A DNA stretch of 64,000 bases, from contig CP134604.1 in the NCBI GenBank assembly GCA_021555105.2, positions 3,572,501 through 3,636,500 of the forward strand, given 5' to 3'. The notes below the pieces were generated by a model that was not told where the DNA came from, made no database searches, and saw only the letters and a program-made list of their open reading frames with translations. The stretch is from Thalassospiraceae bacterium LMO-JJ14 (lineage in GTDB: Bacteria; Pseudomonadota; Alphaproteobacteria; Rhodospirillales; Casp-alpha2). Numbering within the stretch: position 1 is the stretch's first letter; each line of letters begins with the position of its first letter. Position numbers and translations under genes: made by a program. Of this stretch, positions 1 to 64,000 are shown piece by piece.

Positions 1-1
1 T

Positions 2-358
2 GCCGCCGCCGCCACAGGACAGGCAGCGCGCAACGCCGGCATCATGGCCGCGTCGGTGTATTCAAGTCAGTGGTGCAGGTGCCTGGATACGGCAAGGGCG
101 TTGAAGCTTGGCGCCGTTCAGGAACTGCCGGCGCTGAATTCATTCTATCAGCGCGAAAGCGAGCGGAAGGGCAATATGAAGGCGCTTCGTGAATTCGTCG
201 AAAAAAATGCCGATGCGGGCGGGGCAAAAATTCTCGTCACGCATCAGGTGACGATCAGCGCCCTGACGGGTCAATTCACACGCCAGGGCGAAACGCTGAT
301 CTTCCGTCATGCCGGGCAGGGCGAGGTCGAGGTTATCGGCTCGATCCCGCCCGGCTGA
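2..358 (+). CDS. Histidine phosphatase family protein, 3' part (5' end outside window)
   Basis: The reading frame is open from the first bases of the window to a TGA at 356-358, so the gene starts upstream and only its C-terminal part (about 118 residues) is seen. It contains SSQWCRCLDTA, a stretch typical of the histidine phosphatase (phosphoglycerate mutase-like, SixA/CobC-like) superfamily, and later VTHQVTISALTG, which matches the position of the second conserved catalytic histidine. The N-terminal RHG motif with the phospho-accepting histidine would lie before the window. The substrate cannot be told from this fragment. An ATG at 44 is in frame but would remove conserved sequence, so it is not taken as the start. 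The gene converges on the helicase gene with only 9 bases between them. Confidence 0.7.
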   Translation, partial: AAAATGQAARNAGIMAASVYSSQWCRCLDTARALKLGAVQELPALNSFYQRESERKGNMKALREFVEKNADAGGAKILVTHQVTISALTGQFTRQGETLIFRHAGQGEVEVIGSIPPG

Positions 359-367
359 GCGGTTCGG

Positions 368-1780
368 TTAGCTGGCGAGACGCTGACGCGGGGCGTCTGC
401 GGACTGGCGGCGGCCCTGGGACTGACCATGTGATTTGCCCTGGGACTGGCCCTGGGGCTTGCCCTGGGACTGGCCACGGTGTGCCTTCTTCGGCTTGTTC
501 GGTTTCCAATTCGAGCGATTTCTCGGCTTTTCCGATCTATCGTCTTCCGTGCCTTTGCGTTCCTGACGCGGGCGGAGTTCCGTTGCCAGCTGCCGGTCGG
601 CCGGCGTTACCGGATTATACGGCTTGCCGCTGTCGGGGGTATCGTCGCGCTGCACGGCATTGCCGATCAGGCGTTCGATATCGCGCAGCAGACCGCGTTC
701 GGAATGTTCGCACAGTGAAATCGCGATGCCGCTGTTGCCGGCGCGTGCGGTACGGCCGATCCGGTGTACATAGGCTTCCGGTACGTTCGGCAGTTCATAG
801 TTGATGACATGCGAAATGCCATCGACATCGATGCCTCTGGCGGCGATATCCGTGGCCACCAGGACCTTGGTCCGCGAGCCGCGGAAATCGGCCAGTGTGC
901 GTTCACGCTGCGGCTGGCTCTTGTTGCCGTGAATGGCGCCGGAGTTGATGCCCGCCTTTTGCAGGAATTCGCAGACCTTGTCGGCACCGCGCTTGGTGCG
1001 TGTGAAGACGATAACCCGTTCCACGTCCTTGCCGCGCAGGATACCGACCAGGGCATCGCGTTTGCGGTCACGTTCGACGTGCATCACGCTTTGCTCGATA
1101 CGTTCGATCGGGCGTGCCGTCGGGGCAACGGAAACCTCGGCGGGACGGTTCAGGAAGTCATCGGCAAGACCGCGGATCTGCTGCGGCATGGTCGCCGAGA
1201 GCAGCACCGTCTGGCGTTCTTTCGGCAGCTTGGCGAGGATTTTGCGGATCGTCGGCATAAAGCCGAGATCGAGCATCTGGTCGGCCTCGTCGAGGATCAC
1301 CGTTTCGGTTTTATCGAGACGGATAACACCGGTCTGCACGTGATCGAGCAAACGGCCAGGCGTTGCGACGACGATGTCCGTGCCGCGTGCCAGGGCGCGG
1401 ATCTGACCGCCCGGCTTGACGCCGCCCAGAACAACGGTGACGGAAACCCGCATCTCTTTGCCGTATGTGCGGATGCTGTCGGCAATCTGCGACGCCAGTT
1501 CGCGCGTCGGTGCCAGGATCAGGGCGGAACAGTTCTTTGCACCCGGCCGTTCGGCTCGGGCGTGAATGCGATTCAGCAAAGGCAGCACGAAGGCCGCCGT
1601 TTTACCGGTACCCGTCTGGGCGATGCCGACAAGGTCCTTGCCGGACAGCATGATCGGAATGACCTGCGCCTGGATCGGGGTCGGTTGTGTGTAACCTTCG
1701 TTCGATACCGCACGAAGAATAGGCTCGGCGAGGCCGAGTTCGTTGAAGTTTTTCAAAACATAACTTTCATGTATAGACAC
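368..1780 (-). CDS. rhlE: DEAD-box ATP-dependent RNA helicase, RhlE type
   Basis: Encodes a 470-residue superfamily 2 RNA helicase that unwinds RNA duplexes in ribosome assembly or mRNA turnover. The motifs are in order: Q motif region (GYTQPTPIQAQ), motif I AQTGTGKT, Ia PTRELASQ, TPGRLLD, motif II DEAD, motif III SAT, then the C-terminal domain with VATDIAARGID and motif VI HRIGRTARAG. The last 90 residues form a basic, low-complexity tail with GQSQGK-type repeats, common in RhlE-like helicases and likely to bind RNA. The start used is a GTG at 1780 with no strong ribosome binding site. RhlE proteins usually begin close to the F-x-x-LGL motif, so a TTG a few codons downstream is also possible. 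The gene stands alone, convergent with the upstream phosphatase gene. Confidence 0.9.
   Translation of the reverse strand: MSIHESYVLKNFNELGLAEPILRAVSNEGYTQPTPIQAQVIPIMLSGKDLVGIAQTGTGKTAAFVLPLLNRIHARAERPGAKNCSALILAPTRELASQIADSIRTYGKEMRVSVTVVLGGVKPGGQIRALARGTDIVVATPGRLLDHVQTGVIRLDKTETVILDEADQMLDLGFMPTIRKILAKLPKERQTVLLSATMPQQIRGLADDFLNRPAEVSVAPTARPIERIEQSVMHVERDRKRDALVGILRGKDVERVIVFTRTKRGADKVCEFLQKAGINSGAIHGNKSQPQRERTLADFRGSRTKVLVATDIAARGIDVDGISHVINYELPNVPEAYVHRIGRTARAGNSGIAISLCEHSERGLLRDIERLIGNAVQRDDTPDSGKPYNPVTPADRQLATELRPRQERKGTEDDRSEKPRNRSNWKPNKPKKAHRGQSQGKPQGQSQGKSHGQSQGRRQSADAPRQRLAS
404..475 (-). repeat. Three tandem 24-bp coding repeats in the rhlE tail
   Basis: Residues 436-459 of the helicase are three eight-residue units, GQSQGKPQ, GQSQGKSH and GQSQGRRQ. 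The DNA repeats with them (CCCTGGGACTGGCC recurs on the plus strand). Such tandem units can change in number by slippage. The array is part of the disordered RNA-binding tail. Confidence 0.75.
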
Positions 1781-2009
1781 CCGCCGGAATCCCCAAGGAA
1801 TCCCGGTGGCATCTGAATTTCAATTTGGGAGCTTGCGTAGATCAGCAACCATGTTCATGTGCCGGATGGCACGACCGGTCCGTTTATTTGCGGAGACGGC
1901 GACTGCTGACAACAGATGAGGTCATCTACACGCAGTTTGCTGAGGGGGTTGTGTCACACCCCGTTAAAATTAGCAAGGTTATTCGCGTCCGGCTGTTTGC
2001 GGCGAAAGC

Positions 2010-3482
2010 TTACGCGGCGTTGAAATCGGCGATCATGCCGTCCCACGCCGGCACCAGATCCATCAGGCCGTCCCAGAACGCCTGATCGCGGCGGACCGTG
2101 AATTCCTCCAGCGAAACGCCCTGCTGCTCGACCCACGTGTAGTATCCGAGATTGAAAATCCGCTCTTTGCCCGGACGGTCCAGTTCGATCATGTTGTCCG
2201 TCGCGCAGCCCAGCAGATAACGCCCGAACGTTTCCGCCGCCGCGATTTCATCGACCCCGCCCTCGAAGTATTTGCTTTCGGCCAGGCCCAGTTCGGTTTC
2301 GTAAAGCGCGGCCCCGTCGGTGGCGACGGACAGCACCACGTCATCCGGCCCCAGTTTGTTGTATTTGGCGTATTTGACGGCGCCGAGAATATTCGCCAGC
2401 GACGAAAGACCGAGATTGCCGAGGGACGCGATGGCTTCCTGGCCGAGACCGAGCCGTGACGACAGATAGTTCCGGCCCGCCGTCGTGTTATAGACGACGT
2501 TCAGCCCGTCGGTGGCGTGATCGGAAACGCCGATGACATAGTCGGTGGCCATCACATTGTGGATGAACGGCACGTGCTTGTCGCCGATGCCCTGAATGTT
2601 GTGATCGCCGAAACCGTTGTACAGCAGCGTCGGGCATTCCAGCGCCTCGACCGCGCAGGTATCGGTGCCGAGCACCGCCTTCAGGTGATCCCCGGCGGCC
2701 AGCGTGCCGGCGGAACCGGATGCGGAGACATAGGCCCTCGCCGTCAGGTTGCCGTCCTTGTTCACGTCCTCGAAGATTTTCTGCAACGCAGGCCCGGTGA
2801 CGGCGCGGTGGATGATGTAGTTACTGAACTCGGAAAACTGGTTGAGAATGACGTTCGCCGGGTCCTTGGCCAGTTCATGACAGGCGTCGTAGATTTCCTT
2901 CACGTTACTTTCGGTGCCGTGCGTGCGCACGATATCCGACGGATCCGTGACCCAGTTTTCGAGCCAGTTGAAACGCTCCGCGCTCATGCCTTCGGGCAGG
3001 ACCGCGACCGAGCGGCAGCCGAGAATACGTGAAATCGCCACCCCGCCCCGGCAATAGTTCCCGGTCGACGGCCACACGGCGCGATGATTCTCGGGATCGA
3101 ACTTGCCCGACATCAGCCTCGGCACCAGACAGCCGTACGCCGCCAGCACCTTGTGCGCGTTGATCATCGGGAAGCGGTTGCCGAGCGCGACGACGATCTT
3201 CGCATCGACGCCGGTCAGTTCCTGCGGCACCACCATGTACGCGGGGACATCGCTGAGCCCCCGGCGATCCGGCGCATTGTACCAGTGCACGCGGAACAGG
3301 TTGCCCGGGTCGGCAATGTCGGGATCGACCCCGGCGACGTCTTCGGCCTTGGATTTCAGATGACGGGGCGGATCGGCCAATTCGGAAATGCTCGGCAGGC
3401 GCACGCCGCGGTCCTTCAGATGGCGGACGGCTTTCTCGTACGTTGCGCGGTCGACGATTTCGCGTTCAAGCCCGAATGACAT
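2010..3482 (-). CDS. Fold-type II PLP-dependent enzyme (threonine synthase/cysteine synthase-like)
   Basis: A 490-residue protein of the tryptophan-synthase-beta-like PLP family, which covers lyases, ammonia-lyases and synthases. What can be seen is a probable PLP lysine in [11 protein letters not shown] (K111), an S-T-G-N phosphate/substrate loop (STGNYCRGG, about residues 139-147), and a glycine-rich segment [13 protein letters not shown] that would bind the PLP phosphate. It is longer than cysteine synthase (about 310) and is usually annotated only as a pyridoxal-phosphate-dependent enzyme. The ATG at 3482 is preceded by GGGGGAACTGCC, a good ribosome binding site. It lies 87 bases downstream of, and on the same strand as, the acyl-CoA dehydrogenase gene, so the two may be cotranscribed. 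That would suggest degradation of an amino acid whose carbon skeleton ends as an acyl-CoA, which is inference only. Confidence 0.7.
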
Positions 3483-3569
3483 GGCAGTTCCCCCAAACCC
3501 ATAAACACCTGTATCCGGGTTTGTTGTCGGTTATCTGGCGCAAATGATCAAGGGGACCGGGCGATTTCC

Positions 3570-4724
3570 TCAGCCGGCGGCTTCTTTCAGCATCTCGCGG
3601 GCGATAATGAGCTGCTGAATCTGCGACGTGCCTTCATACAGGCGATACAGCCGGACATCGCGGTAGAACCGCTCGATCCCGTAATCGGCGATATACCCGG
3701 CGCCGCCATGGATCTGCACGGCCCGGTCGGCGACGCGGCCGACCATTTCCGAACTGTAGTATTTGCAGATCGCCGCCTGCTTGGTGACGTTCTCGCCTTT
3801 GTCCTTCAGGCGGGCCGCGTCGAGGACCATGGATTTCGCGGCATAGAGTTCCGTCTCGCAATCGGCAAGCATCGCCTGCACCAATTGGAAATCGGCGATC
3901 GGTACGTCGAACTGCTTGCGTTCCATGGCATAGGCGACGCTGTCGCGGATCAGCCGTTCGGCATTGCCGATACAACTGCCGGATATGACCAGCCGTCCAC
4001 GGTCGAGAACCTTCATCGCCGTCTTGAAGCCCTGCCCCTCGACGCCGCCGATCAGCGCATCCGCCGGAATCCGGCAATCGTCGAAGATCACGTCGCAGAC
4101 CGGCGCGCCCTGCTGGCCCATTTTCTTGTAAGGCTTGCCGAGCGACAGCCCCGGCGCATCCGCCTCGACAAGGAACGCCGAAATCCCGCCGGCGCGCTTG
4201 TTCTCGGGGTCGGTCCGCGCCATCACCGTGAACACGCCGGCGTTGGGGGCGTTGGTGATGAAACGCTTGGTGCCGTTCAGAACGTATTCGTTGCCGTCCT
4301 TCCTGGCCGTGGTCCTGAGCGAGGCGGCATCGGAACCGGAATCCGGCTCGGTCAACGCAAAGGAGCCGGTAATTTCACCGCTGGCCAGCTTCGGCAGGTA
4401 CTTTTGTTTCTGTTCCTCGGTGCCGTCGATAACGATCCCCTGGCTGCCGATGCCGTTGTTGGTCCCGAACACCGAGCGGAACGCGGGCGACGTATGACCC
4501 AGTTCGATGATCACCCGGACTTCTTCCTCGACACTCAGGCCGAGCCCGCCGTAGGCCTCGGGGATCGACAACCCGAACAGGCCGAGCGCGCGCATTTCAT
4601 CGACGACATTATCGGCAACCCGGTCGTTGTCGCCGGTCTCCGCTTCGAGGGGGATGAGCCGCTCTTCGACAAACCGTGAAACCGTGTCCAATAACTGCCT
4701 GAAAGTGTCTTCGTCCAATGACAT
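3570..4724 (-). CDS. Acyl-CoA dehydrogenase
   Basis: A 384-residue FAD-dependent dehydrogenase that makes the alpha-beta double bond in an acyl-CoA and passes electrons to ETF. Family signatures are GSFALTEPDSGSDAASL and KRFITNAPNAGVF in the middle domain. Near the C terminus are QIHGGAGYIADYGIERFYRD and LYEGTSQIQQLIIARE, with the probable catalytic glutamate at about residue 364. The in-frame ATG at 4724 is chosen over a longer frame because GGAGCAGATAC precedes it at good spacing and because family members begin near MSLDEDTFRQL. Substrate chain length is unknown. It diverges from the IclR regulator at 4885 across about 160 bases, so it is a likely target of that regulator. Confidence 0.9.
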   Translation of the reverse strand: MSLDEDTFRQLLDTVSRFVEERLIPLEAETGDNDRVADNVVDEMRALGLFGLSIPEAYGGLGLSVEEEVRVIIELGHTSPAFRSVFGTNNGIGSQGIVIDGTEEQKQKYLPKLASGEITGSFALTEPDSGSDAASLRTTARKDGNEYVLNGTKRFITNAPNAGVFTVMARTDPENKRAGGISAFLVEADAPGLSLGKPYKKMGQQGAPVCDVIFDDCRIPADALIGGVEGQGFKTAMKVLDRGRLVISGSCIGNAERLIRDSVAYAMERKQFDVPIADFQLVQAMLADCETELYAAKSMVLDAARLKDKGENVTKQAAICKYYSSEMVGRVADRAVQIHGGAGYIADYGIERFYRDVRLYRLYEGTSQIQQLIIAREMLKEAAG

Positions 4725-4884
4725 GTATCTGCTCCTGCAATTTCGCCTTGCAGAATAATGTTCCATTAGCAGTTTGGCGAGGATAACTTTGTCGTGTACA
4801 AAGCATTTTCAACGGCCAATATCTATGGCACGACGATTTTCGTCATATGAAATCTGACAGCACTCGAACCCGGTACGGTAGTAT

Positions 4885-5688
4885 ATGTCGCGCAGCTTGG
4901 AATTCGATGCCCACGAACTTGAAGACGACAGCAAGGACCGCCGCTTCGTCACCGCTCTGGCGCGCGGGCTTGATGTGCTCAGATGTTACCAGCAGGGCGA
5001 TGTCGGCCTCGGCAATCTGGAAATCGCCAGGCGCACCGGCCTGCCGAAACCGACCATTTCCCGGCTGACCTATACCCTGACCAAGCTCGGTTATCTGATC
5101 TATTCCGAGCAGCACGGCACTTACCAACTCGGCCCGGGCGTTCTGCAGTTGGGATACGTCATGCTGTCCGGCCTGGATATCCGCGAACGCGCCCGCCCGC
5201 TGATGCAGGATCTTGCCAATCAGGTCGATGCGACGATTGCGCTGGGTGCCCGCGACAGACTGGAAATGGTGTACCTGGAAGCCTGCCGCGGTCCCGGCGC
5301 GGTCACGCTGAGGATCGATGTCGGCTCTCACATCCCGCTTTCCGTGACCTCCATGGGGCGCGCCCTGCTGGCGGCGCTGCCCGAAAGCGAACGCAATTAC
5401 CTGATGTCGCACATTCGCAGAAAGGCCGAAAGCGCCAAGGCGTACGGGGTCATCGAAAAGGGTGTGAAACGCGCGATCGAGGATATCGGCACACGCGGTT
5501 ACAGCATGTCGCTCGGTGACTGGCGGCCGGATGTGAATGGCATCGGCGTGCCGCTGATCACGCACGACAATCAGGTCTTCGCGCTGAATTGCGGCGGACC
5601 GGCGTTCCGGGTATCCAAGGATTTTCTGGAAAAGGAATGCGCGCCCCGGCTGCTCGAACTGGCGGCCCGGATTTCGGCGCTTTCCTAG
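4885..5688 (+). CDS. IclR family transcriptional regulator
   Basis: A 267-residue regulator with an N-terminal winged helix-turn-helix (about residues 20-85: FVTALARGLDVLRCY, then EIARRTGLPKPTISRLTYTL). The IclR effector-binding domain (about 95-260) contains LGARDRLEMVYLE and SMGRALLAALPE. Members of this family control catabolic operons in response to small organic acids. It lies between two divergently or convergently placed acyl-CoA genes (acyl-CoA dehydrogenase at 4724 and the NDP-forming synthetase ending at 5699), which makes these its most likely targets. The ATG at 4885 has no strong ribosome binding site but gives the standard family length. The effector is unknown. Confidence 0.9.
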   Translation: MSRSLEFDAHELEDDSKDRRFVTALARGLDVLRCYQQGDVGLGNLEIARRTGLPKPTISRLTYTLTKLGYLIYSEQHGTYQLGPGVLQLGYVMLSGLDIRERARPLMQDLANQVDATIALGARDRLEMVYLEACRGPGAVTLRIDVGSHIPLSVTSMGRALLAALPESERNYLMSHIRRKAESAKAYGVIEKGVKRAIEDIGTRGYSMSLGDWRPDVNGIGVPLITHDNQVFALNCGGPAFRVSKDFLEKECAPRLLELAARISALS

Positions 5689-5698
5689 AACCCGGCCT

Positions 5699-7816
5699 TC
5701 AGCTTTTCGCCGGTTCGGGGACGACCAGGCAATCGAGGGCGAGGCACCCCTGCCCTTCGGGTAAAACCACGAACGGATTGAGATCGATACTCTGCAGCTT
5801 ATCGGCGTGGTCGCTGGCGAACCGCGACAGACAAACCAGGGCCTCGGCGAGGGCATCGATATCCGCCGCCGGGCGTCCGCGCACGCCCCGCAACAGCTTC
5901 GCGCCCTTGGTTTCGCCGATCATCTGCAGGGCTTCGTTCTTGTCGAACGGCGCCAGGCGGAACGACACATCCTTGAAGACTTCGACAAACACACCGCCCA
6001 GACCGAACATCACCGCCGGGCCGAAAACGGGATCGATCTGTACGCCGAGAATCGTTTCAACGCCGCCTGAAACCATCGGCGCGACGATCACGCCTTCATG
6101 TCCGCCGCCCGGTACGGCTTGCTCCGTGCGCTCGGTGATTTCCACGAACGCGGCCCGGGCCGCCTCGGGCGTTTCGATGCCGAGCATCACGCCGCCGATC
6201 TCGGTTTTATGCGCAAAGCGGGCACCGTTGATCTTCATCGCCACCGGCCGGTCGAAGCCGCGCGCGGCGTCGGCGGCTTCCTCGCCGATCGCGCAAAGAA
6301 CCGCCTCGACGACGGGCAAGCCGGCGGCAGACAACAGATTGCGGGATTCCCACTCGCTCAAGTCCCGGGCCGGGATCGCCGCTTCGGGCAAGGCTTTGCT
6401 GTCCGGGGCTGCCTGCATCGGCGGGCGGACGAAAGCTTCGCCGATCCGCGTCAGCGCAGCGATCGCGCCGATGGCGCGGCAGGGGTCCTCGAAAATCAGA
6501 TAACCGGCATTGCTGTAGGTCGCCACCATATCCTCGGAGCCGACGAGCGACAGGATAAGCAGCCGGTCCGGAAACTTGGAACGGATCGCGTCGAGTTCCT
6601 TCAACAGCGGCTCGACCACATAGGGCGAACACGCGGCAAGGGTGAAAAAGGCGACCGCGGAATCGTAGCCGCCCTTGTCGAGCATGATGTCGAAATTGAG
6701 CCCGACCAGCTTCATGTCATTGAAAAACTGCGCCGTTGTATCGACCGGGTTACGCGACGAGGCAAACGGCAGATATTCCTTCAGCAGTTTCTGCGCATCT
6801 TCCGGCATCGGCGCCACGTCGAGGCCGAGCTTGACGGCATGATCGGCCATCTGTGCGCCGACGCCGCCGGAAATCGTCACCAGCCCGACGCGGTTCGCCT
6901 TCGGGAAAATACCCGCCGTGCAGGCATAGGCGGCATCGAGCATATCCTCGGTCGTCTCGGCGCGGTAAACGCCGTACTGGCGGAATACGGCGTCGTATAT
7001 CTCATCGGCGCCGGCCAGGGACGCCGTGTGCGACGCCGCCGCCGCCGCCCCCTCCTCGCTTTGCCCGACCTTGAGAAGTATAACCGGCTTCTTGCGGGCC
7101 CGGGCCTTTTCGAAACTCCGGATCAGTGCGGCGCCGTCCTTGACGCCTTCCACATAGGCGGCGATGACCTTGATGTCATCGTTGTCCACGGCCCAGTCGA
7201 TGCACTCGGCCACCGACACATCGCACTCGTTGCCCGTGGTGATGACGTGACTGACACCGATCCCCCGGCCCTTGGCGACGGCAAACAGGTGGGTGCCGTA
7301 AGCCCCCGACTGGCTGATGATCGCCAGCGGACCCGGTTCGGGATATCCCTGATCCCCGGTGCTCGAGAACGTCGCGAAAAAACGGCTGTGGAAGTTCAGT
7401 ACGCCCAGGCAGTTCGGGCCGAGCAGGCGCATGCCGGTCCGTTTCGCAAAAGCCGTAAGTTCGTCCTGCGCCAATGCGCCGGCATCGCCCACTTCCGCGA
7501 ACCCGGAGCTGAAGATGACGGCCGATTTGACACCGCTGGCCGCGCAATCCTCAAGCGTCTCCAGGACGAGTTTGGCGGGCACCGCGACAAGCGCGCAATC
7601 GACGGGCTGGCCGACATCCTTGATCGACGAATAGGCCTTCACGCCCTGAACCGTTTCGCGGTTCGGGTTCACCGGATAGAACGTGCCCTTGTAGCCCAGG
7701 TCGATCAGATACCGCAGCGGCCGCCCGCCGATCCGCGCCGGATTATCGGAAGCGCCGATGATCGCCACGGAGCTCGGATTTATAAGAGACTGCAATCCTG
7801 CCCGCGGATCGTTCAT
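5699..7816 (-). CDS. NDP-forming acyl-CoA synthetase (acetate--CoA ligase family, alpha-beta fusion)
   Basis: A 705-residue single-chain enzyme of the ADP-forming acetyl-CoA synthetase family, which interconverts an organic acid, CoA and ATP with the acyl-CoA, ADP and phosphate. The N-terminal half is a CoA-binding domain (SVAIIGASDNPARIGG), followed by succinyl-CoA-ligase-like flavodoxin domains with the phosphohistidine region (SHTASLAGADEIYDAVF). The C-terminal third is an ATP-grasp domain (AMKINGARFAHKTEIGGV). The ATG at 7816 is preceded by GGGGGATATCATCC, and the frame upstream of it has no family similarity. It converges on the iclR gene with a 10-base gap and diverges from an SDR gene. 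The acid it activates is not known; the neighbourhood points to a branched or hydroxylated short-chain acid. Confidence 0.85.
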   Translation of the reverse strand: MNDPRAGLQSLINPSSVAIIGASDNPARIGGRPLRYLIDLGYKGTFYPVNPNRETVQGVKAYSSIKDVGQPVDCALVAVPAKLVLETLEDCAASGVKSAVIFSSGFAEVGDAGALAQDELTAFAKRTGMRLLGPNCLGVLNFHSRFFATFSSTGDQGYPEPGPLAIISQSGAYGTHLFAVAKGRGIGVSHVITTGNECDVSVAECIDWAVDNDDIKVIAAYVEGVKDGAALIRSFEKARARKKPVILLKVGQSEEGAAAAASHTASLAGADEIYDAVFRQYGVYRAETTEDMLDAAYACTAGIFPKANRVGLVTISGGVGAQMADHAVKLGLDVAPMPEDAQKLLKEYLPFASSRNPVDTTAQFFNDMKLVGLNFDIMLDKGGYDSAVAFFTLAACSPYVVEPLLKELDAIRSKFPDRLLILSLVGSEDMVATYSNAGYLIFEDPCRAIGAIAALTRIGEAFVRPPMQAAPDSKALPEAAIPARDLSEWESRNLLSAAGLPVVEAVLCAIGEEAADAARGFDRPVAMKINGARFAHKTEIGGVMLGIETPEAARAAFVEITERTEQAVPGGGHEGVIVAPMVSGGVETILGVQIDPVFGPAVMFGLGGVFVEVFKDVSFRLAPFDKNEALQMIGETKGAKLLRGVRGRPAADIDALAEALVCLSRFASDHADKLQSIDLNPFVVLPEGQGCLALDCLVVPEPAKS

Positions 7817-8085
7817 CGGATGATATCCCCCCTTGATGCCCCACGCCGTAACGCATGGTGCGCCGGATGGTGTTAACGAGCTTCTCCGGCTTTCCGTCTT
7901 TTTTAGCGGCTCGCATATGCCCTGCACCAGCCTTCTGATTGCTTTACATGCATAATTAATGGATGCAAAACTTAATTTTACCATGCAGAACATAGCGCGA
8001 ATTTACCGCACCGCATAGTCGTGGCATTTGACGCCGTCATGTAAAATCGTGCGTCCCGCAAGACACTTGAGATGAAGGATTGGAC
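7817..8085. promoter_or_regulatory. Divergent promoter region with a small TGCAT/ATGCA palindrome
   Basis: This 269-base stretch separates the divergent synthetase and SDR genes. It is AT-rich around 7941-7980, where TGCAT (7949-7953) and ATGCA (7963-7967) form an inverted repeat of the size expected for a dimeric regulator. No gene is seen. AAGGA at 8075-8079 is the ribosome binding site of the SDR gene. A link to the IclR protein is only a guess. Confidence 0.3.
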
Positions 8086-8871
8086 GTGAACGCATCTGAA
8101 CTTTTTGACCTGAGCGGCAAGGTCGCGCTGATCACCGGATCGACCAAGGGGATCGGCAAGGCCATCGCAAAGACCTTTGCCAGTGCCGGCGCCAAGGTCG
8201 TCGTCTCGAGCCGCAAGGACGAACGCTGCCGCGCGGTCGCTGCGGAAATCTGCGCCGACGGCGGTGAAGCCATCGGCATTCCCTGCAATATTTCCGACAA
8301 GGAGCAGCTTCAGGCACTCGTCAATGCGACCCTGAAAGCCTGGGGGCACATCGATATTCTGGTCTGCAATGCGGCGGTCAATCCGTACTTCGGGCCGCTC
8401 GCGGGCATAACCCAGGAAGCCTATGACAAGATCATGGACGTCAACATCGGCTCCAATCTGTGGCTGTGCAACATGGTGCTGCCGCAAATGGCCGAACGAA
8501 AGGACGGCGCGGTCATCATCGTCTCCAGTATCGGCGGCCTGAAGGGCAGCGAGAATCTCGGCGCTTATGGCATTTCCAAAGCCGCCGACATGCAGCTTGC
8601 GCGTAATCTCGCCGTCGAGTGGGGCCACGCCAACATTCGCGCCAACTGCATCGCGCCGGGTCTGGTGAAGACCGACTTCGCGCGCGCGCTGTGGGAAGAC
8701 CCGGAAGCGACGAAGCGCGCGCTTGCCGCCTACCCGATCGGCCGCCTGGGTGAACCCGAGGACATTGCCGGCGCGGCGCTGTTCCTGGCCGGCAAGGCAG
8801 GCAGTTTCGTCAGCGGGCATACGCTGGTCGTCGACGGCGGCAGCACCATCGGTTCGAGCCGCTATAGCTGA
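8086..8871 (+). CDS. Short-chain dehydrogenase/reductase (SDR)
   Basis: A classical SDR of about 261 residues with the Rossmann motif TGSTKGIGKAIA, the structural NAAVN motif, the catalytic serine in IVSSIGG, and the catalytic YGISK (Y-x3-K). It probably oxidises or reduces a hydroxyl group on a small or CoA-bound substrate with NAD(P). The GTG at 8086 is chosen because AAGGA lies six bases upstream; a TTG at 8080 directly abuts that sequence and is less likely. The ending NCIAPGLVKTDFAR and VVDGGSTIG are typical of FabG-like and human DHRS4-like members. It converges on the phosphotransferase gene (7-base gap). Kinase, SDR, synthetase and acyl-CoA dehydrogenase recur together in levulinate-type (lva) clusters, so it may be the LvaD counterpart, which is inference. 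Confidence 0.85.
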   Translation: MNASELFDLSGKVALITGSTKGIGKAIAKTFASAGAKVVVSSRKDERCRAVAAEICADGGEAIGIPCNISDKEQLQALVNATLKAWGHIDILVCNAAVNPYFGPLAGITQEAYDKIMDVNIGSNLWLCNMVLPQMAERKDGAVIIVSSIGGLKGSENLGAYGISKAADMQLARNLAVEWGHANIRANCIAPGLVKTDFARALWEDPEATKRALAAYPIGRLGEPEDIAGAALFLAGKAGSFVSGHTLVVDGGSTIGSSRYS

Positions 8872-8878
8872 GTTGCGC

Positions 8879-9937
8879 CTAAAGTCCGGCCAGCACACGT
8901 CCCTTGTCGGTCAGTCCGGCGATCCGCTCGCCGAAAATGGCGAACCGCTCGTCACTGGTCTGACCGCGCAGGTAGCGGATATAGATCTGCTGCAGGATCA
9001 CGGCGATCTTGAAGACGCCGAAAACCTGATACCAGTGCACCGCCGAGCAGTCGAGGCCGCTCAGCGTTGCATAGCGCTCGATCACCTCGGCGCGCGAAGG
9101 GAAGCCGGGCGCCCATGTCGGCATCGACGCGCCTAAAATCCACGCCGGGTCGTCGTCACTCTGCCCCCAGAAAGTCAGCGTGTAGCCAAGATCGAGCAGC
9201 GGATCGCCGCGCGTGCACATGTCCCAGTCCAGCACCGCGCGCGGGATCGCGGGGTCGTCCGCATCGAGCAGCATGTTGTCGAGCTTGAAATCGTTGTGCA
9301 GCAGGGACACCCGCTGGCTTTGCGGCACGCCCCGGTGCAGCCAGGCGATGATGCTGTCCATCAGCGGATTTTCTTCGTGTACCGCGGCGGCCCAGCGTTT
9401 TTGCCATCCCTCAAGCTGCCGCTCGACGAAACCCTCCGGGCGGCCCAGATCCTGAAGACCGGCGGCGGCCGGATCGACCCCATGCAGGTCCGCCAGCACA
9501 TCGACCAGCATGTTCCCCATACGCGCCAAAAGTTCCGGCGTCCAGTCGCGGTCATCGGGCAGCTCGCGGCGCACGACGATGCCCTGCCGTCGTTCCATGA
9601 CATGAAACGGTGCACCGATAACGGTGTCGTCTTCGCAGACCGCGAAACTGCGCGGCGCCAACGCGAACGCCTGCCAAAGATCCTTCAGCACCCGGTGTTC
9701 GCGCAGCATGTCGTGCGCGGACGGCGCAACCGGCCCCAGCGGCGGCCGGCGCAGCACGTATTCCGCATCGCCGAACTTCACCAGGTACGTCAGGTTCGCG
9801 TGACCGCCGCCGAACTGTGCGAGATCGAACGCGCCGCCGGTATCGGGCAAATGGCGGCGCAGCCACGGCTCAAGCAACGTCGTGTCGAGCCGTTCGTCGG
9901 CGCGGATTTCGATGACTTCCCGGTCCGGCGCGCTCAT
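8879..9937 (-). CDS. Phosphotransferase family protein (APH-like, ACAD10/11-kinase type)
   Basis: A 352-residue kinase-fold protein of the aminoglycoside phosphotransferase superfamily. The catalytic loop is LLHNDFKLDNMLLD (H-x-D-x4-N) and the metal-binding motif is VLDWDM. This branch, linked to acyl-CoA dehydrogenases, is not for antibiotic resistance. The related Pseudomonas LvaA and the kinase domains of animal ACAD10/ACAD11 phosphorylate 4-hydroxyacyl-CoAs so that the phosphate can be eliminated. The ATG at 9937 begins 8 bases after the thiolase stop codon, so the gene ends the fadB-like, thiolase, kinase operon. An acyl-CoA dehydrogenase of the matching type starts divergently at 13542. 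The specific substrate is inferred, not shown. Confidence 0.8.
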   Translation of the reverse strand: MSAPDREVIEIRADERLDTTLLEPWLRRHLPDTGGAFDLAQFGGGHANLTYLVKFGDAEYVLRRPPLGPVAPSAHDMLREHRVLKDLWQAFALAPRSFAVCEDDTVIGAPFHVMERRQGIVVRRELPDDRDWTPELLARMGNMLVDVLADLHGVDPAAAGLQDLGRPEGFVERQLEGWQKRWAAAVHEENPLMDSIIAWLHRGVPQSQRVSLLHNDFKLDNMLLDADDPAIPRAVLDWDMCTRGDPLLDLGYTLTFWGQSDDDPAWILGASMPTWAPGFPSRAEVIERYATLSGLDCSAVHWYQVFGVFKIAVILQQIYIRYLRGQTSDERFAIFGERIAGLTDKGRVLAGL

Positions 9938-9945
9938 CTTTGGGC

Positions 9946-11127
<1,182 letters not shown>

Positions 11128-11153
11128 GATCTCTCCTTGTTGAATACAGTCCT

Positions 11154-13256
11154 TCAGGACTGATAATCGGCGAATGACTTACCTGATTTCGCCAGTTCCT
11201 CGAGCAGCGGTGCCGGGCGCAGCATGTCGCCGTGGGCATCGTGCAGTTTTTTCATGGTCTCATAGATTTTTGCAACACCGGTCAGGTCGGCATAGAACAT
11301 CGGTCCGCCGCGGCCGACCGGATACCCGTAACCGTGCACCCAGACCAGATCGATATCGCTGGCGCGCGTTGCGATCCCTTCGCCGAGAATCTTCGCCCCT
11401 TCGTTGATGTGCGTGTACATGCAGCGCTCAAGGATTTCCTGATCGCTGACGGGGCGGCGCTGGATACCGAACTCCGCCGAAACCCTACAGATCAGTGCCT
11501 CGATTTCCGGATCGGGTTCGGGTGTGCGGCTGCCTTCGGCGTAGGTGTACCAGCCCTTGCCGTTTTTCTGACCGTAGCGTCCCATCTCGTAAATGCGGTC
11601 GGCGATCGTCGAGGAATAGCGGTCATTGCTCGGTGTCGTTTCACGGCGGTGCTTGCGCACCATGTAGCCCACATCCATGCCCGCCAGATCGCCCATGGCG
11701 AACGGCCCCATGGCAAAGCCGAAGTCGTAAAAGACCCGGTCCACCTGTTGCGGCAAGGCCCCCTCTTCGAGCAGGAATTCTGCCTGCGAGCGGTAGGCAT
11801 AGAGCATGCGGTTGCCGACGAACCCGTCGCAGACGCCGACCATGACGCCGACCTTGCCGATGTCCTTGGAAAGCTTCATGACCGTCGCGATCACGTCAGC
11901 GGCGGTTTCCCTGCCGCGCACGTTTTCCATCAGTTTCATGATGTGCGCCGGGCTGAAGAAGTGCGTGCCGATCACGTCCGCCGGGCGGCTTGTGGCGGCG
12001 GCGATTTCGTCGACATCCAGCGTCGATGTATTTGTCGCCAGGATCGCGCCGGGCTTGCAGACCTCGTCCAGTTTTCTAAAGACCTTTTTCTTCAGGTCCA
12101 TGTCTTCGAACACCGCTTCGATGACGATATCCGCATCGGCGATGTCGGCATGATCGACGGTCCCCGACAGGCGCCCGAACGCCGCGTCCATTTCGTCCTC
12201 GGTGATACGCCCGCGCGCGACGCTGCCGGTATAGGTCTTCTTTGCCGCACTCATCCCGGCATCGAGTGCGTCCTGGCTCTGCTCAAGGATGGTGACGGGA
12301 ATCCCCGCGTTGGCAAAGCTCATCGCGATACCCCGGCCCATGGTGCCGCAGCCGATGACGGCAGCCTTCTTGACCGGACGCAGCGGCGTATCCCTGGGGA
12401 CGTCGGGAATCTTGTGCGCCTGGCGCTCGGCAAAGAACAGGTGCCGCGCCGCCTTTGACTGATCGGACAGCACCAGTTCGTCGAAGTGCTTGCGTTCCAG
12501 CTTCATGCCTTCGGCAACGCTGACGTACATGGCCGCCTCGACCGCATCGATGCAGCGTTGCGGCGCGATCAGGCCGCGCGCGCGTTTGGCGATCCTGTCG
12601 CGATACGCGGCAATCGTTTCAGCGGCGCCTTCGTCGGCGACGGTCATATCGCTGATGCGCCGGGGGCCTTTGCCCGATGCAATCAATTCATCGGCGAACG
12701 CGACGGCACCGCCGATCAAATCCCCTTCAGCCGGAACGATCGCGTCGAGATACCCCATAGCCAGCGCTTTTTCGGCATCGACATATTCGCCGCCGAGGAT
12801 GATATCCAGCGCCGGCGCGATACCGATCAGACGCGGCAGGCGCTGCGTCCCCCCGGCGCCCGGTAACAGGCCCAGATTGATCTCCGGCAGTCCGAAGCGC
12901 GCCGATGCGTCGCCGACCCGGTAATGGCAGCCCAGCGAGATTTCGCAGCCGCCGCCGACGGCGGTGCCGTGAATGGCGGCGACGACCGGCTTTTCGCTGG
13001 CTTCGATATTATTGATGAGCACCGAAAGTGACGGTTCCTGGCGCGGCTTGCCGAATTCCGTAATATCGGCGCCGCCGCAAAAACAGCGATTGCGCCCGGC
13101 AAGCACAATGGCCTGAACCGTATCGTCCGCCGCTGCCTTGGCAAACGCGGCGTCAATTCCCTGGCGTACAGCAACGCCGAGTGCATTGACGGGCGGATTA
13201 TCGAGGACGATAACGGCAACATGGCCACGCTTTTCATAGTCGACAGGGGACGTCAT
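11154..13256 (-). CDS. Bifunctional enoyl-CoA hydratase / 3-hydroxyacyl-CoA dehydrogenase (FadB/FadJ-like)
   Basis: A 700-residue protein with an N-terminal crotonase domain (residues 1-190, oxyanion-hole segment around [10 protein letters not shown] and [16 protein letters not shown]). The NAD-binding 3-hydroxyacyl-CoA dehydrogenase domain begins near [19 protein letters not shown] (about residue 300). The substrate-binding C-terminal repeats carry [17 protein letters not shown]. It hydrates enoyl-CoA and oxidises the 3-hydroxyacyl-CoA with NAD. The ATG at 13256 is preceded by AAGGATCATCCG. It is the first gene of the operon that continues with the thiolase and the kinase, and it diverges from the acyl-CoA dehydrogenase at 13542 over 285 bases that hold both promoters. 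Confidence 0.92.
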
Positions 13257-13541
13257 CGGATGATCCTTTTTTGAAACTTGCTTTTGCAGTGCGAAACTGC
13301 AGTATGGGATGGAGCCTCGGAGTTGTCCAGCCCATGCGCCTTGCCGAAACAAAGTTTTGCCCATTTATGCGATGATCGCCAGCCTCGGAAATTCTGCTGG
13401 ATATTCTCTTCGGTTTTCTGGCGGTTTCTGGGGGATTCTGGCTGCGGCGGATGCGAAACTCCGGCAAACTACCGGCAAACGAACAGGCAGACCGGGCAAT
13501 CCGGTTTCACCGCCGCGTCGTCAAACAAAGGCAGAAAGAGC

Positions 13542-14765
13542 ATGAATTTCGATTTTTCAGAACGCACCGAAGAACTCCGCGCACGGCTGATGGCGTTCAT
13601 GGACGAACATGTCTATCCGAACGAAAAAGTCTACCACGAGCAGTTGGAGGCCGGTGAGCACTGGGCAACGCCGCCTGTCATGGAAGAGCTGAAGAGCAAA
13701 GCCAAAAAGGCCGGACTGTGGAACCTGTTCCTGCCCGAAGCCGAATATGGCGCCGGGCTGAGCAACCTCGAATATGCACCGTTGTGCGAGATCATGGGCC
13801 GCTCGCCGATCGGTCCCGAGGTCTTCAATTGCGCGGCCCCCGATACCGGCAACATGGAAGTGCTGGTGCGCTACGGCTCGGATGAACAGAAGGAACGCTG
13901 GCTGAAACCGTTGCTGGACGGTGAAATCCGTTCCGCGTTTGCGATGACCGAACCCGACGTCGCGTCTTCCGATGCCACCAACATCCAATCCAGCATTGTC
14001 CGTGACGGCGACGACTATATCCTGAACGGCCGCAAGTGGTGGACGTCGGGCGCCGGCGATGCACGCTGCGAGATTCTCATCTTTATGGGCAAGTCCGACC
14101 CGAGTGCGGAAAAATACCGCCAGCAGTCGATGGTCCTGGTGCCCAGGGACACGCCCGGCGTGACCCTGATCCGCCCGCTGACGGTGTTCGGTTACGACCA
14201 CGCGCCGCACGGTCACTTCGAGATCGATTTCAAGGACGTACGCGTGCCGGTATCGAACATGATCCTCGGTGAAGGGCGCGGGTTCGAGATCGCGCAGGGG
14301 CGTCTCGGCCCCGGCCGCATTCATCATTGCATGCGCCTGATCGGTGTCGCCGAACGCTCCCTCGAAGCGATGTGCGCGCGCGCCAAGAAACGGGTCGCCT
14401 TCGGCAAGCCGCTCGCCGAACAGGGCGTCGTCATGGATGTCATTTCACGTTCGCGCATCGAAATCGAACAGGCCCGGCTGCTGACGCTCAAAGCCGCCTA
14501 TATGATGGATACCGTCGGCAACAAGATCGCCCGCTCGGAAATCGCCATGATCAAGGTCATCGCCCCGCAGATGGCCTGCGACGTCATCGACCGCGCGATA
14601 CAGGTTCATGGCGGCGGCGGCGTGTCCGAGGATTTCGGCCTCGCCTATGCCTGGGCCAAGACGCGCAGCCTCAGGCTCGCCGACGGCCCCGACGAAGTCC
14701 ACCGCACATCGCTGGCGAAGATGGAATTGAAAAAGCAGAGCCCACGCTGGATTTACAGCGACTGA
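13542..14765 (+). CDS. Acyl-CoA dehydrogenase family protein (ACAD11/LvaC-like)
   Basis: A 407-residue flavoprotein of the acyl-CoA dehydrogenase superfamily. [16 protein letters not shown] and the sequence [13 protein letters not shown] mark the middle domain. The C-terminal [19 protein letters not shown] replaces the usual YEGT-type motif, which is characteristic of the ACAD10/ACAD11 and LvaC subgroup. That subgroup acts on 4-phospho-acyl-CoAs or long or branched chains. The ATG at 13542 follows GCAGAAAGAGC. It diverges from the fadB-like operon that ends with an APH-type kinase, matching the kinase-dehydrogenase pairing of that subgroup. It converges on the AraC-type regulator gene with a 16-base gap. 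Confidence 0.85.
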
Positions 14766-14781
14766 CCGGGCGCGGTTCCCC

Positions 14782-15726
14782 TCAACGCGGCTGGCGTGTG
14801 CGCTCGGCGCTCGGCGGATAGCCCTTCAGCGCGCGATAGGCCTTGGTGAAATGACTGGGGCTGTAAAATCCGGTGGCCATCGCCACTTCGCTGATGGTCA
14901 GCGCGCTCTGGCGCAGCAAGCGCCCGGCGTATTCGATCCGAACCGTCAGATACACATGCTGAAACGTCGCCCCGAGGTGGGCCTTGAACAGCCGGCTCAG
15001 GTGACGTTCGCTGACACCGGCGAAGCGCGCCATCGTCGCGCGGTCGAGCGGCGTTTCCGGTGTGCTTTCCATCTTTTCCAGCACCGAAAGCAGCACCGGG
15101 TGATGGATACCGTAGGTTTCGATCAGGGACGCTTTCTGAGACTCCGTCCCGGCACCGACATGCGTGTGCAGAAACCAGTCGCTGACCCGGCGCGCGAAAT
15201 CCTCGCCCATCTGCTCGGCAATCAGCGCATGCATCATGTCCAGCGGCGCGACGCCGCCGCCACAGGTGATCCGGTTGCCGTCGATCACGTAGCGTGATTT
15301 TTCGGGAACCAGGTCCGGAAACGCTTCCATGAAGGCCGGGGCATGCTCCCAGTGTATCGTGAAGCGGCGGTTTTCGAGCAAGCCCGCGGCAGCGACCAGA
15401 TAAGGCCCGCCGGAAATGCCGCCGATCCGCACCCCGCCCCGGGCCAGCGTCCTGAGACGGTCGAGAACGCCGGGATGATTCCAGTGCGACGGGTCGCCAC
15501 CGGCACACACCAGCACGATATCCAGATCGGTGCCGGCCGCTGCAAGCGGCTGCACGGGGATTTGTGCGCCCGATGAGGTGCGCGCGACATCGGGGTGCAG
15601 GGCGTATGCGCTGAGCCGGTAGTGTTCCTGTCCGGCCAGCAGGTTTGCAGCCCTGAGCGGCTCGCTCGCCGAGGCGAAGGACATCAGGGCAAATCCGGGG
15701 ATCAGGATAAAACCGACCTTTTGCAC
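14782..15726 (-). CDS. GlxA family transcriptional regulator (DJ-1/PfpI domain plus AraC HTH), GbdR-like
   Basis: A 314-residue regulator. Residues 1-175 form a DJ-1/PfpI-like glutamine-amidotransferase fold without an obvious catalytic role (GGISGGPYLVAAAGLLENRR). Residues about 215-314 hold an AraC-type double helix-turn-helix (MARFAGVSERHLSRLFKAHL and ISEVAMATGFYSPSHFTKAY). This architecture is that of GbdR, SouR and CdhR of Pseudomonas, which sense glycine betaine/dimethylglycine, sarcosine and carnitine. The start is a GTG at 15726. It diverges from soxBDAG across about 119 bases, so it is most likely the activator of the sarcosine oxidase operon. Confidence 0.88.
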   Translation of the reverse strand: MQKVGFILIPGFALMSFASASEPLRAANLLAGQEHYRLSAYALHPDVARTSSGAQIPVQPLAAAGTDLDIVLVCAGGDPSHWNHPGVLDRLRTLARGGVRIGGISGGPYLVAAAGLLENRRFTIHWEHAPAFMEAFPDLVPEKSRYVIDGNRITCGGGVAPLDMMHALIAEQMGEDFARRVSDWFLHTHVGAGTESQKASLIETYGIHHPVLLSVLEKMESTPETPLDRATMARFAGVSERHLSRLFKAHLGATFQHVYLTVRIEYAGRLLRQSALTISEVAMATGFYSPSHFTKAYRALKGYPPSAERTRQPR

Positions 15727-15845
15727 AGACGCCCCCGGATCAATCGAAAATACGTCCTTTATTTACATGTATATGTCCCTTTACGGCAAGCGGAGCGCTG
15801 ACGTCCGTGCAATTATGATGGCTGTGATCATCCGTGGGGTTCTTC

Positions 15846-17096
15846 ATGCGTTATTCCGCACTGTCGATTATTCGCAACGCGCTCGGCGGCAACCGCGGCT
15901 GGAAGCCTGTCTGGCGGACCCCCGAGCCGAAGCCGCATTACGATGTCATCATTGCCGGCGGTGGCGGTCACGGGCTGGCGACGGCGTATTATCTGGCGCG
16001 TGAATTCGGCATCCGCAATATCGGCGTGCTGGAAAAGAGCTACATCGGCTCCGGCAACGTCGGCCGGAACACGACGATCATCCGGTCCAATTACCTGCTC
16101 GAAGGCAACAATCCGTTTTACGAGCTTTCGCTGAAGCTCTGGGAAGGGCTGGAACAGCAGTTCAATTTCAACGCCATGGTTTCACAGCGCGGCGTCATCA
16201 ATCTGTTCCACAGCGATGCCCAGCGCGACGCCGCGGCACGGCGCGGCAACGCCATGCGCCTGCACGGTGTCGATGCGGAACTTGTCGAGCGCGAAGGCGT
16301 CCGCGACATGCTGCCGTTCCTGGATTACAACAACGCCCGCTTTCCCATCATGGGCGGCCTTTTGCAGCGGCGCGGCGGCACGGTGCGCCACGATGCCGTT
16401 GCCTGGGGCTTTGCCCGCGGTGCCGACAGTTATGGCGTCGACATCATACAGGACTGCGAAATGACCGGCGTGCGCCGCGACGGCAACCGCGTCGTCGGCG
16501 TCGAGACATCGAAAGGCTATATCGCCTGTGACAAGCTGGCGCTTTCGGCCGCCGGGCATTCCAGTGTCGTCGCCGAGATGGCGGGCCTGAAACTGCCGAT
16601 CGAAAGCCATGTGCTGCAGGCTTTCGTCAGCGAAGGGCTGAAGCCGTTTATCGACATGGTCGTGACCTTCGGCGTCGGGCATTTCTATGTCTCGCAATCG
16701 GACAAAGGCGGCCTTGTCTTCGGCGGCGATATCGACGGCTACAATTCCTATGCCCGGCGCGGCAACCTGGCGACGGTCGAGCATGTGATCGAGGCCGGCG
16801 TTTCCATGATCCCGGCACTGTCGCGCGTCAAGGTGCTCAGAAGCTGGGGCGGCATCATGGACATGAGCATGGACGGCTCGCCGATCATCGACAAGGCGCC
16901 GCTCGACAACCTGTATATCAACGCCGGGTGGTGTTACGGCGGCTTCAAGGCGACGCCAGCGTCGGGGTGGTGCTATGCCCACCTGATCGCCACCGACACG
17001 CCGCATCCCGTGGCCACGCAGATGCGGCTCGACCGCTTCGAGCGCGGCTATCTGATCGACGAGCGCGGCGCCGGCGCGCAGCCGAACCTGCATTAG
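15846..17096 (+). CDS. soxB: Sarcosine oxidase subunit beta
   Basis: A 416-residue FAD subunit of heterotetrameric sarcosine oxidase, the subunit where sarcosine is oxidised to glycine and a methylene group. The N terminus MRYSALSIIRNAL is typical of proteobacterial SoxB, and the dinucleotide-binding motif is VIIAGGGGHGLATAYYLA. GSGNVGRNTTIIRSNY surrounds the covalent FMN/FAD region, and NAGWCYGGFKATPASGW lies near the C terminus. The ATG at 15846 is used in preference to an upstream in-frame GTG at 15834. It is the first gene of the soxBDAG operon, with 9 bases to soxD. Confidence 0.95.
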   Translation: MRYSALSIIRNALGGNRGWKPVWRTPEPKPHYDVIIAGGGGHGLATAYYLAREFGIRNIGVLEKSYIGSGNVGRNTTIIRSNYLLEGNNPFYELSLKLWEGLEQQFNFNAMVSQRGVINLFHSDAQRDAAARRGNAMRLHGVDAELVEREGVRDMLPFLDYNNARFPIMGGLLQRRGGTVRHDAVAWGFARGADSYGVDIIQDCEMTGVRRDGNRVVGVETSKGYIACDKLALSAAGHSSVVAEMAGLKLPIESHVLQAFVSEGLKPFIDMVVTFGVGHFYVSQSDKGGLVFGGDIDGYNSYARRGNLATVEHVIEAGVSMIPALSRVKVLRSWGGIMDMSMDGSPIIDKAPLDNLYINAGWCYGGFKATPASGWCYAHLIATDTPHPVATQMRLDRFERGYLIDERGAGAQPNLH

Positions 17097-17105
17097 GATG
17101 ATGTC

Positions 17106-17378
17106 ATGGCGAGCCTGATCGATTGTCCGCACTGTGGCGCCCGGCCCAAGGAAGAATTCACCATCAAGGGCAGCGCCGAGGCCGAACGCCCGCAAGCCGA
17201 GGCCGGAAACGAGGCGTGGTTCGGCTATGTCTATCTGCGCGACAACCCCATCGGCCGTGTCCGCGAATACTGGCACCACACATCGGGCTGCCGCCGCTGG
17301 CTGATCGTCGAACGCGACAATACCGATCATACCGTCCACCAGGTGCTGGACGCCGCAGCCGAAAAGCGCACGCCATGA
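17106..17378 (+). CDS. soxD: Sarcosine oxidase subunit delta
   Basis: A 90-residue subunit with the zinc-binding pattern of SoxD: CPHCG at the N terminus, and HHTSGCRRWLIVERD further on. It is small and structural, coordinating zinc in the heterotetramer. AGGATGATGTC precedes the ATG. The last bases overlap the soxA start in an ATGA arrangement, showing translational coupling. Confidence 0.95.
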   Translation: MASLIDCPHCGARPKEEFTIKGSAEAERPQAEAGNEAWFGYVYLRDNPIGRVREYWHHTSGCRRWLIVERDNTDHTVHQVLDAAAEKRTP

Positions 17379-20353
17379 CCTCGTATCGCCTGAAAAGCGG
17401 TGGCCGCATCGATCGCGGCAAGACGGTCGGCTTCTCCTTCGACGGGACGCCGATGCAGGGCTTCGACGGCGACACCCTTGCCTCGGCGCTTCTCGCCAAC
17501 GGCCGCCGGCTGATGGGCCGGAGCTTCAAGTATCACCGGCCGCGCGGCGTCCTGACGGCCGGCTCGTCGGAGCCGAATGCCCTGGTGACGCTCGGTGAAG
17601 ACGGCCGCACCGAGCCCAACTGCCGCGCCACGACGGTTGAGCTTTACGAGGGATTAAGCGCACGCAGCCAGAACCGCTGGCCGTCGCTCTCGTTCGATAT
17701 CGGCGAGATCAATTCGCTGCTGTCGCCGTTCCTGAGCGCCGGGTTCTACTACAAAACCTTCATGTGGCCGGCCGCGCTGTGGGAAAAACTCTATGAGCCC
17801 GTGATCCGCCGCGCCGCCGGTCTCGGGCGCGCGACCTATGACGCCGATCCCGACGTATACGAAAAACGTTGGGCGCACTGCGACCTGCTGATCGTCGGCA
17901 CCGGACCGACGGGGCTCGCGGCGGCGCTGACGGCGGCACGGGCCGGCGCGCGGGTGATCGTCGCCGACGAGCAGGCGGCACCGGGCGGCTCCCTGCTTTC
18001 GGAAACGCGCGAGATCGACGCCATCCCGGCGGCGGATTACGCGCAGCGGCTGATCGGCGAACTGGCAACCATGACGAACGTCACGATGCTGCCCCGGACC
18101 ACGGTCTTCGGCTGTTACGACGACCGGGTCTACGGCGCCGTTGAGCGGGTGCAGAAGCATGTCCTTGTCCCCGATCCCGACAAGCCGGTCGAGCGGCTCT
18201 GGCGGATTGCCGCCCGGCGCTGCATTCTCGCCGCAGGGGCCGAGGAACGCCCGCTGGTTTTCGGCGGCAACGACCGGCCCGGCGTCATGACCGCTGAGGC
18301 GGTTCGCACCTATGCCAACCAATACGGTGTGGCTGCCGGAAAAAGCGTCGCGCTGTTCACCAACAATGCCTCGGCCTATCGCACCGCCCGCGATCTGGAA
18401 GCGCACGGCATCGAGGTTGCGGCGATCATCGATTCACGCCCCGATGCCCCGGACGATCATGACTATCACGGCCATGCCCGGGTCTTTCGCGGCGCCGTCG
18501 TCACCGCAACGCGCGGCTGGCGCGGCCTCACTGCCGTCACGGTCACGCGCGGCGGCGTGGCAGAGGAAATCAAGGCCGATGCGCTGGGCATGTCCGGCGG
18601 CTGGAATCCGGTCGTCAGCCTGGCCTGTCAGCGCGGCGACAAACCGGTTTGGTCGGATGCCCACGCGGCATTCCTGCCGCCGCCGCCCAGAGACGGCCTG
18701 AGCACCGGTGGCAGCGCGGCCGGGATCGGCACCTTGTCCGGGTGTCTGAGAAACGGTGCCGAACTGGCGGCCGACGCCGTCTCGGCGCTCGGCTTCAAGG
18801 CCCCGGCGTTCGATGCGCTCACGATCGAGGACGACCCGGACATCGCCGTCACGCCGCTGTGGTATGTCGGCGAAAGCAAAGGCCAGAGCAAGGGCAAGGC
18901 CTTCGTCGATTTCCAGAACGATGTGCACGCGGCCGATCTGGGCCTTGCGGTGCGCGAAGGCTACGGCCATGTCGAGCACACAAAACGCTACACCACCACC
19001 GGCATGGCGACCGATCAGGGCAAGCTGTCGAACGTCAATGCGATCGGCATCCTTGCCGAGGCGCGCGGCCTCACGCCCCCCGAAGTCGGCACCACGACCT
19101 ACCGTCCGTTCTATACGCCGGTCTCGTTCGGCGCCCTGGCCGGGACGCATCGTGGCCGCCATTTCCAGCCGGTGCGGCTGTCGCCACTGCATGACTGGGC
19201 AGCGAAGCGGGGCGCAGAGTTCGTCGAGGTCGGTCAGTGGTACCGGTCGTCCTGGTTCCTGAAAAAAGGCGAAACCCATTGGCGCGAAAGCGTCGACCGC
19301 GAGGTCCTCGCCGTTCGCCGCAGTGTCGGCATCTGCGATGTGTCTACGCTCGGCAAGATCGAGGTCACCGGCAGCGACGCCGCCGAATTCCTCAACCGTG
19401 TCTACTGCAACGGCTTTGCCAAACTGCCGCTCGGCAAGGCCCGCTATGGCCTGATGTTGCGCGAGGACGGCTTCATCTATGACGACGGCACGACCAGCCG
19501 TCTCGGTGAAAATCATTTCTTCATGACCACGACGACGGCGTTGGCGGCCGGCGTGCTGGCACACCTTGAATTCTGCGCGCAGGCGCACTGGCCCGAACTC
19601 GATGTCCGCTTCATTACCGCCACCGACCAGTGGGCGCAGATCGCCGTCGCCGGCCCGAATGCCCGCAACGTGCTGCAGAAAATCGTCGACGAGGATATTT
19701 CCGACGCGGCGTTCCCGTTCCTCGCGGCCCGGACCGTGGGGCTGCTGGGCGGGCAGCTACAGGCGCGGCTGTTCAGGATTTCGTTTTCCGGAGAGCTTGC
19801 CTATGAGCTTGCCGTGCCGGCGGCGTATGGCGAGGCCGTCGCCGATCTGATCATGCAGCGCGGCGAGGAATTCGCCATCACGCCCTACGGCACCGAAGCC
19901 ATGGGCGTCATGCGCATCGAAAAGGGCCACGTCACGCACGCCGAGATCAACGGCACCGTGGTGCCCGACGATATCGGCATGGGACGCATGGTGTCACAGA
20001 AGAAAGCGGACTTCATCGGCTGCGCCATGCTGCAGCGGGAAGGCCTTGGCGCCCCCGACCGGCTCAAGCTCGTCGGCCTCATACCCGTCGACAGGGCCGA
20101 CAGCTTCAAAACCGGTGCGCATATCGCGAATGCGACCGGTGCGCCCTCGCTCGCCACCGATCAGGGCTATGTCACGTCGAGCTGCTTCTCGCCGAACCTG
20201 GGACATCACATCGGCCTGGCGCTGGTCAAGCGCGGCCACGAGCGGCATGGCGAGGATATCATCGTCTGGGATGCGCTGCGCGAACAGAACATCGTCGCCA
20301 CCATCTGCGCGCCGGTATTCGTCGATCCTGAAAACGAGAAGCTGCATGTCTGA
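17375..20353 (+). CDS. soxA: Sarcosine oxidase subunit alpha
   Basis: A 992-residue subunit, the usual length for SoxA. The N-terminal about 110 residues are a ferredoxin-like domain (GFSFDGTPMQGFDGDTLASAL). The NAD-binding flavoprotein domain has LLIVGTGPTGLAAALTAAR near residue 170. The C-terminal about 380 residues are a GcvT-like aminomethyltransferase domain (ending with LGHHIGLALVKRGHE), which moves the methylene group to tetrahydrofolate. The ATG at 17375 overlaps the soxD stop, and the gene overlaps soxG by 8 bases. With soxB, soxD and soxG it forms the cytoplasmic enzyme that converts sarcosine to glycine, 5,10-methylene-THF and hydrogen peroxide. Confidence 0.95.
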   Translation: MTSYRLKSGGRIDRGKTVGFSFDGTPMQGFDGDTLASALLANGRRLMGRSFKYHRPRGVLTAGSSEPNALVTLGEDGRTEPNCRATTVELYEGLSARSQNRWPSLSFDIGEINSLLSPFLSAGFYYKTFMWPAALWEKLYEPVIRRAAGLGRATYDADPDVYEKRWAHCDLLIVGTGPTGLAAALTAARAGARVIVADEQAAPGGSLLSETREIDAIPAADYAQRLIGELATMTNVTMLPRTTVFGCYDDRVYGAVERVQKHVLVPDPDKPVERLWRIAARRCILAAGAEERPLVFGGNDRPGVMTAEAVRTYANQYGVAAGKSVALFTNNASAYRTARDLEAHGIEVAAIIDSRPDAPDDHDYHGHARVFRGAVVTATRGWRGLTAVTVTRGGVAEEIKADALGMSGGWNPVVSLACQRGDKPVWSDAHAAFLPPPPRDGLSTGGSAAGIGTLSGCLRNGAELAADAVSALGFKAPAFDALTIEDDPDIAVTPLWYVGESKGQSKGKAFVDFQNDVHAADLGLAVREGYGHVEHTKRYTTTGMATDQGKLSNVNAIGILAEARGLTPPEVGTTTYRPFYTPVSFGALAGTHRGRHFQPVRLSPLHDWAAKRGAEFVEVGQWYRSSWFLKKGETHWRESVDREVLAVRRSVGICDVSTLGKIEVTGSDAAEFLNRVYCNGFAKLPLGKARYGLMLREDGFIYDDGTTSRLGENHFFMTTTTALAAGVLAHLEFCAQAHWPELDVRFITATDQWAQIAVAGPNARNVLQKIVDEDISDAAFPFLAARTVGLLGGQLQARLFRISFSGELAYELAVPAAYGEAVADLIMQRGEEFAITPYGTEAMGVMRIEKGHVTHAEINGTVVPDDIGMGRMVSQKKADFIGCAMLQREGLGAPDRLKLVGLIPVDRADSFKTGAHIANATGAPSLATDQGYVTSSCFSPNLGHHIGLALVKRGHERHGEDIIVWDALREQNIVATICAPVFVDPENEKLHV

Positions 20354-20927
20354 GATCAAACTGACCCCCGTGCGCGCCCTTGCCGACGCCCCGGTCGGCC
20401 ATTTCGGCAGCTATGACAACGCTCCGCCGCTTGTCATGACCGCATGTGCGGAAGGCGCGTTGCTGCACATCCTCGCGTCCGGCGCATCGTCGATCGCGCA
20501 GGCGGACCTGCAAGCCGCCATCGGCGCATTTGCGGATTTGGATATTCGCCCCGCCGGTCCCGGCCAGTGGTTCGCCGCCGGCGACGCCCCGCTCGGCGCC
20601 GGGGACATCGGCAAGATAAGCAGCGCCCTTGCCGGAAAGGGCGACGTCCACGATCAGAGCGCCGGGCGCGTCCGCATCGAGATCGCGGGGACACATGTCC
20701 GCGATGCCCTCGCCAAGGGGATCGCGATTGACCTGCACTCCGATGTCTTTGTGCCGGGGGCCGGCACGATCACGCTTTGCGGGCAACTGGGCGTGCATAT
20801 CAGCCGCACCGGCACTGAGCGTTATGAGATGATCATCCTGCGCTCATACGCCCGTTCGCTGTGGGACAGCCTGATCGAGATGGGCATGGAATTCGGGATC
20901 GATTGCCGTCAGGCCGCCAATACCTGA
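20346..20927 (+). CDS. soxG: Sarcosine oxidase subunit gamma
   Basis: A 193-residue protein with the fold and ending of SoxG (ISRTGTERYEMIILRSYARS, then LWDSLIEMGMEFG). It caps the tetramer and is related to the GcvT domain. The ATG at 20346 lies inside the end of soxA (8-base overlap), so the operon is tightly coupled. It is the last gene of the operon, with a probable terminator about 35 bases downstream. Confidence 0.92.
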   Translation: MSEIKLTPVRALADAPVGHFGSYDNAPPLVMTACAEGALLHILASGASSIAQADLQAAIGAFADLDIRPAGPGQWFAAGDAPLGAGDIGKISSALAGKGDVHDQSAGRVRIEIAGTHVRDALAKGIAIDLHSDVFVPGAGTITLCGQLGVHISRTGTERYEMIILRSYARSLWDSLIEMGMEFGIDCRQAANT

Positions 20928-20962
20928 CAGCGATGCCCGGCAATCTGACGCTTGAATTCACC

Positions 20963-20995
20963 CCGGAAAAAACGACGTTCTTCCGGCTCAGCTTT
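20963..20995 (+). terminator. Probable rho-independent terminator of soxBDAG
   Basis: CCGGAA (20963-20968) pairs with TTCCGG (20981-20986), extended inward by AAC/GTT with a small bulge, and is followed by CTCAGCTTTT. It lies just after soxG and before the convergent MBL gene. The T-run is short and set off by six bases, so confidence is moderate. Confidence 0.45.
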
Positions 20996-21022
20996 TAAGC
21001 CCGTGACGACTGAAGCCGTCGT

Positions 21023-21937
21023 TTATTCCCATTCCATCTGCTGAAATGCCGCCTGCGCATTGCGCCGGGCAAGGCTGTCGAACTGATCGAGATAGGCAAA
21101 AGCCGACTGGTCGACCTCGACCGAACCGATAATGTCGCCGCCGGCGTCGATATGCGCCGCCATCCGTGTGCGCAGATTGACGAGGTAGTCATACGTATCG
21201 GCCCGGGCTTTGCTTATCGTGGTGGCATGACCATGCCCGGGTACGACATGCACCGGTTCCAGCGCCGCCACGGCCTCAAAGGCCTTTGGCCAGCCGGCGA
21301 TGGAACTGTAATCGAGAACGCCGAGCAGTCTTTCCGTATAGACGATATCGCCGGTGAAGACGGTCTTTCTGTCGGCGAGCCAGACGTAGCTGTCGCCCGG
21401 CGTATGCGCGGGTCCTGGGTGTGCGATCCGGAAATGTACGCCACCGAGATCAAAACCGTAGGTGTCCTTGAACGTGACATCGGCATAGCGCGCTTCGGTG
21501 CCGTCGAGCGCATCGCCCAGCAATATCTTCAGACCCGCCATCTGCATATCGACACGGTCATGGTGATCCGCAACCGCCTTTTCCGACGCGATTACCGTCG
21601 CGCCCAGTGCCTGCCAGTAAGCGTTTCCCAGCCATCGGTGATCCTGACCGCCGGTATTGATCACGTACTTCACCGGCTGGTCGGTGATTTTGCGGATCGC
21701 GTCATGGATCTGCTCGGCACCCTTACGGCTGCCGCCGGAATCGACAAGTACGGTCCCCGCTGCGGTGACGACGACGCCGAACGTCGCATTGTTGGCCAGG
21801 TTTTCGGGGCTGCGCTGCTGCATTTCCCCGACCAGGGCCCAGACGCCGTCCGTCACCGGCTGTATTTCCAGCGCCGAAGCCGGCGCGGACAGAAGCAGAA
21901 ACGACAAGACGGCGAGCATTCGGCGGGACGGGCTCAT
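21023..21937 (-). CDS. Exported MBL-fold protein with a degenerate metal site
   Basis: A 304-residue protein with a signal peptide (MSPSRRMLAVLSFLLLSAPASA) and a metallo-beta-lactamase fold. The canonical T-H-x-H-x-D-H motif reads NTGGQDH (residues 94-100), so the first two zinc histidines are threonine and glycine. The D-H pair, HPGPAHTPGD, FTGDIVY and VPGHGH are kept. It may bind one metal or none. The closest described type is the exported MBL hydrolase family linked to quinoprotein systems. The ATG at 21937 is chosen because it gives the signal peptide. It lies 53 bases downstream of the LysR gene on the same strand, opposite the soxBDAG operon. Its substrate is unknown. Confidence 0.75.
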   Translation of the reverse strand: MSPSRRMLAVLSFLLLSAPASALEIQPVTDGVWALVGEMQQRSPENLANNATFGVVVTAAGTVLVDSGGSRKGAEQIHDAIRKITDQPVKYVINTGGQDHRWLGNAYWQALGATVIASEKAVADHHDRVDMQMAGLKILLGDALDGTEARYADVTFKDTYGFDLGGVHFRIAHPGPAHTPGDSYVWLADRKTVFTGDIVYTERLLGVLDYSSIAGWPKAFEAVAALEPVHVVPGHGHATTISKARADTYDYLVNLRTRMAAHIDAGGDIIGSVEVDQSAFAYLDQFDSLARRNAQAAFQQMEWE

Positions 21938-21990
21938 GTGAAGCGGCTTTCCTGTTGCGGTCGGGGACTCATATGCATGATCGCTCAAGC

Positions 21991-22890
21991 CTAGACAACA
22001 GCCGCCGCCTCGGCAATCAGCCAGTCCGCGAACAATTGTATGTCTGCCGACATCGGCCTGCCGGCAGGCGTCGTCAGATAAAAAGCACCGGGCGAGCGGA
22101 TTTCCACATCCAGCGGCCTGACCAGCCGTCCTTCGCGGACCAGATCGCCGACGAATTGATGCCACCCCAGAACATAGCCCCGGCCTTCCAGCGCCATCTG
22201 CACACTGATCAGGTAATTCAGAAACTTGCCGCGCGCACCGCCGATCGAATGACCGGCTTCGCGAAACCAGGTTGCCCAGTCCAGCCACTGATCCCCTTCG
22301 ATGCCGCGGGAATCGAACAACGGATGGCCGGCCAGTTCCTCAAGTGATTTCGGCGCACCGACCCGTTCCAGAAAATCCGGACTGCAAACCGGGTAAACCA
22401 CATCATCGAACAGGAAACGGCTATCCAGATGCGGCCAGCGGCCGGCCCCGTAACGCACCGCGCAATCGGCTTCGCCGTGCTGCATGTCGATCGGCTCGTC
22501 CGCGACAACCTGGTTTATGGTGATCTCCGGCCACGCCGCCGAGAACGCGCCGAGCTTCGGCATCAGCCAGTAAAAAGCGAAACCGCCCGTGGTCCCGACC
22601 GTCACCTGACGTTCCTGATCGTCGGCACGAAGCATGGCCAGCATCGCCGCCATTTCACTGAAGCCGCGGTTCACCGGCTGAAACAAACGTTCGCCCGCGT
22701 TGCTCAGTTCGACGCGCCGGTGCAGCCGGTGAAACAGACGTTGCCCGGTATAAGCCTCGAGATTCTGAATTTGCCGGCTGACGGCGGCGGGTGACACGCC
22801 CAGTTCCTCGGCGGCGCGCGTAAAGCTCAACAACCGGGCGCAGGCCTCGAACGTCAGCAAAGCCGTCAGAGAGGGCAGATATCGGCGCAT
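21991..22890 (-). CDS. LysR family transcriptional regulator (GcvA-like)
   Basis: A 299-residue LysR-type regulator. The N-terminal winged helix (residues 5-65: LTFEACARLLSFTRAAEELG, then VSPAAVSRQIQNLE) is followed by a periplasmic-binding-protein-like effector domain. MRRYLPSLTALLTFEA is the usual start of GcvA-like members, which control glycine and betaine genes. The start is an ATG at 22890. It diverges from the Rieske demethylase gene at 23029 over 138 bases. This interval contains AT-rich T-N11-A-like sequence (around 22905-22930) suited to LysR binding. Its likely targets are the Rieske/FAD pair and itself. Confidence 0.88.
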   Translation of the reverse strand: MRRYLPSLTALLTFEACARLLSFTRAAEELGVSPAAVSRQIQNLEAYTGQRLFHRLHRRVELSNAGERLFQPVNRGFSEMAAMLAMLRADDQERQVTVGTTGGFAFYWLMPKLGAFSAAWPEITINQVVADEPIDMQHGEADCAVRYGAGRWPHLDSRFLFDDVVYPVCSPDFLERVGAPKSLEELAGHPLFDSRGIEGDQWLDWATWFREAGHSIGGARGKFLNYLISVQMALEGRGYVLGWHQFVGDLVREGRLVRPLDVEIRSPGAFYLTTPAGRPMSADIQLFADWLIAEAAAVV

Positions 22891-23028
22891 TTTTCAGATA
22901 ACCTGAAGTTAATCGTTAAGTGAATTATAGTGCCGTTGACCGGATTTTCAATCAACTCTAATCATGGTCGTACTCTCTGCGATACAGAGAGGTGTTGGTT
23001 TTCCTGCACTTTTGAGCAAGGCCATACC

Positions 23029-24264
23029 ATGAGCATCTTTGCCCTTAATCCAGATCAACCCGGATACATGTTCGAGTCATTTCAGCGGGTCCTCAATCCA
23101 ATCGAGACGGCGCGCGGCCTGCCCAACCGGATTTACACGGACAACGGTGCGCATGACTACGAATGCGCCCATGTCCTGACGCGGAGCTGGGCCTGCATCG
23201 GTTTTCAAAAGGATATCCCCAATCCGGGCGATGCCTTCCCGGTCGATTTTGCCGGCCACCCGCTGTTGATGGTTCACGGGCGCGATGGGGAAATCCGGGT
23301 TTTTCACAATGTCTGCCGGCACCGCGGCCGCATCCTCGTCGATGAGCCTGCGCATCTGAAATCGGCGATCGTCTGCGGCTATCACTGCTGGACCTATGCC
23401 CTAGACGGTCAACTGATCGGCGCGCCGCATGTCGGCGGCGTCGGCAAGCATGATTGCGCCGGCTTCGACAAGGCGAACATTCGCCTGCAGACCGTCCCGA
23501 ACGCCATATGGATGGGCATGGTGTTTGCCGATCTTTCCGGCCGCGCACCGCCGTTCCACGACTTCATTGCGCCGCTTCGCGAACGCTGGCGCGACTTCGA
23601 CGGCGTGCCCCTGATCCACACCGGCGACGACAGCACGATCACCTTCGATCTGGCGTGCAACTGGAAGCTGGCGGTGGAAAATTACTGCGAGGCCTATCAC
23701 CTGCCCTGGGTGCACCCGGAACTGAACCGTTACTCGCCGCTCGACAAGCACACACCAATCGTCGAGCCGATGTATTCAGGCCAGATCAGCGAATGCTACA
23801 ACCCTGAATTTCCCGAAGGCGCCCCGGCATTCCCGAGCCTGCCCGGGTTACCCGCCTACTGGGATAGCGGGGCGGAATACGTGGCGCTTTTCCCGAACGT
23901 CTTGCTGGGCGCTCACCGCGATCATTTTTTCGCCGGGCTGATCCTGCCCGACGGACCTGCGGGCACGCATGAACGCTTCGAGCTGTTTTATTTCGACGAC
24001 GCGGTGCGTGGTAATGAATACGCACCGTCGCGTGCCGCCAACCGGACGCTCTGGGAATCGGTGTTCGCCGAGGACCGGGACGCCGTCGAAGCGATGCAAC
24101 GCGGCCGCCGCTCATCGGGTTTCGACGGCGGCGTGTTCTCCCCGGTCATGGATCCGCCGACCCATGTCTTCAACATGTGGATCGCCCGGGCATGGATGGA
24201 TGCGGGGCGAAACGCCGCATCGGCAACCGACACAACCCTCCGGATGGAAAGAGATCGAGCGTAA
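23029..24264 (+). CDS. Rieske [2Fe-2S] ring-hydroxylating-type oxygenase, glycine betaine demethylase GbcA-like
   Basis: A 411-residue terminal oxygenase. The Rieske ligands are C96, H98, C116 and H119 (CRHRG and CGYHCW). The mononuclear iron site is E221-x2-H224-x4-H229 in ENYCEAYHLPWVHP. Proteins of this length and motif include GbcA and stachydrine demethylase, which remove a methyl group from quaternary or tertiary amines as formaldehyde. The ATG at 23029 follows AAGGCCATACC. The next gene, a FAD amine oxidase, begins 2 bases after the stop. Soxs and a GbdR-like regulator nearby support glycine betaine as substrate. No reductase partner (GbcB) is adjacent, so electrons must come from a reductase encoded elsewhere. 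Confidence 0.82.
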   Translation: MSIFALNPDQPGYMFESFQRVLNPIETARGLPNRIYTDNGAHDYECAHVLTRSWACIGFQKDIPNPGDAFPVDFAGHPLLMVHGRDGEIRVFHNVCRHRGRILVDEPAHLKSAIVCGYHCWTYALDGQLIGAPHVGGVGKHDCAGFDKANIRLQTVPNAIWMGMVFADLSGRAPPFHDFIAPLRERWRDFDGVPLIHTGDDSTITFDLACNWKLAVENYCEAYHLPWVHPELNRYSPLDKHTPIVEPMYSGQISECYNPEFPEGAPAFPSLPGLPAYWDSGAEYVALFPNVLLGAHRDHFFAGLILPDGPAGTHERFELFYFDDAVRGNEYAPSRAANRTLWESVFAEDRDAVEAMQRGRRSSGFDGGVFSPVMDPPTHVFNMWIARAWMDAGRNAASATDTTLRMERDRA

Positions 24265-24266
24265 CC

Positions 24267-25604
24267 ATGGCATTTCCGACACACAGCAAGTACGTCATCA
24301 TCGGCGCCGGCATTCACGGCCTGAGCACCGCCTATCATCTGGCCCTGGAACTGAAAGCCAAGGGGCTGGGATCGGGCGAAGATATTCTGTTGATCGACAA
24401 GACCGCGATCGCCGCCGGGGCATCCGGCATTGCCTGCGGTGTCGTGCGCAACAACTATTTCCAGCCCGCCATGCGCGAGTTGATGGCGCACTCGGTCTCG
24501 GTCTGGGAAAGCGACATGGCGGCCTTCAGCTATCACCCGGTCGGGTATATGCAGATCAGTCATGATGGCATGCTCGAAGATGTCGGGTCGATCTATGAAC
24601 AGCAGAAAGCCATCGGCTATCCCTCCACGTTCGTCACCGGCAGCGAAAATTGCAGCACCTACATGCAGGGCATTTTTTCCGACTGGCAGGCGCAGGGTAT
24701 CACCTCGGTACTGCACGAACAGAAAGGCGGTTACGCCAACAACACCAAGGCCATGTACGGCCTGGCCGGAAAAGCGGAAGCGGCGGGCGTCAGAATCCTG
24801 ACCGGCGCCGCCGTGCAGGAACTGCGCATGGACGCAGGCGCGGTGACGGCCGTCGTCACCGACCGGGGCGTTGTCGAAACGGACTATGTCGTCGTCGCCG
24901 TCGGCCCGTGGGTGAAGTCCATCTGGGACATGCTCGAACTGCCGAAAACCGTCAGCATCAAGGGCGCCGACGGCGTCATGCACGACGGCGTTGAGATGTG
25001 GACCTACTGGTCGCTGCAGGAAGGCACGCTCGGCGTCGCCCCCGATTATCAGAAAACCAATGACGGCGCGATGCCGCCGGTGATCCATGTCGACACCGAT
25101 GCGCCCTTGCTGTCGGATGTCGACGGCTCTCTGATCACCGACCGGCCGTGGGGCATCTATTACAAACCGGATACGCACTTTGACGGCGTACAGGGCGGCG
25201 CCATGCCGTACATCGTTAAAACGCCGGCCGAGCAGGTCGCCGTCGATCCGTACGGCGTCGATTCACCGGATTTCATCGTCGGTGACGACTTCGCACACAT
25301 GTGGTGTTCGGCACTCGCGCATTGCCAGAAACGCTTCGAAGGTCAGATCGGCAAGTACCGTAAAACCCCCTCGGGCGGCATCGGCTGCTTCACGCCGGAC
25401 AGCTTTCCGGTTTGCGATGTGTTCCGGGAAAACTGCTACATCATCGCCGATTCAAATCACGGCTTCAAAATGCTTGGCGTCGGCAAACTCGTCGCCGGGG
25501 AAATAACCGGCACCGAGTCGAAACTGCTGGCGCCGTTCCGCCATGCCCGTTACGCCGCCGGGGAACTGCATCCGGTATCGAACAGCCCGTATCCCTGGAG
25601 CTAG
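24267..25604 (+). CDS. FAD-dependent amine oxidoreductase (DAO/SoxB-like)
   Basis: A 445-residue flavoprotein of the D-amino-acid oxidase superfamily. YVIIGAGIHGLSTAYHLALE is the dinucleotide-binding fold near the N terminus, and a GFKMLGVGKLVAGEIT-type segment closes the FAD site near the C terminus. It is similar in layout to SoxB, dimethylglycine and sarcosine dehydrogenases, and probably oxidises the secondary or tertiary amine made by the preceding Rieske enzyme. The ATG at 24267 lies 2 bases after the Rieske stop codon. Whether it acts on dimethylglycine or another N-methylated compound cannot be decided here. Confidence 0.82.
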   Translation: MAFPTHSKYVIIGAGIHGLSTAYHLALELKAKGLGSGEDILLIDKTAIAAGASGIACGVVRNNYFQPAMRELMAHSVSVWESDMAAFSYHPVGYMQISHDGMLEDVGSIYEQQKAIGYPSTFVTGSENCSTYMQGIFSDWQAQGITSVLHEQKGGYANNTKAMYGLAGKAEAAGVRILTGAAVQELRMDAGAVTAVVTDRGVVETDYVVVAVGPWVKSIWDMLELPKTVSIKGADGVMHDGVEMWTYWSLQEGTLGVAPDYQKTNDGAMPPVIHVDTDAPLLSDVDGSLITDRPWGIYYKPDTHFDGVQGGAMPYIVKTPAEQVAVDPYGVDSPDFIVGDDFAHMWCSALAHCQKRFEGQIGKYRKTPSGGIGCFTPDSFPVCDVFRENCYIIADSNHGFKMLGVGKLVAGEITGTESKLLAPFRHARYAAGELHPVSNSPYPWS

Positions 25605-25648
25605 GGACCGCTTTAAATCCGGGCGCGCGCCGCCGACAGCGCAGCCGC

Positions 25649-26806
25649 TCAGCCGTTCGCGCCGTTTTGATTTCGGGACCGGATATACGCCGCGCGGGCG
25701 GCTTCGAGGACGAAGCCGATGAGCAGACCGGCGGCGACATTGAGCACGACGCAGGCCACCCCGGTGGCGACGATGACGGCGCGGCAACTGGGCATGGCGT
25801 CGAACACGCGTCTGCCCAGGGCCATCTCGGTCCCGGCAATGCACAGCATGGCGCCCAGCGCGCCCAGCGGCAGCACGCCCAGTATCGCCGCGGCGCCCGG
25901 CCCGAAAGCAAGCCCCAGTGTCAGGCACAGCGTGCCGAAGATCGCCGGCGCGATCCATGTCCGCGCGCCGAACCCGTATTGCGCCACCAGCCCGCCCGAG
26001 CCGTGACACATCGGTATCGCACCCAGCGGCGCCAGCACGATGTTGAGGATGCCGGTACTCGCCGCGAGCCGGTTCGGCGTCAGGCGAGCGCGGTCTTCGG
26101 GAAAGTAATCGCCGGCAATCGCCGACGTCGCGATGACCGCGTTCGAGAACGTCAGTGCCAGTTGCGGCAGCACGGCGATCAGCAGCGCGCCTTCGAAATC
26201 GCCGGGCGACGGCAAGGCGACCGCGGGCAGCGACCATGAAATCCCGACGCCCGCCAGTTGCCCCGGCTCGGCGATCAACGACAGTCCGGCGGCGGCAATG
26301 AAAACGCCGATACATGAAAATGCCCGGTAGCGGGTAAAGATCAGTGCCGCCAGCACGACCAGCGCGCCGACGCCGAACACCGGCTCGCTCAGCAGATGTT
26401 TGAACCCCATGATGGCGAGTTGCGCACCGACGCCCAGTTGCACCCCGGCGATGACGGTGCCCGGCAGCATCCGCGCAATCCTGTCGACGACACCGCCGGC
26501 GGCGAGGATCGCCAGCACGGCACCGATGATGACCCCGCTCGCCATCATCTCCGCCGGCGTCAGCGCCCCGACGATCGCCAGCGCGGTGATCGCCTTCATC
26601 GGCTGCACGGGGATCGGGCGGCGGTAGAACGCGGCGACGGCCAGGGCAAATATGCCGAAGCCGGTAAGCACGCCGGACGCATCGAAGCTGCCGAGCGCCA
26701 GCACACCGAGCACGAGCGGCAGGAAGGTGCCGAAGTCGGCAACCGAGCCGGAAATCTCACCGGCGAGGCCGGGTGGCGGGGGGGTCTGCTTGTGCGGCGA
26801 AATCAT
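25649..26806 (-). CDS. MOT1-like molybdate/sulfate transporter
   Basis: A 385-residue integral membrane protein with about ten hydrophobic segments. RRPIPVQPMKAITALAI and LGAIPMCHGSGGLVAQYGFG match the two conserved motifs of the MOT1 family of molybdate transporters (sulfate permease relatives). It has no C-terminal STAS domain, as in MOT1. The ATG at 26806 has a weak ribosome binding site. It diverges from the TrpD2-like gene across 281 bases that contain an FNR/NNR-type box. Molybdate supply would fit a respiratory nitrate reductase encoded elsewhere, which is inference. It converges on the FAD oxidoreductase with a 44-base gap. Confidence 0.78.
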   Translation of the reverse strand: MISPHKQTPPPPGLAGEISGSVADFGTFLPLVLGVLALGSFDASGVLTGFGIFALAVAAFYRRPIPVQPMKAITALAIVGALTPAEMMASGVIIGAVLAILAAGGVVDRIARMLPGTVIAGVQLGVGAQLAIMGFKHLLSEPVFGVGALVVLAALIFTRYRAFSCIGVFIAAAGLSLIAEPGQLAGVGISWSLPAVALPSPGDFEGALLIAVLPQLALTFSNAVIATSAIAGDYFPEDRARLTPNRLAASTGILNIVLAPLGAIPMCHGSGGLVAQYGFGARTWIAPAIFGTLCLTLGLAFGPGAAAILGVLPLGALGAMLCIAGTEMALGRRVFDAMPSCRAVIVATGVACVVLNVAAGLLIGFVLEAARAAYIRSRNQNGANG

Positions 26807-27015
26807 ATCCGGTTATTCATCCCTGAAATCGTGCGGCATACGGCTAAAACAGGCCAAAAAGTGTTAACAATCCGGCCGCCCGGAGAGTCTCGCCGGAATT
26901 TATGCAGTTTAAAACAGGAAATTGCAGATGCGGGTCATGATCTGCCTGTGAACAGGGTCGGGCCTCAACGATGGATCACAGAAACCGGACCGGCGGTTCT
27001 CCGACATGGTTTCGC

Positions 27016-27029
27016 TTGACCTATGTTAA
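27016..27029 (+). promoter_or_regulatory. FNR/NNR-type box upstream of the TrpD2-like gene
   Basis: TTGACCTATGTTAA, whose reverse complement TTAACATAGGTCAA closely matches the TTAAC-N4-GTCAA NNR site described for Paracoccus. Its centre is at 27022.5. A class II promoter would then start near 27064, and CATGAT at 27052-27057 sits where the -10 element should be. The 281-base gap around it has no gene. It also holds an imperfect hairpin (CCTGAGATAATTTATCAGG) in the probable leader. Confidence 0.6.
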
Positions 27030-27087
27030 GGCGGGCTTCCCTCCATCTCCACATGATGTCCTGAGATAATTTATCAGGGCACATATT

Positions 27088-28107
27088 ATGGATTTTTCAG
27101 GCTTCACCAGAATTATCGGCCGTGGCCCGACACTGTCGCGCCCGCTGACCCGTGAAGAAGCACGCGAAGCAATGGCTATGGTGTTGTCGGATAATGTCGA
27201 TCCGGTTCAGCTCGGCGGCTTTCTGCTGGTCCTGCGTCAACGTGGCGAAACCGCCGAGGAACTGGCCGGTTTCGTCGATGCCGTCCACGCAAGGATCGGC
27301 CTGCCAGCCAACGGCAAGACGCCCGATATCGATTGGCCCAGCTACGCCGACCACCATCGCCAGCAGCCATGGTTCGTGCTGTCGGCAATGCTGCTCGCGT
27401 CATTCGGTATCAAGGTCCTGATGCACGGCATTGAGGGCACGGTCGAGGGCTGCGCACCGACACGGCTGGCACTTGAAGCACTGGGGATTTCACCGAGCCG
27501 CTCGCTTGCCGAGGCTTCGTCACAGTTGATTAACGGTAGCTTCGCCTACATCGACCTTGCCGACATGTCCCCCGAAACAGAAACGCTGTTTCATTATAAA
27601 CCACTGCTGGGCGTGCGCTCGGTCGCAAATACGTTCGTGCGTGACCTGAACCCGCTTCGCAGTAACTTTACCCTCGTCGGCATCGTCCACTCGCCATATC
27701 GTCAGGTTCACCAGAACGCGCTTGGGCTCCTCGGCCAGCCGAATGCTGCCGTGTTCAAGGGCATTGGCGGCGAGGCCCAGCGTAATCCTTTTAAAAGTGT
27801 GCAGATCGCGACACTGAACGATGGCCACCACGGAATTGAAGACTGGCCCGCGACATTAACTGGCGAACCTTTCCTGTGGCGCGAGGAAGACCTGAGCCCG
27901 CAGAGGATCGCCGCACTCTGGGAAGGCCGCATCTCCCATCCCTCGGCCGAAGCCTCTATCATCGCGACGGCTGCTGTCGTGTTGAAACTGTCCGGGCGTG
28001 CAGAAACCCGCACAGAGGCGCAAATGCGCGCGCAGTCAATGTGGCAGGACCGCCACGATGCCCAAGGGCATTCAGCCTTTAGTGACTTGTCCCGGACGAC
28101 AGCGTGA
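27088..28107 (+). CDS. TrpD2/YbiB-like protein (glycosyl transferase family, phosphoribosyltransferase fold)
   Basis: A 339-residue protein with the nucleoside phosphorylase-like class of fold seen in anthranilate phosphoribosyltransferase. The N-terminal helical part (LTREEAREAMAMVLSDNVDP) is followed by DWPSYADHHRQQPWFVLSAM and VLMHGIEGTVEG. The GTGGD phosphoribosyl pyrophosphate loop of TrpD is absent. This pattern is that of TrpD2/YbiB, reported in E. coli to bind nucleic acid without transferase activity. The ATG at 27088 lies 59 bases downstream of an FNR/NNR box. The gene ends overlapping nirN by 29 bases in convergent orientation. Its role in nitrite or NO metabolism is unknown. Confidence 0.75.
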   Translation: MDFSGFTRIIGRGPTLSRPLTREEAREAMAMVLSDNVDPVQLGGFLLVLRQRGETAEELAGFVDAVHARIGLPANGKTPDIDWPSYADHHRQQPWFVLSAMLLASFGIKVLMHGIEGTVEGCAPTRLALEALGISPSRSLAEASSQLINGSFAYIDLADMSPETETLFHYKPLLGVRSVANTFVRDLNPLRSNFTLVGIVHSPYRQVHQNALGLLGQPNAAVFKGIGGEAQRNPFKSVQIATLNDGHHGIEDWPATLTGEPFLWREEDLSPQRIAALWEGRISHPSAEASIIATAAVVLKLSGRAETRTEAQMRAQSMWQDRHDAQGHSAFSDLSRTTA

Positions 28108-29650
28108 TCTTGTTGTAGACGTTGTACTTCCCTGACGGCTTGACCATCGGTATCCGTTTCACTTCCTCAAGCGTCGCGGCATCGTAGACCACCAGCGCAC
28201 CATCCATTTCCCAGATACTGGCGAGCGCAAAATCACCGTTCCTGGTAAATTCGATATGCGCCGCGGTTTTGCCGGGTGCCGGGCGCAGCGTCTTGACGAT
28301 TTCAAGTGTCCGCTTGTCGATCACGTGGATGGCGTCCTTGTTGGGGCCGAAGAAAACATCGACCCAGGCATAGGGCGTTTTTTCGTGTGAGCGCATGAAG
28401 AAGCCGGGCCCCAGCGTTTTGATCTGCTTGACGGTTTGCCATGACTGCATATCGATGACACTGACCAGACCGCCCTTCAGGTGCGGCGTTGCGAATACTT
28501 GGCGACCCTTGTAATCGAAGGTTATGCCGGAGCCCAGGTGCGGCAACCCCTCAAGATCAAGATCGGCGACTTTGCGCCCGACATTCAGGTTCACAACCTG
28601 CCCTTTCTTGGCGTTGCGGGCGGCCCCCATGAGATTGCGATAATCCTGGTCGAACAGGAAATCATCGACAAAGTCATTCAGGACGATATGGCGTACCGGG
28701 AACGGGCCCGTGTCGAATGCGCCTTCCAGCATGCCCGGTTCGTAATTATGGATCAGCCCCGTCGGCACCGGTTTCGGATTGTCCGAATAGGAAATTTCCC
28801 ATACTTCCGGGATGTCCTTCAGGGCGATGATGAAGCTTTCGCGGGGCGCCGCCGTATAGACTGCGCTGACCCGTGACGATGCCCCTTTCTTGCCCCGCAC
28901 GTCGATCAACTTTATCGGTTTCAGCTCGCGTGCATCCAACAGCACCAGCGTATGCGGCAGGAAATTCCCGGCCATCACATATCGGCCGTCCGCCGATACG
29001 GCGATATTGCGGGTATTGATCCCAACACGCACCTCGGCTACCGGCTTGAAAGTAAAGAGGTCATACTTGCTGACCCAGCCGTCACGCGATGCCAGATAGA
29101 CAAACCGGCCGTCCGGCGAATACTTGGCGCCGCCGTGCAGCGCGAAACGGGATTTGAAGCGCCACAGCGGGTCGAACGTATCGCCATCGAGGATCGTCAC
29201 ATGGTGATCGCCAGTTTCCACCACCGTGAACAGGTTCAACGGATCTGCCTTGTGAACCGGTGTATCGCCGAGACCATCCAGCGCATTGTGGAGAATATGA
29301 CTGGCTTCGATGTCGGCCATGTCCCATCCCGGCACACTGGGCAGCGGTTGATAGATAAAGTCTGCTAGCGACTGGATATCCGCTTCCGAAAGTTGCTGTG
29401 CGAAACCGGGCATCTGTGTCGCCAGGCGTCCATTGGCTATCGTAGTGACGGCGTTCTTTTTCCTGAGTCGGCTGAGATTCTCGGGCAACAGTGCCGGGCC
29501 GATGCCGCCCAGCCGGTCGGCGCCATGACAGGCCGCACAATGCTGCTGATAAACCGCCAGGGTTTTCGCATCGAAGGCAGTTTCGCCGGCAAGCCCCGGC
29601 GACCCGCCGGTAACGAATGCCGCAACCAACAACAGCTTAACGAACCGCAT
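28079..29650 (-). CDS. nirN: NirN, cytochrome c / heme d1 protein of heme d1 maturation
   Basis: A 523-residue exported protein with a signal peptide (MRFVKLLLVAAFVTGGSPGLA). A heme c domain has CAACHG near residue 38, and the rest is a long eight-bladed propeller like the d1 domain of NirS. NirN is described as the periplasmic dehydrogenase that makes the last double bond of heme d1 and hands the cofactor to NirS. The length and the ending TLEEVKRIPMVKPSGKYNVYNK are close to NirS/NirN family ends. Its 5' end overlaps nirJ by 14 bases, and it is the last gene of the nirS operon. Its 3' end overlaps the convergent TrpD2-like gene by 29 bases. Confidence 0.92.
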   Translation of the reverse strand: MRFVKLLLVAAFVTGGSPGLAGETAFDAKTLAVYQQHCAACHGADRLGGIGPALLPENLSRLRKKNAVTTIANGRLATQMPGFAQQLSEADIQSLADFIYQPLPSVPGWDMADIEASHILHNALDGLGDTPVHKADPLNLFTVVETGDHHVTILDGDTFDPLWRFKSRFALHGGAKYSPDGRFVYLASRDGWVSKYDLFTFKPVAEVRVGINTRNIAVSADGRYVMAGNFLPHTLVLLDARELKPIKLIDVRGKKGASSRVSAVYTAAPRESFIIALKDIPEVWEISYSDNPKPVPTGLIHNYEPGMLEGAFDTGPFPVRHIVLNDFVDDFLFDQDYRNLMGAARNAKKGQVVNLNVGRKVADLDLEGLPHLGSGITFDYKGRQVFATPHLKGGLVSVIDMQSWQTVKQIKTLGPGFFMRSHEKTPYAWVDVFFGPNKDAIHVIDKRTLEIVKTLRPAPGKTAAHIEFTRNGDFALASIWEMDGALVVYDAATLEEVKRIPMVKPSGKYNVYNKITLSSGTSH

Positions 29651-30842
29651 GCACGTAATCCCCTTTTCTGTATGGCCGGTTGAGCACGCGCACGCCGCCG
29701 TCTTCGATGCCGATCTCGCCGTCCGTCAGATAACAGCCGGGATCTTCCGCCCACGGATCGCCCGTCAGCTGCATGGCCCGCACCCGCGTATTGCCGCCGC
29801 ATATGGCAAAGTGCCGGCACTGGCCGCAACGCCCGCCAACCTGACGCGGCTGCGCCTTCAGTCCGGCCATGACCGGGTCGCTGGTATCTTTCCATATATC
29901 TGAGAAGGCGCGTGTCTTGACGTTCCCAAGCGAGTAGTTCCACCACATAGTATCCGGATGCACCTCGCCCAGATTATCGATGTTGGCGATATTCACACCT
30001 GACGAATTACCACCCCACTGTTCGAGCTTGGCCTGCAGATGATCTGCCTGGTCCGGAAAATGACGGCGTGCCCAATGCAGCATGTAGACCCCGTCCGCAT
30101 CGTTATTGCCGGTGACGAATTCCTTCTCGTTGCCTTCACGCAAAAGCCGCAGGCAGGTTTCGAACATCAGGTCCATGGCGCCACGGGTTGCATCCCAATG
30201 CGCATCGTCGCCGCGGTTCTTGTTCCCGCGTCCGGCGTAGTTCAGGTGCGACAGGTAAAATTTGTCGATGTCTTCATCCTCAATGAGGTGAAGCAGATCG
30301 GGCAACTGATGTGCATTGTCCAGCGTCATGGTGAACCGCAAGCCGACCTTCAAGTCATGCTTTGCGCACAGCTTCGCCGCCAACAACGACTTGTCGAAAG
30401 CCCCCGTCTGGCCGCGAAACGCATCATGCGTGGCGCCGATGCCGTCGAGGCTGATCCCGACGTAATCATATTCCGCTGCGGCGATATCCTTGATATTGGC
30501 CTCGTCGATCAGCGTGCCGTTGGTCGACAGACCTGCATAAAATCCCATCTCCTTGGCGCGGCGGGAAATCTCGAAGATATCCGGGCGCAATAACGGCTCA
30601 CCGCCCGACAGGATCAGCACACGAACACCGAACGACCACAGATCGTCCATGACACTGAAAACTTCTTTCGTGGAAAGCTCGCCCGGAAAGTTATGATCGG
30701 ACGAAATCGAATAGCAGTGCTTGCACTTCAGATTGCAGCGCCGGATCAGGTTCCAGATGACCACCGGTCCGGGCGGATTGCGCTTTGGCCCGATGGGCGT
30801 CGGCTCGAGCAGTTCCTTCATATATTGCGTGATCCGAAACAT
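29637..30842 (-). CDS. nirJ: NirJ, radical SAM enzyme of heme d1 biosynthesis
   Basis: A 401-residue radical SAM protein with the cluster motif C36-x3-C40-x2-C43 (RRCNLKCKHCY). A SPASM-like C-terminal cysteine set (RCGQCRHFAICGGN and PGCY) probably holds a second iron-sulfur cluster. NirJ replaces propionate side chains of didecarboxysiroheme with oxo groups on the way to heme d1. The ATG at 30842 follows GGGGGATAGA. The gene lies 9 bases after nirH and overlaps nirN by 14 bases. Confidence 0.95.
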   Translation of the reverse strand: MFRITQYMKELLEPTPIGPKRNPPGPVVIWNLIRRCNLKCKHCYSISSDHNFPGELSTKEVFSVMDDLWSFGVRVLILSGGEPLLRPDIFEISRRAKEMGFYAGLSTNGTLIDEANIKDIAAAEYDYVGISLDGIGATHDAFRGQTGAFDKSLLAAKLCAKHDLKVGLRFTMTLDNAHQLPDLLHLIEDEDIDKFYLSHLNYAGRGNKNRGDDAHWDATRGAMDLMFETCLRLLREGNEKEFVTGNNDADGVYMLHWARRHFPDQADHLQAKLEQWGGNSSGVNIANIDNLGEVHPDTMWWNYSLGNVKTRAFSDIWKDTSDPVMAGLKAQPRQVGGRCGQCRHFAICGGNTRVRAMQLTGDPWAEDPGCYLTDGEIGIEDGGVRVLNRPYRKGDYVHAVR

Positions 30843-30851
30843 TCTATCCCC

Positions 30852-31352
30852 CTATGCCCCAAGCCTGAGGCCGGTCTTTTTGAGTATACGTGTGCTGTAA
30901 AGGATTTCGTGGCGGCGTGCGCGCGCACCCAGCAGGCGGGCGATTTCGGCGACCTGGACTTCAACCTCGTCACGGCGGCGACCGTGCACCATTGCAAACA
31001 GATTGTAGGGCCAGTCCGGCAAGTGGCGCGGGCGGCGATAGCAATGCGAGACAAAATCCAGCGCGCCGATTTCGGCCCCGGCATCGCGGACGAACGCATC
31101 GTCCACATCCCAGACCGACATGCCGTTGGCACGGACGCCAAGCCGGTAGTGATTGGGGACAACGCCGATCCGGCGAATGACGCCGCTGTCGCGCATCCGG
31201 CGAATGCGTTCAATGACGTCGGCGGCGGAAAGGCCAAGCGCTTCAGCCACCGCATCATATGGGCGCGGGACAAGGGGCAACCCGTCCTGGGTCTCCTGAA
31301 TGATGCGTCGGTCGATCTCATCGAACGCCAGCATGCTTTTGACCTCGTTCAT
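30852..31352 (-). CDS. nirH: NirH, siroheme decarboxylase subunit (AsnC/Lrp-like)
   Basis: A 166-residue protein with an N-terminal AsnC-type helix-turn-helix (DEIDRRIIQETQDGLPLV) and an Lrp-like domain. CYRRPRHLPDWPYNLFAMVHG is the signature of the NirL/NirH branch, as opposed to the HNYxRxHRLNxWFV of NirD/NirG. With NirD, NirL and NirG it removes two acetate carboxyls from siroheme to give 12,18-didecarboxysiroheme. The start overlaps the preceding nirLG stop by 4 bases (ATGA). It is named NirH from its position directly before nirJ. Confidence 0.85.
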   Translation of the reverse strand: MNEVKSMLAFDEIDRRIIQETQDGLPLVPRPYDAVAEALGLSAADVIERIRRMRDSGVIRRIGVVPNHYRLGVRANGMSVWDVDDAFVRDAGAEIGALDFVSHCYRRPRHLPDWPYNLFAMVHGRRRDEVEVQVAEIARLLGARARRHEILYSTRILKKTGLRLGA

Positions 31353-32299
31353 ACTTCGACCCTGAGGCCGACATAAAATTCTTCCTGCTTCGGCATGTCG
31401 TAAACAGGCAGCCCGGTTTCGGCTTCAATCTCGGCGATCACTTCGGCGATGCGTTCCGGTTGCTCGACGGACAGGACAAACCACATATTCAGCCGATGAT
31501 CGCGGGCGTAATTATGCGCCACCTCGGGATGTGCATTAACGAGGCCGGCAACTTTCTCGAAACAATCGTCCGGCACTGCCATCGCCGCCAGTGTAACATC
31601 CCCCCCCAGTTTCTCGGCGTTGAACATCGGACCGAAACGGGACAACACACCGACATCGCAAAGATGTGCCAGCCTGCGAATAAGCTCTTCTTCTTCCATG
31701 CCGAGATTTGCCGCAGCGACCGCATACGGGGTTTCCGTAACCGGGAACCCGCCCTGCAAGCCGTTGACAATGCGGCGGTCGACAGGATCGAGCGGGATAA
31801 CGTCCGCTGAGGGAGGCTCGGCATTGTAGCGCGCACCGCATTGCTTGAAGCATTGCTTGCTGAACAGCACCGCATTCGGAAAAGAGCCGATATCCGTGTC
31901 GTTGTTGAGCCTGGTGATTTGCTGGCGCACCGTTTCACGGTCCTTGCCATGCACCATGCAAAACAGGTTAAACGGCCATAGCGGCAAACGGCGCGGGCGT
32001 TGGTAACACAAAGTCACAAAATCGAAGCTCGCCAATTTTTCGCCAAGATCATCTATCTTTTCGTCAGGCACATCCCAGACAACCATCGCATTTGCCTTGT
32101 ATCCAAGCGCGCGGTGACGGACGACCAGACCCAGACGCTTGATGACACCGTCTTTGGTCAGGCGCTCGAGGCGACGAATGACGTCTTCCTCGGCGATCCC
32201 CAGCCGGCTGGCAATTTCCTCATAGGGTGCCGCCACCAAAGGCATGCCATGAGCGACGTCGGCAAGGATACTCCGGTCAATGGGATCGAGATCTCTCAT
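31349..32299 (-). CDS. nirLG: NirL-NirG fusion, two-domain siroheme decarboxylase subunit
   Basis: A 316-residue protein made of two AsnC/Lrp-type siroheme decarboxylase domains. Residues 1-155 are of the NirL/NirH branch (CYQRPRRLPLWPFNLFCMVH, 98-117). Residues 168-316 are of the NirD/NirG branch (HNYARDHRLNMWFV, 262-275). A single NirD-type gene precedes it and a single NirH-type gene follows it. The operon order is therefore F-D-LG-H-J, the order known from Pseudomonas with L and G joined. The better-known fusion, NirDL of Paracoccus and Hydrogenobacter, has the opposite domain order. It overlaps its neighbours by 4 bases at each end. Confidence 0.85.
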   Translation of the reverse strand: MRDLDPIDRSILADVAHGMPLVAAPYEEIASRLGIAEEDVIRRLERLTKDGVIKRLGLVVRHRALGYKANAMVVWDVPDEKIDDLGEKLASFDFVTLCYQRPRRLPLWPFNLFCMVHGKDRETVRQQITRLNNDTDIGSFPNAVLFSKQCFKQCGARYNAEPPSADVIPLDPVDRRIVNGLQGGFPVTETPYAVAAANLGMEEEELIRRLAHLCDVGVLSRFGPMFNAEKLGGDVTLAAMAVPDDCFEKVAGLVNAHPEVAHNYARDHRLNMWFVLSVEQPERIAEVIAEIEAETGLPVYDMPKQEEFYVGLRVEV

Positions 32300-32742
32300 A
32301 CCGCAAATCCGAGATCAATATGATAAGCCTTGATCAGCGGTAGCTCGACCGGCTCAATTCCCGTTTCTTCGGCAATGCGCCGTAGCGTCATCAACACCGC
32401 ATCGCGGTCCTTGGCGGCTACGACGAACCACAAATTCAATCTGTGTTCACGTTCATAATTGTGGTTCACCTCAGGGCAGGCAGAAACACACCGGGCCACC
32501 TCTTCCAGCCGCTCGTCCGGCACGCACATCGCCGCAAGCGTGCTTGCACCGGCACGGTTCGGTGCAACCACCGCACCGACACGTGACAACAAGCCCTTTT
32601 CACGTAAATCGCCGACGATCCTGAGCACTTCATTTTCAGGCATCCCGACCTTCTTGCCGATTTCCGCAAACGGTCGTGGATGCAATGGAAAATCATGCTG
32701 ATAGGCGTTAATGATTCGACGCTCGGATTCATTCAACGGCAT
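32296..32742 (-). CDS. nirD: NirD, siroheme decarboxylase subunit (AsnC/Lrp-like)
   Basis: A 148-residue AsnC/Lrp-like protein (NESERRIINAYQHDFPLHPR at the N terminus, HNYEREHRLNLWFVVAAKDR in the ligand domain). The HNYxRxHRLNxWFV stretch marks the NirD/NirG branch of siroheme decarboxylases. Its position directly after nirF fits NirD. The start is 1 base from the nirF stop, and the end overlaps nirLG by 4 bases. Confidence 0.85.
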   Translation of the reverse strand: MPLNESERRIINAYQHDFPLHPRPFAEIGKKVGMPENEVLRIVGDLREKGLLSRVGAVVAPNRAGASTLAAMCVPDERLEEVARCVSACPEVNHNYEREHRLNLWFVVAAKDRDAVLMTLRRIAEETGIEPVELPLIKAYHIDLGFAV

Positions 32743-32743
32743 A

Positions 32744-33940
32744 TCACAGTCCAGTCCGGCCTGCCCGGGACGTCAGGAAAATGCCGCTCGGTTTATCCGC
32801 TTTGATGCTTTTCACGACGTTCATCGTCCGGGTGTCATAAACATCGACCCGGTCTTCGTCGCGGACCGATACCCACACCTGTTCACCGCGCGGCGTAAAT
32901 TCCATGTGCAACACAGCCTTGCCCGGCTTGTATGTCTGCACGATTTTCAGACTGGGCACATCGATCACCTGCAAGGTGTCATTCAGGGGATGCGCATAAT
33001 TCACCCAGATCTGACGCCCATCGGGCCGCGCCACGGCAAAGATCGGCTGACCATACACCGGGATATGCGCGACTTCCTTCCAGGTATTCGCATCCACGAC
33101 AAGAATTTCATGATGACCCACAGCCGGCAGGAAAAGGTAGTTCCCGGCACGCGCCCAGCCTTCTAGGTGCGGCATTTTATAAACCGGTAATTTCTGCTCG
33201 CCACGGCCATAGCCGTCGAGTATCCGCTCAACACCCTTTTCCGGCGCCCACAGATCTAGCTTGGCAAGACCGTCCTCGCCGAACAGGCCGGCGACATAAT
33301 AGCGTCCATCCGGCGTAATCAGCGCATCATAAGGATTGATGCCGACGTTTTTATATTTTGTGATTTTCGGCTGGCCGCGGCCCATGAAGTCCGCCACCCA
33401 TATCTCGCCGGCGTCCCAAAGGCTGAAAATAAACTGCTGGCCCGGCGCATCGACAAGACCGACCACCTTGGAAAGCGACCCATCGCCCATTTCGGCCGGG
33501 ATATCAGCAACGAGTTCGAGGGTTTGTGAATCGAAAACCCGCACACCGCCCGGTTTATAGTTGGACACGGCAATCAGCGTACCGTCCTGTGAGATCGCAC
33601 CGCCAATGCTGTTGCCGGACTGCACGATGCGCTTCGTTATTCTAGCCCGCAACAAATCGACCTTGGTCAGTCCCCCGTCACGGCCGAAAACATAAGCGTA
33701 GCGACCGTCCCGCGAGAAAACCGCCGACGCGTGGCTAAGATCGCCCAACCCTTCGACACGGCTCCTGGCCGTGACATCCGTGGTATCGATGATGGTGACG
33801 CTGCCCGCCGCACGTTCGATGACAATGCCGAGATCCCCGGTGCCGTATAATGCAACATCGGCATCGGACGTTGTGACGGCGCCAAACATCAGCATTACGC
33901 CAGCCGTCATAACCCGCAACAGTTCCTTGTATCCTGACAT
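32744..33940 (-). CDS. nirF: NirF, heme d1 biosynthesis protein
   Basis: A 398-residue exported eight-bladed beta-propeller protein related to the d1 domain of NirS but without a heme c motif. The N terminus MSGYKELLRVMTAGVMLMFG then SDA suggests a signal sequence. NirF acts in the periplasm at a late step of heme d1 synthesis before NirN. The ending KSIKADKPSGIF parallels the NirN and NirS ends. The ATG at 33940 overlaps the nirC stop by one base (TGATG) and is preceded by GAAGGACC. Confidence 0.92.
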   Translation of the reverse strand: MSGYKELLRVMTAGVMLMFGAVTTSDADVALYGTGDLGIVIERAAGSVTIIDTTDVTARSRVEGLGDLSHASAVFSRDGRYAYVFGRDGGLTKVDLLRARITKRIVQSGNSIGGAISQDGTLIAVSNYKPGGVRVFDSQTLELVADIPAEMGDGSLSKVVGLVDAPGQQFIFSLWDAGEIWVADFMGRGQPKITKYKNVGINPYDALITPDGRYYVAGLFGEDGLAKLDLWAPEKGVERILDGYGRGEQKLPVYKMPHLEGWARAGNYLFLPAVGHHEILVVDANTWKEVAHIPVYGQPIFAVARPDGRQIWVNYAHPLNDTLQVIDVPSLKIVQTYKPGKAVLHMEFTPRGEQVWVSVRDEDRVDVYDTRTMNVVKSIKADKPSGIFLTSRAGRTGL

Positions 33941-34305
33941 CAGTTCGGTCCTTCGTTCTTGATCTGCCGGGCGAGATAGCGTGCGTCCGAAAAACTCAGC
34001 AGGCCCTCCCACGGCGGCATGGCTTTTTCCGGATTACCAACCAAAATCATGGTGGCAATGCTGTCGATATCCTGATCGGTGAACTGCTCGGGCAGCAGCG
34101 CCGGCCCCAGCCCGCCTTGCAGCGTCATGCCATGGCACGAACCGCAGTCATGTCGCAGCAGATGATCGAGAGAGGCCTTGCGGTCTGCAGATATGGGTTC
34201 GGCATGAAGCGCGGCGGGCGTGGAAACACCAATCCACCCCAGCAGCATCAGGGCACTCAATTTAGCCCAGTTGTGCAACATTGCGCTCAGCCACGGGAGC
34301 CGCAT
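33940..34305 (-). CDS. nirC: NirC, small c-type cytochrome
   Basis: A 121-residue exported monoheme cytochrome with the heme motif CGSCHG and a later MPPWEG that can supply the axial methionine. NirC is thought to donate electrons to NirS or to take part in d1 maturation. The ATG at 34305 is preferred because GGGAGA lies 8 bases upstream; it gives a long signal sequence ending near AALHAEP. A later ATG at 34281 is a possible alternative. The gene overlaps the end of nirE by 44 bases. Confidence 0.85.
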   Translation of the reverse strand: MRLPWLSAMLHNWAKLSALMLLGWIGVSTPAALHAEPISADRKASLDHLLRHDCGSCHGMTLQGGLGPALLPEQFTDQDIDSIATMILVGNPEKAMPPWEGLLSFSDARYLARQIKNEGPN

Positions 34306-35074
34306 TGCATTTATCTCCCACAAGCAGGTCGGCGACATCGACGACGCGGCCGACAACAAACATTAGTGGTGACGGCAGGTTTGCTTCGCTCACACTACTG
34401 GCGATTTCGCCAAGCGTCGATACCAGAGAGCGCTGGCGCGGTGTCGTACCGTGGCTGATCGCCGCTACCGGGGTCGATGCCGGCAATCCTTGCGTCATCA
34501 GACGTACTGAAATCTGGGCCATGTTCGCTGCCCCCATGTAGATCACCAGTGTGGTATCGGGGTCCGCCAGGCCATGCCAGTCGAGATCCAGCTCCATGTC
34601 CTCACGGCAATGACCGGTGACGAATCTGACACCTGTCGATAGGCCCCGATGGGTCAACGGTATTCCAGCGGCGGTGGCACACCCCGATGCTGACGTCACG
34701 CCGGGAACAACTGCATATGTAACGCCACATTTATATAAATGGATCGCTTCTTCACTGCCGCGTCCGAACAAAAACGGGTCGCCGCCTTTCAGACGCACGA
34801 CAAGCCGGTTGCTGCGCGACAGGGAAACCAGCAATTCATTGATTTCATTTTGCGGAATGGGATGGCATTGCGGCTGCTTGCCGACGTTTATGCGTGCAAC
34901 ACCGGCGGGAATCAGCTCGAGAATTTCCGGCGACACCAACCTGTCGTAAACGACGACATCTGCTTTTCTGATAAGGTCATACGCTTTGCGGGTTAAGAGA
35001 TCGGGATCACCCGGCCCCGCGCCGACGAGATAAACTTTTGCATCTTTTTCCTGATCATGATCCGCGCGTAACAT
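34262..35074 (-). CDS. nirE: NirE, uroporphyrinogen-III C-methyltransferase
   Basis: A 270-residue SAM-dependent methyltransferase that makes precorrin-2, the first step from uroporphyrinogen III towards siroheme and heme d1. The motifs are VYLVGAGPGDPDLLTRKA, DVVVYDRLVS, RLKGGDPFLFGRGSEE and VPGVTSASGCATAAGIPLTH. It lacks the CysG dehydrogenase domain. Its place in the nir operon, directly downstream of nirS, identifies it as NirE rather than CobA. The ATG at 35074 follows AAGGAATTCAAG. Confidence 0.92.
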   Translation of the reverse strand: MLRADHDQEKDAKVYLVGAGPGDPDLLTRKAYDLIRKADVVVYDRLVSPEILELIPAGVARINVGKQPQCHPIPQNEINELLVSLSRSNRLVVRLKGGDPFLFGRGSEEAIHLYKCGVTYAVVPGVTSASGCATAAGIPLTHRGLSTGVRFVTGHCREDMELDLDWHGLADPDTTLVIYMGAANMAQISVRLMTQGLPASTPVAAISHGTTPRQRSLVSTLGEIASSVSEANLPSPLMFVVGRVVDVADLLVGDKCNAAPVAERNVAQLG

Positions 35075-35101
35075 CTTGAATTCCTTTCAGTGACGGGCGG
35101 A

Positions 35102-35137
35102 CGGGACCGGTGAGGGGTTGAGAACTCACCAGTCCCG
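35102..35137 (-). promoter_or_regulatory. Strong hairpin between nirS and nirE
   Basis: CGGGACCGGTGAG (35102-35114) pairs with CTCACCAGTCCCG (35125-35137) with one mismatch and a 10-base loop. There is no T-run on the minus strand after it. It is therefore more likely an mRNA-stabilising or partial attenuation element that leaves more nirS than downstream transcript than a full terminator. Confidence 0.5.
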
Positions 35138-35152
35138 CCGACCAGAACAGGC

Positions 35153-37015
<1,863 letters not shown>

Positions 37016-37062
37016 TTAACCGTGATCAATGACGGCCCGCAGAAATCGCCGATACTTACGCT

Positions 37063-39132
37063 ATGGCAATATGGAAGAAGCTTAAAACGTTTGCTGCGGC
37101 AGCCCTGGTCACGGGGTGTATCGCGCCTATGGCAAACGCGGACAATCTGGCGGACGTATTTCCGAACGCCGATAAAATCAGTGCTTTCACGGGGCAACCT
37201 CCGGCGGCAACGGCTTTTATCAACGACAAGGCCGCAGGATATATTCTCTCCACAGCGGACGTCATCGGTTCAACCGGATACGGCGGAGAAATCATCGATG
37301 TCCGCGTCGGCGTCAGCACCGATGGCAATATCACCGGCGCCATCCTGCGCCGTCACAATGAACCGATCCTTGTTATCGGCATTTCCGATCAGGATCTGCA
37401 GAGGTTTGTCAGCGGTCTCAAGGGATTCAATGTACTTGCACCTGCATTGACGGGCATTGCAGGCGGCAACACCATGCCCGACGCCATTGCCGGGGCAACG
37501 ATCTCCAGCGCCGTAATTCAGGATGCCGTCGTTCGCGCCGCAAGATCCGTCTTGCGTGCACGTGCACCAGCGGCCAGCGGCTCGATCCTCAAGCGCGAAC
37601 CGTACACCAAGGCCAGTTGGCAGAGTCTTCTTGCCGATGATTCCGTGCAACACCTTGAACTGGATTTCACGGATATTGCCAAAAAGGTTCCGGACCAGAC
37701 CGGTCGCCAAGGTCTTTTTATCGATCTATATGCCGCGCTTCTGACCCCGCCCCGCATCGGTGGGAATTTACTGGGAACCCGCGACCATCAGCAGTTGTTT
37801 TCATCGCTCGGCGCTGGCGACAACGCAATCCTGATTGCCGCCAACGGCGTTTATTCATTTAAAGGACGGCAGTATCGGAAAACCGGCACGTTCGATCGGA
37901 TACAGATCGTTCAAGGCGTCCGCACCTTACAATTGCACCGTGACGCTTATACCAACATCGAAGCCCTGAAGGCCGCGGGCGCGCCGGAACTACGTGAAAT
38001 CGCGCTGTTCGTATTACCCGCAGATACCGGGTTTGATCCGCTACAACCCTGGCGGCTTGAGTTGTTCATCAATCCGGATAAGGCAATGCCGAACGGGGAA
38101 ATGCCGCCCTTCGCCCTTGAATACACCCTCCCGGACAGATACGTCATGCCGGCACCGGCATCGGCCGCCATGGAGCCGGCGGACCGTGACGCAAAGCCAC
38201 TCTGGCAACGCACCTGGGAACAGCGGCGTTTTCGCATTGCCGGCGTCCTTGCTTTACTTGCCGTTCTGACCGGCGTTCTTGTCTTTCAGGATCAACTGGT
38301 TCGCTATCGACGCTTTCGCGATACCGGGCGTCTGGCTTTCCTTGCGGTCGTTCTGGTGTGGCTGGGATGGTATGCCGGCGGGCAATTGTCGGTGCTTCAG
38401 GTTCTGACATTTGCACACGCACTATTGGGCGAATTCCGCTGGGAACACTTCCTTGTCGACCCCATGATCTTCGTTCTTTGGGGATATGTCGCTGTAACGT
38501 TGCTGTTTTGGGGGCGGGGCGTTTACTGCGGCTGGCTCTGTCCTTTCGGTGCCTTGCAGGAACTGATGAATGCGGCAGCCAGGCGCATGGGCGTGCCGCA
38601 ATTGAAAATCCCCTTCGCGGTTCACGAAAGATTGTGGGCGATTAAATACATCATTTTTCTGGGTCTGTTTGCCGCCTCGCTGCACACGATCCGCGAAGCG
38701 ACATTGCTGGCGGAAGTCGAACCCTTCAAGACGGCGATAACGATGACATTCGTCAGAAGCTGGCCTTTCGTCGTTTACGTCGCGGCATTGTTGGCGGCCG
38801 GTTTGTTTATCGAACGGTTTTTCTGCCGCTATCTCTGTCCGCTCGGCGCGGCGCTTGCGATCCCGGCCAGGCTGCGCATGTTCAACTGGCTCAGGCGGCG
38901 CCATCAGTGCGGCAGCGAGTGCCAAATTTGCAGCGAACGCTGCACTGTGCAGGCCATTCACCCAACCGGCGAGATCAACCCCAACGAATGCATCTACTGC
39001 CTCGAATGCCAGACCTATTACGTCGATGACCATATCTGTCCGCCGCTGGTGGCCAGCCGCAAAAAACGCGAACGGCGTCAGGCACTGACGGCCGGACAGG
39101 ACATCAGCGCGGAAAGGCCGGACCATGGCTGA
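37063..39132 (+). CDS. nirI: NirI, NosR/NirI family membrane flavo-iron-sulfur protein
   Basis: A 689-residue membrane protein. The periplasmic N-terminal FMN-binding domain has the flavinylation site GATIS (T146). Several transmembrane helices from about residue 393 follow, with C-x3-CP motifs at C489/C493 and C588/C592. Two ferredoxin-like clusters use C616, C620, C623, C627 and C643, C646, C649, C659. NosR serves N2O reductase and NirI serves nirS expression or activity. Because nirS is divergent and nosZ is absent, NirI is the better name. The ATG at 37063 gives a signal-like N terminus. It overlaps nirX by 8 bases. Confidence 0.88.
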   Translation: MAIWKKLKTFAAAALVTGCIAPMANADNLADVFPNADKISAFTGQPPAATAFINDKAAGYILSTADVIGSTGYGGEIIDVRVGVSTDGNITGAILRRHNEPILVIGISDQDLQRFVSGLKGFNVLAPALTGIAGGNTMPDAIAGATISSAVIQDAVVRAARSVLRARAPAASGSILKREPYTKASWQSLLADDSVQHLELDFTDIAKKVPDQTGRQGLFIDLYAALLTPPRIGGNLLGTRDHQQLFSSLGAGDNAILIAANGVYSFKGRQYRKTGTFDRIQIVQGVRTLQLHRDAYTNIEALKAAGAPELREIALFVLPADTGFDPLQPWRLELFINPDKAMPNGEMPPFALEYTLPDRYVMPAPASAAMEPADRDAKPLWQRTWEQRRFRIAGVLALLAVLTGVLVFQDQLVRYRRFRDTGRLAFLAVVLVWLGWYAGGQLSVLQVLTFAHALLGEFRWEHFLVDPMIFVLWGYVAVTLLFWGRGVYCGWLCPFGALQELMNAAARRMGVPQLKIPFAVHERLWAIKYIIFLGLFAASLHTIREATLLAEVEPFKTAITMTFVRSWPFVVYVAALLAAGLFIERFFCRYLCPLGAALAIPARLRMFNWLRRRHQCGSECQICSERCTVQAIHPTGEINPNECIYCLECQTYYVDDHICPPLVASRKKRERRQALTAGQDISAERPDHG

Positions 39133-40069
39133 ACAGATATCCATATCGCGAAGGCGTGCCCTCACCATCCTCGCGGGCAGCGTTTACGCACTGCTTGGCG
39201 GATCATCGCGACGTGAAGACTTGTATGAATGGCGCGGAACGGCACTGGGCGCTGATGCACGGATTGTTCTCGCGCATGCCGACCGGCAGTTTGCAGACCA
39301 GACGCTTGGCGATGTCTTCCGGGAAATAGAACGGCTGGAGAATATTTTCAGTCTGTTCCGTTCCCGCTCCGCGCTCAGCAAACTGAATCAAACCGGCATG
39401 CTCCGTTCGGCACCGTTGGAACTGATCCACCTGGTGCGTCGCGCTCAGGCGATGGCTGCCATCACGGACGGCGCTTTCGACATTACCGTGCAACCCCTTT
39501 GGGAACTCTATGCCGCACATTTTCGTGCATACCCAGATGACACCGCAGGCCCGTCCATGCATGAGATCGATGCTGTCCGAAGAAGGGTCGGTTCGCACCT
39601 TGTCCGCATCGAAGGAGGCGACATCCACCTCGCGCCCGGAACGCGGCTGACGTTCAACGGTATTGCGCAGGGCTACATCACCGATCGGATCACGGCGTTA
39701 TTGAAATCACGCGGCTGGAACAACGTTCTGATCGACGCCGGAGAGATCAGAGGGCTAGGTATGCATCCCGACGGACGACCCTGGCGCATTGCCATGGCGA
39801 ACGGCATCGAGACCCTGCTCGCGGATTGCGCCATGTCCACTTCGGAGAGCGCCGGCACACGCTTCACGGCATTGGCACCGCAGCATCATTTATTTGATCC
39901 CCGCTCCGGTCTTTGCGCACCCGCCGACACGGCAATCAGCATTACCGCACGTTACGCAACCGATGCAGACGCTTTGTCGACGGCCCTTTTCGTCGCTCCG
40001 TCCGAGATGCATCGAAGAATACTTGCCCGGGTTCCGGGCGCACGCATTGTCACCGCCCGAAAGGTCTGA
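39125..40069 (+). CDS. nirX: NirX/NosX, ApbE-type FAD:protein FMN transferase
   Basis: A 314-residue ApbE-family protein that attaches FMN to the threonine of NirI/NosR. SRRRALTILAGS at the N terminus is a twin-arginine export signal. DGAFDITVQPLWELY and FNGIAQGYITDRITALL are family motifs for FAD binding, and SESAGTRF with HLFDPRSG completes the site. It overlaps nirI by 8 bases and ends 1 base before nnrS, so nirI, nirX and nnrS form one operon, as nirIX does in Paracoccus. Confidence 0.9.
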   Translation: MAEQISISRRRALTILAGSVYALLGGSSRREDLYEWRGTALGADARIVLAHADRQFADQTLGDVFREIERLENIFSLFRSRSALSKLNQTGMLRSAPLELIHLVRRAQAMAAITDGAFDITVQPLWELYAAHFRAYPDDTAGPSMHEIDAVRRRVGSHLVRIEGGDIHLAPGTRLTFNGIAQGYITDRITALLKSRGWNNVLIDAGEIRGLGMHPDGRPWRIAMANGIETLLADCAMSTSESAGTRFTALAPQHHLFDPRSGLCAPADTAISITARYATDADALSTALFVAPSEMHRRILARVPGARIVTARKV

Positions 40070-40070
40070 A

Positions 40071-41270
40071 ATGAAAGCAAAGTTCGACGTCTTCTTCTCA
40101 TATGGTTTCAGGCCGTTCTTTCTGGGCTGCGCAATTTACGGCGCGTTCGTAATGGCAGCCTTCATGATCTGGATCGGCGTGCATCATGCCGGCGGACTCT
40201 TCGTTCGTCTGCCGATGTCCATCTCGCCCTTTCTTTGGCATGCCCATGAAATGCTGTTCGGTTTCGCCATGGCCGCGGTCGCCGGATTTCTGCTCACTGC
40301 GGTGCCAAGCTGGACCGGCACGCATGCCGTTCACGGCAAGCCGCTTTTTATACTGTTCCTGTTTTGGCTGTGCGGACGGATCGGCGTCGGATTTTCCGCT
40401 TCCTTGCCGGTATGGCTTGCGGCAACGATGGATCTCATCTTCATTCCTGCGCTGGGGATTCTTGTCATCGGCGCACTCAGCAAAGGCTGGTCGAAACGGA
40501 ATCTGATCTTCGTCCCGCTGCTGGCCGGTTTTTTCATCTCCAACCTGCTCTTTCATCTTGAACTGTTGGACGTCGTCGACAACGGCATCGATATGGGGCT
40601 CCGCTTGAGTGTGGGCCTGTTGGCTTTACTGATCAGCATTATCGGCGGACGAGTAACCCCCGCTTTCACGACGAACGCGCTACGCCGCATGGGAGAGCAG
40701 AAGCTGCCGGTCAACCATGTGCCGTTGAATGTGCTCGGCATTCTTCTCGTTGCAAGTTTTGCGATTACCGATACCGTCGCACCGGAAGCACAGATAACCG
40801 GGTGGCTGGCCGCAGCAGCGGCAGTTGTGAATGCCGCACGCCTTGCCGGATGGCGCGGCCTGAAGACTTTTTCAGATCCGCTGGTCGCAGTGCTGCATAT
40901 TGGTTTTGCCTGGCTTTCCATCGGTCTTGGCCTGAAAGCCTGGGCCATCCTTGGAGACGGCCTTTCCCCCGAAACAGCCTTGCATGCCCTTACCGCAGGT
41001 GCCGCGGGCACGATGATCCTGGCGGTGATGAGCCGTGCGTCGCTCGGGCACACAGGCCGGCCACTTGTCGCTTCACGGGTAACAGTCGCCGTATATACTC
41101 TGATCACGATGACGACCGTTATCCGCGTCGTCATCCCGCCCGTCTTTCCCGAATTTTATAATGAAGGCATGATCGTTGCCGGTATCGGTTGGATCGCTGC
41201 GTTTACGCTGTTCGCCATCCATTACTGGACGGTCCTGACCGGCCCGCGTCTCGGCGGCAGGGATGCATGA
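40071..41270 (+). CDS. nnrS: NnrS family heme-copper membrane protein
   Basis: A 399-residue polytopic membrane protein of the NnrS family. Family features are the start FFSYGFRPFFLG, FLWHAHEMLFGFAMAAVAGFL, GRVTPAFTTNAL and SRASLGHTGR, which contain conserved histidines. It has about twelve hydrophobic segments. NnrS occurs in denitrifiers, contains heme and copper in Rhodobacter, and protects against nitrosative stress. The ATG at 40071 lies 1 base after the nirX stop. It converges on the Dnr-type regulator with a 6-base gap. Confidence 0.93.
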   Translation: MKAKFDVFFSYGFRPFFLGCAIYGAFVMAAFMIWIGVHHAGGLFVRLPMSISPFLWHAHEMLFGFAMAAVAGFLLTAVPSWTGTHAVHGKPLFILFLFWLCGRIGVGFSASLPVWLAATMDLIFIPALGILVIGALSKGWSKRNLIFVPLLAGFFISNLLFHLELLDVVDNGIDMGLRLSVGLLALLISIIGGRVTPAFTTNALRRMGEQKLPVNHVPLNVLGILLVASFAITDTVAPEAQITGWLAAAAAVVNAARLAGWRGLKTFSDPLVAVLHIGFAWLSIGLGLKAWAILGDGLSPETALHALTAGAAGTMILAVMSRASLGHTGRPLVASRVTVAVYTLITMTTVIRVVIPPVFPEFYNEGMIVAGIGWIAAFTLFAIHYWTVLTGPRLGGRDA

Positions 41271-41276
41271 AACCCC

Positions 41277-41981
41277 TCAGGCGACGGTGCGCTCGAATTC
41301 CTGCTCGTCGACCGGGCAATATTCGCGAAGGCATTGCACATCTTCGACAAACACCTGGTTTGCATCTGTCGTGACGCCATACTCACGGAGCTTGTTCAAA
41401 AGCCGGGACAGACTCTCCGGTTGCACGCCAAGGCGGGCGGCAATCAGGTTTTTGTCATAAGGCAGTGTGATCACGCACGGCCCTTCGGTGGCATGGCAGC
41501 GGCGCAACAGAAATTCCACCAGACGCTGGCTGGCGGAACGAGTCTTCAGCCGCTCGACTTCGTAAACCAAACGATGAAGATGACGAGACATCGACGCCAG
41601 CATATTCATCGCCGTATGCGGATGTTTTTCGACGAGTGCCGCAAATTTTTTCGATTCAATCCCGACAAGGCGTGCGTCTTCGACAACTTCTGCACTTGCC
41701 GGAAAACCGACGCCGATAAACGCGGCCGCTTCAGCAAACATATCGCCCCTGCTGAAGATCCCGAGGATCGCCTGATCGCCGTTCGCTGTGTCGCGATAAA
41801 TTTTCACCCACCCATCAAGAATGACAAAAAAGCATTCCGCAGGATCACCGCGTTGGAACAACACCCGCCCCTTCGGAAAGGTGCGAACATACGCACCCTG
41901 AATAATCATATTGAAAAGTTCATCGTCCAGCCCCGAGAACAGTGGCTGCGCGCGTACAATCCTGATGCTTTCTTCGTCCAT
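41277..41981 (-). CDS. Crp/Fnr family regulator, Dnr/NNR type
   Basis: A 234-residue protein with an N-terminal cyclic-nucleotide-binding-like domain (residues 12-125) and a C-terminal helix-turn-helix. NLIAARLGVQPESLSRLLNK carries E189-x2-S192-R193, the residues that read TTGA-type half sites in FNR relatives. There is no N-terminal cysteine cluster, so it is not an oxygen-sensing FNR. Dnr and NNR respond to NO, probably through heme. The ATG at 41981 is used because the codons before it lack similarity. It lies between nnrS and the NO-reductase operon and is the natural candidate to bind the three FNR/NNR boxes in this window. Confidence 0.88.
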   Translation of the reverse strand: MDEESIRIVRAQPLFSGLDDELFNMIIQGAYVRTFPKGRVLFQRGDPAECFFVILDGWVKIYRDTANGDQAILGIFSRGDMFAEAAAFIGVGFPASAEVVEDARLVGIESKKFAALVEKHPHTAMNMLASMSRHLHRLVYEVERLKTRSASQRLVEFLLRRCHATEGPCVITLPYDKNLIAARLGVQPESLSRLLNKLREYGVTTDANQVFVEDVQCLREYCPVDEQEFERTVA

Positions 41982-42073
41982 GCGACACTCTTGCTGCCAG
42001 GCACCTTGCACCTAGAGCAACCCCCGATAATTAGATGCCTTCCCTCGCGCGAAATAGTATTCCAAAAGTCTGA

Positions 42074-42469
42074 TTAACCCAACAGGCGATGCAGGCGGGC
42101 ATCTTTTGTCTTGAAATGTTCCACGAACCAGTTCTCCAGACGGGGTCCCAACTCATTCGTGATGCCGTCATACCCGCCGGTCGTGTACTGATCCATGATA
42201 TCGCGGATGTCGTCGAGCAGTCTTTCATGATCGTCCTTGTGGATCTGATACTGGTCGTAACCCTGGGACTTCATGATACGTTCTTCCAGCGCGAAATGGC
42301 TGGAAATCCGGGCATAGATTTCGCCAAGGAAAGCCTCAAAGTCGGTGCGGGAGGAATCCCGCTGTAATGCCGCATGGGCGTCATTGATCAGCTTCACAAG
42401 TTCCCTGTGCTCATAATCGACAGCTTCGATTCCCGTGCAGAATTCTTCGCGCCATTCAACCAATGCCAT
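42074..42469 (-). CDS. Bacteriohemerythrin
   Basis: A 131-residue single-domain hemerythrin with a complete diiron site: H21, H58, E62, H77, H81, H118 and D123 (DYEHREL, SHFALEERIM, HKDDHERL, EHFKTKD). It binds O2 and possibly NO reversibly in the cytoplasm. The ATG at 42469 has GGAGGGTAACGTC before it. It is the last gene of the NO-reductase operon, 4 bases after the unknown 175-residue gene. That position points to NO or O2 handling for the reductase. Confidence 0.92.
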   Translation of the reverse strand: MALVEWREEFCTGIEAVDYEHRELVKLINDAHAALQRDSSRTDFEAFLGEIYARISSHFALEERIMKSQGYDQYQIHKDDHERLLDDIRDIMDQYTTGGYDGITNELGPRLENWFVEHFKTKDARLHRLLG

Positions 42470-42473
42470 GACG

Positions 42474-43001
42474 TTACCCTCCGCCGTCGGACATGACGAA
42501 ACCGCCGTTTCCGGGATCAAAATCAATCGCCAGGATCTGTCCGGCCTGCAGTGCAATGGTGCGGTGCGCCTGATAATCCCATCCGTCGCTACGGGTTGTG
42601 TTGCGCAGTTTCAGCAGCACCTCGTGCCGCCCCGCCGGGACGTCGAACTTCTCGTACATATGCGATGGCCCGTCGCCCCGCAGCCCCGACGGCGGCAGGG
42701 ACTGCTGAAAAACGGTCTTGCCGTCCAGTTCAAAGTAGACCACCACGTCGACCCGTTCGCGCGAACACAACTGTGCCTTTCTCATGTTCGCCGCCAACGC
42801 GCCCAGTTCCGCCGCAGTCCGGTCCCGGCAACCGCCCTTGGGCTTGCCGCCGTGCGCGAAACTGAATTTGATCTGCGCTTCTCCTTCGGCGATCGGCAGA
42901 TATGCAGGCGCCTGGGAAAAATAACCGAGTATCAAGGCAAACCCCGCATAGACACAGGCTTGCAGTAAATATCTGATGGGCGCGGCGAATACCTTATTCA
43001 T
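42474..43001 (-). CDS. Membrane-anchored protein of unknown function
   Basis: A 175-residue protein that I do not recognise. Residues 10-30 (YLLQACVYAGFALILGYF) form one membrane anchor or uncleaved signal. The rest, about 140 residues, appears periplasmic, with two cysteines (in GGCRDRT and AQLCSRER) and beta-rich segments such as DVVVYFELDGKTVF and AGRHEVLLKLRNTT. The start overlaps the cytochrome b fusion gene by 4 bases (ATGA), and the hemerythrin gene follows after 4 bases. It is thus firmly inside the NO-reductase operon. It could be an assembly factor or an extra subunit; this is a guess from position only. Confidence 0.75.
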   Translation of the reverse strand: MNKVFAAPIRYLLQACVYAGFALILGYFSQAPAYLPIAEGEAQIKFSFAHGGKPKGGCRDRTAAELGALAANMRKAQLCSRERVDVVVYFELDGKTVFQQSLPPSGLRGDGPSHMYEKFDVPAGRHEVLLKLRNTTRSDGWDYQAHRTIALQAGQILAIDFDPGNGGFVMSDGGG

Positions 43002-44593
43002 GGCCTCACCTCATCTGTGCCGGATACACGGACATTCGAGGCGGCCTCGTCTGCCAGTTCCTGCAGGCCGGAAGAAGCCATTGCTTTGTTCAAGCCCGCC
43101 TGAAATCCGTCAAGGCCGTGCAGCGCGTCTTTCCACTCGGTTGGTGCCATCCACAACCTCAACAATCGTTCCCGCGGCACCCTTTTACGCAAATGCGGAT
43201 CACGTCGCCCCTCGAAGCGGTCTTCGCTCCAGTCCGGTCCAAGACGGTATTGGCACTCGCCGAAACGGCAACCGGCAATCGCCACACCATCGGCCAGCCC
43301 TTTAGAGAGAATGTAATCGATATATGACGGCGGCAGCATACCGACACACGGCAAATCAATCGCCGCGCGGTTCTCTCCTGCCAGTTTCTTGGTCTTGATG
43401 CCGTGTTCGCAACCGATCACCAGCACCCGGTTATCGCCATTCATCTTGGCCGAGGCGGCATGAATTTTGTCACGCAGCGCGGCTGCAGTCAGTTCGGGAA
43501 GATCGATACCCGGCACCAGATCGCTACGGCGGCGAAACGGCATGGCCGTTGGACAGGCCCCAACGCAAATACCGCAACTCACACAGACATCTGCATCGAC
43601 AACGGCCTGCCTGTCGAACGGCAGACCATCGGTACGCGGCATCATCATAATCGCACCGAATGGGCAGTCGCTGGCGCAACGCGTACAACCGTTGCAATTC
43701 CCAAGATCGACAACAGCCGCTGCCAGCTTGCGGCGCGGCGGCAGCCACGGCATCGCCATCAAGGCAAACGTCACACCAAAGGAAATCACCCAAAGCGTTG
43801 CCGCACCCCATTCATCGATCAGCGGAAAGGCAAAGAGATAATACCAGTCGAGGTTCAATACCTGCGGCACACGGTCCAGATCCGCAGGCGCATGACTGAC
43901 CGCCGGGAAGACGAAGGACAAGCCGACCAGCATGGCGAAGGTGCCGACGGACAGACCTCGGGCCGGTTTCCAGCGTGCGTAGGCGACCCTTTGCAGATGG
44001 ATCCACATGACCAGAAGCAGAATCAAGGGCAATGCGATATGCAGAAAAATCAGCAGCGTGAAGAACCTGTCATCAAGACTTTCGTGCTGCATGAAATTCC
44101 TGGCTATCGGCTCGCCGAAGATCGGCAGCCAGTCGAGCCATTCTGCGGATCCGATGGCGATGTATTGTGCCAATTGGTCCCACACCAGCCAGTAGCCGGT
44201 GATGCCTGCCGCGATGACAAGCCATGTCATCGGGACACCGCTGATCCACGAAAAGAAACGCGGGCCGCGGTAGTGATCGAATGCGAATTCGCGGATCATG
44301 TGCAGAACCATCATGATCACAAGGGCATCGGACGCGTATCGGTGTAGCGAGCGCATCACGCCGCCGAGATACCATTGTTCATGCGTCAGTTGCTCCACCG
44401 AATCATAGGCTTCGGTCAGTCCAGTATCGAAAAAGGCATAGACATAAAATCCGGATACGGCGACGATCCAGAAATAGAAAAAGCCCAGACCGCCAAGGGC
44501 ATACATGGGATTCCATTTGACGCCGAAGACCTTGTCGAACCAGCCCTCAAGCCACATGAAGCCCCATCGCAATAATGCCTGGATCTGTTTCAA
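42998..44593 (-). CDS. Cytochrome b - 2[4Fe-4S] ferredoxin - FlpD/MvhD fusion protein
   Basis: A 531-residue fusion. Residues about 30-285 are a cytochrome b6/bc1-type N-terminal domain with four heme-ligand histidines in two 14-residue-spaced pairs (H84/H98 and H185/H199), which should hold two b hemes. Residues 300-347 are a double ferredoxin (C300, C303, C306, C310 and C337, C340, C343, C347). Residues 388-460 match the FlpD/MvhD delta-subunit family, with C395, C416, C442 and C447 for a [2Fe-2S] centre. It probably exchanges electrons between the quinone pool and a soluble or membrane partner. The start is a TTG at 44593 behind GGAAGAG. It sits between sco and the unknown gene in the NO-reductase operon. 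Confidence 0.85.
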   Translation of the reverse strand: MKQIQALLRWGFMWLEGWFDKVFGVKWNPMYALGGLGFFYFWIVAVSGFYVYAFFDTGLTEAYDSVEQLTHEQWYLGGVMRSLHRYASDALVIMMVLHMIREFAFDHYRGPRFFSWISGVPMTWLVIAAGITGYWLVWDQLAQYIAIGSAEWLDWLPIFGEPIARNFMQHESLDDRFFTLLIFLHIALPLILLLVMWIHLQRVAYARWKPARGLSVGTFAMLVGLSFVFPAVSHAPADLDRVPQVLNLDWYYLFAFPLIDEWGAATLWVISFGVTFALMAMPWLPPRRKLAAAVVDLGNCNGCTRCASDCPFGAIMMMPRTDGLPFDRQAVVDADVCVSCGICVGACPTAMPFRRRSDLVPGIDLPELTAAALRDKIHAASAKMNGDNRVLVIGCEHGIKTKKLAGENRAAIDLPCVGMLPPSYIDYILSKGLADGVAIAGCRFGECQYRLGPDWSEDRFEGRRDPHLRKRVPRERLLRLWMAPTEWKDALHGLDGFQAGLNKAMASSGLQELADEAASNVRVSGTDEVRP

Positions 44594-44616
44594 TTCTACT
44601 CTTCCGTATTATCAGG

Positions 44617-45435
44617 TTATGCGTGGCGGGTTGATCTTCGATGCGCCAACCAGGAACGCACCAGAACAACAGCTACGCCGCCCAGACTGAGCGCACCCAA
44701 TGCCGTTGCTATGAAAATCGAGTAATCGAACTTGTACTTGCCGCTTGCCGGGTCATAGAGGGTACAGAATAGCCGGACCCGGTTGATCAGCCCTTCAATG
44801 CTGGTCATTTCAATCCGTCCGCCATATGTCAGCTGCTTCAGCGGCTCGACCAGTAAAGGGGGCTTGAAATCGGCACCGTAAATATGCCGGTACACTTTCC
44901 CGTCCGTATCGATCACTGTTGTTTGCGACAAGTGATCGAAACCCTGAGGGGACGGATTAAAGGAAAACCCCAGATCGCGCGAGAGCGCGTCTATGCTGGC
45001 GGCATCGGCACTCAGAAAATGCCAACCTTTGACATTGATGCCATGTGATGCGGCGTAAGAGCGCATGCGGTTCGGGGAATCGTTACGGGCATCGAAACCG
45101 ATGGTGACGATTTGGAAGCTATCCGCGCCCAATGCGTCGCGGGCAACGCTTACAGCGTCAGCAAGTGCTTCCGATACCATCGGGCATATATCGGCACACC
45201 CCGTATAGACCAGACTGATCACCAGTGGCTTGTCCATGTATTCTTCTAGGGTCACGGGCTGATTACGCGTGTCGGTGAATCGATAGCTGCCGATTATATT
45301 GCCGAGTGATGCTTGCGACGCCTCAAGAGCCTTGGCGCGGTCGAATGAAACGCCCGCATCGGCATGCGTCAGCGAAATCAGGGCTGAACCGAAAGCAACC
45401 GCCAGCCCTGTCAGCAAGGACCTAAAGCGAGGCAA
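44617..45435 (-). CDS. SCO1/SenC family copper chaperone
   Basis: A 272-residue thioredoxin-fold protein with the copper ligands C80-x3-C84 (TGCADICP) and H168 (FDHLSQT). It has an N-terminal signal segment and an extra C-terminal membrane helix (about 237-257). Sco proteins deliver copper to the CuA site of subunit II, which fits the CuA subunit encoded four genes upstream in the same operon. The start is a TTG at 45435 inside the end of ctaB, with GGAGGG upstream. Most Sco proteins have only the N-terminal anchor, so the C-terminal helix is slightly unusual. Confidence 0.9.
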   Translation of the reverse strand: MPRFRSLLTGLAVAFGSALISLTHADAGVSFDRAKALEASQASLGNIIGSYRFTDTRNQPVTLEEYMDKPLVISLVYTGCADICPMVSEALADAVSVARDALGADSFQIVTIGFDARNDSPNRMRSYAASHGINVKGWHFLSADAASIDALSRDLGFSFNPSPQGFDHLSQTTVIDTDGKVYRHIYGADFKPPLLVEPLKQLTYGGRIEMTSIEGLINRVRLFCTLYDPASGKYKFDYSIFIATALGALSLGGVAVVLVRSWLAHRRSTRHA

Positions 45436-46294
45436 TTAGCCCACCCTCCAGCATAGCGCCCACAAGCACGAGAATGAGCTGCGCCAGCGACGCAAAGAAA
45501 GTCTGCATTGCCGTCGCCGGCCGCGGATCGCATACAAAGAGCCAGTTCCTGTACAAGAAGAAACCGCCGCCAAGCATCGCCGGCAGCATATAGACCGGGC
45601 CGTACCCGAAAAGCCCCGGCAACAAGGAGATTGCCACCAGAACAATGGTATGTGCGAAAATCACACGCGCGCCACGGCGCATGCCGAGGACTACGGGCAA
45701 CATCGGAACCCCGGCGGAGGCATAGTCTTTTTCCAGCGCCGCCGCCAAAGACCAGAAATGCGGCGGAGTCCACAGGAACAGGACCATGGCCAGGATCATC
45801 GGCACCGGCCCCGGGATAGGTGCGACGGCAGCCGAACCTGCCAAGACGGCAAAAGTCCCGGACAGCCCGCCGATGACGATGTTCCACGGCGTTCTGCGTT
45901 TCAGCCAGACTGTATAAACGACCCCGTAAAATATGGCCCCCAGGAACAGGTAGAACCCGACAAGCGGATTTAACACCAGACCCGCCACGGTCACCGAGCC
46001 GGCCAGTAGAAGGAGGATACCGAGATACCAGCCCGGGCCGGATTTATAGCGTCCGGTCACAAACGGACGGCGCCGGGTCCGTACCATCTGCGCATCAAGA
46101 TCGGCTTCAATCAGCTGATTGAATGCACCCGCAGCGGCACTGGCGCCGAGCGCCGTCAGGCCGAGGACCGTGATCTGCCAGATCGGCAGACTGATCCCCG
46201 GGGTCACGGCGACACCAGCCATGGCACTCAGCGCAATCGCGAAGCCGATCCTGATCTTGAACAGGCCATACAACTCTTTAACCGTTGCGTGCAT
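45422..46294 (-). CDS. ctaB: Protoheme IX farnesyltransferase (heme O synthase)
   Basis: A 290-residue UbiA-family membrane protein that converts heme b to heme O. The prenyl-diphosphate binding site reads N59-QLI-E63-ADL-D67-AQMVRTRRRP, with E in place of the common first D. The second site region is FLWTPPHFWSLA. The ATG at 46294 is chosen because GGAGG lies 8 bases upstream; an in-frame TTG at 46315 has no such site. Its position between the heme-copper subunit I and sco indicates that the enzyme of this operon uses heme O or A. No ctaA (heme A synthase) is in the window. Confidence 0.93.
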   Translation of the reverse strand: MHATVKELYGLFKIRIGFAIALSAMAGVAVTPGISLPIWQITVLGLTALGASAAAGAFNQLIEADLDAQMVRTRRRPFVTGRYKSGPGWYLGILLLLAGSVTVAGLVLNPLVGFYLFLGAIFYGVVYTVWLKRRTPWNIVIGGLSGTFAVLAGSAAVAPIPGPVPMILAMVLFLWTPPHFWSLAAALEKDYASAGVPMLPVVLGMRRGARVIFAHTIVLVAISLLPGLFGYGPVYMLPAMLGGGFFLYRNWLFVCDPRPATAMQTFFASLAQLILVLVGAMLEGGLIASL

Positions 46295-46321
46295 CGCTAT
46301 GCCCTCCTTGCCCAACCGCCG

Positions 46322-48019
46322 TTAACTGAGCGGCCACACTTCGGACAGGAACTTCCAGTTGATGTAGTAGTAGAGAACGAAGCTGACGAAGAAGACCGAC
46401 ACCAGCGTGATCGTTCCGGGCAGCTTCAATGTCGCCGCGCTGCCATGTGACGCGACAACAGCACCGCCGCCCTGGAACACGACCGGCGACGCCTTGCAGG
46501 CTGCCTCATCGCGCTCTTTGCCGAACAGCACCGAGCCGACGACGATGACAATGTACATGACCCCGCCGACTGTCGCGATGACACCGAAAATCCCGTTCAG
46601 CCCCATCATCAGGAACGCTGATGGCGGATAATCAAAGCTGAGTGCGGCATCAGAGAATGTCATGTCCCAGTGGCGACGCGCCACCCCGAGCGTCCCCGCC
46701 CCCATCATGAACATCGACAGACCAAACGCGCCGATCCCGAACAGGTACGGCTGCCATTTGCACCAACCCTTAAGGATCAACTCGCGACGGAAGATCAGCG
46801 GCACGACCAGATAAGTCACTGCCATGAAGGCAAGGGTCGTACCTGCCGCAACCGTACCATGGAAGTGCCCGGTCACATAGAGCGTGTTGTGCATCAGCAG
46901 GTTCAGCTGCTCGGTCCCCAGCACGACACCGGAAATACCACCGATGAACCCGAACATCACCAACGACAGGAACATCCCGGAAAACGCCGGGTTGCCCCAG
47001 GGTGCATTCCGCAACCACCCGAAGACGCCCTGGGTAAAGCCGTTACGGCGCTGTGCCGCCTCAATCGCGCCCGGCACGCTCATGCCGTGGATCATGCTCG
47101 CCAGTACGGCGAGATAGATCGCATAGGACGTATTGAAGACCTTGAATTCGGAACTGATCCCGGGATCCGTCAACAGATGGTGCGCCGAGGCGATCGGCAG
47201 GAACGCGATATAGAGCAAAAATGCGCCCCGGCTGACCTTTTCACTCAGCGGCTTGGAGCCGATGGTCAGCGCCGCAATGGCGTACCAGATGGAGACGTGT
47301 GCCGCGACATTCATTTGTTGCGACGAATGGCCTAACCCCCACCAGACGAGCCTGTAGGTGAGAGAGTCGATATCCCCGATCAGCCCCAGCGACCACAGGA
47401 ACGTCGGCACCAGAATGATGGCCCCGGATGCGATCGTATAGACCGCGATGATCGCCGCCGCGACGGCGCCGAAGGTAACCAGCGGGATCGATCCCTCATA
47501 GGTCTTTTCCTGCTGGGCAACGACCAATGTGCCGAAGAACACGAACACCGCGATCAGCGCACCGACCGCAAACAGGATCAGCCCTAGATAAAAATGCGGT
47601 GCCGCTTTCATAGGCACGTACGAAGTGAACATAACGCTGGACTCGCCTTGCAGCACGGCGACATTGGCCATCAATGCGCCGACCAGCATGAGAACGAATG
47701 CCGCCCAGGCAAATCTAGGCGTTGCCAGGCGGCAATTCAGAAGGATCGCCGAGGCAAAATATAGAATCGCAACCTCGAAGAAAATGACCCAGAACACCAG
47801 AATGTCGGCGCCGTGCCCGGTCAATGCCAGATAGAAAAGATCGGCCGGCAGAATGTGTATCGCCGGCCAGCGCGTCAGCGCCACCAGCAAACCGAACAGC
47901 CCGCCGATCGCCAAAAACACGATTGCCACAACGGCGTTCGCCTTGATCAGCAGTTCCGCATCCCGGCAAACCTTAAGACCGGTCTCCGGACAAACCCTGT
48001 GCGCGAATGTCATAGCCAT
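46322..48019 (-). CDS. Heme-copper oxidoreductase subunit I lacking the active-site tyrosine (probable eNOR-type NO reductase)
   Basis: A 565-residue membrane protein with about 14 helices. Low-spin heme ligands are H69 (LTGHGADILVFW) and H387. The high-spin heme ligand is H385 (HNTLYVTGHFHGTVAAG), and the CuB ligands are H231, H280 and H281. Oxygen reductases of types A and B have H-P-x-V-Y after the first CuB histidine; here the sequence is GHSSQQMN, so Q235 stands where the cross-linked tyrosine should be. Loss of this tyrosine is a hallmark of NO reductases derived from oxidases. cNOR/qNOR glutamates and their overall sequence are not present. The CuA subunit, the nirS context and the absence of norCB favour an eNOR-like NO reductase. 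The ATG at 48019 follows GGAGGGGGCGGAC. Confidence 0.8.
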   Translation of the reverse strand: MAMTFAHRVCPETGLKVCRDAELLIKANAVVAIVFLAIGGLFGLLVALTRWPAIHILPADLFYLALTGHGADILVFWVIFFEVAILYFASAILLNCRLATPRFAWAAFVLMLVGALMANVAVLQGESSVMFTSYVPMKAAPHFYLGLILFAVGALIAVFVFFGTLVVAQQEKTYEGSIPLVTFGAVAAAIIAVYTIASGAIILVPTFLWSLGLIGDIDSLTYRLVWWGLGHSSQQMNVAAHVSIWYAIAALTIGSKPLSEKVSRGAFLLYIAFLPIASAHHLLTDPGISSEFKVFNTSYAIYLAVLASMIHGMSVPGAIEAAQRRNGFTQGVFGWLRNAPWGNPAFSGMFLSLVMFGFIGGISGVVLGTEQLNLLMHNTLYVTGHFHGTVAAGTTLAFMAVTYLVVPLIFRRELILKGWCKWQPYLFGIGAFGLSMFMMGAGTLGVARRHWDMTFSDAALSFDYPPSAFLMMGLNGIFGVIATVGGVMYIVIVVGSVLFGKERDEAACKASPVVFQGGGAVVASHGSAATLKLPGTITLVSVFFVSFVLYYYINWKFLSEVWPLS

Positions 48020-48031
48020 GTCCGCCCCCTC

Positions 48032-48571
48032 CTACTCGGTCACGTAGATGCGGCCGACCATCTGATGATGGCCGATCCCGCAAAATTCATTGCATACGAC
48101 GCTGTAGACACCTGCTTCGTTCGGCGTCACCGTCAGCACCATTTCGTAATTCGGATGAACCTGAATGTTGATGTTGGCGGGCTGCAGCGAGAACCCGTGC
48201 AGCCAGTCCAGCGAACTGAGATGCAGGCGGTAACTTTCGCCCTTTTTCAGTTCAAGCACCGGCCACCATTCCCAAAGCCGTGCCAGCATGTAGACATCAC
48301 TTCCGGCGGGCGGTCGAACCACCGGAATGCCGGTGTCGCCTTCCTCGCGGACCGTATATTCGTCGGCGAACGCCTCGACCTTGGCCGCATATACTTCGGG
48401 TTTGATGCGGTAAGCTTCGTTTGAAAGGTTCTGCTGTCCCTCGATGTGCCAGAATACCATCGTGAAGAACATCACCAGCCCCCAAACGAAGGCGACGGAA
48501 ATCCATGTGATCTCCATCTTCGCCAGAGGTTCTTTCCACCAGAGTTTATCCTCGGGAGGTGTAATTGCCAT
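48032..48571 (-). CDS. CuA-containing subunit II of the heme-copper NO reductase
   Basis: A 179-residue protein with one N-terminal membrane helix (about 20-42) and a cupredoxin domain on the periplasmic side. The CuA ligands are complete: H125 (WLHGFSL) and C160-N-E162-F-C164-G-I-G-H168-H-Q-M171. It takes electrons from a soluble cytochrome c, for which the divergent cytochrome at 48952 is the obvious donor. It is shorter than aa3 subunit II and resembles the ba3-type single-helix form. The ATG at 48571 has AAAGGGGGACAGGGAC upstream. It is followed 12 bases later by subunit I. Confidence 0.92.
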   Translation of the reverse strand: MAITPPEDKLWWKEPLAKMEITWISVAFVWGLVMFFTMVFWHIEGQQNLSNEAYRIKPEVYAAKVEAFADEYTVREEGDTGIPVVRPPAGSDVYMLARLWEWWPVLELKKGESYRLHLSSLDWLHGFSLQPANINIQVHPNYEMVLTVTPNEAGVYSVVCNEFCGIGHHQMVGRIYVTE

Positions 48572-48585
48572 GTCCCTGTCCCCCT

Positions 48586-48771
48586 TTAATTCGCAACGGG
48601 GATTGCGGCAATTTCCATAATCCCCCAGATCGTATAAAAGACGGCGGGCACCGCGACGCCGATGAATAAAAGAAGAAACGGATTGTCCAGAATGCTCTGC
48701 ATTGCCGGTATGCGCTGGCCTTCAGTATCCTCGCCATCCGGTCCGGGCGTTTGGTTCTCGGATTCGTTCAT
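48586..48771 (-). CDS. Small single-helix membrane subunit of the NO reductase
   Basis: A 61-residue protein with a charged, proline-rich N terminus (NESENQTPGPDGEDTEG) and one membrane helix at about residues 31-54 (PFLLLFIGVAVPAVFYTIWG). A strong ribosome binding site (GGGGAGATGAGCCA) precedes the ATG. It is the first gene of the operon, 14 bases before the CuA subunit, and resembles the subunit IIa helix of ba3 oxidases in size and position. It is short, and its role is inferred from context. Confidence 0.75.
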   Translation of the reverse strand: MNESENQTPGPDGEDTEGQRIPAMQSILDNPFLLLFIGVAVPAVFYTIWGIMEIAAIPVAN

Positions 48772-48832
48772 TGGCTCATCTCCCCTGCGACTGCCACTCG
48801 GGCAATAGGATCACGAAGAGCGAAGCACATCC

Positions 48833-48846
48833 TTAACCTAAGTTAA
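48833..48846. promoter_or_regulatory. FNR/NNR-type palindrome between the NO reductase operon and cytochrome c
   Basis: TTAACCTAAGTTAA, two perfect TTAAC/GTTAA arms with a 4-base spacer. Its centre is 48839.5. For the cytochrome c gene a class II start would be near 48881, with TATTGA at 48871-48876 near the -10 position. For the minus strand the start would be near 48798, with CTATTG near 48803-48808. One site could therefore drive both directions. Confidence 0.65.
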
Positions 48847-48951
48847 GGACGCCAAACCTGATCCACGGTCTATTGAGATCAGAGGCGTAGCCACTGTCGT
48901 TGCGCCAGGCATGCAAATCGGTTTTTTGATTCAGGGGTTGGAGACGCTGTC

Positions 48952-49335
48952 ATGAATAGGATACTTCGCAACACCACGGCGCTTAGTCTGCTGGGACTGG
49001 CATTTACCGTCGTGCCTTCGCAGGGCATGGCGGCTGATGGCGCCAAGGTCTTTAACAAGTGCAAGGCATGCCACACGCTCGAAGCTGGCAAACACAAGGT
49101 CGGCCCGTCACTGGCCGGTGTCGTCGGGCGCAAGGCCGGAACCGCCGAAGGATTCACGAAGTACAAGGGGTTGAAGGGTGCGGATTGGGTCTGGACCGAA
49201 GAAGAACTGATGGCATACCTCGAGAACCCGACGTCATACACCAAAGCCAAGAGCGGCGAGCGGTCTTCTATGTCTCTTAAATTGAAAAAGGAAGATCAAC
49301 GCAAAGCGGTCATCGAGTTTCTGAAAGGCCATTGA
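48952..49335 (+). CDS. Class I cytochrome c (c2/c550-like)
   Basis: A 127-residue exported monoheme cytochrome. A signal peptide (to about PSQGMAA) is followed by C37-K-A-C40-H41. GPSLAGVVGRKAGTAEGF is typical of the cytochrome c2/mitochondrial type, and M107 in SSMSLKLKKE is the axial methionine. The ATG at 48952 follows GGAGACGCTGTC. It diverges from the NO-reductase operon with a shared FNR/NNR box, so it is probably the electron carrier for the CuA subunit and for NirS. Confidence 0.92.
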   Translation: MNRILRNTTALSLLGLAFTVVPSQGMAADGAKVFNKCKACHTLEAGKHKVGPSLAGVVGRKAGTAEGFTKYKGLKGADWVWTEEELMAYLENPTSYTKAKSGERSSMSLKLKKEDQRKAVIEFLKGH

Positions 49336-49781
49336 CCGTCCTCATGGACTGATCCTGCTTGTCTATTTTTGTATCATCTGCTTTCCCGCATGGCGTGATG
49401 CGCTTTTGCGCAGTCTGTCTGCACCCGATCTCTGAATGTCACGACCAAGTATTGGAATGCCACCGCCATGCCCAATCAATACCGGGTTATTTTCAGATTG
49501 TAGAATTTCGTGCAGCTTAAGAGTTCGCCACGGAACCTGGCATTGAAGCTTTCCTGCCCGCACGAACCGAAGTGCGAGAAAGATGGTCGCTCACTGTATA
49601 GTGCCGTTCCATGGCGACCAAAGGAACGGGTGTAAATTCTAGCCCCCCATAACCAACAAATAAATTATGTATAAAACAATTTATGAAAGGCTCTACTGTA
49701 TTCATACAGGTCCGGTTCAATAAAATGGCTAAACTGTCCATACTGCTTTACCGGGATTAGCTGAATGGGCAAAAATGTGTT
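49336..49781. other. 446-base gap, AT-richer, no convincing gene
   Basis: From the cytochrome c stop to the HD-GYP gene I see only short open stretches without recognisable similarity or ribosome binding sites. GTCCTCATGGAC followed by a T-rich stretch (around 49340-49370) may weakly terminate the cytochrome transcript. Composition becomes AT-richer after about 49600, which continues into the next gene. The last bases hold the promoter of that gene. Confidence 0.5.
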
Positions 49782-52718
49782 TTGATATATTACAGCCAGC
49801 GTGTTTCGCTGAAACATATCGAGGGTATTTTAATCAAAAAGACGCTTCTGCACTTTCTTTTGGTCGTGATTTCCGCCCTGTCGCTGACGACGATAGAAGC
49901 AACGGCTTCTGAAACACTTCCCGAAACAAAAAAAATCATCGCGGTATTTCCCAGAGATTTCCACCCTTATTTCCAGATGAACGAAGACGGCCAGCCATCC
50001 GGCTTCGCAATTGATGTCCTGAATGCAGTCGCGGCGCGTGCAGGCCTGGAAGTAAGCTATAATGCCAAGAGTTCTTGGTCTGAGGCCGTTGCAGACTTAC
50101 AAGACAAGCGGGCTCACGTCATTCCAAACATGGGCATCAGCCAAGAGCGAAAGGCTATCATGTCTTTCACTTCGCCCGTCGACACATTAATTGTTTCCGG
50201 GTTTGTTCTGAAAAATTCCAATGCCATTGTGAGAATCGACGATATTTCCGGACATACGGTTGGTGTGGTCGAAACCAATATCGCGGCGACCCTGATGAAG
50301 GATCGGAATGATATCAATTTAATAGTATACAAAGACTTTTCCGACGCTTTGCTTGGACTTCTTGTTCGGAATATCGATGTCTTCTTTTATCCAGAAACAC
50401 CTGTTTGGGCCACGGCTACGCAGGGTAAATTTGATCACCAAATTCGGGATATTGGACCGCCACTAAAACGTATTGAACGGGCAATCGCCGTCCGCAGCGA
50501 CCTCCCAGGCGTGCGCGGCATTCTCGACCGGGAACTGCGCGCTTTTCAGGCAACCGATGAATTTGAGGAACTGTACAGGAAATGGCACGGCCTAAAACCG
50601 GGTTCCGGTATTTTCCATTTTGCCCCTTGGTGGGCTGCAGTATCTGTCGCGACAGCTCTATTGCTCGGCAGCTACATGTTTGCCCGCTTGAGACGCCCCG
50701 GAACATTTAGAATATCTGAACGAACGGTCGAAGATATTCGTTCAGAGAATTCCTTACGAGAAAGGATTATCTGGCTGATCACTGTTATCACTGTCGTTAC
50801 GCTGGTCATCACCGGCACAGCGATCTGGGCTCTTTACACGACAGCATTTGACGAAGAAAAAGGTCGGTTGCTGGAAACAGCAAGGAGCCAGGCCGAACTT
50901 ATCGAGAGCGTCGCCATATTTAACGATCAGTTCAACTCTGACTATCCGGGCGGAAGTGACGCAGCAACAATCGCAGCAATTCGTGAAGGCTTCAGTCCTG
51001 CCTCAGGGACAACAGAAACAACTCTCGCCCGAAGAAATGGTGACCAAATTGTCTTCCTCTTTAGGCAACTGGCTTCGCGGAGTTTTGATCTGGCACAGGT
51101 TCCTCTCAACTCAAAGCGCGCAGAACCCATGCAAAGGGCGCTTTCCGGAATGACCGGGACAGTTGTCGGCCGGGATTACCGCAACGAACTTGTGCTTGCC
51201 GCGTATACACCGGTTCCTTATCTCGATCTCGGCATCGTCGTAAAAAGGGGTCTCAGTGAAATTCGAGAACCTTTCTTTCAGGCCATCTCATTTGCCGCTT
51301 TGGTCGCGGTGTTTGTTATTGCGGCAGGCGTGTTTCTGTTTGTCCGGTTATCCAATCCAATCCTTTCCCGAGCCTTGGAGAACGAGGCAAAACTCAGAAA
51401 AGTCCTCGATACGTCACCGATTCCTTTGACGATCAGTGACTATTCGACGGGTGAATTCCTGTATACCAATCCGGCAGCGGAAGAGTTGTTCGGGGCAACA
51501 TCCGACGGCCTCATCGGCCATACGACAAAAGATTACTATGCCAAAATTTCTGACAGGGAACGTGTTTTCAAAACAATGGATAGGGATGGCGCAGTCAGAA
51601 ATATGGAAGCCATCGCAGCCAGGAACGATGGGGTGAATTTCTGGGTTAACATTGATGCCCGCCAGATCATGTTCGAGGGTCGGAAAGCCGTTGTTGCTGG
51701 CATTGCCAATATCGATGAACGCAAGAAAGCCGAACATGCATTAAGGGAGAGCGAATCTCGTTTCAGGGATTTTGCGAAATCAGCTGCCGACAGTTTTTGG
51801 GAGACGGATGAAGAAAACAGGTTCACATATGTATCCTCGTCGATTGAAGGCATGAAGATCGACCCGGAGCGCGACATGTACGGACGCCGTCGCGAAGAAA
51901 TCAAAGGGCTTCAATATTCGCAAGAATCTTTGCAACGTTTGTATAAGATTTTATCCAGTCACAAACCCTACAGGGATTTTGAATGCCAGTTAATCTTCGA
52001 GACCGATGGCATCGAGCACTATATCCGCGATAGCGGCACCCCCATTTTCGATACGGATAAAAAGTTCAAAGGTTACCGCGGCACCCTCACAGACATAACC
52101 GAGCACAAGACCTTTGTGGCAAAGTTACAGGAAGCCTCACTTGGTCTTATCAATGCTATAGCAGTTACGATCGAAAAGCGCGATCCATACACCACCGGGC
52201 ATCAAAACAGAGTCGCTCATCTCGCCGTGGGCATCGCCAAGGAATTAAACTGGAACGAATCCCAAATATTGGGCCTTCGTCTCGGAGCGTTGGTACACGA
52301 TATTGGAAAAATTTCCATACCGGCAGAAATACTGAGTCGTCCCGGGAAGTTGAACGATGCAGAGTACCAACTAATCAAAACCCACCCTCAAACGGGATAC
52401 GATATTCTCAAAAATCATCAGTTTCCCTGGCCGATTGCCGAAATGGTTATTCAACATCATGAGCGAATAGATGGATCCGGCTATCCAAGAGGGCTAACCG
52501 CTGATCAGATTCTCCCCGAAGCAAAAGTCATAGGCGTCGCCGACGTCGTCGAAGCTATTTCTTCGCATCGACCCTACCGTGCGGCACTCGGCATCGAGGC
52601 AGGCATAGAAGAAATTACACGAGGCAAAGGTACAGCTTATGACCCCGATATTGTTGATGCGTGTATCAAATTGATTGTAAAAGGCGAATTCGATTGGAAT
52701 AAAACGGACGATACATAG
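49782..52718 (+). CDS. Periplasmic-sensor, PAS and HD-GYP domain protein (probable c-di-GMP phosphodiesterase)
   Basis: A 978-residue membrane receptor. After a signal segment (LHFLLVVISALSL), residues about 48-275 are an SBP_bac_3 amino-acid-binding-like domain (PRDFHPYFQMNEDGQPSGFA). A membrane helix at about 285-303 is followed by another near 331-354. A CACHE-like periplasmic loop leads to a helix near 495-520. Two PAS domains (about 535-650 and 660-780) precede the HD-GYP output domain (about 789-978: LVHDIGK and HHERIDGSGYP). It should hydrolyse c-di-GMP in response to a ligand. The start is uncertain: TTG at 49782 has no clear ribosome binding site. The gene is AT-richer than its neighbours and may be acquired. 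Confidence 0.85.
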   Translation: MIYYSQRVSLKHIEGILIKKTLLHFLLVVISALSLTTIEATASETLPETKKIIAVFPRDFHPYFQMNEDGQPSGFAIDVLNAVAARAGLEVSYNAKSSWSEAVADLQDKRAHVIPNMGISQERKAIMSFTSPVDTLIVSGFVLKNSNAIVRIDDISGHTVGVVETNIAATLMKDRNDINLIVYKDFSDALLGLLVRNIDVFFYPETPVWATATQGKFDHQIRDIGPPLKRIERAIAVRSDLPGVRGILDRELRAFQATDEFEELYRKWHGLKPGSGIFHFAPWWAAVSVATALLLGSYMFARLRRPGTFRISERTVEDIRSENSLRERIIWLITVITVVTLVITGTAIWALYTTAFDEEKGRLLETARSQAELIESVAIFNDQFNSDYPGGSDAATIAAIREGFSPASGTTETTLARRNGDQIVFLFRQLASRSFDLAQVPLNSKRAEPMQRALSGMTGTVVGRDYRNELVLAAYTPVPYLDLGIVVKRGLSEIREPFFQAISFAALVAVFVIAAGVFLFVRLSNPILSRALENEAKLRKVLDTSPIPLTISDYSTGEFLYTNPAAEELFGATSDGLIGHTTKDYYAKISDRERVFKTMDRDGAVRNMEAIAARNDGVNFWVNIDARQIMFEGRKAVVAGIANIDERKKAEHALRESESRFRDFAKSAADSFWETDEENRFTYVSSSIEGMKIDPERDMYGRRREEIKGLQYSQESLQRLYKILSSHKPYRDFECQLIFETDGIEHYIRDSGTPIFDTDKKFKGYRGTLTDITEHKTFVAKLQEASLGLINAIAVTIEKRDPYTTGHQNRVAHLAVGIAKELNWNESQILGLRLGALVHDIGKISIPAEILSRPGKLNDAEYQLIKTHPQTGYDILKNHQFPWPIAEMVIQHHERIDGSGYPRGLTADQILPEAKVIGVADVVEAISSHRPYRAALGIEAGIEEITRGKGTAYDPDIVDACIKLIVKGEFDWNKTDDT

Positions 52719-52752
52719 TTTGATTCATCTCAATTTTTGCACCCATACAAAT

Positions 52753-52956
52753 CTACCCTGACAAGAAAATGTGTATGGTCGTCCCATGGCAAAGCGATAC
52801 GGCCCAGATGTTAAAAAAGCCCTTAACCTTTTGAATTGGGGACTTTTTATATCGTTGCGGAAGCACGCAACCACTTATACCGAACACCGTCCAGCCGCGA
52901 TACCAAACGCCCTGTACCCGTCCTTCGATATAGACGTGGACGGCACGCGCGGGCAA
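52753..52956 (-). pseudogene. Truncated acylphosphatase gene
   Basis: A 67-residue frame starting with TTG 4 bases after the pccA stop. The first 22 residues (VHVYIEGRVQGVWYRGWT) are the catalytic N terminus of acylphosphatase, including the phosphate loop. After that, about eight residues appear deleted (GISGCV may echo the family GLSGWV), and the rest has no acylphosphatase similarity, lacking the NRxDG asparagine region. Family members are about 90 residues long. The break falls where the AT-rich HD-GYP patch ends, which suggests a deletion or insertion event there. An acylphosphatase next to the carboxylase gene is common in relatives. Confidence 0.6.
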
Positions 52957-52960
52957 CGCC

Positions 52961-54952
52961 TTACTCGAATTCGAGAATGATCTGGTCGACGGCGAGGTTC
53001 GAGCCGGCCTCGGCCTTGACCGCGGCGACGATACAGTCCTTTTCGGCCCGGAGCACGTTTTCCATCTTCATCGCCTCGACCACACACAGTTCTTCGCCGG
53101 ACTTCACTTCTTGTCCGACCTCGACGGCGACGGAGACCAGCAGCCCCGGCATCGGCGACAGCAGAAGCTTCGACGTGTCGGGCGGCTCCTTGACCGGCAT
53201 CAGCGCATTCAGCTCGGCGACGTGCGGTGACAGCACCCAGGCTTCGGCACGAATCCCCCCCTGCGAGATAATGTAGGCAACCGTCGAACGCTGGACCTGG
53301 AAGCAAACCATCTCACCGTTGACGTCGGCGCGGAACAGCGGCTCGCCCAGTTGCCAGTCGGTCTTGACGGTCATGTCTTCGCCGTCGACGGTCAGGCTGA
53401 CCGTACTGTCCGACGCATCGCCGACACGGGCGCGGTGCTCCCCTTCGGCGAAAATAACGATCCAGTCGGACGACACGCGGCGCGAATGAGCGGCGATCTG
53501 TCCGGAAATCCGTGCCGCACGGGCCTGGTAAGCCGCATGCATGACGGCGGCGACGGCGGCGAAGATCTTCGGGTCCTTCGGCGCCGTGTCGGCCGGGTTA
53601 AAGCCGTCGGGATATTCCTCGGCGATCAGGTTGGTGGTCAGCCGTCCCTCGATAAAGCGCGGATGCGTCATCAGTGCGTTCAGGAACGGGATGTTGTGCT
53701 GCACGCCTTCAATGAGGAACTCGTCCAAGGCGCGCTGCATACGTTCCGTCGCCGCTTCACGGTCCGGCCCGTAGGTGATCAGCTTGGCGATCATCGGGTC
53801 ATAGTACATGGAAATCTCGCCGCCTTCGTAGACCCCCGTGTCGACACGTACGGCGTCGGGTTCCTCGACCGGCGGGCGGTAGTTCACCAGACGCCCGATC
53901 GACGGCAGGAAGTTGCGGAACGGGTCTTCGGCGTAAATCCGGCTTTCGATGGCCCAGCCGGTGAGCTTTACATCCTTTTGCGTGAACGGCAGCTTTTCAC
54001 CGTCGGCGACACGGATCATCAGTTCGACGAGGTCGAGACCGGTGATGTATTCCGTCACCGGGTGTTCGACCTGCAGGCGTGTGTTCATTTCCAGGAAGAA
54101 GAAGTTCTTGTCCTTGTCGACGATAAACTCGACCGTCCCCGCCGAATGGTAATCGACGGCGGCAGCCAGCGCCACGGCCTGCTCGCCCATGGCTTTGCGG
54201 GTTTTCTCGTCGAGGAACGGCGACGGTGCTTCTTCGATGACCTTCTGGTGGCGGCGCTGGATCGAGCATTCGCGCTCGCCCAAATAGACCGTATTGCCGT
54301 GTTTGTCGGCGATGATCTGGATTTCGATGTGGCGCGGGTCTTCGATGAACTTTTCGACGAACACACGGTCGTCGCCGAACGACGACTTGGCTTCGTTGGT
54401 GGCGCGGATGAACCCGTCCTCGGCCTCCGCCGCGTTCCAGGCGATACGCATGCCCTTGCCGCCGCCACCCGCCGATGCCTTCAGCATCACCGGGTAACCG
54501 ATCTCGTTGGCGACCTTGACCGCTTCCTTGGCGTCGGCGATGGCATCCGGGTGGCCCGGCACGCACGACACCTTGGCAGCGTTGGCGAGCTTCTTGGATT
54601 CAATCTTGTCGCCCATCGCCGTGATCGCCTTGGGGCCCGGACCGATAAAGGCGACGCCGGCTTTTTCCAGTGCCTGGGCGAATTTGGTGTTCTCCGACAA
54701 AAAGCCGTAGCCCGGATGCACGGCATCGGCGCCGGTCTGCTCGATCGCGGCGAGGATATTGTCGATGACCAGATAGCTTTCCGCCGTCGGCGCCGGGCCG
54801 ATGTTGACGGCCTCGTCGGCCATCTGCACATGCAGCGCGTCCTTATCGGCGTCGGAATAGACGGCAACCGTGGCAATGCCCATGGCACGCGCCGACTTGA
54901 TGACCCGGCAGGCAATCTCTCCCCGGTTGGCGATCAGAATTTTTTTGAACAT
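52961..54952 (-). CDS. pccA: Acyl-CoA carboxylase biotin-carboxylase/biotin-carrier subunit (propionyl-CoA carboxylase alpha)
   Basis: A 663-residue protein with an N-terminal biotin carboxylase (FKKILIANRGEIACRVIKSA, the ATP-grasp region with KASAGGGGKGMRI, and FLEMNTRLQVEHPVTE). A linker domain leads to a C-terminal biotin carrier domain with EAMKME and the biotinyl lysine at K629. It carboxylates biotin with ATP and bicarbonate for transfer by PccB. It follows pccB on the same strand (12-base gap). Propionyl-CoA is the most likely substrate, but acetyl- or methylcrotonyl-CoA variants look similar. Confidence 0.92.
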   Translation of the reverse strand: MFKKILIANRGEIACRVIKSARAMGIATVAVYSDADKDALHVQMADEAVNIGPAPTAESYLVIDNILAAIEQTGADAVHPGYGFLSENTKFAQALEKAGVAFIGPGPKAITAMGDKIESKKLANAAKVSCVPGHPDAIADAKEAVKVANEIGYPVMLKASAGGGGKGMRIAWNAAEAEDGFIRATNEAKSSFGDDRVFVEKFIEDPRHIEIQIIADKHGNTVYLGERECSIQRRHQKVIEEAPSPFLDEKTRKAMGEQAVALAAAVDYHSAGTVEFIVDKDKNFFFLEMNTRLQVEHPVTEYITGLDLVELMIRVADGEKLPFTQKDVKLTGWAIESRIYAEDPFRNFLPSIGRLVNYRPPVEEPDAVRVDTGVYEGGEISMYYDPMIAKLITYGPDREAATERMQRALDEFLIEGVQHNIPFLNALMTHPRFIEGRLTTNLIAEEYPDGFNPADTAPKDPKIFAAVAAVMHAAYQARAARISGQIAAHSRRVSSDWIVIFAEGEHRARVGDASDSTVSLTVDGEDMTVKTDWQLGEPLFRADVNGEMVCFQVQRSTVAYIISQGGIRAEAWVLSPHVAELNALMPVKEPPDTSKLLLSPMPGLLVSVAVEVGQEVKSGEELCVVEAMKMENVLRAEKDCIVAAVKAEAGSNLAVDQIILEFE

Positions 54953-54964
54953 GGTGTTACTGCC

Positions 54965-56497
<1,533 letters not shown>

Positions 56498-56593
56498 GTT
56501 GACTCTCCCGTTTGCGCCACCCCCGATACATGCAATTGATCGAAGTCGAGACTGGCAGATGGTTCGGGATCATATAGCAACACACCTGCATAA

Positions 56594-56623
56594 TCTCAAT
56601 TAATAATAAATTTATTGCATATA
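56594..56623. promoter_or_regulatory. AT-rich element upstream of pta, shared with the xsc promoter
   Basis: The 30 bases begin TCTCAATTAATAATA and end TTGCATATA. They line up with 59531-59559 between xsc and the GMC gene, which begins TCTCAATATATAA and ends GCATAT. The pta copy includes a perfect palindrome AATAAATTTATT (56604-56615). It is likely an operator or promoter for the sulfonate island. Confidence 0.4.
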
Positions 56624-56649
56624 AAGATTATTTTTTCATATATAGTGAT

Positions 56650-57570
56650 ATGCTAAGTCAGATACCTTATGAAGTACCCTCTGGTCTCCTCAAGACCGCG
56701 CGCAAGCTCGATCCTGTTCGCATAGCGATAGCCGGCGCCGATCATCCGCTCCCTATGGAAACCGCGAGATCAGCCGCAATTCAGGGTCTCATCGATCCAG
56801 TGCTTATTGGTGACAAGGCGCGGATTTTGAGGTTCTCCAATCAGCTGTCATGGGAGCTGGGCGGACATTCTATTTTACATGCAAGCTCAGAAGTCGAAGC
56901 CGCCGAAGCGGCCGTACGCATCGCTTCGGAGGGTGGCGTGGATGCCATAATGAAGGGCCAAGTACATACGGACGTGCTGTTACGCGCCGTATTATCCCCT
57001 TCTTTTGGCCTGCGGGCGGGCCGGCGCATGACACATGTGTTCCATCTCAGCCTTCCCGGTTCGCCGGCCCCCCTGCTGGTCTCCGACTGCGCAATAAATG
57101 TCCGTCCGGATGAACGAACGTTGAAAGATATAGTCCTGAATACGCTGGATCTTGCCAGGTCGCTCTCGATTGAGAAACCACGAGTTGCTCTTCTTTCGGG
57201 CACAGAGAGCATCATCGAGAGCGTTCCATCCAGCGTGCTTGCCCACAACGTGAAATCCTGGGTCAGGACCCAAATGAGGGATGGAGAGTACGTCGATGGT
57301 CCGATGGGCTTGGATGTAGCCATTTCCCAATCGGCGGCAAACATCAAAGGCGTGAAAGGTGATGTTGCGGGTAACGCCAACATCCTAATCGTCCCCAACC
57401 TCGAAGCCGGCAACGTACTTTTCAAATCCCTTGTTTATTTCAGGTCCGCACTGCCGGCCGGACTTTTGCTAGGGGCCAAAGTTCCGATTATCCTCACCAG
57501 CCGCGCCGACCCGCCGGAAGCAAGACTCGCCGCAACCATCATTGCGCAAATTCATGCCGCAATAAAATAG
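56650..57570 (+). CDS. pta: Phosphate acetyltransferase (PTA/PTB family)
   Basis: A 306-residue protein of the phosphate acetyl/butyryltransferase family. GGVDAIMKGQVHTDVLLRAV near the middle and VKGDVAGNANILIVPNLEAG near the C terminus are the conserved phosphotransacetylase segments. It converts acetyl phosphate to acetyl-CoA. Next to xsc it completes the route from sulfoacetaldehyde to acetyl-CoA, a pairing known from taurine and isethionate degraders. The ATG at 56650 lacks a clear Shine-Dalgarno sequence. It converges on xsc with 216 bases between. A butyryl-specific enzyme cannot be excluded from sequence alone. Confidence 0.82.
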   Translation: MLSQIPYEVPSGLLKTARKLDPVRIAIAGADHPLPMETARSAAIQGLIDPVLIGDKARILRFSNQLSWELGGHSILHASSEVEAAEAAVRIASEGGVDAIMKGQVHTDVLLRAVLSPSFGLRAGRRMTHVFHLSLPGSPAPLLVSDCAINVRPDERTLKDIVLNTLDLARSLSIEKPRVALLSGTESIIESVPSSVLAHNVKSWVRTQMRDGEYVDGPMGLDVAISQSAANIKGVKGDVAGNANILIVPNLEAGNVLFKSLVYFRSALPAGLLLGAKVPIILTSRADPPEARLAATIIAQIHAAIK

Positions 57571-57696
57571 ACCGCGCCCTCCAACTCGCCAAATAATCGG
57601 CTGATAAAGTCGGTTTCTGTCATCATGGCCAACGCAATGGCGACCGACTATTTTTTCCAGGTCCTTTTGCATCCAAATCCAGTTCCTCCAAATAAA

Positions 57697-57725
57697 ACGG
57701 GCCGCAGCATAATACTGCGGCCCGT
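57697..57725 (-). terminator. Rho-independent terminator of xsc
   Basis: ACGGGCCGCAG (57697-57707) and CTGCGGCCCGT (57715-57725) form a perfect 11-base stem with a 7-base loop. On the minus strand it is followed by TTTTATTT. It lies 62 bases past the xsc stop. Confidence 0.85.
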
Positions 57726-57786
57726 TCAAGTATGCTCCACAACTAACCGGTGAAGACTTAGGGAGCCGGAGAAGACTCTTGGGTAA

Positions 57787-59496
57787 TCAGTTCTGATAAA
57801 GCGGCAGCAACCGTTTCGGTTTCAGCAAAGCATCACGTCTGTAGGGTTCCGAAAGGTCCCGCGTCGTCACGATGTTAATCACTGAAGGCCCGTCGATCGT
57901 CAACGCTTCGGCTATTGCTGGGCCTATTTCTTCCGGCTTTTCAACACGCACCGCATGGGCCCCCATATCGCGCGCAATTTGCGCGAAATCCGGGTTTTCC
58001 AAATCGGTCCAGAAGTAACGCTCGTCGAAGAAATCGAATTGGTTCCGTTTCTCCGCACCGTACTGCGAGTTATCAAACAAAATGGCGATCACATTAATCT
58101 TCTCGGTTACGGCGGTCATGACCTCCTGCATCGTCATTCCCCAAGCGCCATCGCCCATGAACGCAAAGACTGGCGTGTCCGGTTTTGCAAGCTTGACGCC
58201 GAGAGCGGTCGGGTAAGCAACACCAATGCCACCCAAACTTCCCGCAGCAATCCACTGTCGATGGGAATTAAAGGTGAAGTATGCATTCGCAGACCCGGAA
58301 ATGTTACCGACATCGGCGACGACAGTCGCATCTTCGGGGATGGCCTGGGACACCTCCCAAAGAGCCCGACGCGGATGTGAGGGGCCGCCCTCCTGTGAGG
58401 ATATTTCTTTCAGTTCGCGCGCCCACGTTTCCTTTTCCTCGTTGATCCGCAGCTTGCGACCCGCATGATCGACATTCTTACCGCCGCCTTCCGTCGCGGT
58501 AAGAAGCTGTTGAACAACCTCTGCGCAGTCGCCAACGAGCCCCAGTGCAACCGGGCGAGTAACGCCGATTTCAAGCGGGTTGATCGTATTGTGGATCAGC
58601 TTCGCATCCTCAGGGAAATAATCCATGTCGTACTGAGGCACGGTCCCGAATTTGTTGAGGCGCGTTCCGAGTGCGAGCACAACGTCCGCGTCCTTGATCA
58701 GGCGCATGGCGGCTTTGGAGCCCTGATATCCGATCGGGCCGACATACATCGGATGGTTGCCGTAAAAGGCGTCATTGTGATTGAAAACACATGCAACCGG
58801 CGCGGTATAACGTTCGGCAAGTTGGGCGATGAGATCGCCGGCATTGGAATCAATGGCCCCCAAACCAGCCAGAATCACTGGATTCTTCGCATCCTCGAGG
58901 AGCTTGACCGCCTTATCGATTTCGCTCTGCGCCGCACCACCGTACCGGCCGTCAGTGCGGTAATTCTCGGGAAGCCATTCATCCTCGTCAAACTCGCCGT
59001 AATAATAGTCACGCGGAATATCGACCTGAGCCGGACCGCGCATTGAAATCGCTGCACGAAATGCGCCGCGAATACCCTCTGCCATACGATCAGGGCGATT
59101 AACCCTGAACTGATGCTTCATCAACTTATCGAACAGATAAATTTGCTCGATCTCTTGAAATGCATCGGTTCCCATTGTGGTGCTCGTTACTGACGGCGTC
59201 AGGACAACGGCAGGCGTATGGTTGACGTACGCGCTGGCTACACCCGTAACGAGATTGGTCACGCCAGGCCCATTCTGGCCGATGCATACCCCTGGTTTGC
59301 CTGAGGCACGACCGTACCCATCTGCCATGAACGCGGCCGTTTGCTCGTGACGCACCTGAATGAAACGGATGCCTGCTTTCGGGAAAATGTCTAGCGGGTC
59401 CATGAATGCAGATCCAACAATCCCGAACATGACCTCAACATTTTCCACGCGGAGCGCCTCAACAAGGGCCTCGCTACCGGTGATTTTTCGAGCCAT
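57787..59496 (-). CDS. xsc: Sulfoacetaldehyde acetyltransferase
   Basis: A 569-residue thiamine-diphosphate enzyme that splits sulfoacetaldehyde with phosphate into acetyl phosphate and sulfite. FGIVGSAFMDPLDIFPKAGI at the N terminus and NSQYGAEKRNQFDFFDERY in the C-terminal part are close to Xsc rather than acetolactate synthase. The catalytic glutamate is E51 (RHEQTAAFMADGY), and the thiamine site is GDGAWGMTMQEV...DN. The ATG at 59496 has AAGGG at 10 bases. A terminator follows. The gene diverges from a GMC alcohol dehydrogenase and converges on pta. The sulfite exporter, sulfite dehydrogenase and taurine genes often seen with xsc are not in the window. Confidence 0.82.
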   Translation of the reverse strand: MARKITGSEALVEALRVENVEVMFGIVGSAFMDPLDIFPKAGIRFIQVRHEQTAAFMADGYGRASGKPGVCIGQNGPGVTNLVTGVASAYVNHTPAVVLTPSVTSTTMGTDAFQEIEQIYLFDKLMKHQFRVNRPDRMAEGIRGAFRAAISMRGPAQVDIPRDYYYGEFDEDEWLPENYRTDGRYGGAAQSEIDKAVKLLEDAKNPVILAGLGAIDSNAGDLIAQLAERYTAPVACVFNHNDAFYGNHPMYVGPIGYQGSKAAMRLIKDADVVLALGTRLNKFGTVPQYDMDYFPEDAKLIHNTINPLEIGVTRPVALGLVGDCAEVVQQLLTATEGGGKNVDHAGRKLRINEEKETWARELKEISSQEGGPSHPRRALWEVSQAIPEDATVVADVGNISGSANAYFTFNSHRQWIAAGSLGGIGVAYPTALGVKLAKPDTPVFAFMGDGAWGMTMQEVMTAVTEKINVIAILFDNSQYGAEKRNQFDFFDERYFWTDLENPDFAQIARDMGAHAVRVEKPEEIGPAIAEALTIDGPSVINIVTTRDLSEPYRRDALLKPKRLLPLYQN

Positions 59497-59530
59497 AAAA
59501 AGATACCCTTCATAAATATTGCAATACTTT

Positions 59531-59567
59531 TCTCAATATATAAAATTATGTTAGCATATCAACATAA
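59531..59567. promoter_or_regulatory. Operator candidate between xsc and the GMC dehydrogenase
   Basis: TTATGTT (59546-59552) and AACATAA (59561-59567) form a perfect 7-base inverted repeat with an 8-base spacer in the 101-base divergent interval. It overlaps a stretch (59531-59559) similar to one upstream of pta. No regulator gene for the island is inside the window. Confidence 0.45.
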
Positions 59568-59597
59568 AAATATTCCTATTAATGAGATCTGGCACCC

Positions 59598-61217
59598 ATG
59601 AACGAAAACAAACTGTCTGCTACACCTATAAAAGAAGAATTCGACTTCATCATCATCGGCGCTGGATCAGCGGGAGCTGTAATCGCCAACAGACTGACCA
59701 AAAACGCACAAAATCGAGTTCTCCTCCTCGAAGCAGGCGGGGAGATGAAATCACCTTGGCTGCACATACCGCTCGGGATTGGTAAGATTATCAACGACGA
59801 ACGGTTTATCTGGCCGCTGCTAACAGAACCCGAACTCAATGGGCGCGCACTGCACTGGCACCATGGAAAAGTTTTAGGTGGGTCGAGTTCCATCAACGCT
59901 ATGCTTTTTGTCCGAGGACAGCCCGAACGTTATAATATGTGGTCAGAAATGGACTGCCCCGGATGGGATTTCCAAAGCCTTCTGCCATACTTCAAGCGTC
60001 TGGAAACCGCTGCCTATGGCGATGAGAGCTTGCGGGGGCACGACGGCCCTATTCACCTGACGCGTTTGGAGCCGGAAGACAAGATTTCGCAGGCATTTAT
60101 AGATAGCTGTGTTCACAACCAGATTCCGTTCAACGAAGACTATAATGGCAAGCAAACCGGGGGTGTATCCCGATTGCAGATCGCCGCATCGAACGGAATT
60201 CGTTGTGGTACTTACCACGGTTATCTGAAGCCCATTCGAAAACGGGCTAACCTCGAAATAAAAAAGCATGCCTTAGCAACCCGAATTATTTTAGAGAGCC
60301 ATACGGCTAAAGGCGTCCAATACTGGCATCAGGGAAAACTTTTCGAAGCCAGCGCAAATCGTGAAGTGATCCTTTCTGCCGGCGCACTCAACAGTCCAAA
60401 GCTTCTGGAGCTATCCGGGATTGGTGATTCTGAAATCCTGAAAGCTAATGGCGTCGATGTCATTCATCACTTGCCTGGAGTTGGATACAATTTACGAGAC
60501 CATTTGCATTGTCGTGTCAGTTTCGAGACCAACTGCCATGCAACTGCCAATGACTTAATCAATAGTCGGATGTTTGCAGCATGGGAGTTGCTTAAGTACG
60601 CAACCACAAGGCGAGGCTTGTTTGCGACGCCCAGCTTCAGGGCTCACGCCTTCGTGAAAAGCATACTCAGTGATTATTCTGATACCCGCATCCAATGTGC
60701 ACTCTCAAGCAGTCAAAGCCGTTACGTCAAATCTGGAGTAGACCCGTTTTCCGGTTTCCATATCGGCTCGTATTTTTTGTTCCCGAAATCACATGGTGAA
60801 ATACATATCCGCTCGCCCCACGCCGAAGACGCACCCAACATTAGAGCAAACTATCTGGAACACCCGGATGATATAAATGCGACCCTTTGGGGGGTGCGCC
60901 GCGCTCGTGAGATCGCAAGAATACCGCCTTTGAGCGATCTGGTCGTGCGCGAAGTCAGGCCTGGGCTTGATACTGAGAACGATATTGAACTACTCGATTA
61001 TATCAAATCGAGCGCCGAAACATCGTGGCACCCTATTGGCAGTTGTTCGATGGGCCGTGACAGGAATAGTGTTGTTGCCCCTGACCTTCGCGTTCATGGG
61101 GTCGGTCGGCTGCGTGTTGCAGACGCTTCCGTTATGCCCATTCACACCACCAGCAATACAAACGCCCCCAGCATCATGATCGGTGAACGGGCCTCCGATC
61201 TAATCCTCAATCCTTGA
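59598..61217 (+). CDS. GMC family FAD alcohol dehydrogenase (choline dehydrogenase-like; possible isethionate dehydrogenase)
   Basis: A 539-residue glucose-methanol-choline oxidoreductase. [20 protein letters not shown] is the FAD fold, [21 protein letters not shown] is GMC signature 1, and [16 protein letters not shown] is signature 2. The active-site histidine is in [13 protein letters not shown], with the pairing residue in [16 protein letters not shown]. It oxidises a primary alcohol to an aldehyde. Beside xsc the aldehyde could be sulfoacetaldehyde from isethionate, as for the GMC-type isethionate dehydrogenase of Cupriavidus. Choline-like substrates are also possible. The ATG at 59598 has a weak ribosome binding site. 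It converges on the reductase gene with a 10-base gap. Confidence 0.85.
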
Positions 61218-61227
61218 TGGCCGAATA

Positions 61228-62223
61228 TTACAGGTCCAGAACGAGCCGAGGCGACTTTGAGCGTGAGCAGCAAATCAGCATATATTCCCTTTGCTCTTCC
61301 TCATCCAGCACATAGTCCATATGCTCGGGCTCACCCTCCAAAACACGCGTTATACATGTTCTGCAGAGACCTGCTTCACAAGAGGTTTCAACTTCTACTC
61401 CATTTTCGCGCAGGACCTCGATAATCGACTTGTCAGCAGGAACAACATACTCTCCGCCACTTTTCGCAAGCTTCAGCTTGAATCCTACACCAATAACGCC
61501 ATCCCCACCGTCTCCCATCAAGGCATCGGGAACCGGCGAATCTCCTTCTGGAACCTTGAAGAGCTCAAAATGGACGGTGCCCTTTGGCCAGCGTGCAGAC
61601 GCCGCCTTCACTGCGTTCATGAAACCGGTCGGTCCGCAGTAGTACAAATGGGTGCCTTCCGCATAGTTTTTGAGCAACGCGGCAATATTGAGCCCGCGCG
61701 AGGGTACACCGCCGTCATGATGAACATTCACCTTACCTGATGCTCCCAACTCCCGAAGCTCATCACGAAAAGCCGTCTGCTCCGGAGACTTGGTACAGTA
61801 ATGAAGCTCGTAATCCGCACCTGCACCCTCTAAGTGACGGACCATCGACATGATGGGTGTGATACCGATACCGCCCGCCAAGAGCAGATGTTTATTCGCC
61901 CCCTCCGCCAATCGAAAGTTGCTGCGTGGCGCCGAAATACTCAAAATCCTTCCGACATGGACCAGATCAAAGATCGCCTTCGACCCACCTCGTCCATTTT
62001 CGTCGCGCAGTACGGCAAAAACGTAACGACTGCGCTCTTTCGGATCATTGCAAAGTGAATACTGACGTACCCGGCCATCCCTGAAATAAAGGTCGATGTG
62101 GTCCCCGGCATTGAAGGGCGGCAGATCATCTCCGTCCGGATGAACGACTTCATACTGATTGATATAATCGCCTTGGTACACGATCGAGCGAACGCGTACC
62201 GATAACGACGCGGAACCCGTCAT
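61228..62223 (-). CDS. PDR/VanB-type oxygenase reductase (flavin, NAD and [2Fe-2S])
   Basis: A 331-residue electron-transfer protein of the phthalate dioxygenase reductase type. The N-terminal flavin domain has RQYSLCND, the NAD-binding domain LLAGGIGITPIMSMVRHLEG, and the C-terminal plant-type ferredoxin domain CEAGLCRTC with the last cysteine in MLICCSRS. It carries electrons from NADH to a Rieske oxygenase, which is encoded directly upstream (65-base gap, same strand). The ATG at 62223 follows GAGGTAAAAG. The pair should form a two-component oxygenase. Confidence 0.92.
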   Translation of the reverse strand: MTGSASLSVRVRSIVYQGDYINQYEVVHPDGDDLPPFNAGDHIDLYFRDGRVRQYSLCNDPKERSRYVFAVLRDENGRGGSKAIFDLVHVGRILSISAPRSNFRLAEGANKHLLLAGGIGITPIMSMVRHLEGAGADYELHYCTKSPEQTAFRDELRELGASGKVNVHHDGGVPSRGLNIAALLKNYAEGTHLYYCGPTGFMNAVKAASARWPKGTVHFELFKVPEGDSPVPDALMGDGGDGVIGVGFKLKLAKSGGEYVVPADKSIIEVLRENGVEVETSCEAGLCRTCITRVLEGEPEHMDYVLDEEEQREYMLICCSRSKSPRLVLDL

Positions 62224-62288
62224 TGCTTTTACCTCGTCTAGTTGTTGTTGCCGTCAATCAGATAATGGGACGGCCAGAGTGCAAAGAG

Positions 62289-63716
62289 TTACCCGTAATC
62301 TCGCTCGATTTCGGTCAATTTGTCGCACATGAACTGTTTTCTCTCCTCGCCGATATATGCATCGGCTGCGGCTGTCAAAGCGACGATCTTTCGACCAATT
62401 TCTCGGATAACTTTCTTGTCTTCCTCGTCATCCGGGCGACGGCTTACTGAGATGATTGTGTTCTGCGTGTAGCAGTGGGTTGGCAGCCCTTCAGTCGCCC
62501 TGGCGTGCAGGGCTTCTGGGTTTGCACCCTGATTCTTCCCGCGTACCGCCTGTCGCAATAACTTTCGAAACATATATACGCCGGCATCTGCCGCCATCGG
62601 ATTCTCTAACGCATGAATTGCGATCGGGCGTTGCCCCACGATCACTTCCCAATCTCCGGGCAAACGCACACTCTCTTCATAGGGTCGATCCCCGACCTGA
62701 CCGCCCAGGAAGTCCATATCGTCCCAACCAACTTTGTCCTCACAACCAAGCTCATACGGATCTATCGTTTTCCCAAACATACGATAACCGTAGACGATAG
62801 AGTTCTCATCATCGACGGGCACATACCAGCGCATCATGTGGACTCTGTGGAACTTCCGAACCTCAGCGCCATTTTCAAACAAATACGCATGGAAAGTATG
62901 ATTTGGTAGGGAACATTCGTTGATACGCCACCACACGCGATCATCACTCATTCTTCGTCCCGCGATAAATGCCATACTTGTGCTGTTTCGCACTTCAGTG
63001 AAGTCCAGCACCGGAACCCCGCTGAATGCTTTCAATGTGAATCTATCTATATCGATATCCGCAGGCGGGTCTCCATCGAACAAGATGGCGGGATTGTGAA
63101 GCAGGCTCGTGTGAACCTGGTCGGCGATATTATCTAGGACCTGCAACCAATTGCACGGAAACACATTCGAGAATGGCACCAGGCGCGTGTCATCATATTT
63201 GTCCATCGCATCCCATTCCGGGAACGGCGGCTTTTTATCCGGAGGACCCATATAGGCAAAAACCAACCCGTCACGTTCGAACGCGGGATATGCCCCCTGG
63301 CAAACAGTCTGGCTCAATTTTGCTCCATTGTCCGGCTCGCCGGGCGCATCAAGCAAGGTGCCGTCAACATCATAATGAAACGCATGATATGGGCAGCGAA
63401 TACCTCGCTCGCCGATAATGCCAAACTCCAAAGAAGCCCCTCTGTGCGCACAGTGCCGTTGCATAACACCGACTTCCCCACGCTTATCACGGAACGCAAT
63501 TAGATCCTCACCCATGATTCGAATCTTATGCGGGACATCCCTTAATTGTTCGGACATACAGACTGGCTGCCAAAAACGTCTCAGATACTCACCAAGAAGC
63601 GTGTCCGGACCCGAACGAGTGATCTCCGAGTCCTCTGAAGGCACATTTCTGTGATGGTAAGCAGAATAGCTAAGCTTGTTAGGGGGATTTTCCGCCGGCA
63701 CCGAAACGTCGTCCAT
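62289..63716 (-). CDS. Rieske [2Fe-2S] oxygenase, terminal component
   Basis: A 475-residue oxygenase, longer than vanillate demethylase types (about 350). The Rieske ligands are C89, H91, C108 and H111 (QRHCAHRGASLEFG and RCPYHAFHYD). The mononuclear iron ligands are D199-x2-H202-x4-H207 in DNIADQVHTSLLH. The ATG at 63716 is supported by GGGAG six bases upstream. Its substrate is unknown. The nearby Xsc, Pta and GMC genes suggest that it opens or dealkylates a compound that yields a C2 sulfonate, but the oxygenase family also handles aromatics and N-methylated compounds. Confidence 0.88.
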   Translation of the reverse strand: MDDVSVPAENPPNKLSYSAYHHRNVPSEDSEITRSGPDTLLGEYLRRFWQPVCMSEQLRDVPHKIRIMGEDLIAFRDKRGEVGVMQRHCAHRGASLEFGIIGERGIRCPYHAFHYDVDGTLLDAPGEPDNGAKLSQTVCQGAYPAFERDGLVFAYMGPPDKKPPFPEWDAMDKYDDTRLVPFSNVFPCNWLQVLDNIADQVHTSLLHNPAILFDGDPPADIDIDRFTLKAFSGVPVLDFTEVRNSTSMAFIAGRRMSDDRVWWRINECSLPNHTFHAYLFENGAEVRKFHRVHMMRWYVPVDDENSIVYGYRMFGKTIDPYELGCEDKVGWDDMDFLGGQVGDRPYEESVRLPGDWEVIVGQRPIAIHALENPMAADAGVYMFRKLLRQAVRGKNQGANPEALHARATEGLPTHCYTQNTIISVSRRPDDEEDKKVIREIGRKIVALTAAADAYIGEERKQFMCDKLTEIERDYG

Positions 63717-64000
63717 TTTCAACTCCCATTCAAATTTGGAACCCAATTATTATAAAATGTTTTTCTCATTAATTGAATAATTATTTTCGTTAAATGATAT
63801 AATAAACACCGATTAATCAAGTGTACACCCCCCGTTATATAACCGTATGGTTGGAAGAGGTTGCGCGTTCAGGGTATTCTTAATTCATTCATACCGGGTC
63901 AAAGTCTTGTTGGGGCAATCTTTGATAAAGGCGACAAAAAGCTTGCATAGACTGAAATAGGAAAGCACCGTTAAAGCCATGGAAATGAAAGACAACAAAG
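63717..64000. other. AT-rich upstream region of the Rieske gene, window end
   Basis: About 280 bases with strongly AT-rich sequence to 63830, including TCTCATTAATTG (63764-63775), which recalls the TCTCAAT elements upstream of pta and xsc. No gene is evident. An ATG at 63979 opens a frame of only seven codons before the window ends and has no well-placed ribosome binding site. Confidence 0.4.

Follow-up and report, generated by a model that had tools for sequence, protein, structure and literature searches.

The window, by which we mean the entire stretch of 64,000 nucleotides that was analyzed, contains an operon on the minus strand encoding, in this order, a small subunit, subunit II, and subunit I of a heme-copper enzyme, followed by a heme O synthase, an SCO protein, a cytochrome b-2[4Fe-4S]-FlpD fusion, an orphan protein, and a hemerythrin. 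The first gene (48586-48771) is an intact open reading frame for 61 amino acids with one hydrophobic helix and the motif DNPF-LLL...Y-IWG. Subunit II, a cupredoxin protein of 179 amino acids with a CuA site (48032-48571), is encoded beside subunit I (46322-48019; 565 amino acids), which very probably belongs to the eNOR family; both reading frames are intact.

All six histidines that serve as heme and CuB ligands are present in subunit I (H69, H231, H280, H281, H385, and H387). Its closest solved relative is the ba3 oxidase of Thermus thermophilus (phmmer E value of about 6e-41; identity, ~26%). In the alignment of the two proteins, H69 corresponds to H72, H231 to H233, H280/H281 to H282/H283, H385 to H384, and H387 to H386. 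The CuB helix (helix VI) reads GHSSQQ, placing Q235 on Y237, the cross-linked tyrosine of ba3. Four further differences from ba3 are V236 to Q234, W239 to N237, Y244 to V242, and T312 to H311. An earlier note on this DNA had claimed both the complete set of metal-ligand histidines and a glutamine at the position of the cross-linked tyrosine, and the ba3 alignment confirms the two claims. The COX1 family model matched subunit I with 203.5 bits; the match to the CtaD/CoxA model was weak (50.5 bits; cut-off, 670.75).

Relatives were drawn from 61 close genomes, 398 genomes of the phylum, and a collection of species-representative genomes, the scan of which returned at least 557 relatives among the 589 candidate stretches listed. 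Position 235 is a glutamine in 131/131 aligned sequences, whereas 18/18 B-family oxidases have a tyrosine there. The motif H-x2-Q-Q-x-N was present in 129/129 loci, which argues that the glutamine is no sequencing accident. Other invariant residues specific to the Gln clade are Q234, N237, H311 (T312 in ba3), E82, Y270, and Y299. No compensating tyrosine was found at the two known cross-link positions, a check suggested by the earlier note: the cross-linked helix VI tyrosine of B-family O2 reductases (ba3) is replaced by Gln235, and the tyrosine that C-family O2 reductases (cbb3) carry in helix VII, six residues ahead of the His-His pair, is replaced by Leu274. The leucine is conserved in the alignments, and the cbb3 oxidase of the same genome has a tyrosine at this position. 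Tyr270, located one turn deeper than the cbb3-type position, and Tyr299 are tyrosines specific to the Gln clade.

The predicted fold of subunit I, modeled with a moderate mean pLDDT of 76.7 and low values at residues 366 to 384, near the heme ligands, resembled A- and B-family subunits I with Z scores of 36 to 38 (ba3 oxidases, about 37). The Gln-type enzyme on Thermus thermophilus plasmid pTthSNM6-6b (locus L145, 7986-9671) reads GHFK, with lysine in place of H387, and may therefore have undergone a His-to-Lys change of the low-spin heme ligand. In relatives, loci L058, L059, and L060 encode another set of altered heme-copper-like proteins: helix VI reads HNMHY, the HH pair has become YH, and GHFH is replaced by GYFH or GAFH.

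The best solved relative of subunit II is subunit II of Thermus thermophilus ba3 (E value, 2.4e-15; the reference sequence is identical to 1ehk_B). As the earlier note had stated, its CuA site is complete, with ligands H125, C160, E162, C164, H168, and M171 in the motif C-x3-C-x3-H-x2-M; these residues are at least 97% conserved among 79 orthologues and the window protein. The small subunit, likewise described in that note as a 61-residue single-helix protein at the start of the operon, is encoded near subunit II in 77/80 related loci and in all 42 full loci, defined as related loci longer than 16 kb. Genes for subunit II of B-family oxidases are also preceded by small single-helix genes; with ba3 itself the window enzyme has the fold, the six histidines, and the CuA domain in common. 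In one relative (G054, contig C224, 12326-14627), a CuA-type subunit was encoded beside heme d1 genes, and no subunit I of the eNOR family was found.

The lining of the K-channel in Thermus ba3 comprises E15 of subunit II together with Y244, Y248, S309, and T312. E20 and W23 of the window's subunit II align with E15 and W18 of ba3 subunit II, and three lining residues are shared with B-family oxidases, namely, Glu20 of subunit II (E15), Y246 (Y248), and S308 (S309). The positions of Y237, Y244, and T312 are changed: T312 is replaced by H311, and Y244 by valine or isoleucine in the Gln clade. What our analysis adds is this conservation of Glu20(II), Tyr246, and Ser308 of the ba3 channel together with the replacement of Thr312 by histidine. 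The entrance of the B-family K-channel, marked by E20/W23 of subunit II, and part of the channel itself therefore appear to be retained in the eNOR-type enzyme despite the three changes.

Downstream of subunit I, the minus-strand genes continue with a heme O synthase (CyoE/CtaB; 45422-46315), scoring 254.9 bits and above cut-off with TIGR01473 and present in 34/42 full loci. The SCO1/SenC copper chaperone that follows (44617-45435; PF02630) was found in 42/42 full loci, with conserved C80-x3-C84 and H168. Equally constant (42/42) is the cytochrome b-2[4Fe-4S]-FlpD/MvhD-like fusion (42998-44593), which contains heme histidines H84, H98, H185, and H199, eight cysteines for two [4Fe-4S] clusters, and four more in the FlpD/MvhD-like domain. 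The four heme-ligand histidines and the twelve cysteines are kept in 67 sequences. The adjoining orphan gene (42474-43001), also present in 42/42 full loci and in each case a neighbor of the fusion gene, encodes a conserved protein of 175 amino acids without an NCBIfam or Pfam match. This protein has one N-terminal helix followed by a predicted periplasmic beta-sandwich (model pLDDT, 95), with C57, C78, R73, R80, and D109 conserved in the alignment. A fold search with the model gave weak beta-sandwich matches, the best of which was human HGSNAT (Z score, 9.7; 4% identity), from which we draw no function. A bacteriohemerythrin (42074-42556; TIGR02481), with a possible role in O2 or NO handling, is found in 39/42 full loci. 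The analysis therefore also adds near-universal partners of the enzyme: the heme O synthase, SCO, the cytochrome b-[4Fe-4S]-FlpD fusion, the orphan periplasmic protein, and the hemerythrin. We would suggest, only tentatively and as a rather unlikely reading, that eNOR of Pseudomonadota is a larger respiratory module in which the fusion and the orphan protein are functional partners, acting in assembly or as a dedicated quinol/iron-sulfur electron route, such that electron supply would differ from that of a simple cytochrome c-fed enzyme.

Other neighbors are less constant. At the end of the cluster, still on the minus strand, lies the gene of a Crp/Fnr-family (FtrB-like) protein (41277-42011), a candidate regulator encoded near the operon in 13/42 full loci. 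The divergent gene on the plus strand (48952-49335) encodes a soluble, cytochrome c-550-like protein (PF00034), a candidate electron donor that has a relative near the operon in 12/80 loci. A large sensor with solute-binding, PAS, and HD-type domains (49782-52718) adjoins the operon and is rarely conserved there.

About 60 to 75 bp upstream of the first gene, the perfect palindrome CTTAAC-TTAG-GTTAAG (48832-48847) resembles a variant FNR/DNR box. CTTAAC-N4-GTTAAG was spotted by reading the sequence, and it was tested genome-wide and across relatives only afterwards: it occurs once in the whole 3.89-Mb genome, at the eNOR operon, and is common to the nearest relatives. TTGA-N6-TCAA was found upstream of the first gene in 52/76 related loci, compared with about 2.6 expected, and a relaxed palindrome in 103/126 upstream regions, compared with about 5 expected, the 126 regions including a few loci that represent the same genome from two sources. 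A search of the window for the strict FNR box TTGAT-N4-ATCAA gave no match at the operon and no excess over chance, and the result of a sigma-70 promoter scan was below chance level. The operon is probably expressed under the control of a Crp/Fnr-type, DNR-like regulator, and the unique variant of the palindrome suggests a regulator of shifted specificity in this genus. DNR is an NO-responsive regulator (PMC1274295). Induction of the operon by NO would be in keeping with this, the FNR/DNR-type box being the evidence that points to it.

On the far side of the regulator gene from the operon, the window contains nirS, heme d1 genes, and genes for a NosR/NirI-like protein, ApbE, and NnrS. The cytochrome cd1 nitrite reductase NirS (35153-36937; minus strand), the putative source of NO, was recognized by PF02239 (511 bits) and a cytochrome c domain. 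The accessory genes on the same strand (28079-35074) are nirN-like, nirJ, nirDL/ahb-type siroheme decarboxylase genes, nirF, and cobA/nirE, whereas the NosR/NirI-like protein, the ApbE FMN transferase, and NnrS are encoded on the plus strand (37063-41270). In 12/42 full loci, nirS was located within 8 kb. Among the 61 relatives, 22 had both the nir cluster and the enzyme, 7 only the nir cluster, 6 only the enzyme, and 26 neither (counted from tables), a co-occurrence with a Fisher P value of 9e-6, uncorrected for shared ancestry.

The genome is a single contig of 3.89 Mb, 99% complete. The COX1 family scan identified only an aa3 oxidase, a cbb3 oxidase, the window enzyme, and one degenerate COX1-like protein. 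The latter (L004, 1393-2796; about 1281236-1282534 of the genome) adjoins the aa3 operon and has no His-His pair for CuB; proteins like it are found widely across the order. A query with P. aeruginosa NorB (identical to 3o0r_B) had no match anywhere in the genome, the window enzyme included, and the same query matched five other genomes of the order with E values below 1e-150. Together with the COX1 scan, this leaves the genome without a detected cNOR or qNOR, so the earlier note's description of a nirS cluster lacking norCB extends to the whole genome. The window enzyme is the genome's only recognized NO reductase of the heme-copper superfamily, and it is encoded beside NirS. NarG and NapA gave no match above cut-off in the genome. 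NosZ (TIGR04244) was not found in it either, the only match being the CuA domain of the window's subunit II; relatives were positive in the same search.

In a maximum-likelihood tree, the Gln sequences formed one group (support, 99/99), apart from the B-family oxidases (99/87). The diagnostic columns 229 to 238 were left out when this tree was built, and very long outgroup branches make its root unsure. The Gln clade is related to, but outside, the B-family O2 reductases, and it takes in plasmid copies from Thermus thermophilus and Thermomicrobium roseum with ~48% identity. Haloarchaeal, Deinococcus, Geobacillus, Methylobacterium, and betaproteobacterial plasmid homologues were considered as eNOR candidates and rejected as tyrosine-bearing B-family oxidases.

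Proteins of this kind are known already. An alphaproteobacterial "ba3-a1" enzyme without the catalytic tyrosine has been described (PMC6431628); once NO reductase activity was reported, it was given the name eNOR instead (PMC8879329). eNOR is reported to have been characterized biochemically, and it is described, like sNOR, gNOR, bNOR, and nNOR, as related to the B family (PMC11388526). The residue at the tyrosine position is glutamine in eNOR, asparagine in sNOR and CuANOR, aspartate in gNOR, and glutamate in cNOR and qNOR, and eNOR is predicted to have one proton channel (PMC8756737, Table A4). The earlier note had stated correctly that eNOR carries the glutamine. The metagenome-assembled genome BS150m-G9 is named as using ba3-a1/eNOR for its NO reductase (PMC8879329), and the copy in this genome (L078), presumably the very gene meant there, is 73% identical to that of the window. 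With the published enzymes (PMC8879329, PMC6431628, and PMC8756737) the window enzyme shares the glutamine, the CuA subunit II, SCO in the operon, a cd1 nitrite reductase in the genome, and an alphaproteobacterial host. No difference was found that would exclude it from the family; the window genome appears to be without NosZ and a dissimilatory nitrate reductase.

It should be noted that eNOR membership was assigned by the published diagnostic residue, the tree, and identity to the BS150m-G9 copy, and that the other NO reductase families were compared by their published residue descriptions. On these grounds, we are highly confident that the window enzyme is a further eNOR, i.e., a CuA-bearing, B-family-derived heme-copper NO reductase that would complete the path from nitrite to N2O beside the cytochrome cd1 nitrite reductase. 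The earlier note's proposal of a probable eNOR-type enzyme performing the NO-to-N2O step is thus supported by the Gln clade, the genome inventory, and the published eNOR.

It is extremely improbable that the enzyme belongs to another oxidase-derived family (sNOR, gNOR, bNOR, or nNOR). All of these are described as related to the B family (PMC11388526), those of the bNOR/CuANOR type from Bacillus, sNOR, and gNOR share a cupredoxin-type subunit II with the window enzyme, and our tree was built without verified reference sequences of the four families. However, asparagine (sNOR and CuANOR/bNOR) or aspartate (gNOR) is diagnostic for such enzymes and glutamine marks eNOR (PMC8756737, Table A4), in agreement with Gln235 and with the 73% identical copy in the genome said to use eNOR. 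cNOR (NorBC) presumably catalyzes the same reaction, and its polar H-x3-E in helix VI is akin to H-x3-Q; the window enzyme differs in not being a NorB-family protein, in having a CuA subunit in place of the cytochrome c subunit NorC, and in its clade.

A microaerobic B-family O2 reductase able to function in the absence of the cross-linked tyrosine, or an enzyme that reduces both O2 and NO, is also conceivable given the B-family ancestry and fold (Z score of about 37 to ba3 oxidases), the annotation of relatives as oxidases in databases, and an organism that is equipped for O2 (aa3 and cbb3). We regard this as very unlikely, however, as the tyrosine is lost in 131/131 sequences along with other active-site changes, the Gln clade lies outside the O2 reductases, one A-type and one C-type oxidase are already encoded in the genome, and the operon is linked to nir. 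More weight is due to the possibility that the enzyme is an eNOR by family but serves in NO detoxification, forming with NirS a nitrite/NO protection module that does not support growth; we consider this a lesser but real possibility. The pathway would run only from nitrite to N2O, given that neither NarG nor NapA reached cut-off in the genome and that NosZ was not found there; among the neighbors, NnrS and hemerythrin are of a stress type, and the six relatives with the enzyme but no detectable nir cluster make such a role possible. On the other hand, the full heme d1 pathway with NirS, the entry of electrons through CuA, and a conserved predicted proton-uptake path suggest respiratory use.

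For an eNOR that respires NO, the following mechanism can be proposed. NirS would release NO in the periplasm, and electrons would pass from a cytochrome c to CuA of subunit II, then to the low-spin heme (H69/H387), and on to the high-spin heme-CuB center (H385; H231, H280, and H281), where two NO would be reduced to N2O. An active site from which the redox-active tyrosine is absent would be suited to this two-electron reduction, with Gln235 placed where cNOR holds glutamate (H-x3-E). Protons would probably be taken up from the cytoplasm via a modified K-channel comprising Glu20(II), Tyr246, Ser308, and His311; turnover should consequently be electrogenic and may involve proton pumping. The remaining genes of the operon would supply heme O (or a heme A precursor), copper, and accessory electron transfer.

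Ecologically, the finding likely means nitrite reduction that ends at N2O, a greenhouse gas for which no NosZ was found in the window genome. Since eNORs are annotated as cytochrome oxidases, NO reduction and the release of N2O go unnoticed in genomes like this one. The conserved operon partners provide concrete new targets. Because the channel entrance appears to be kept while the tyrosine is gone, eNOR would also be a natural system for testing whether heme-copper enzymes require the active-site tyrosine to take up and pump protons.
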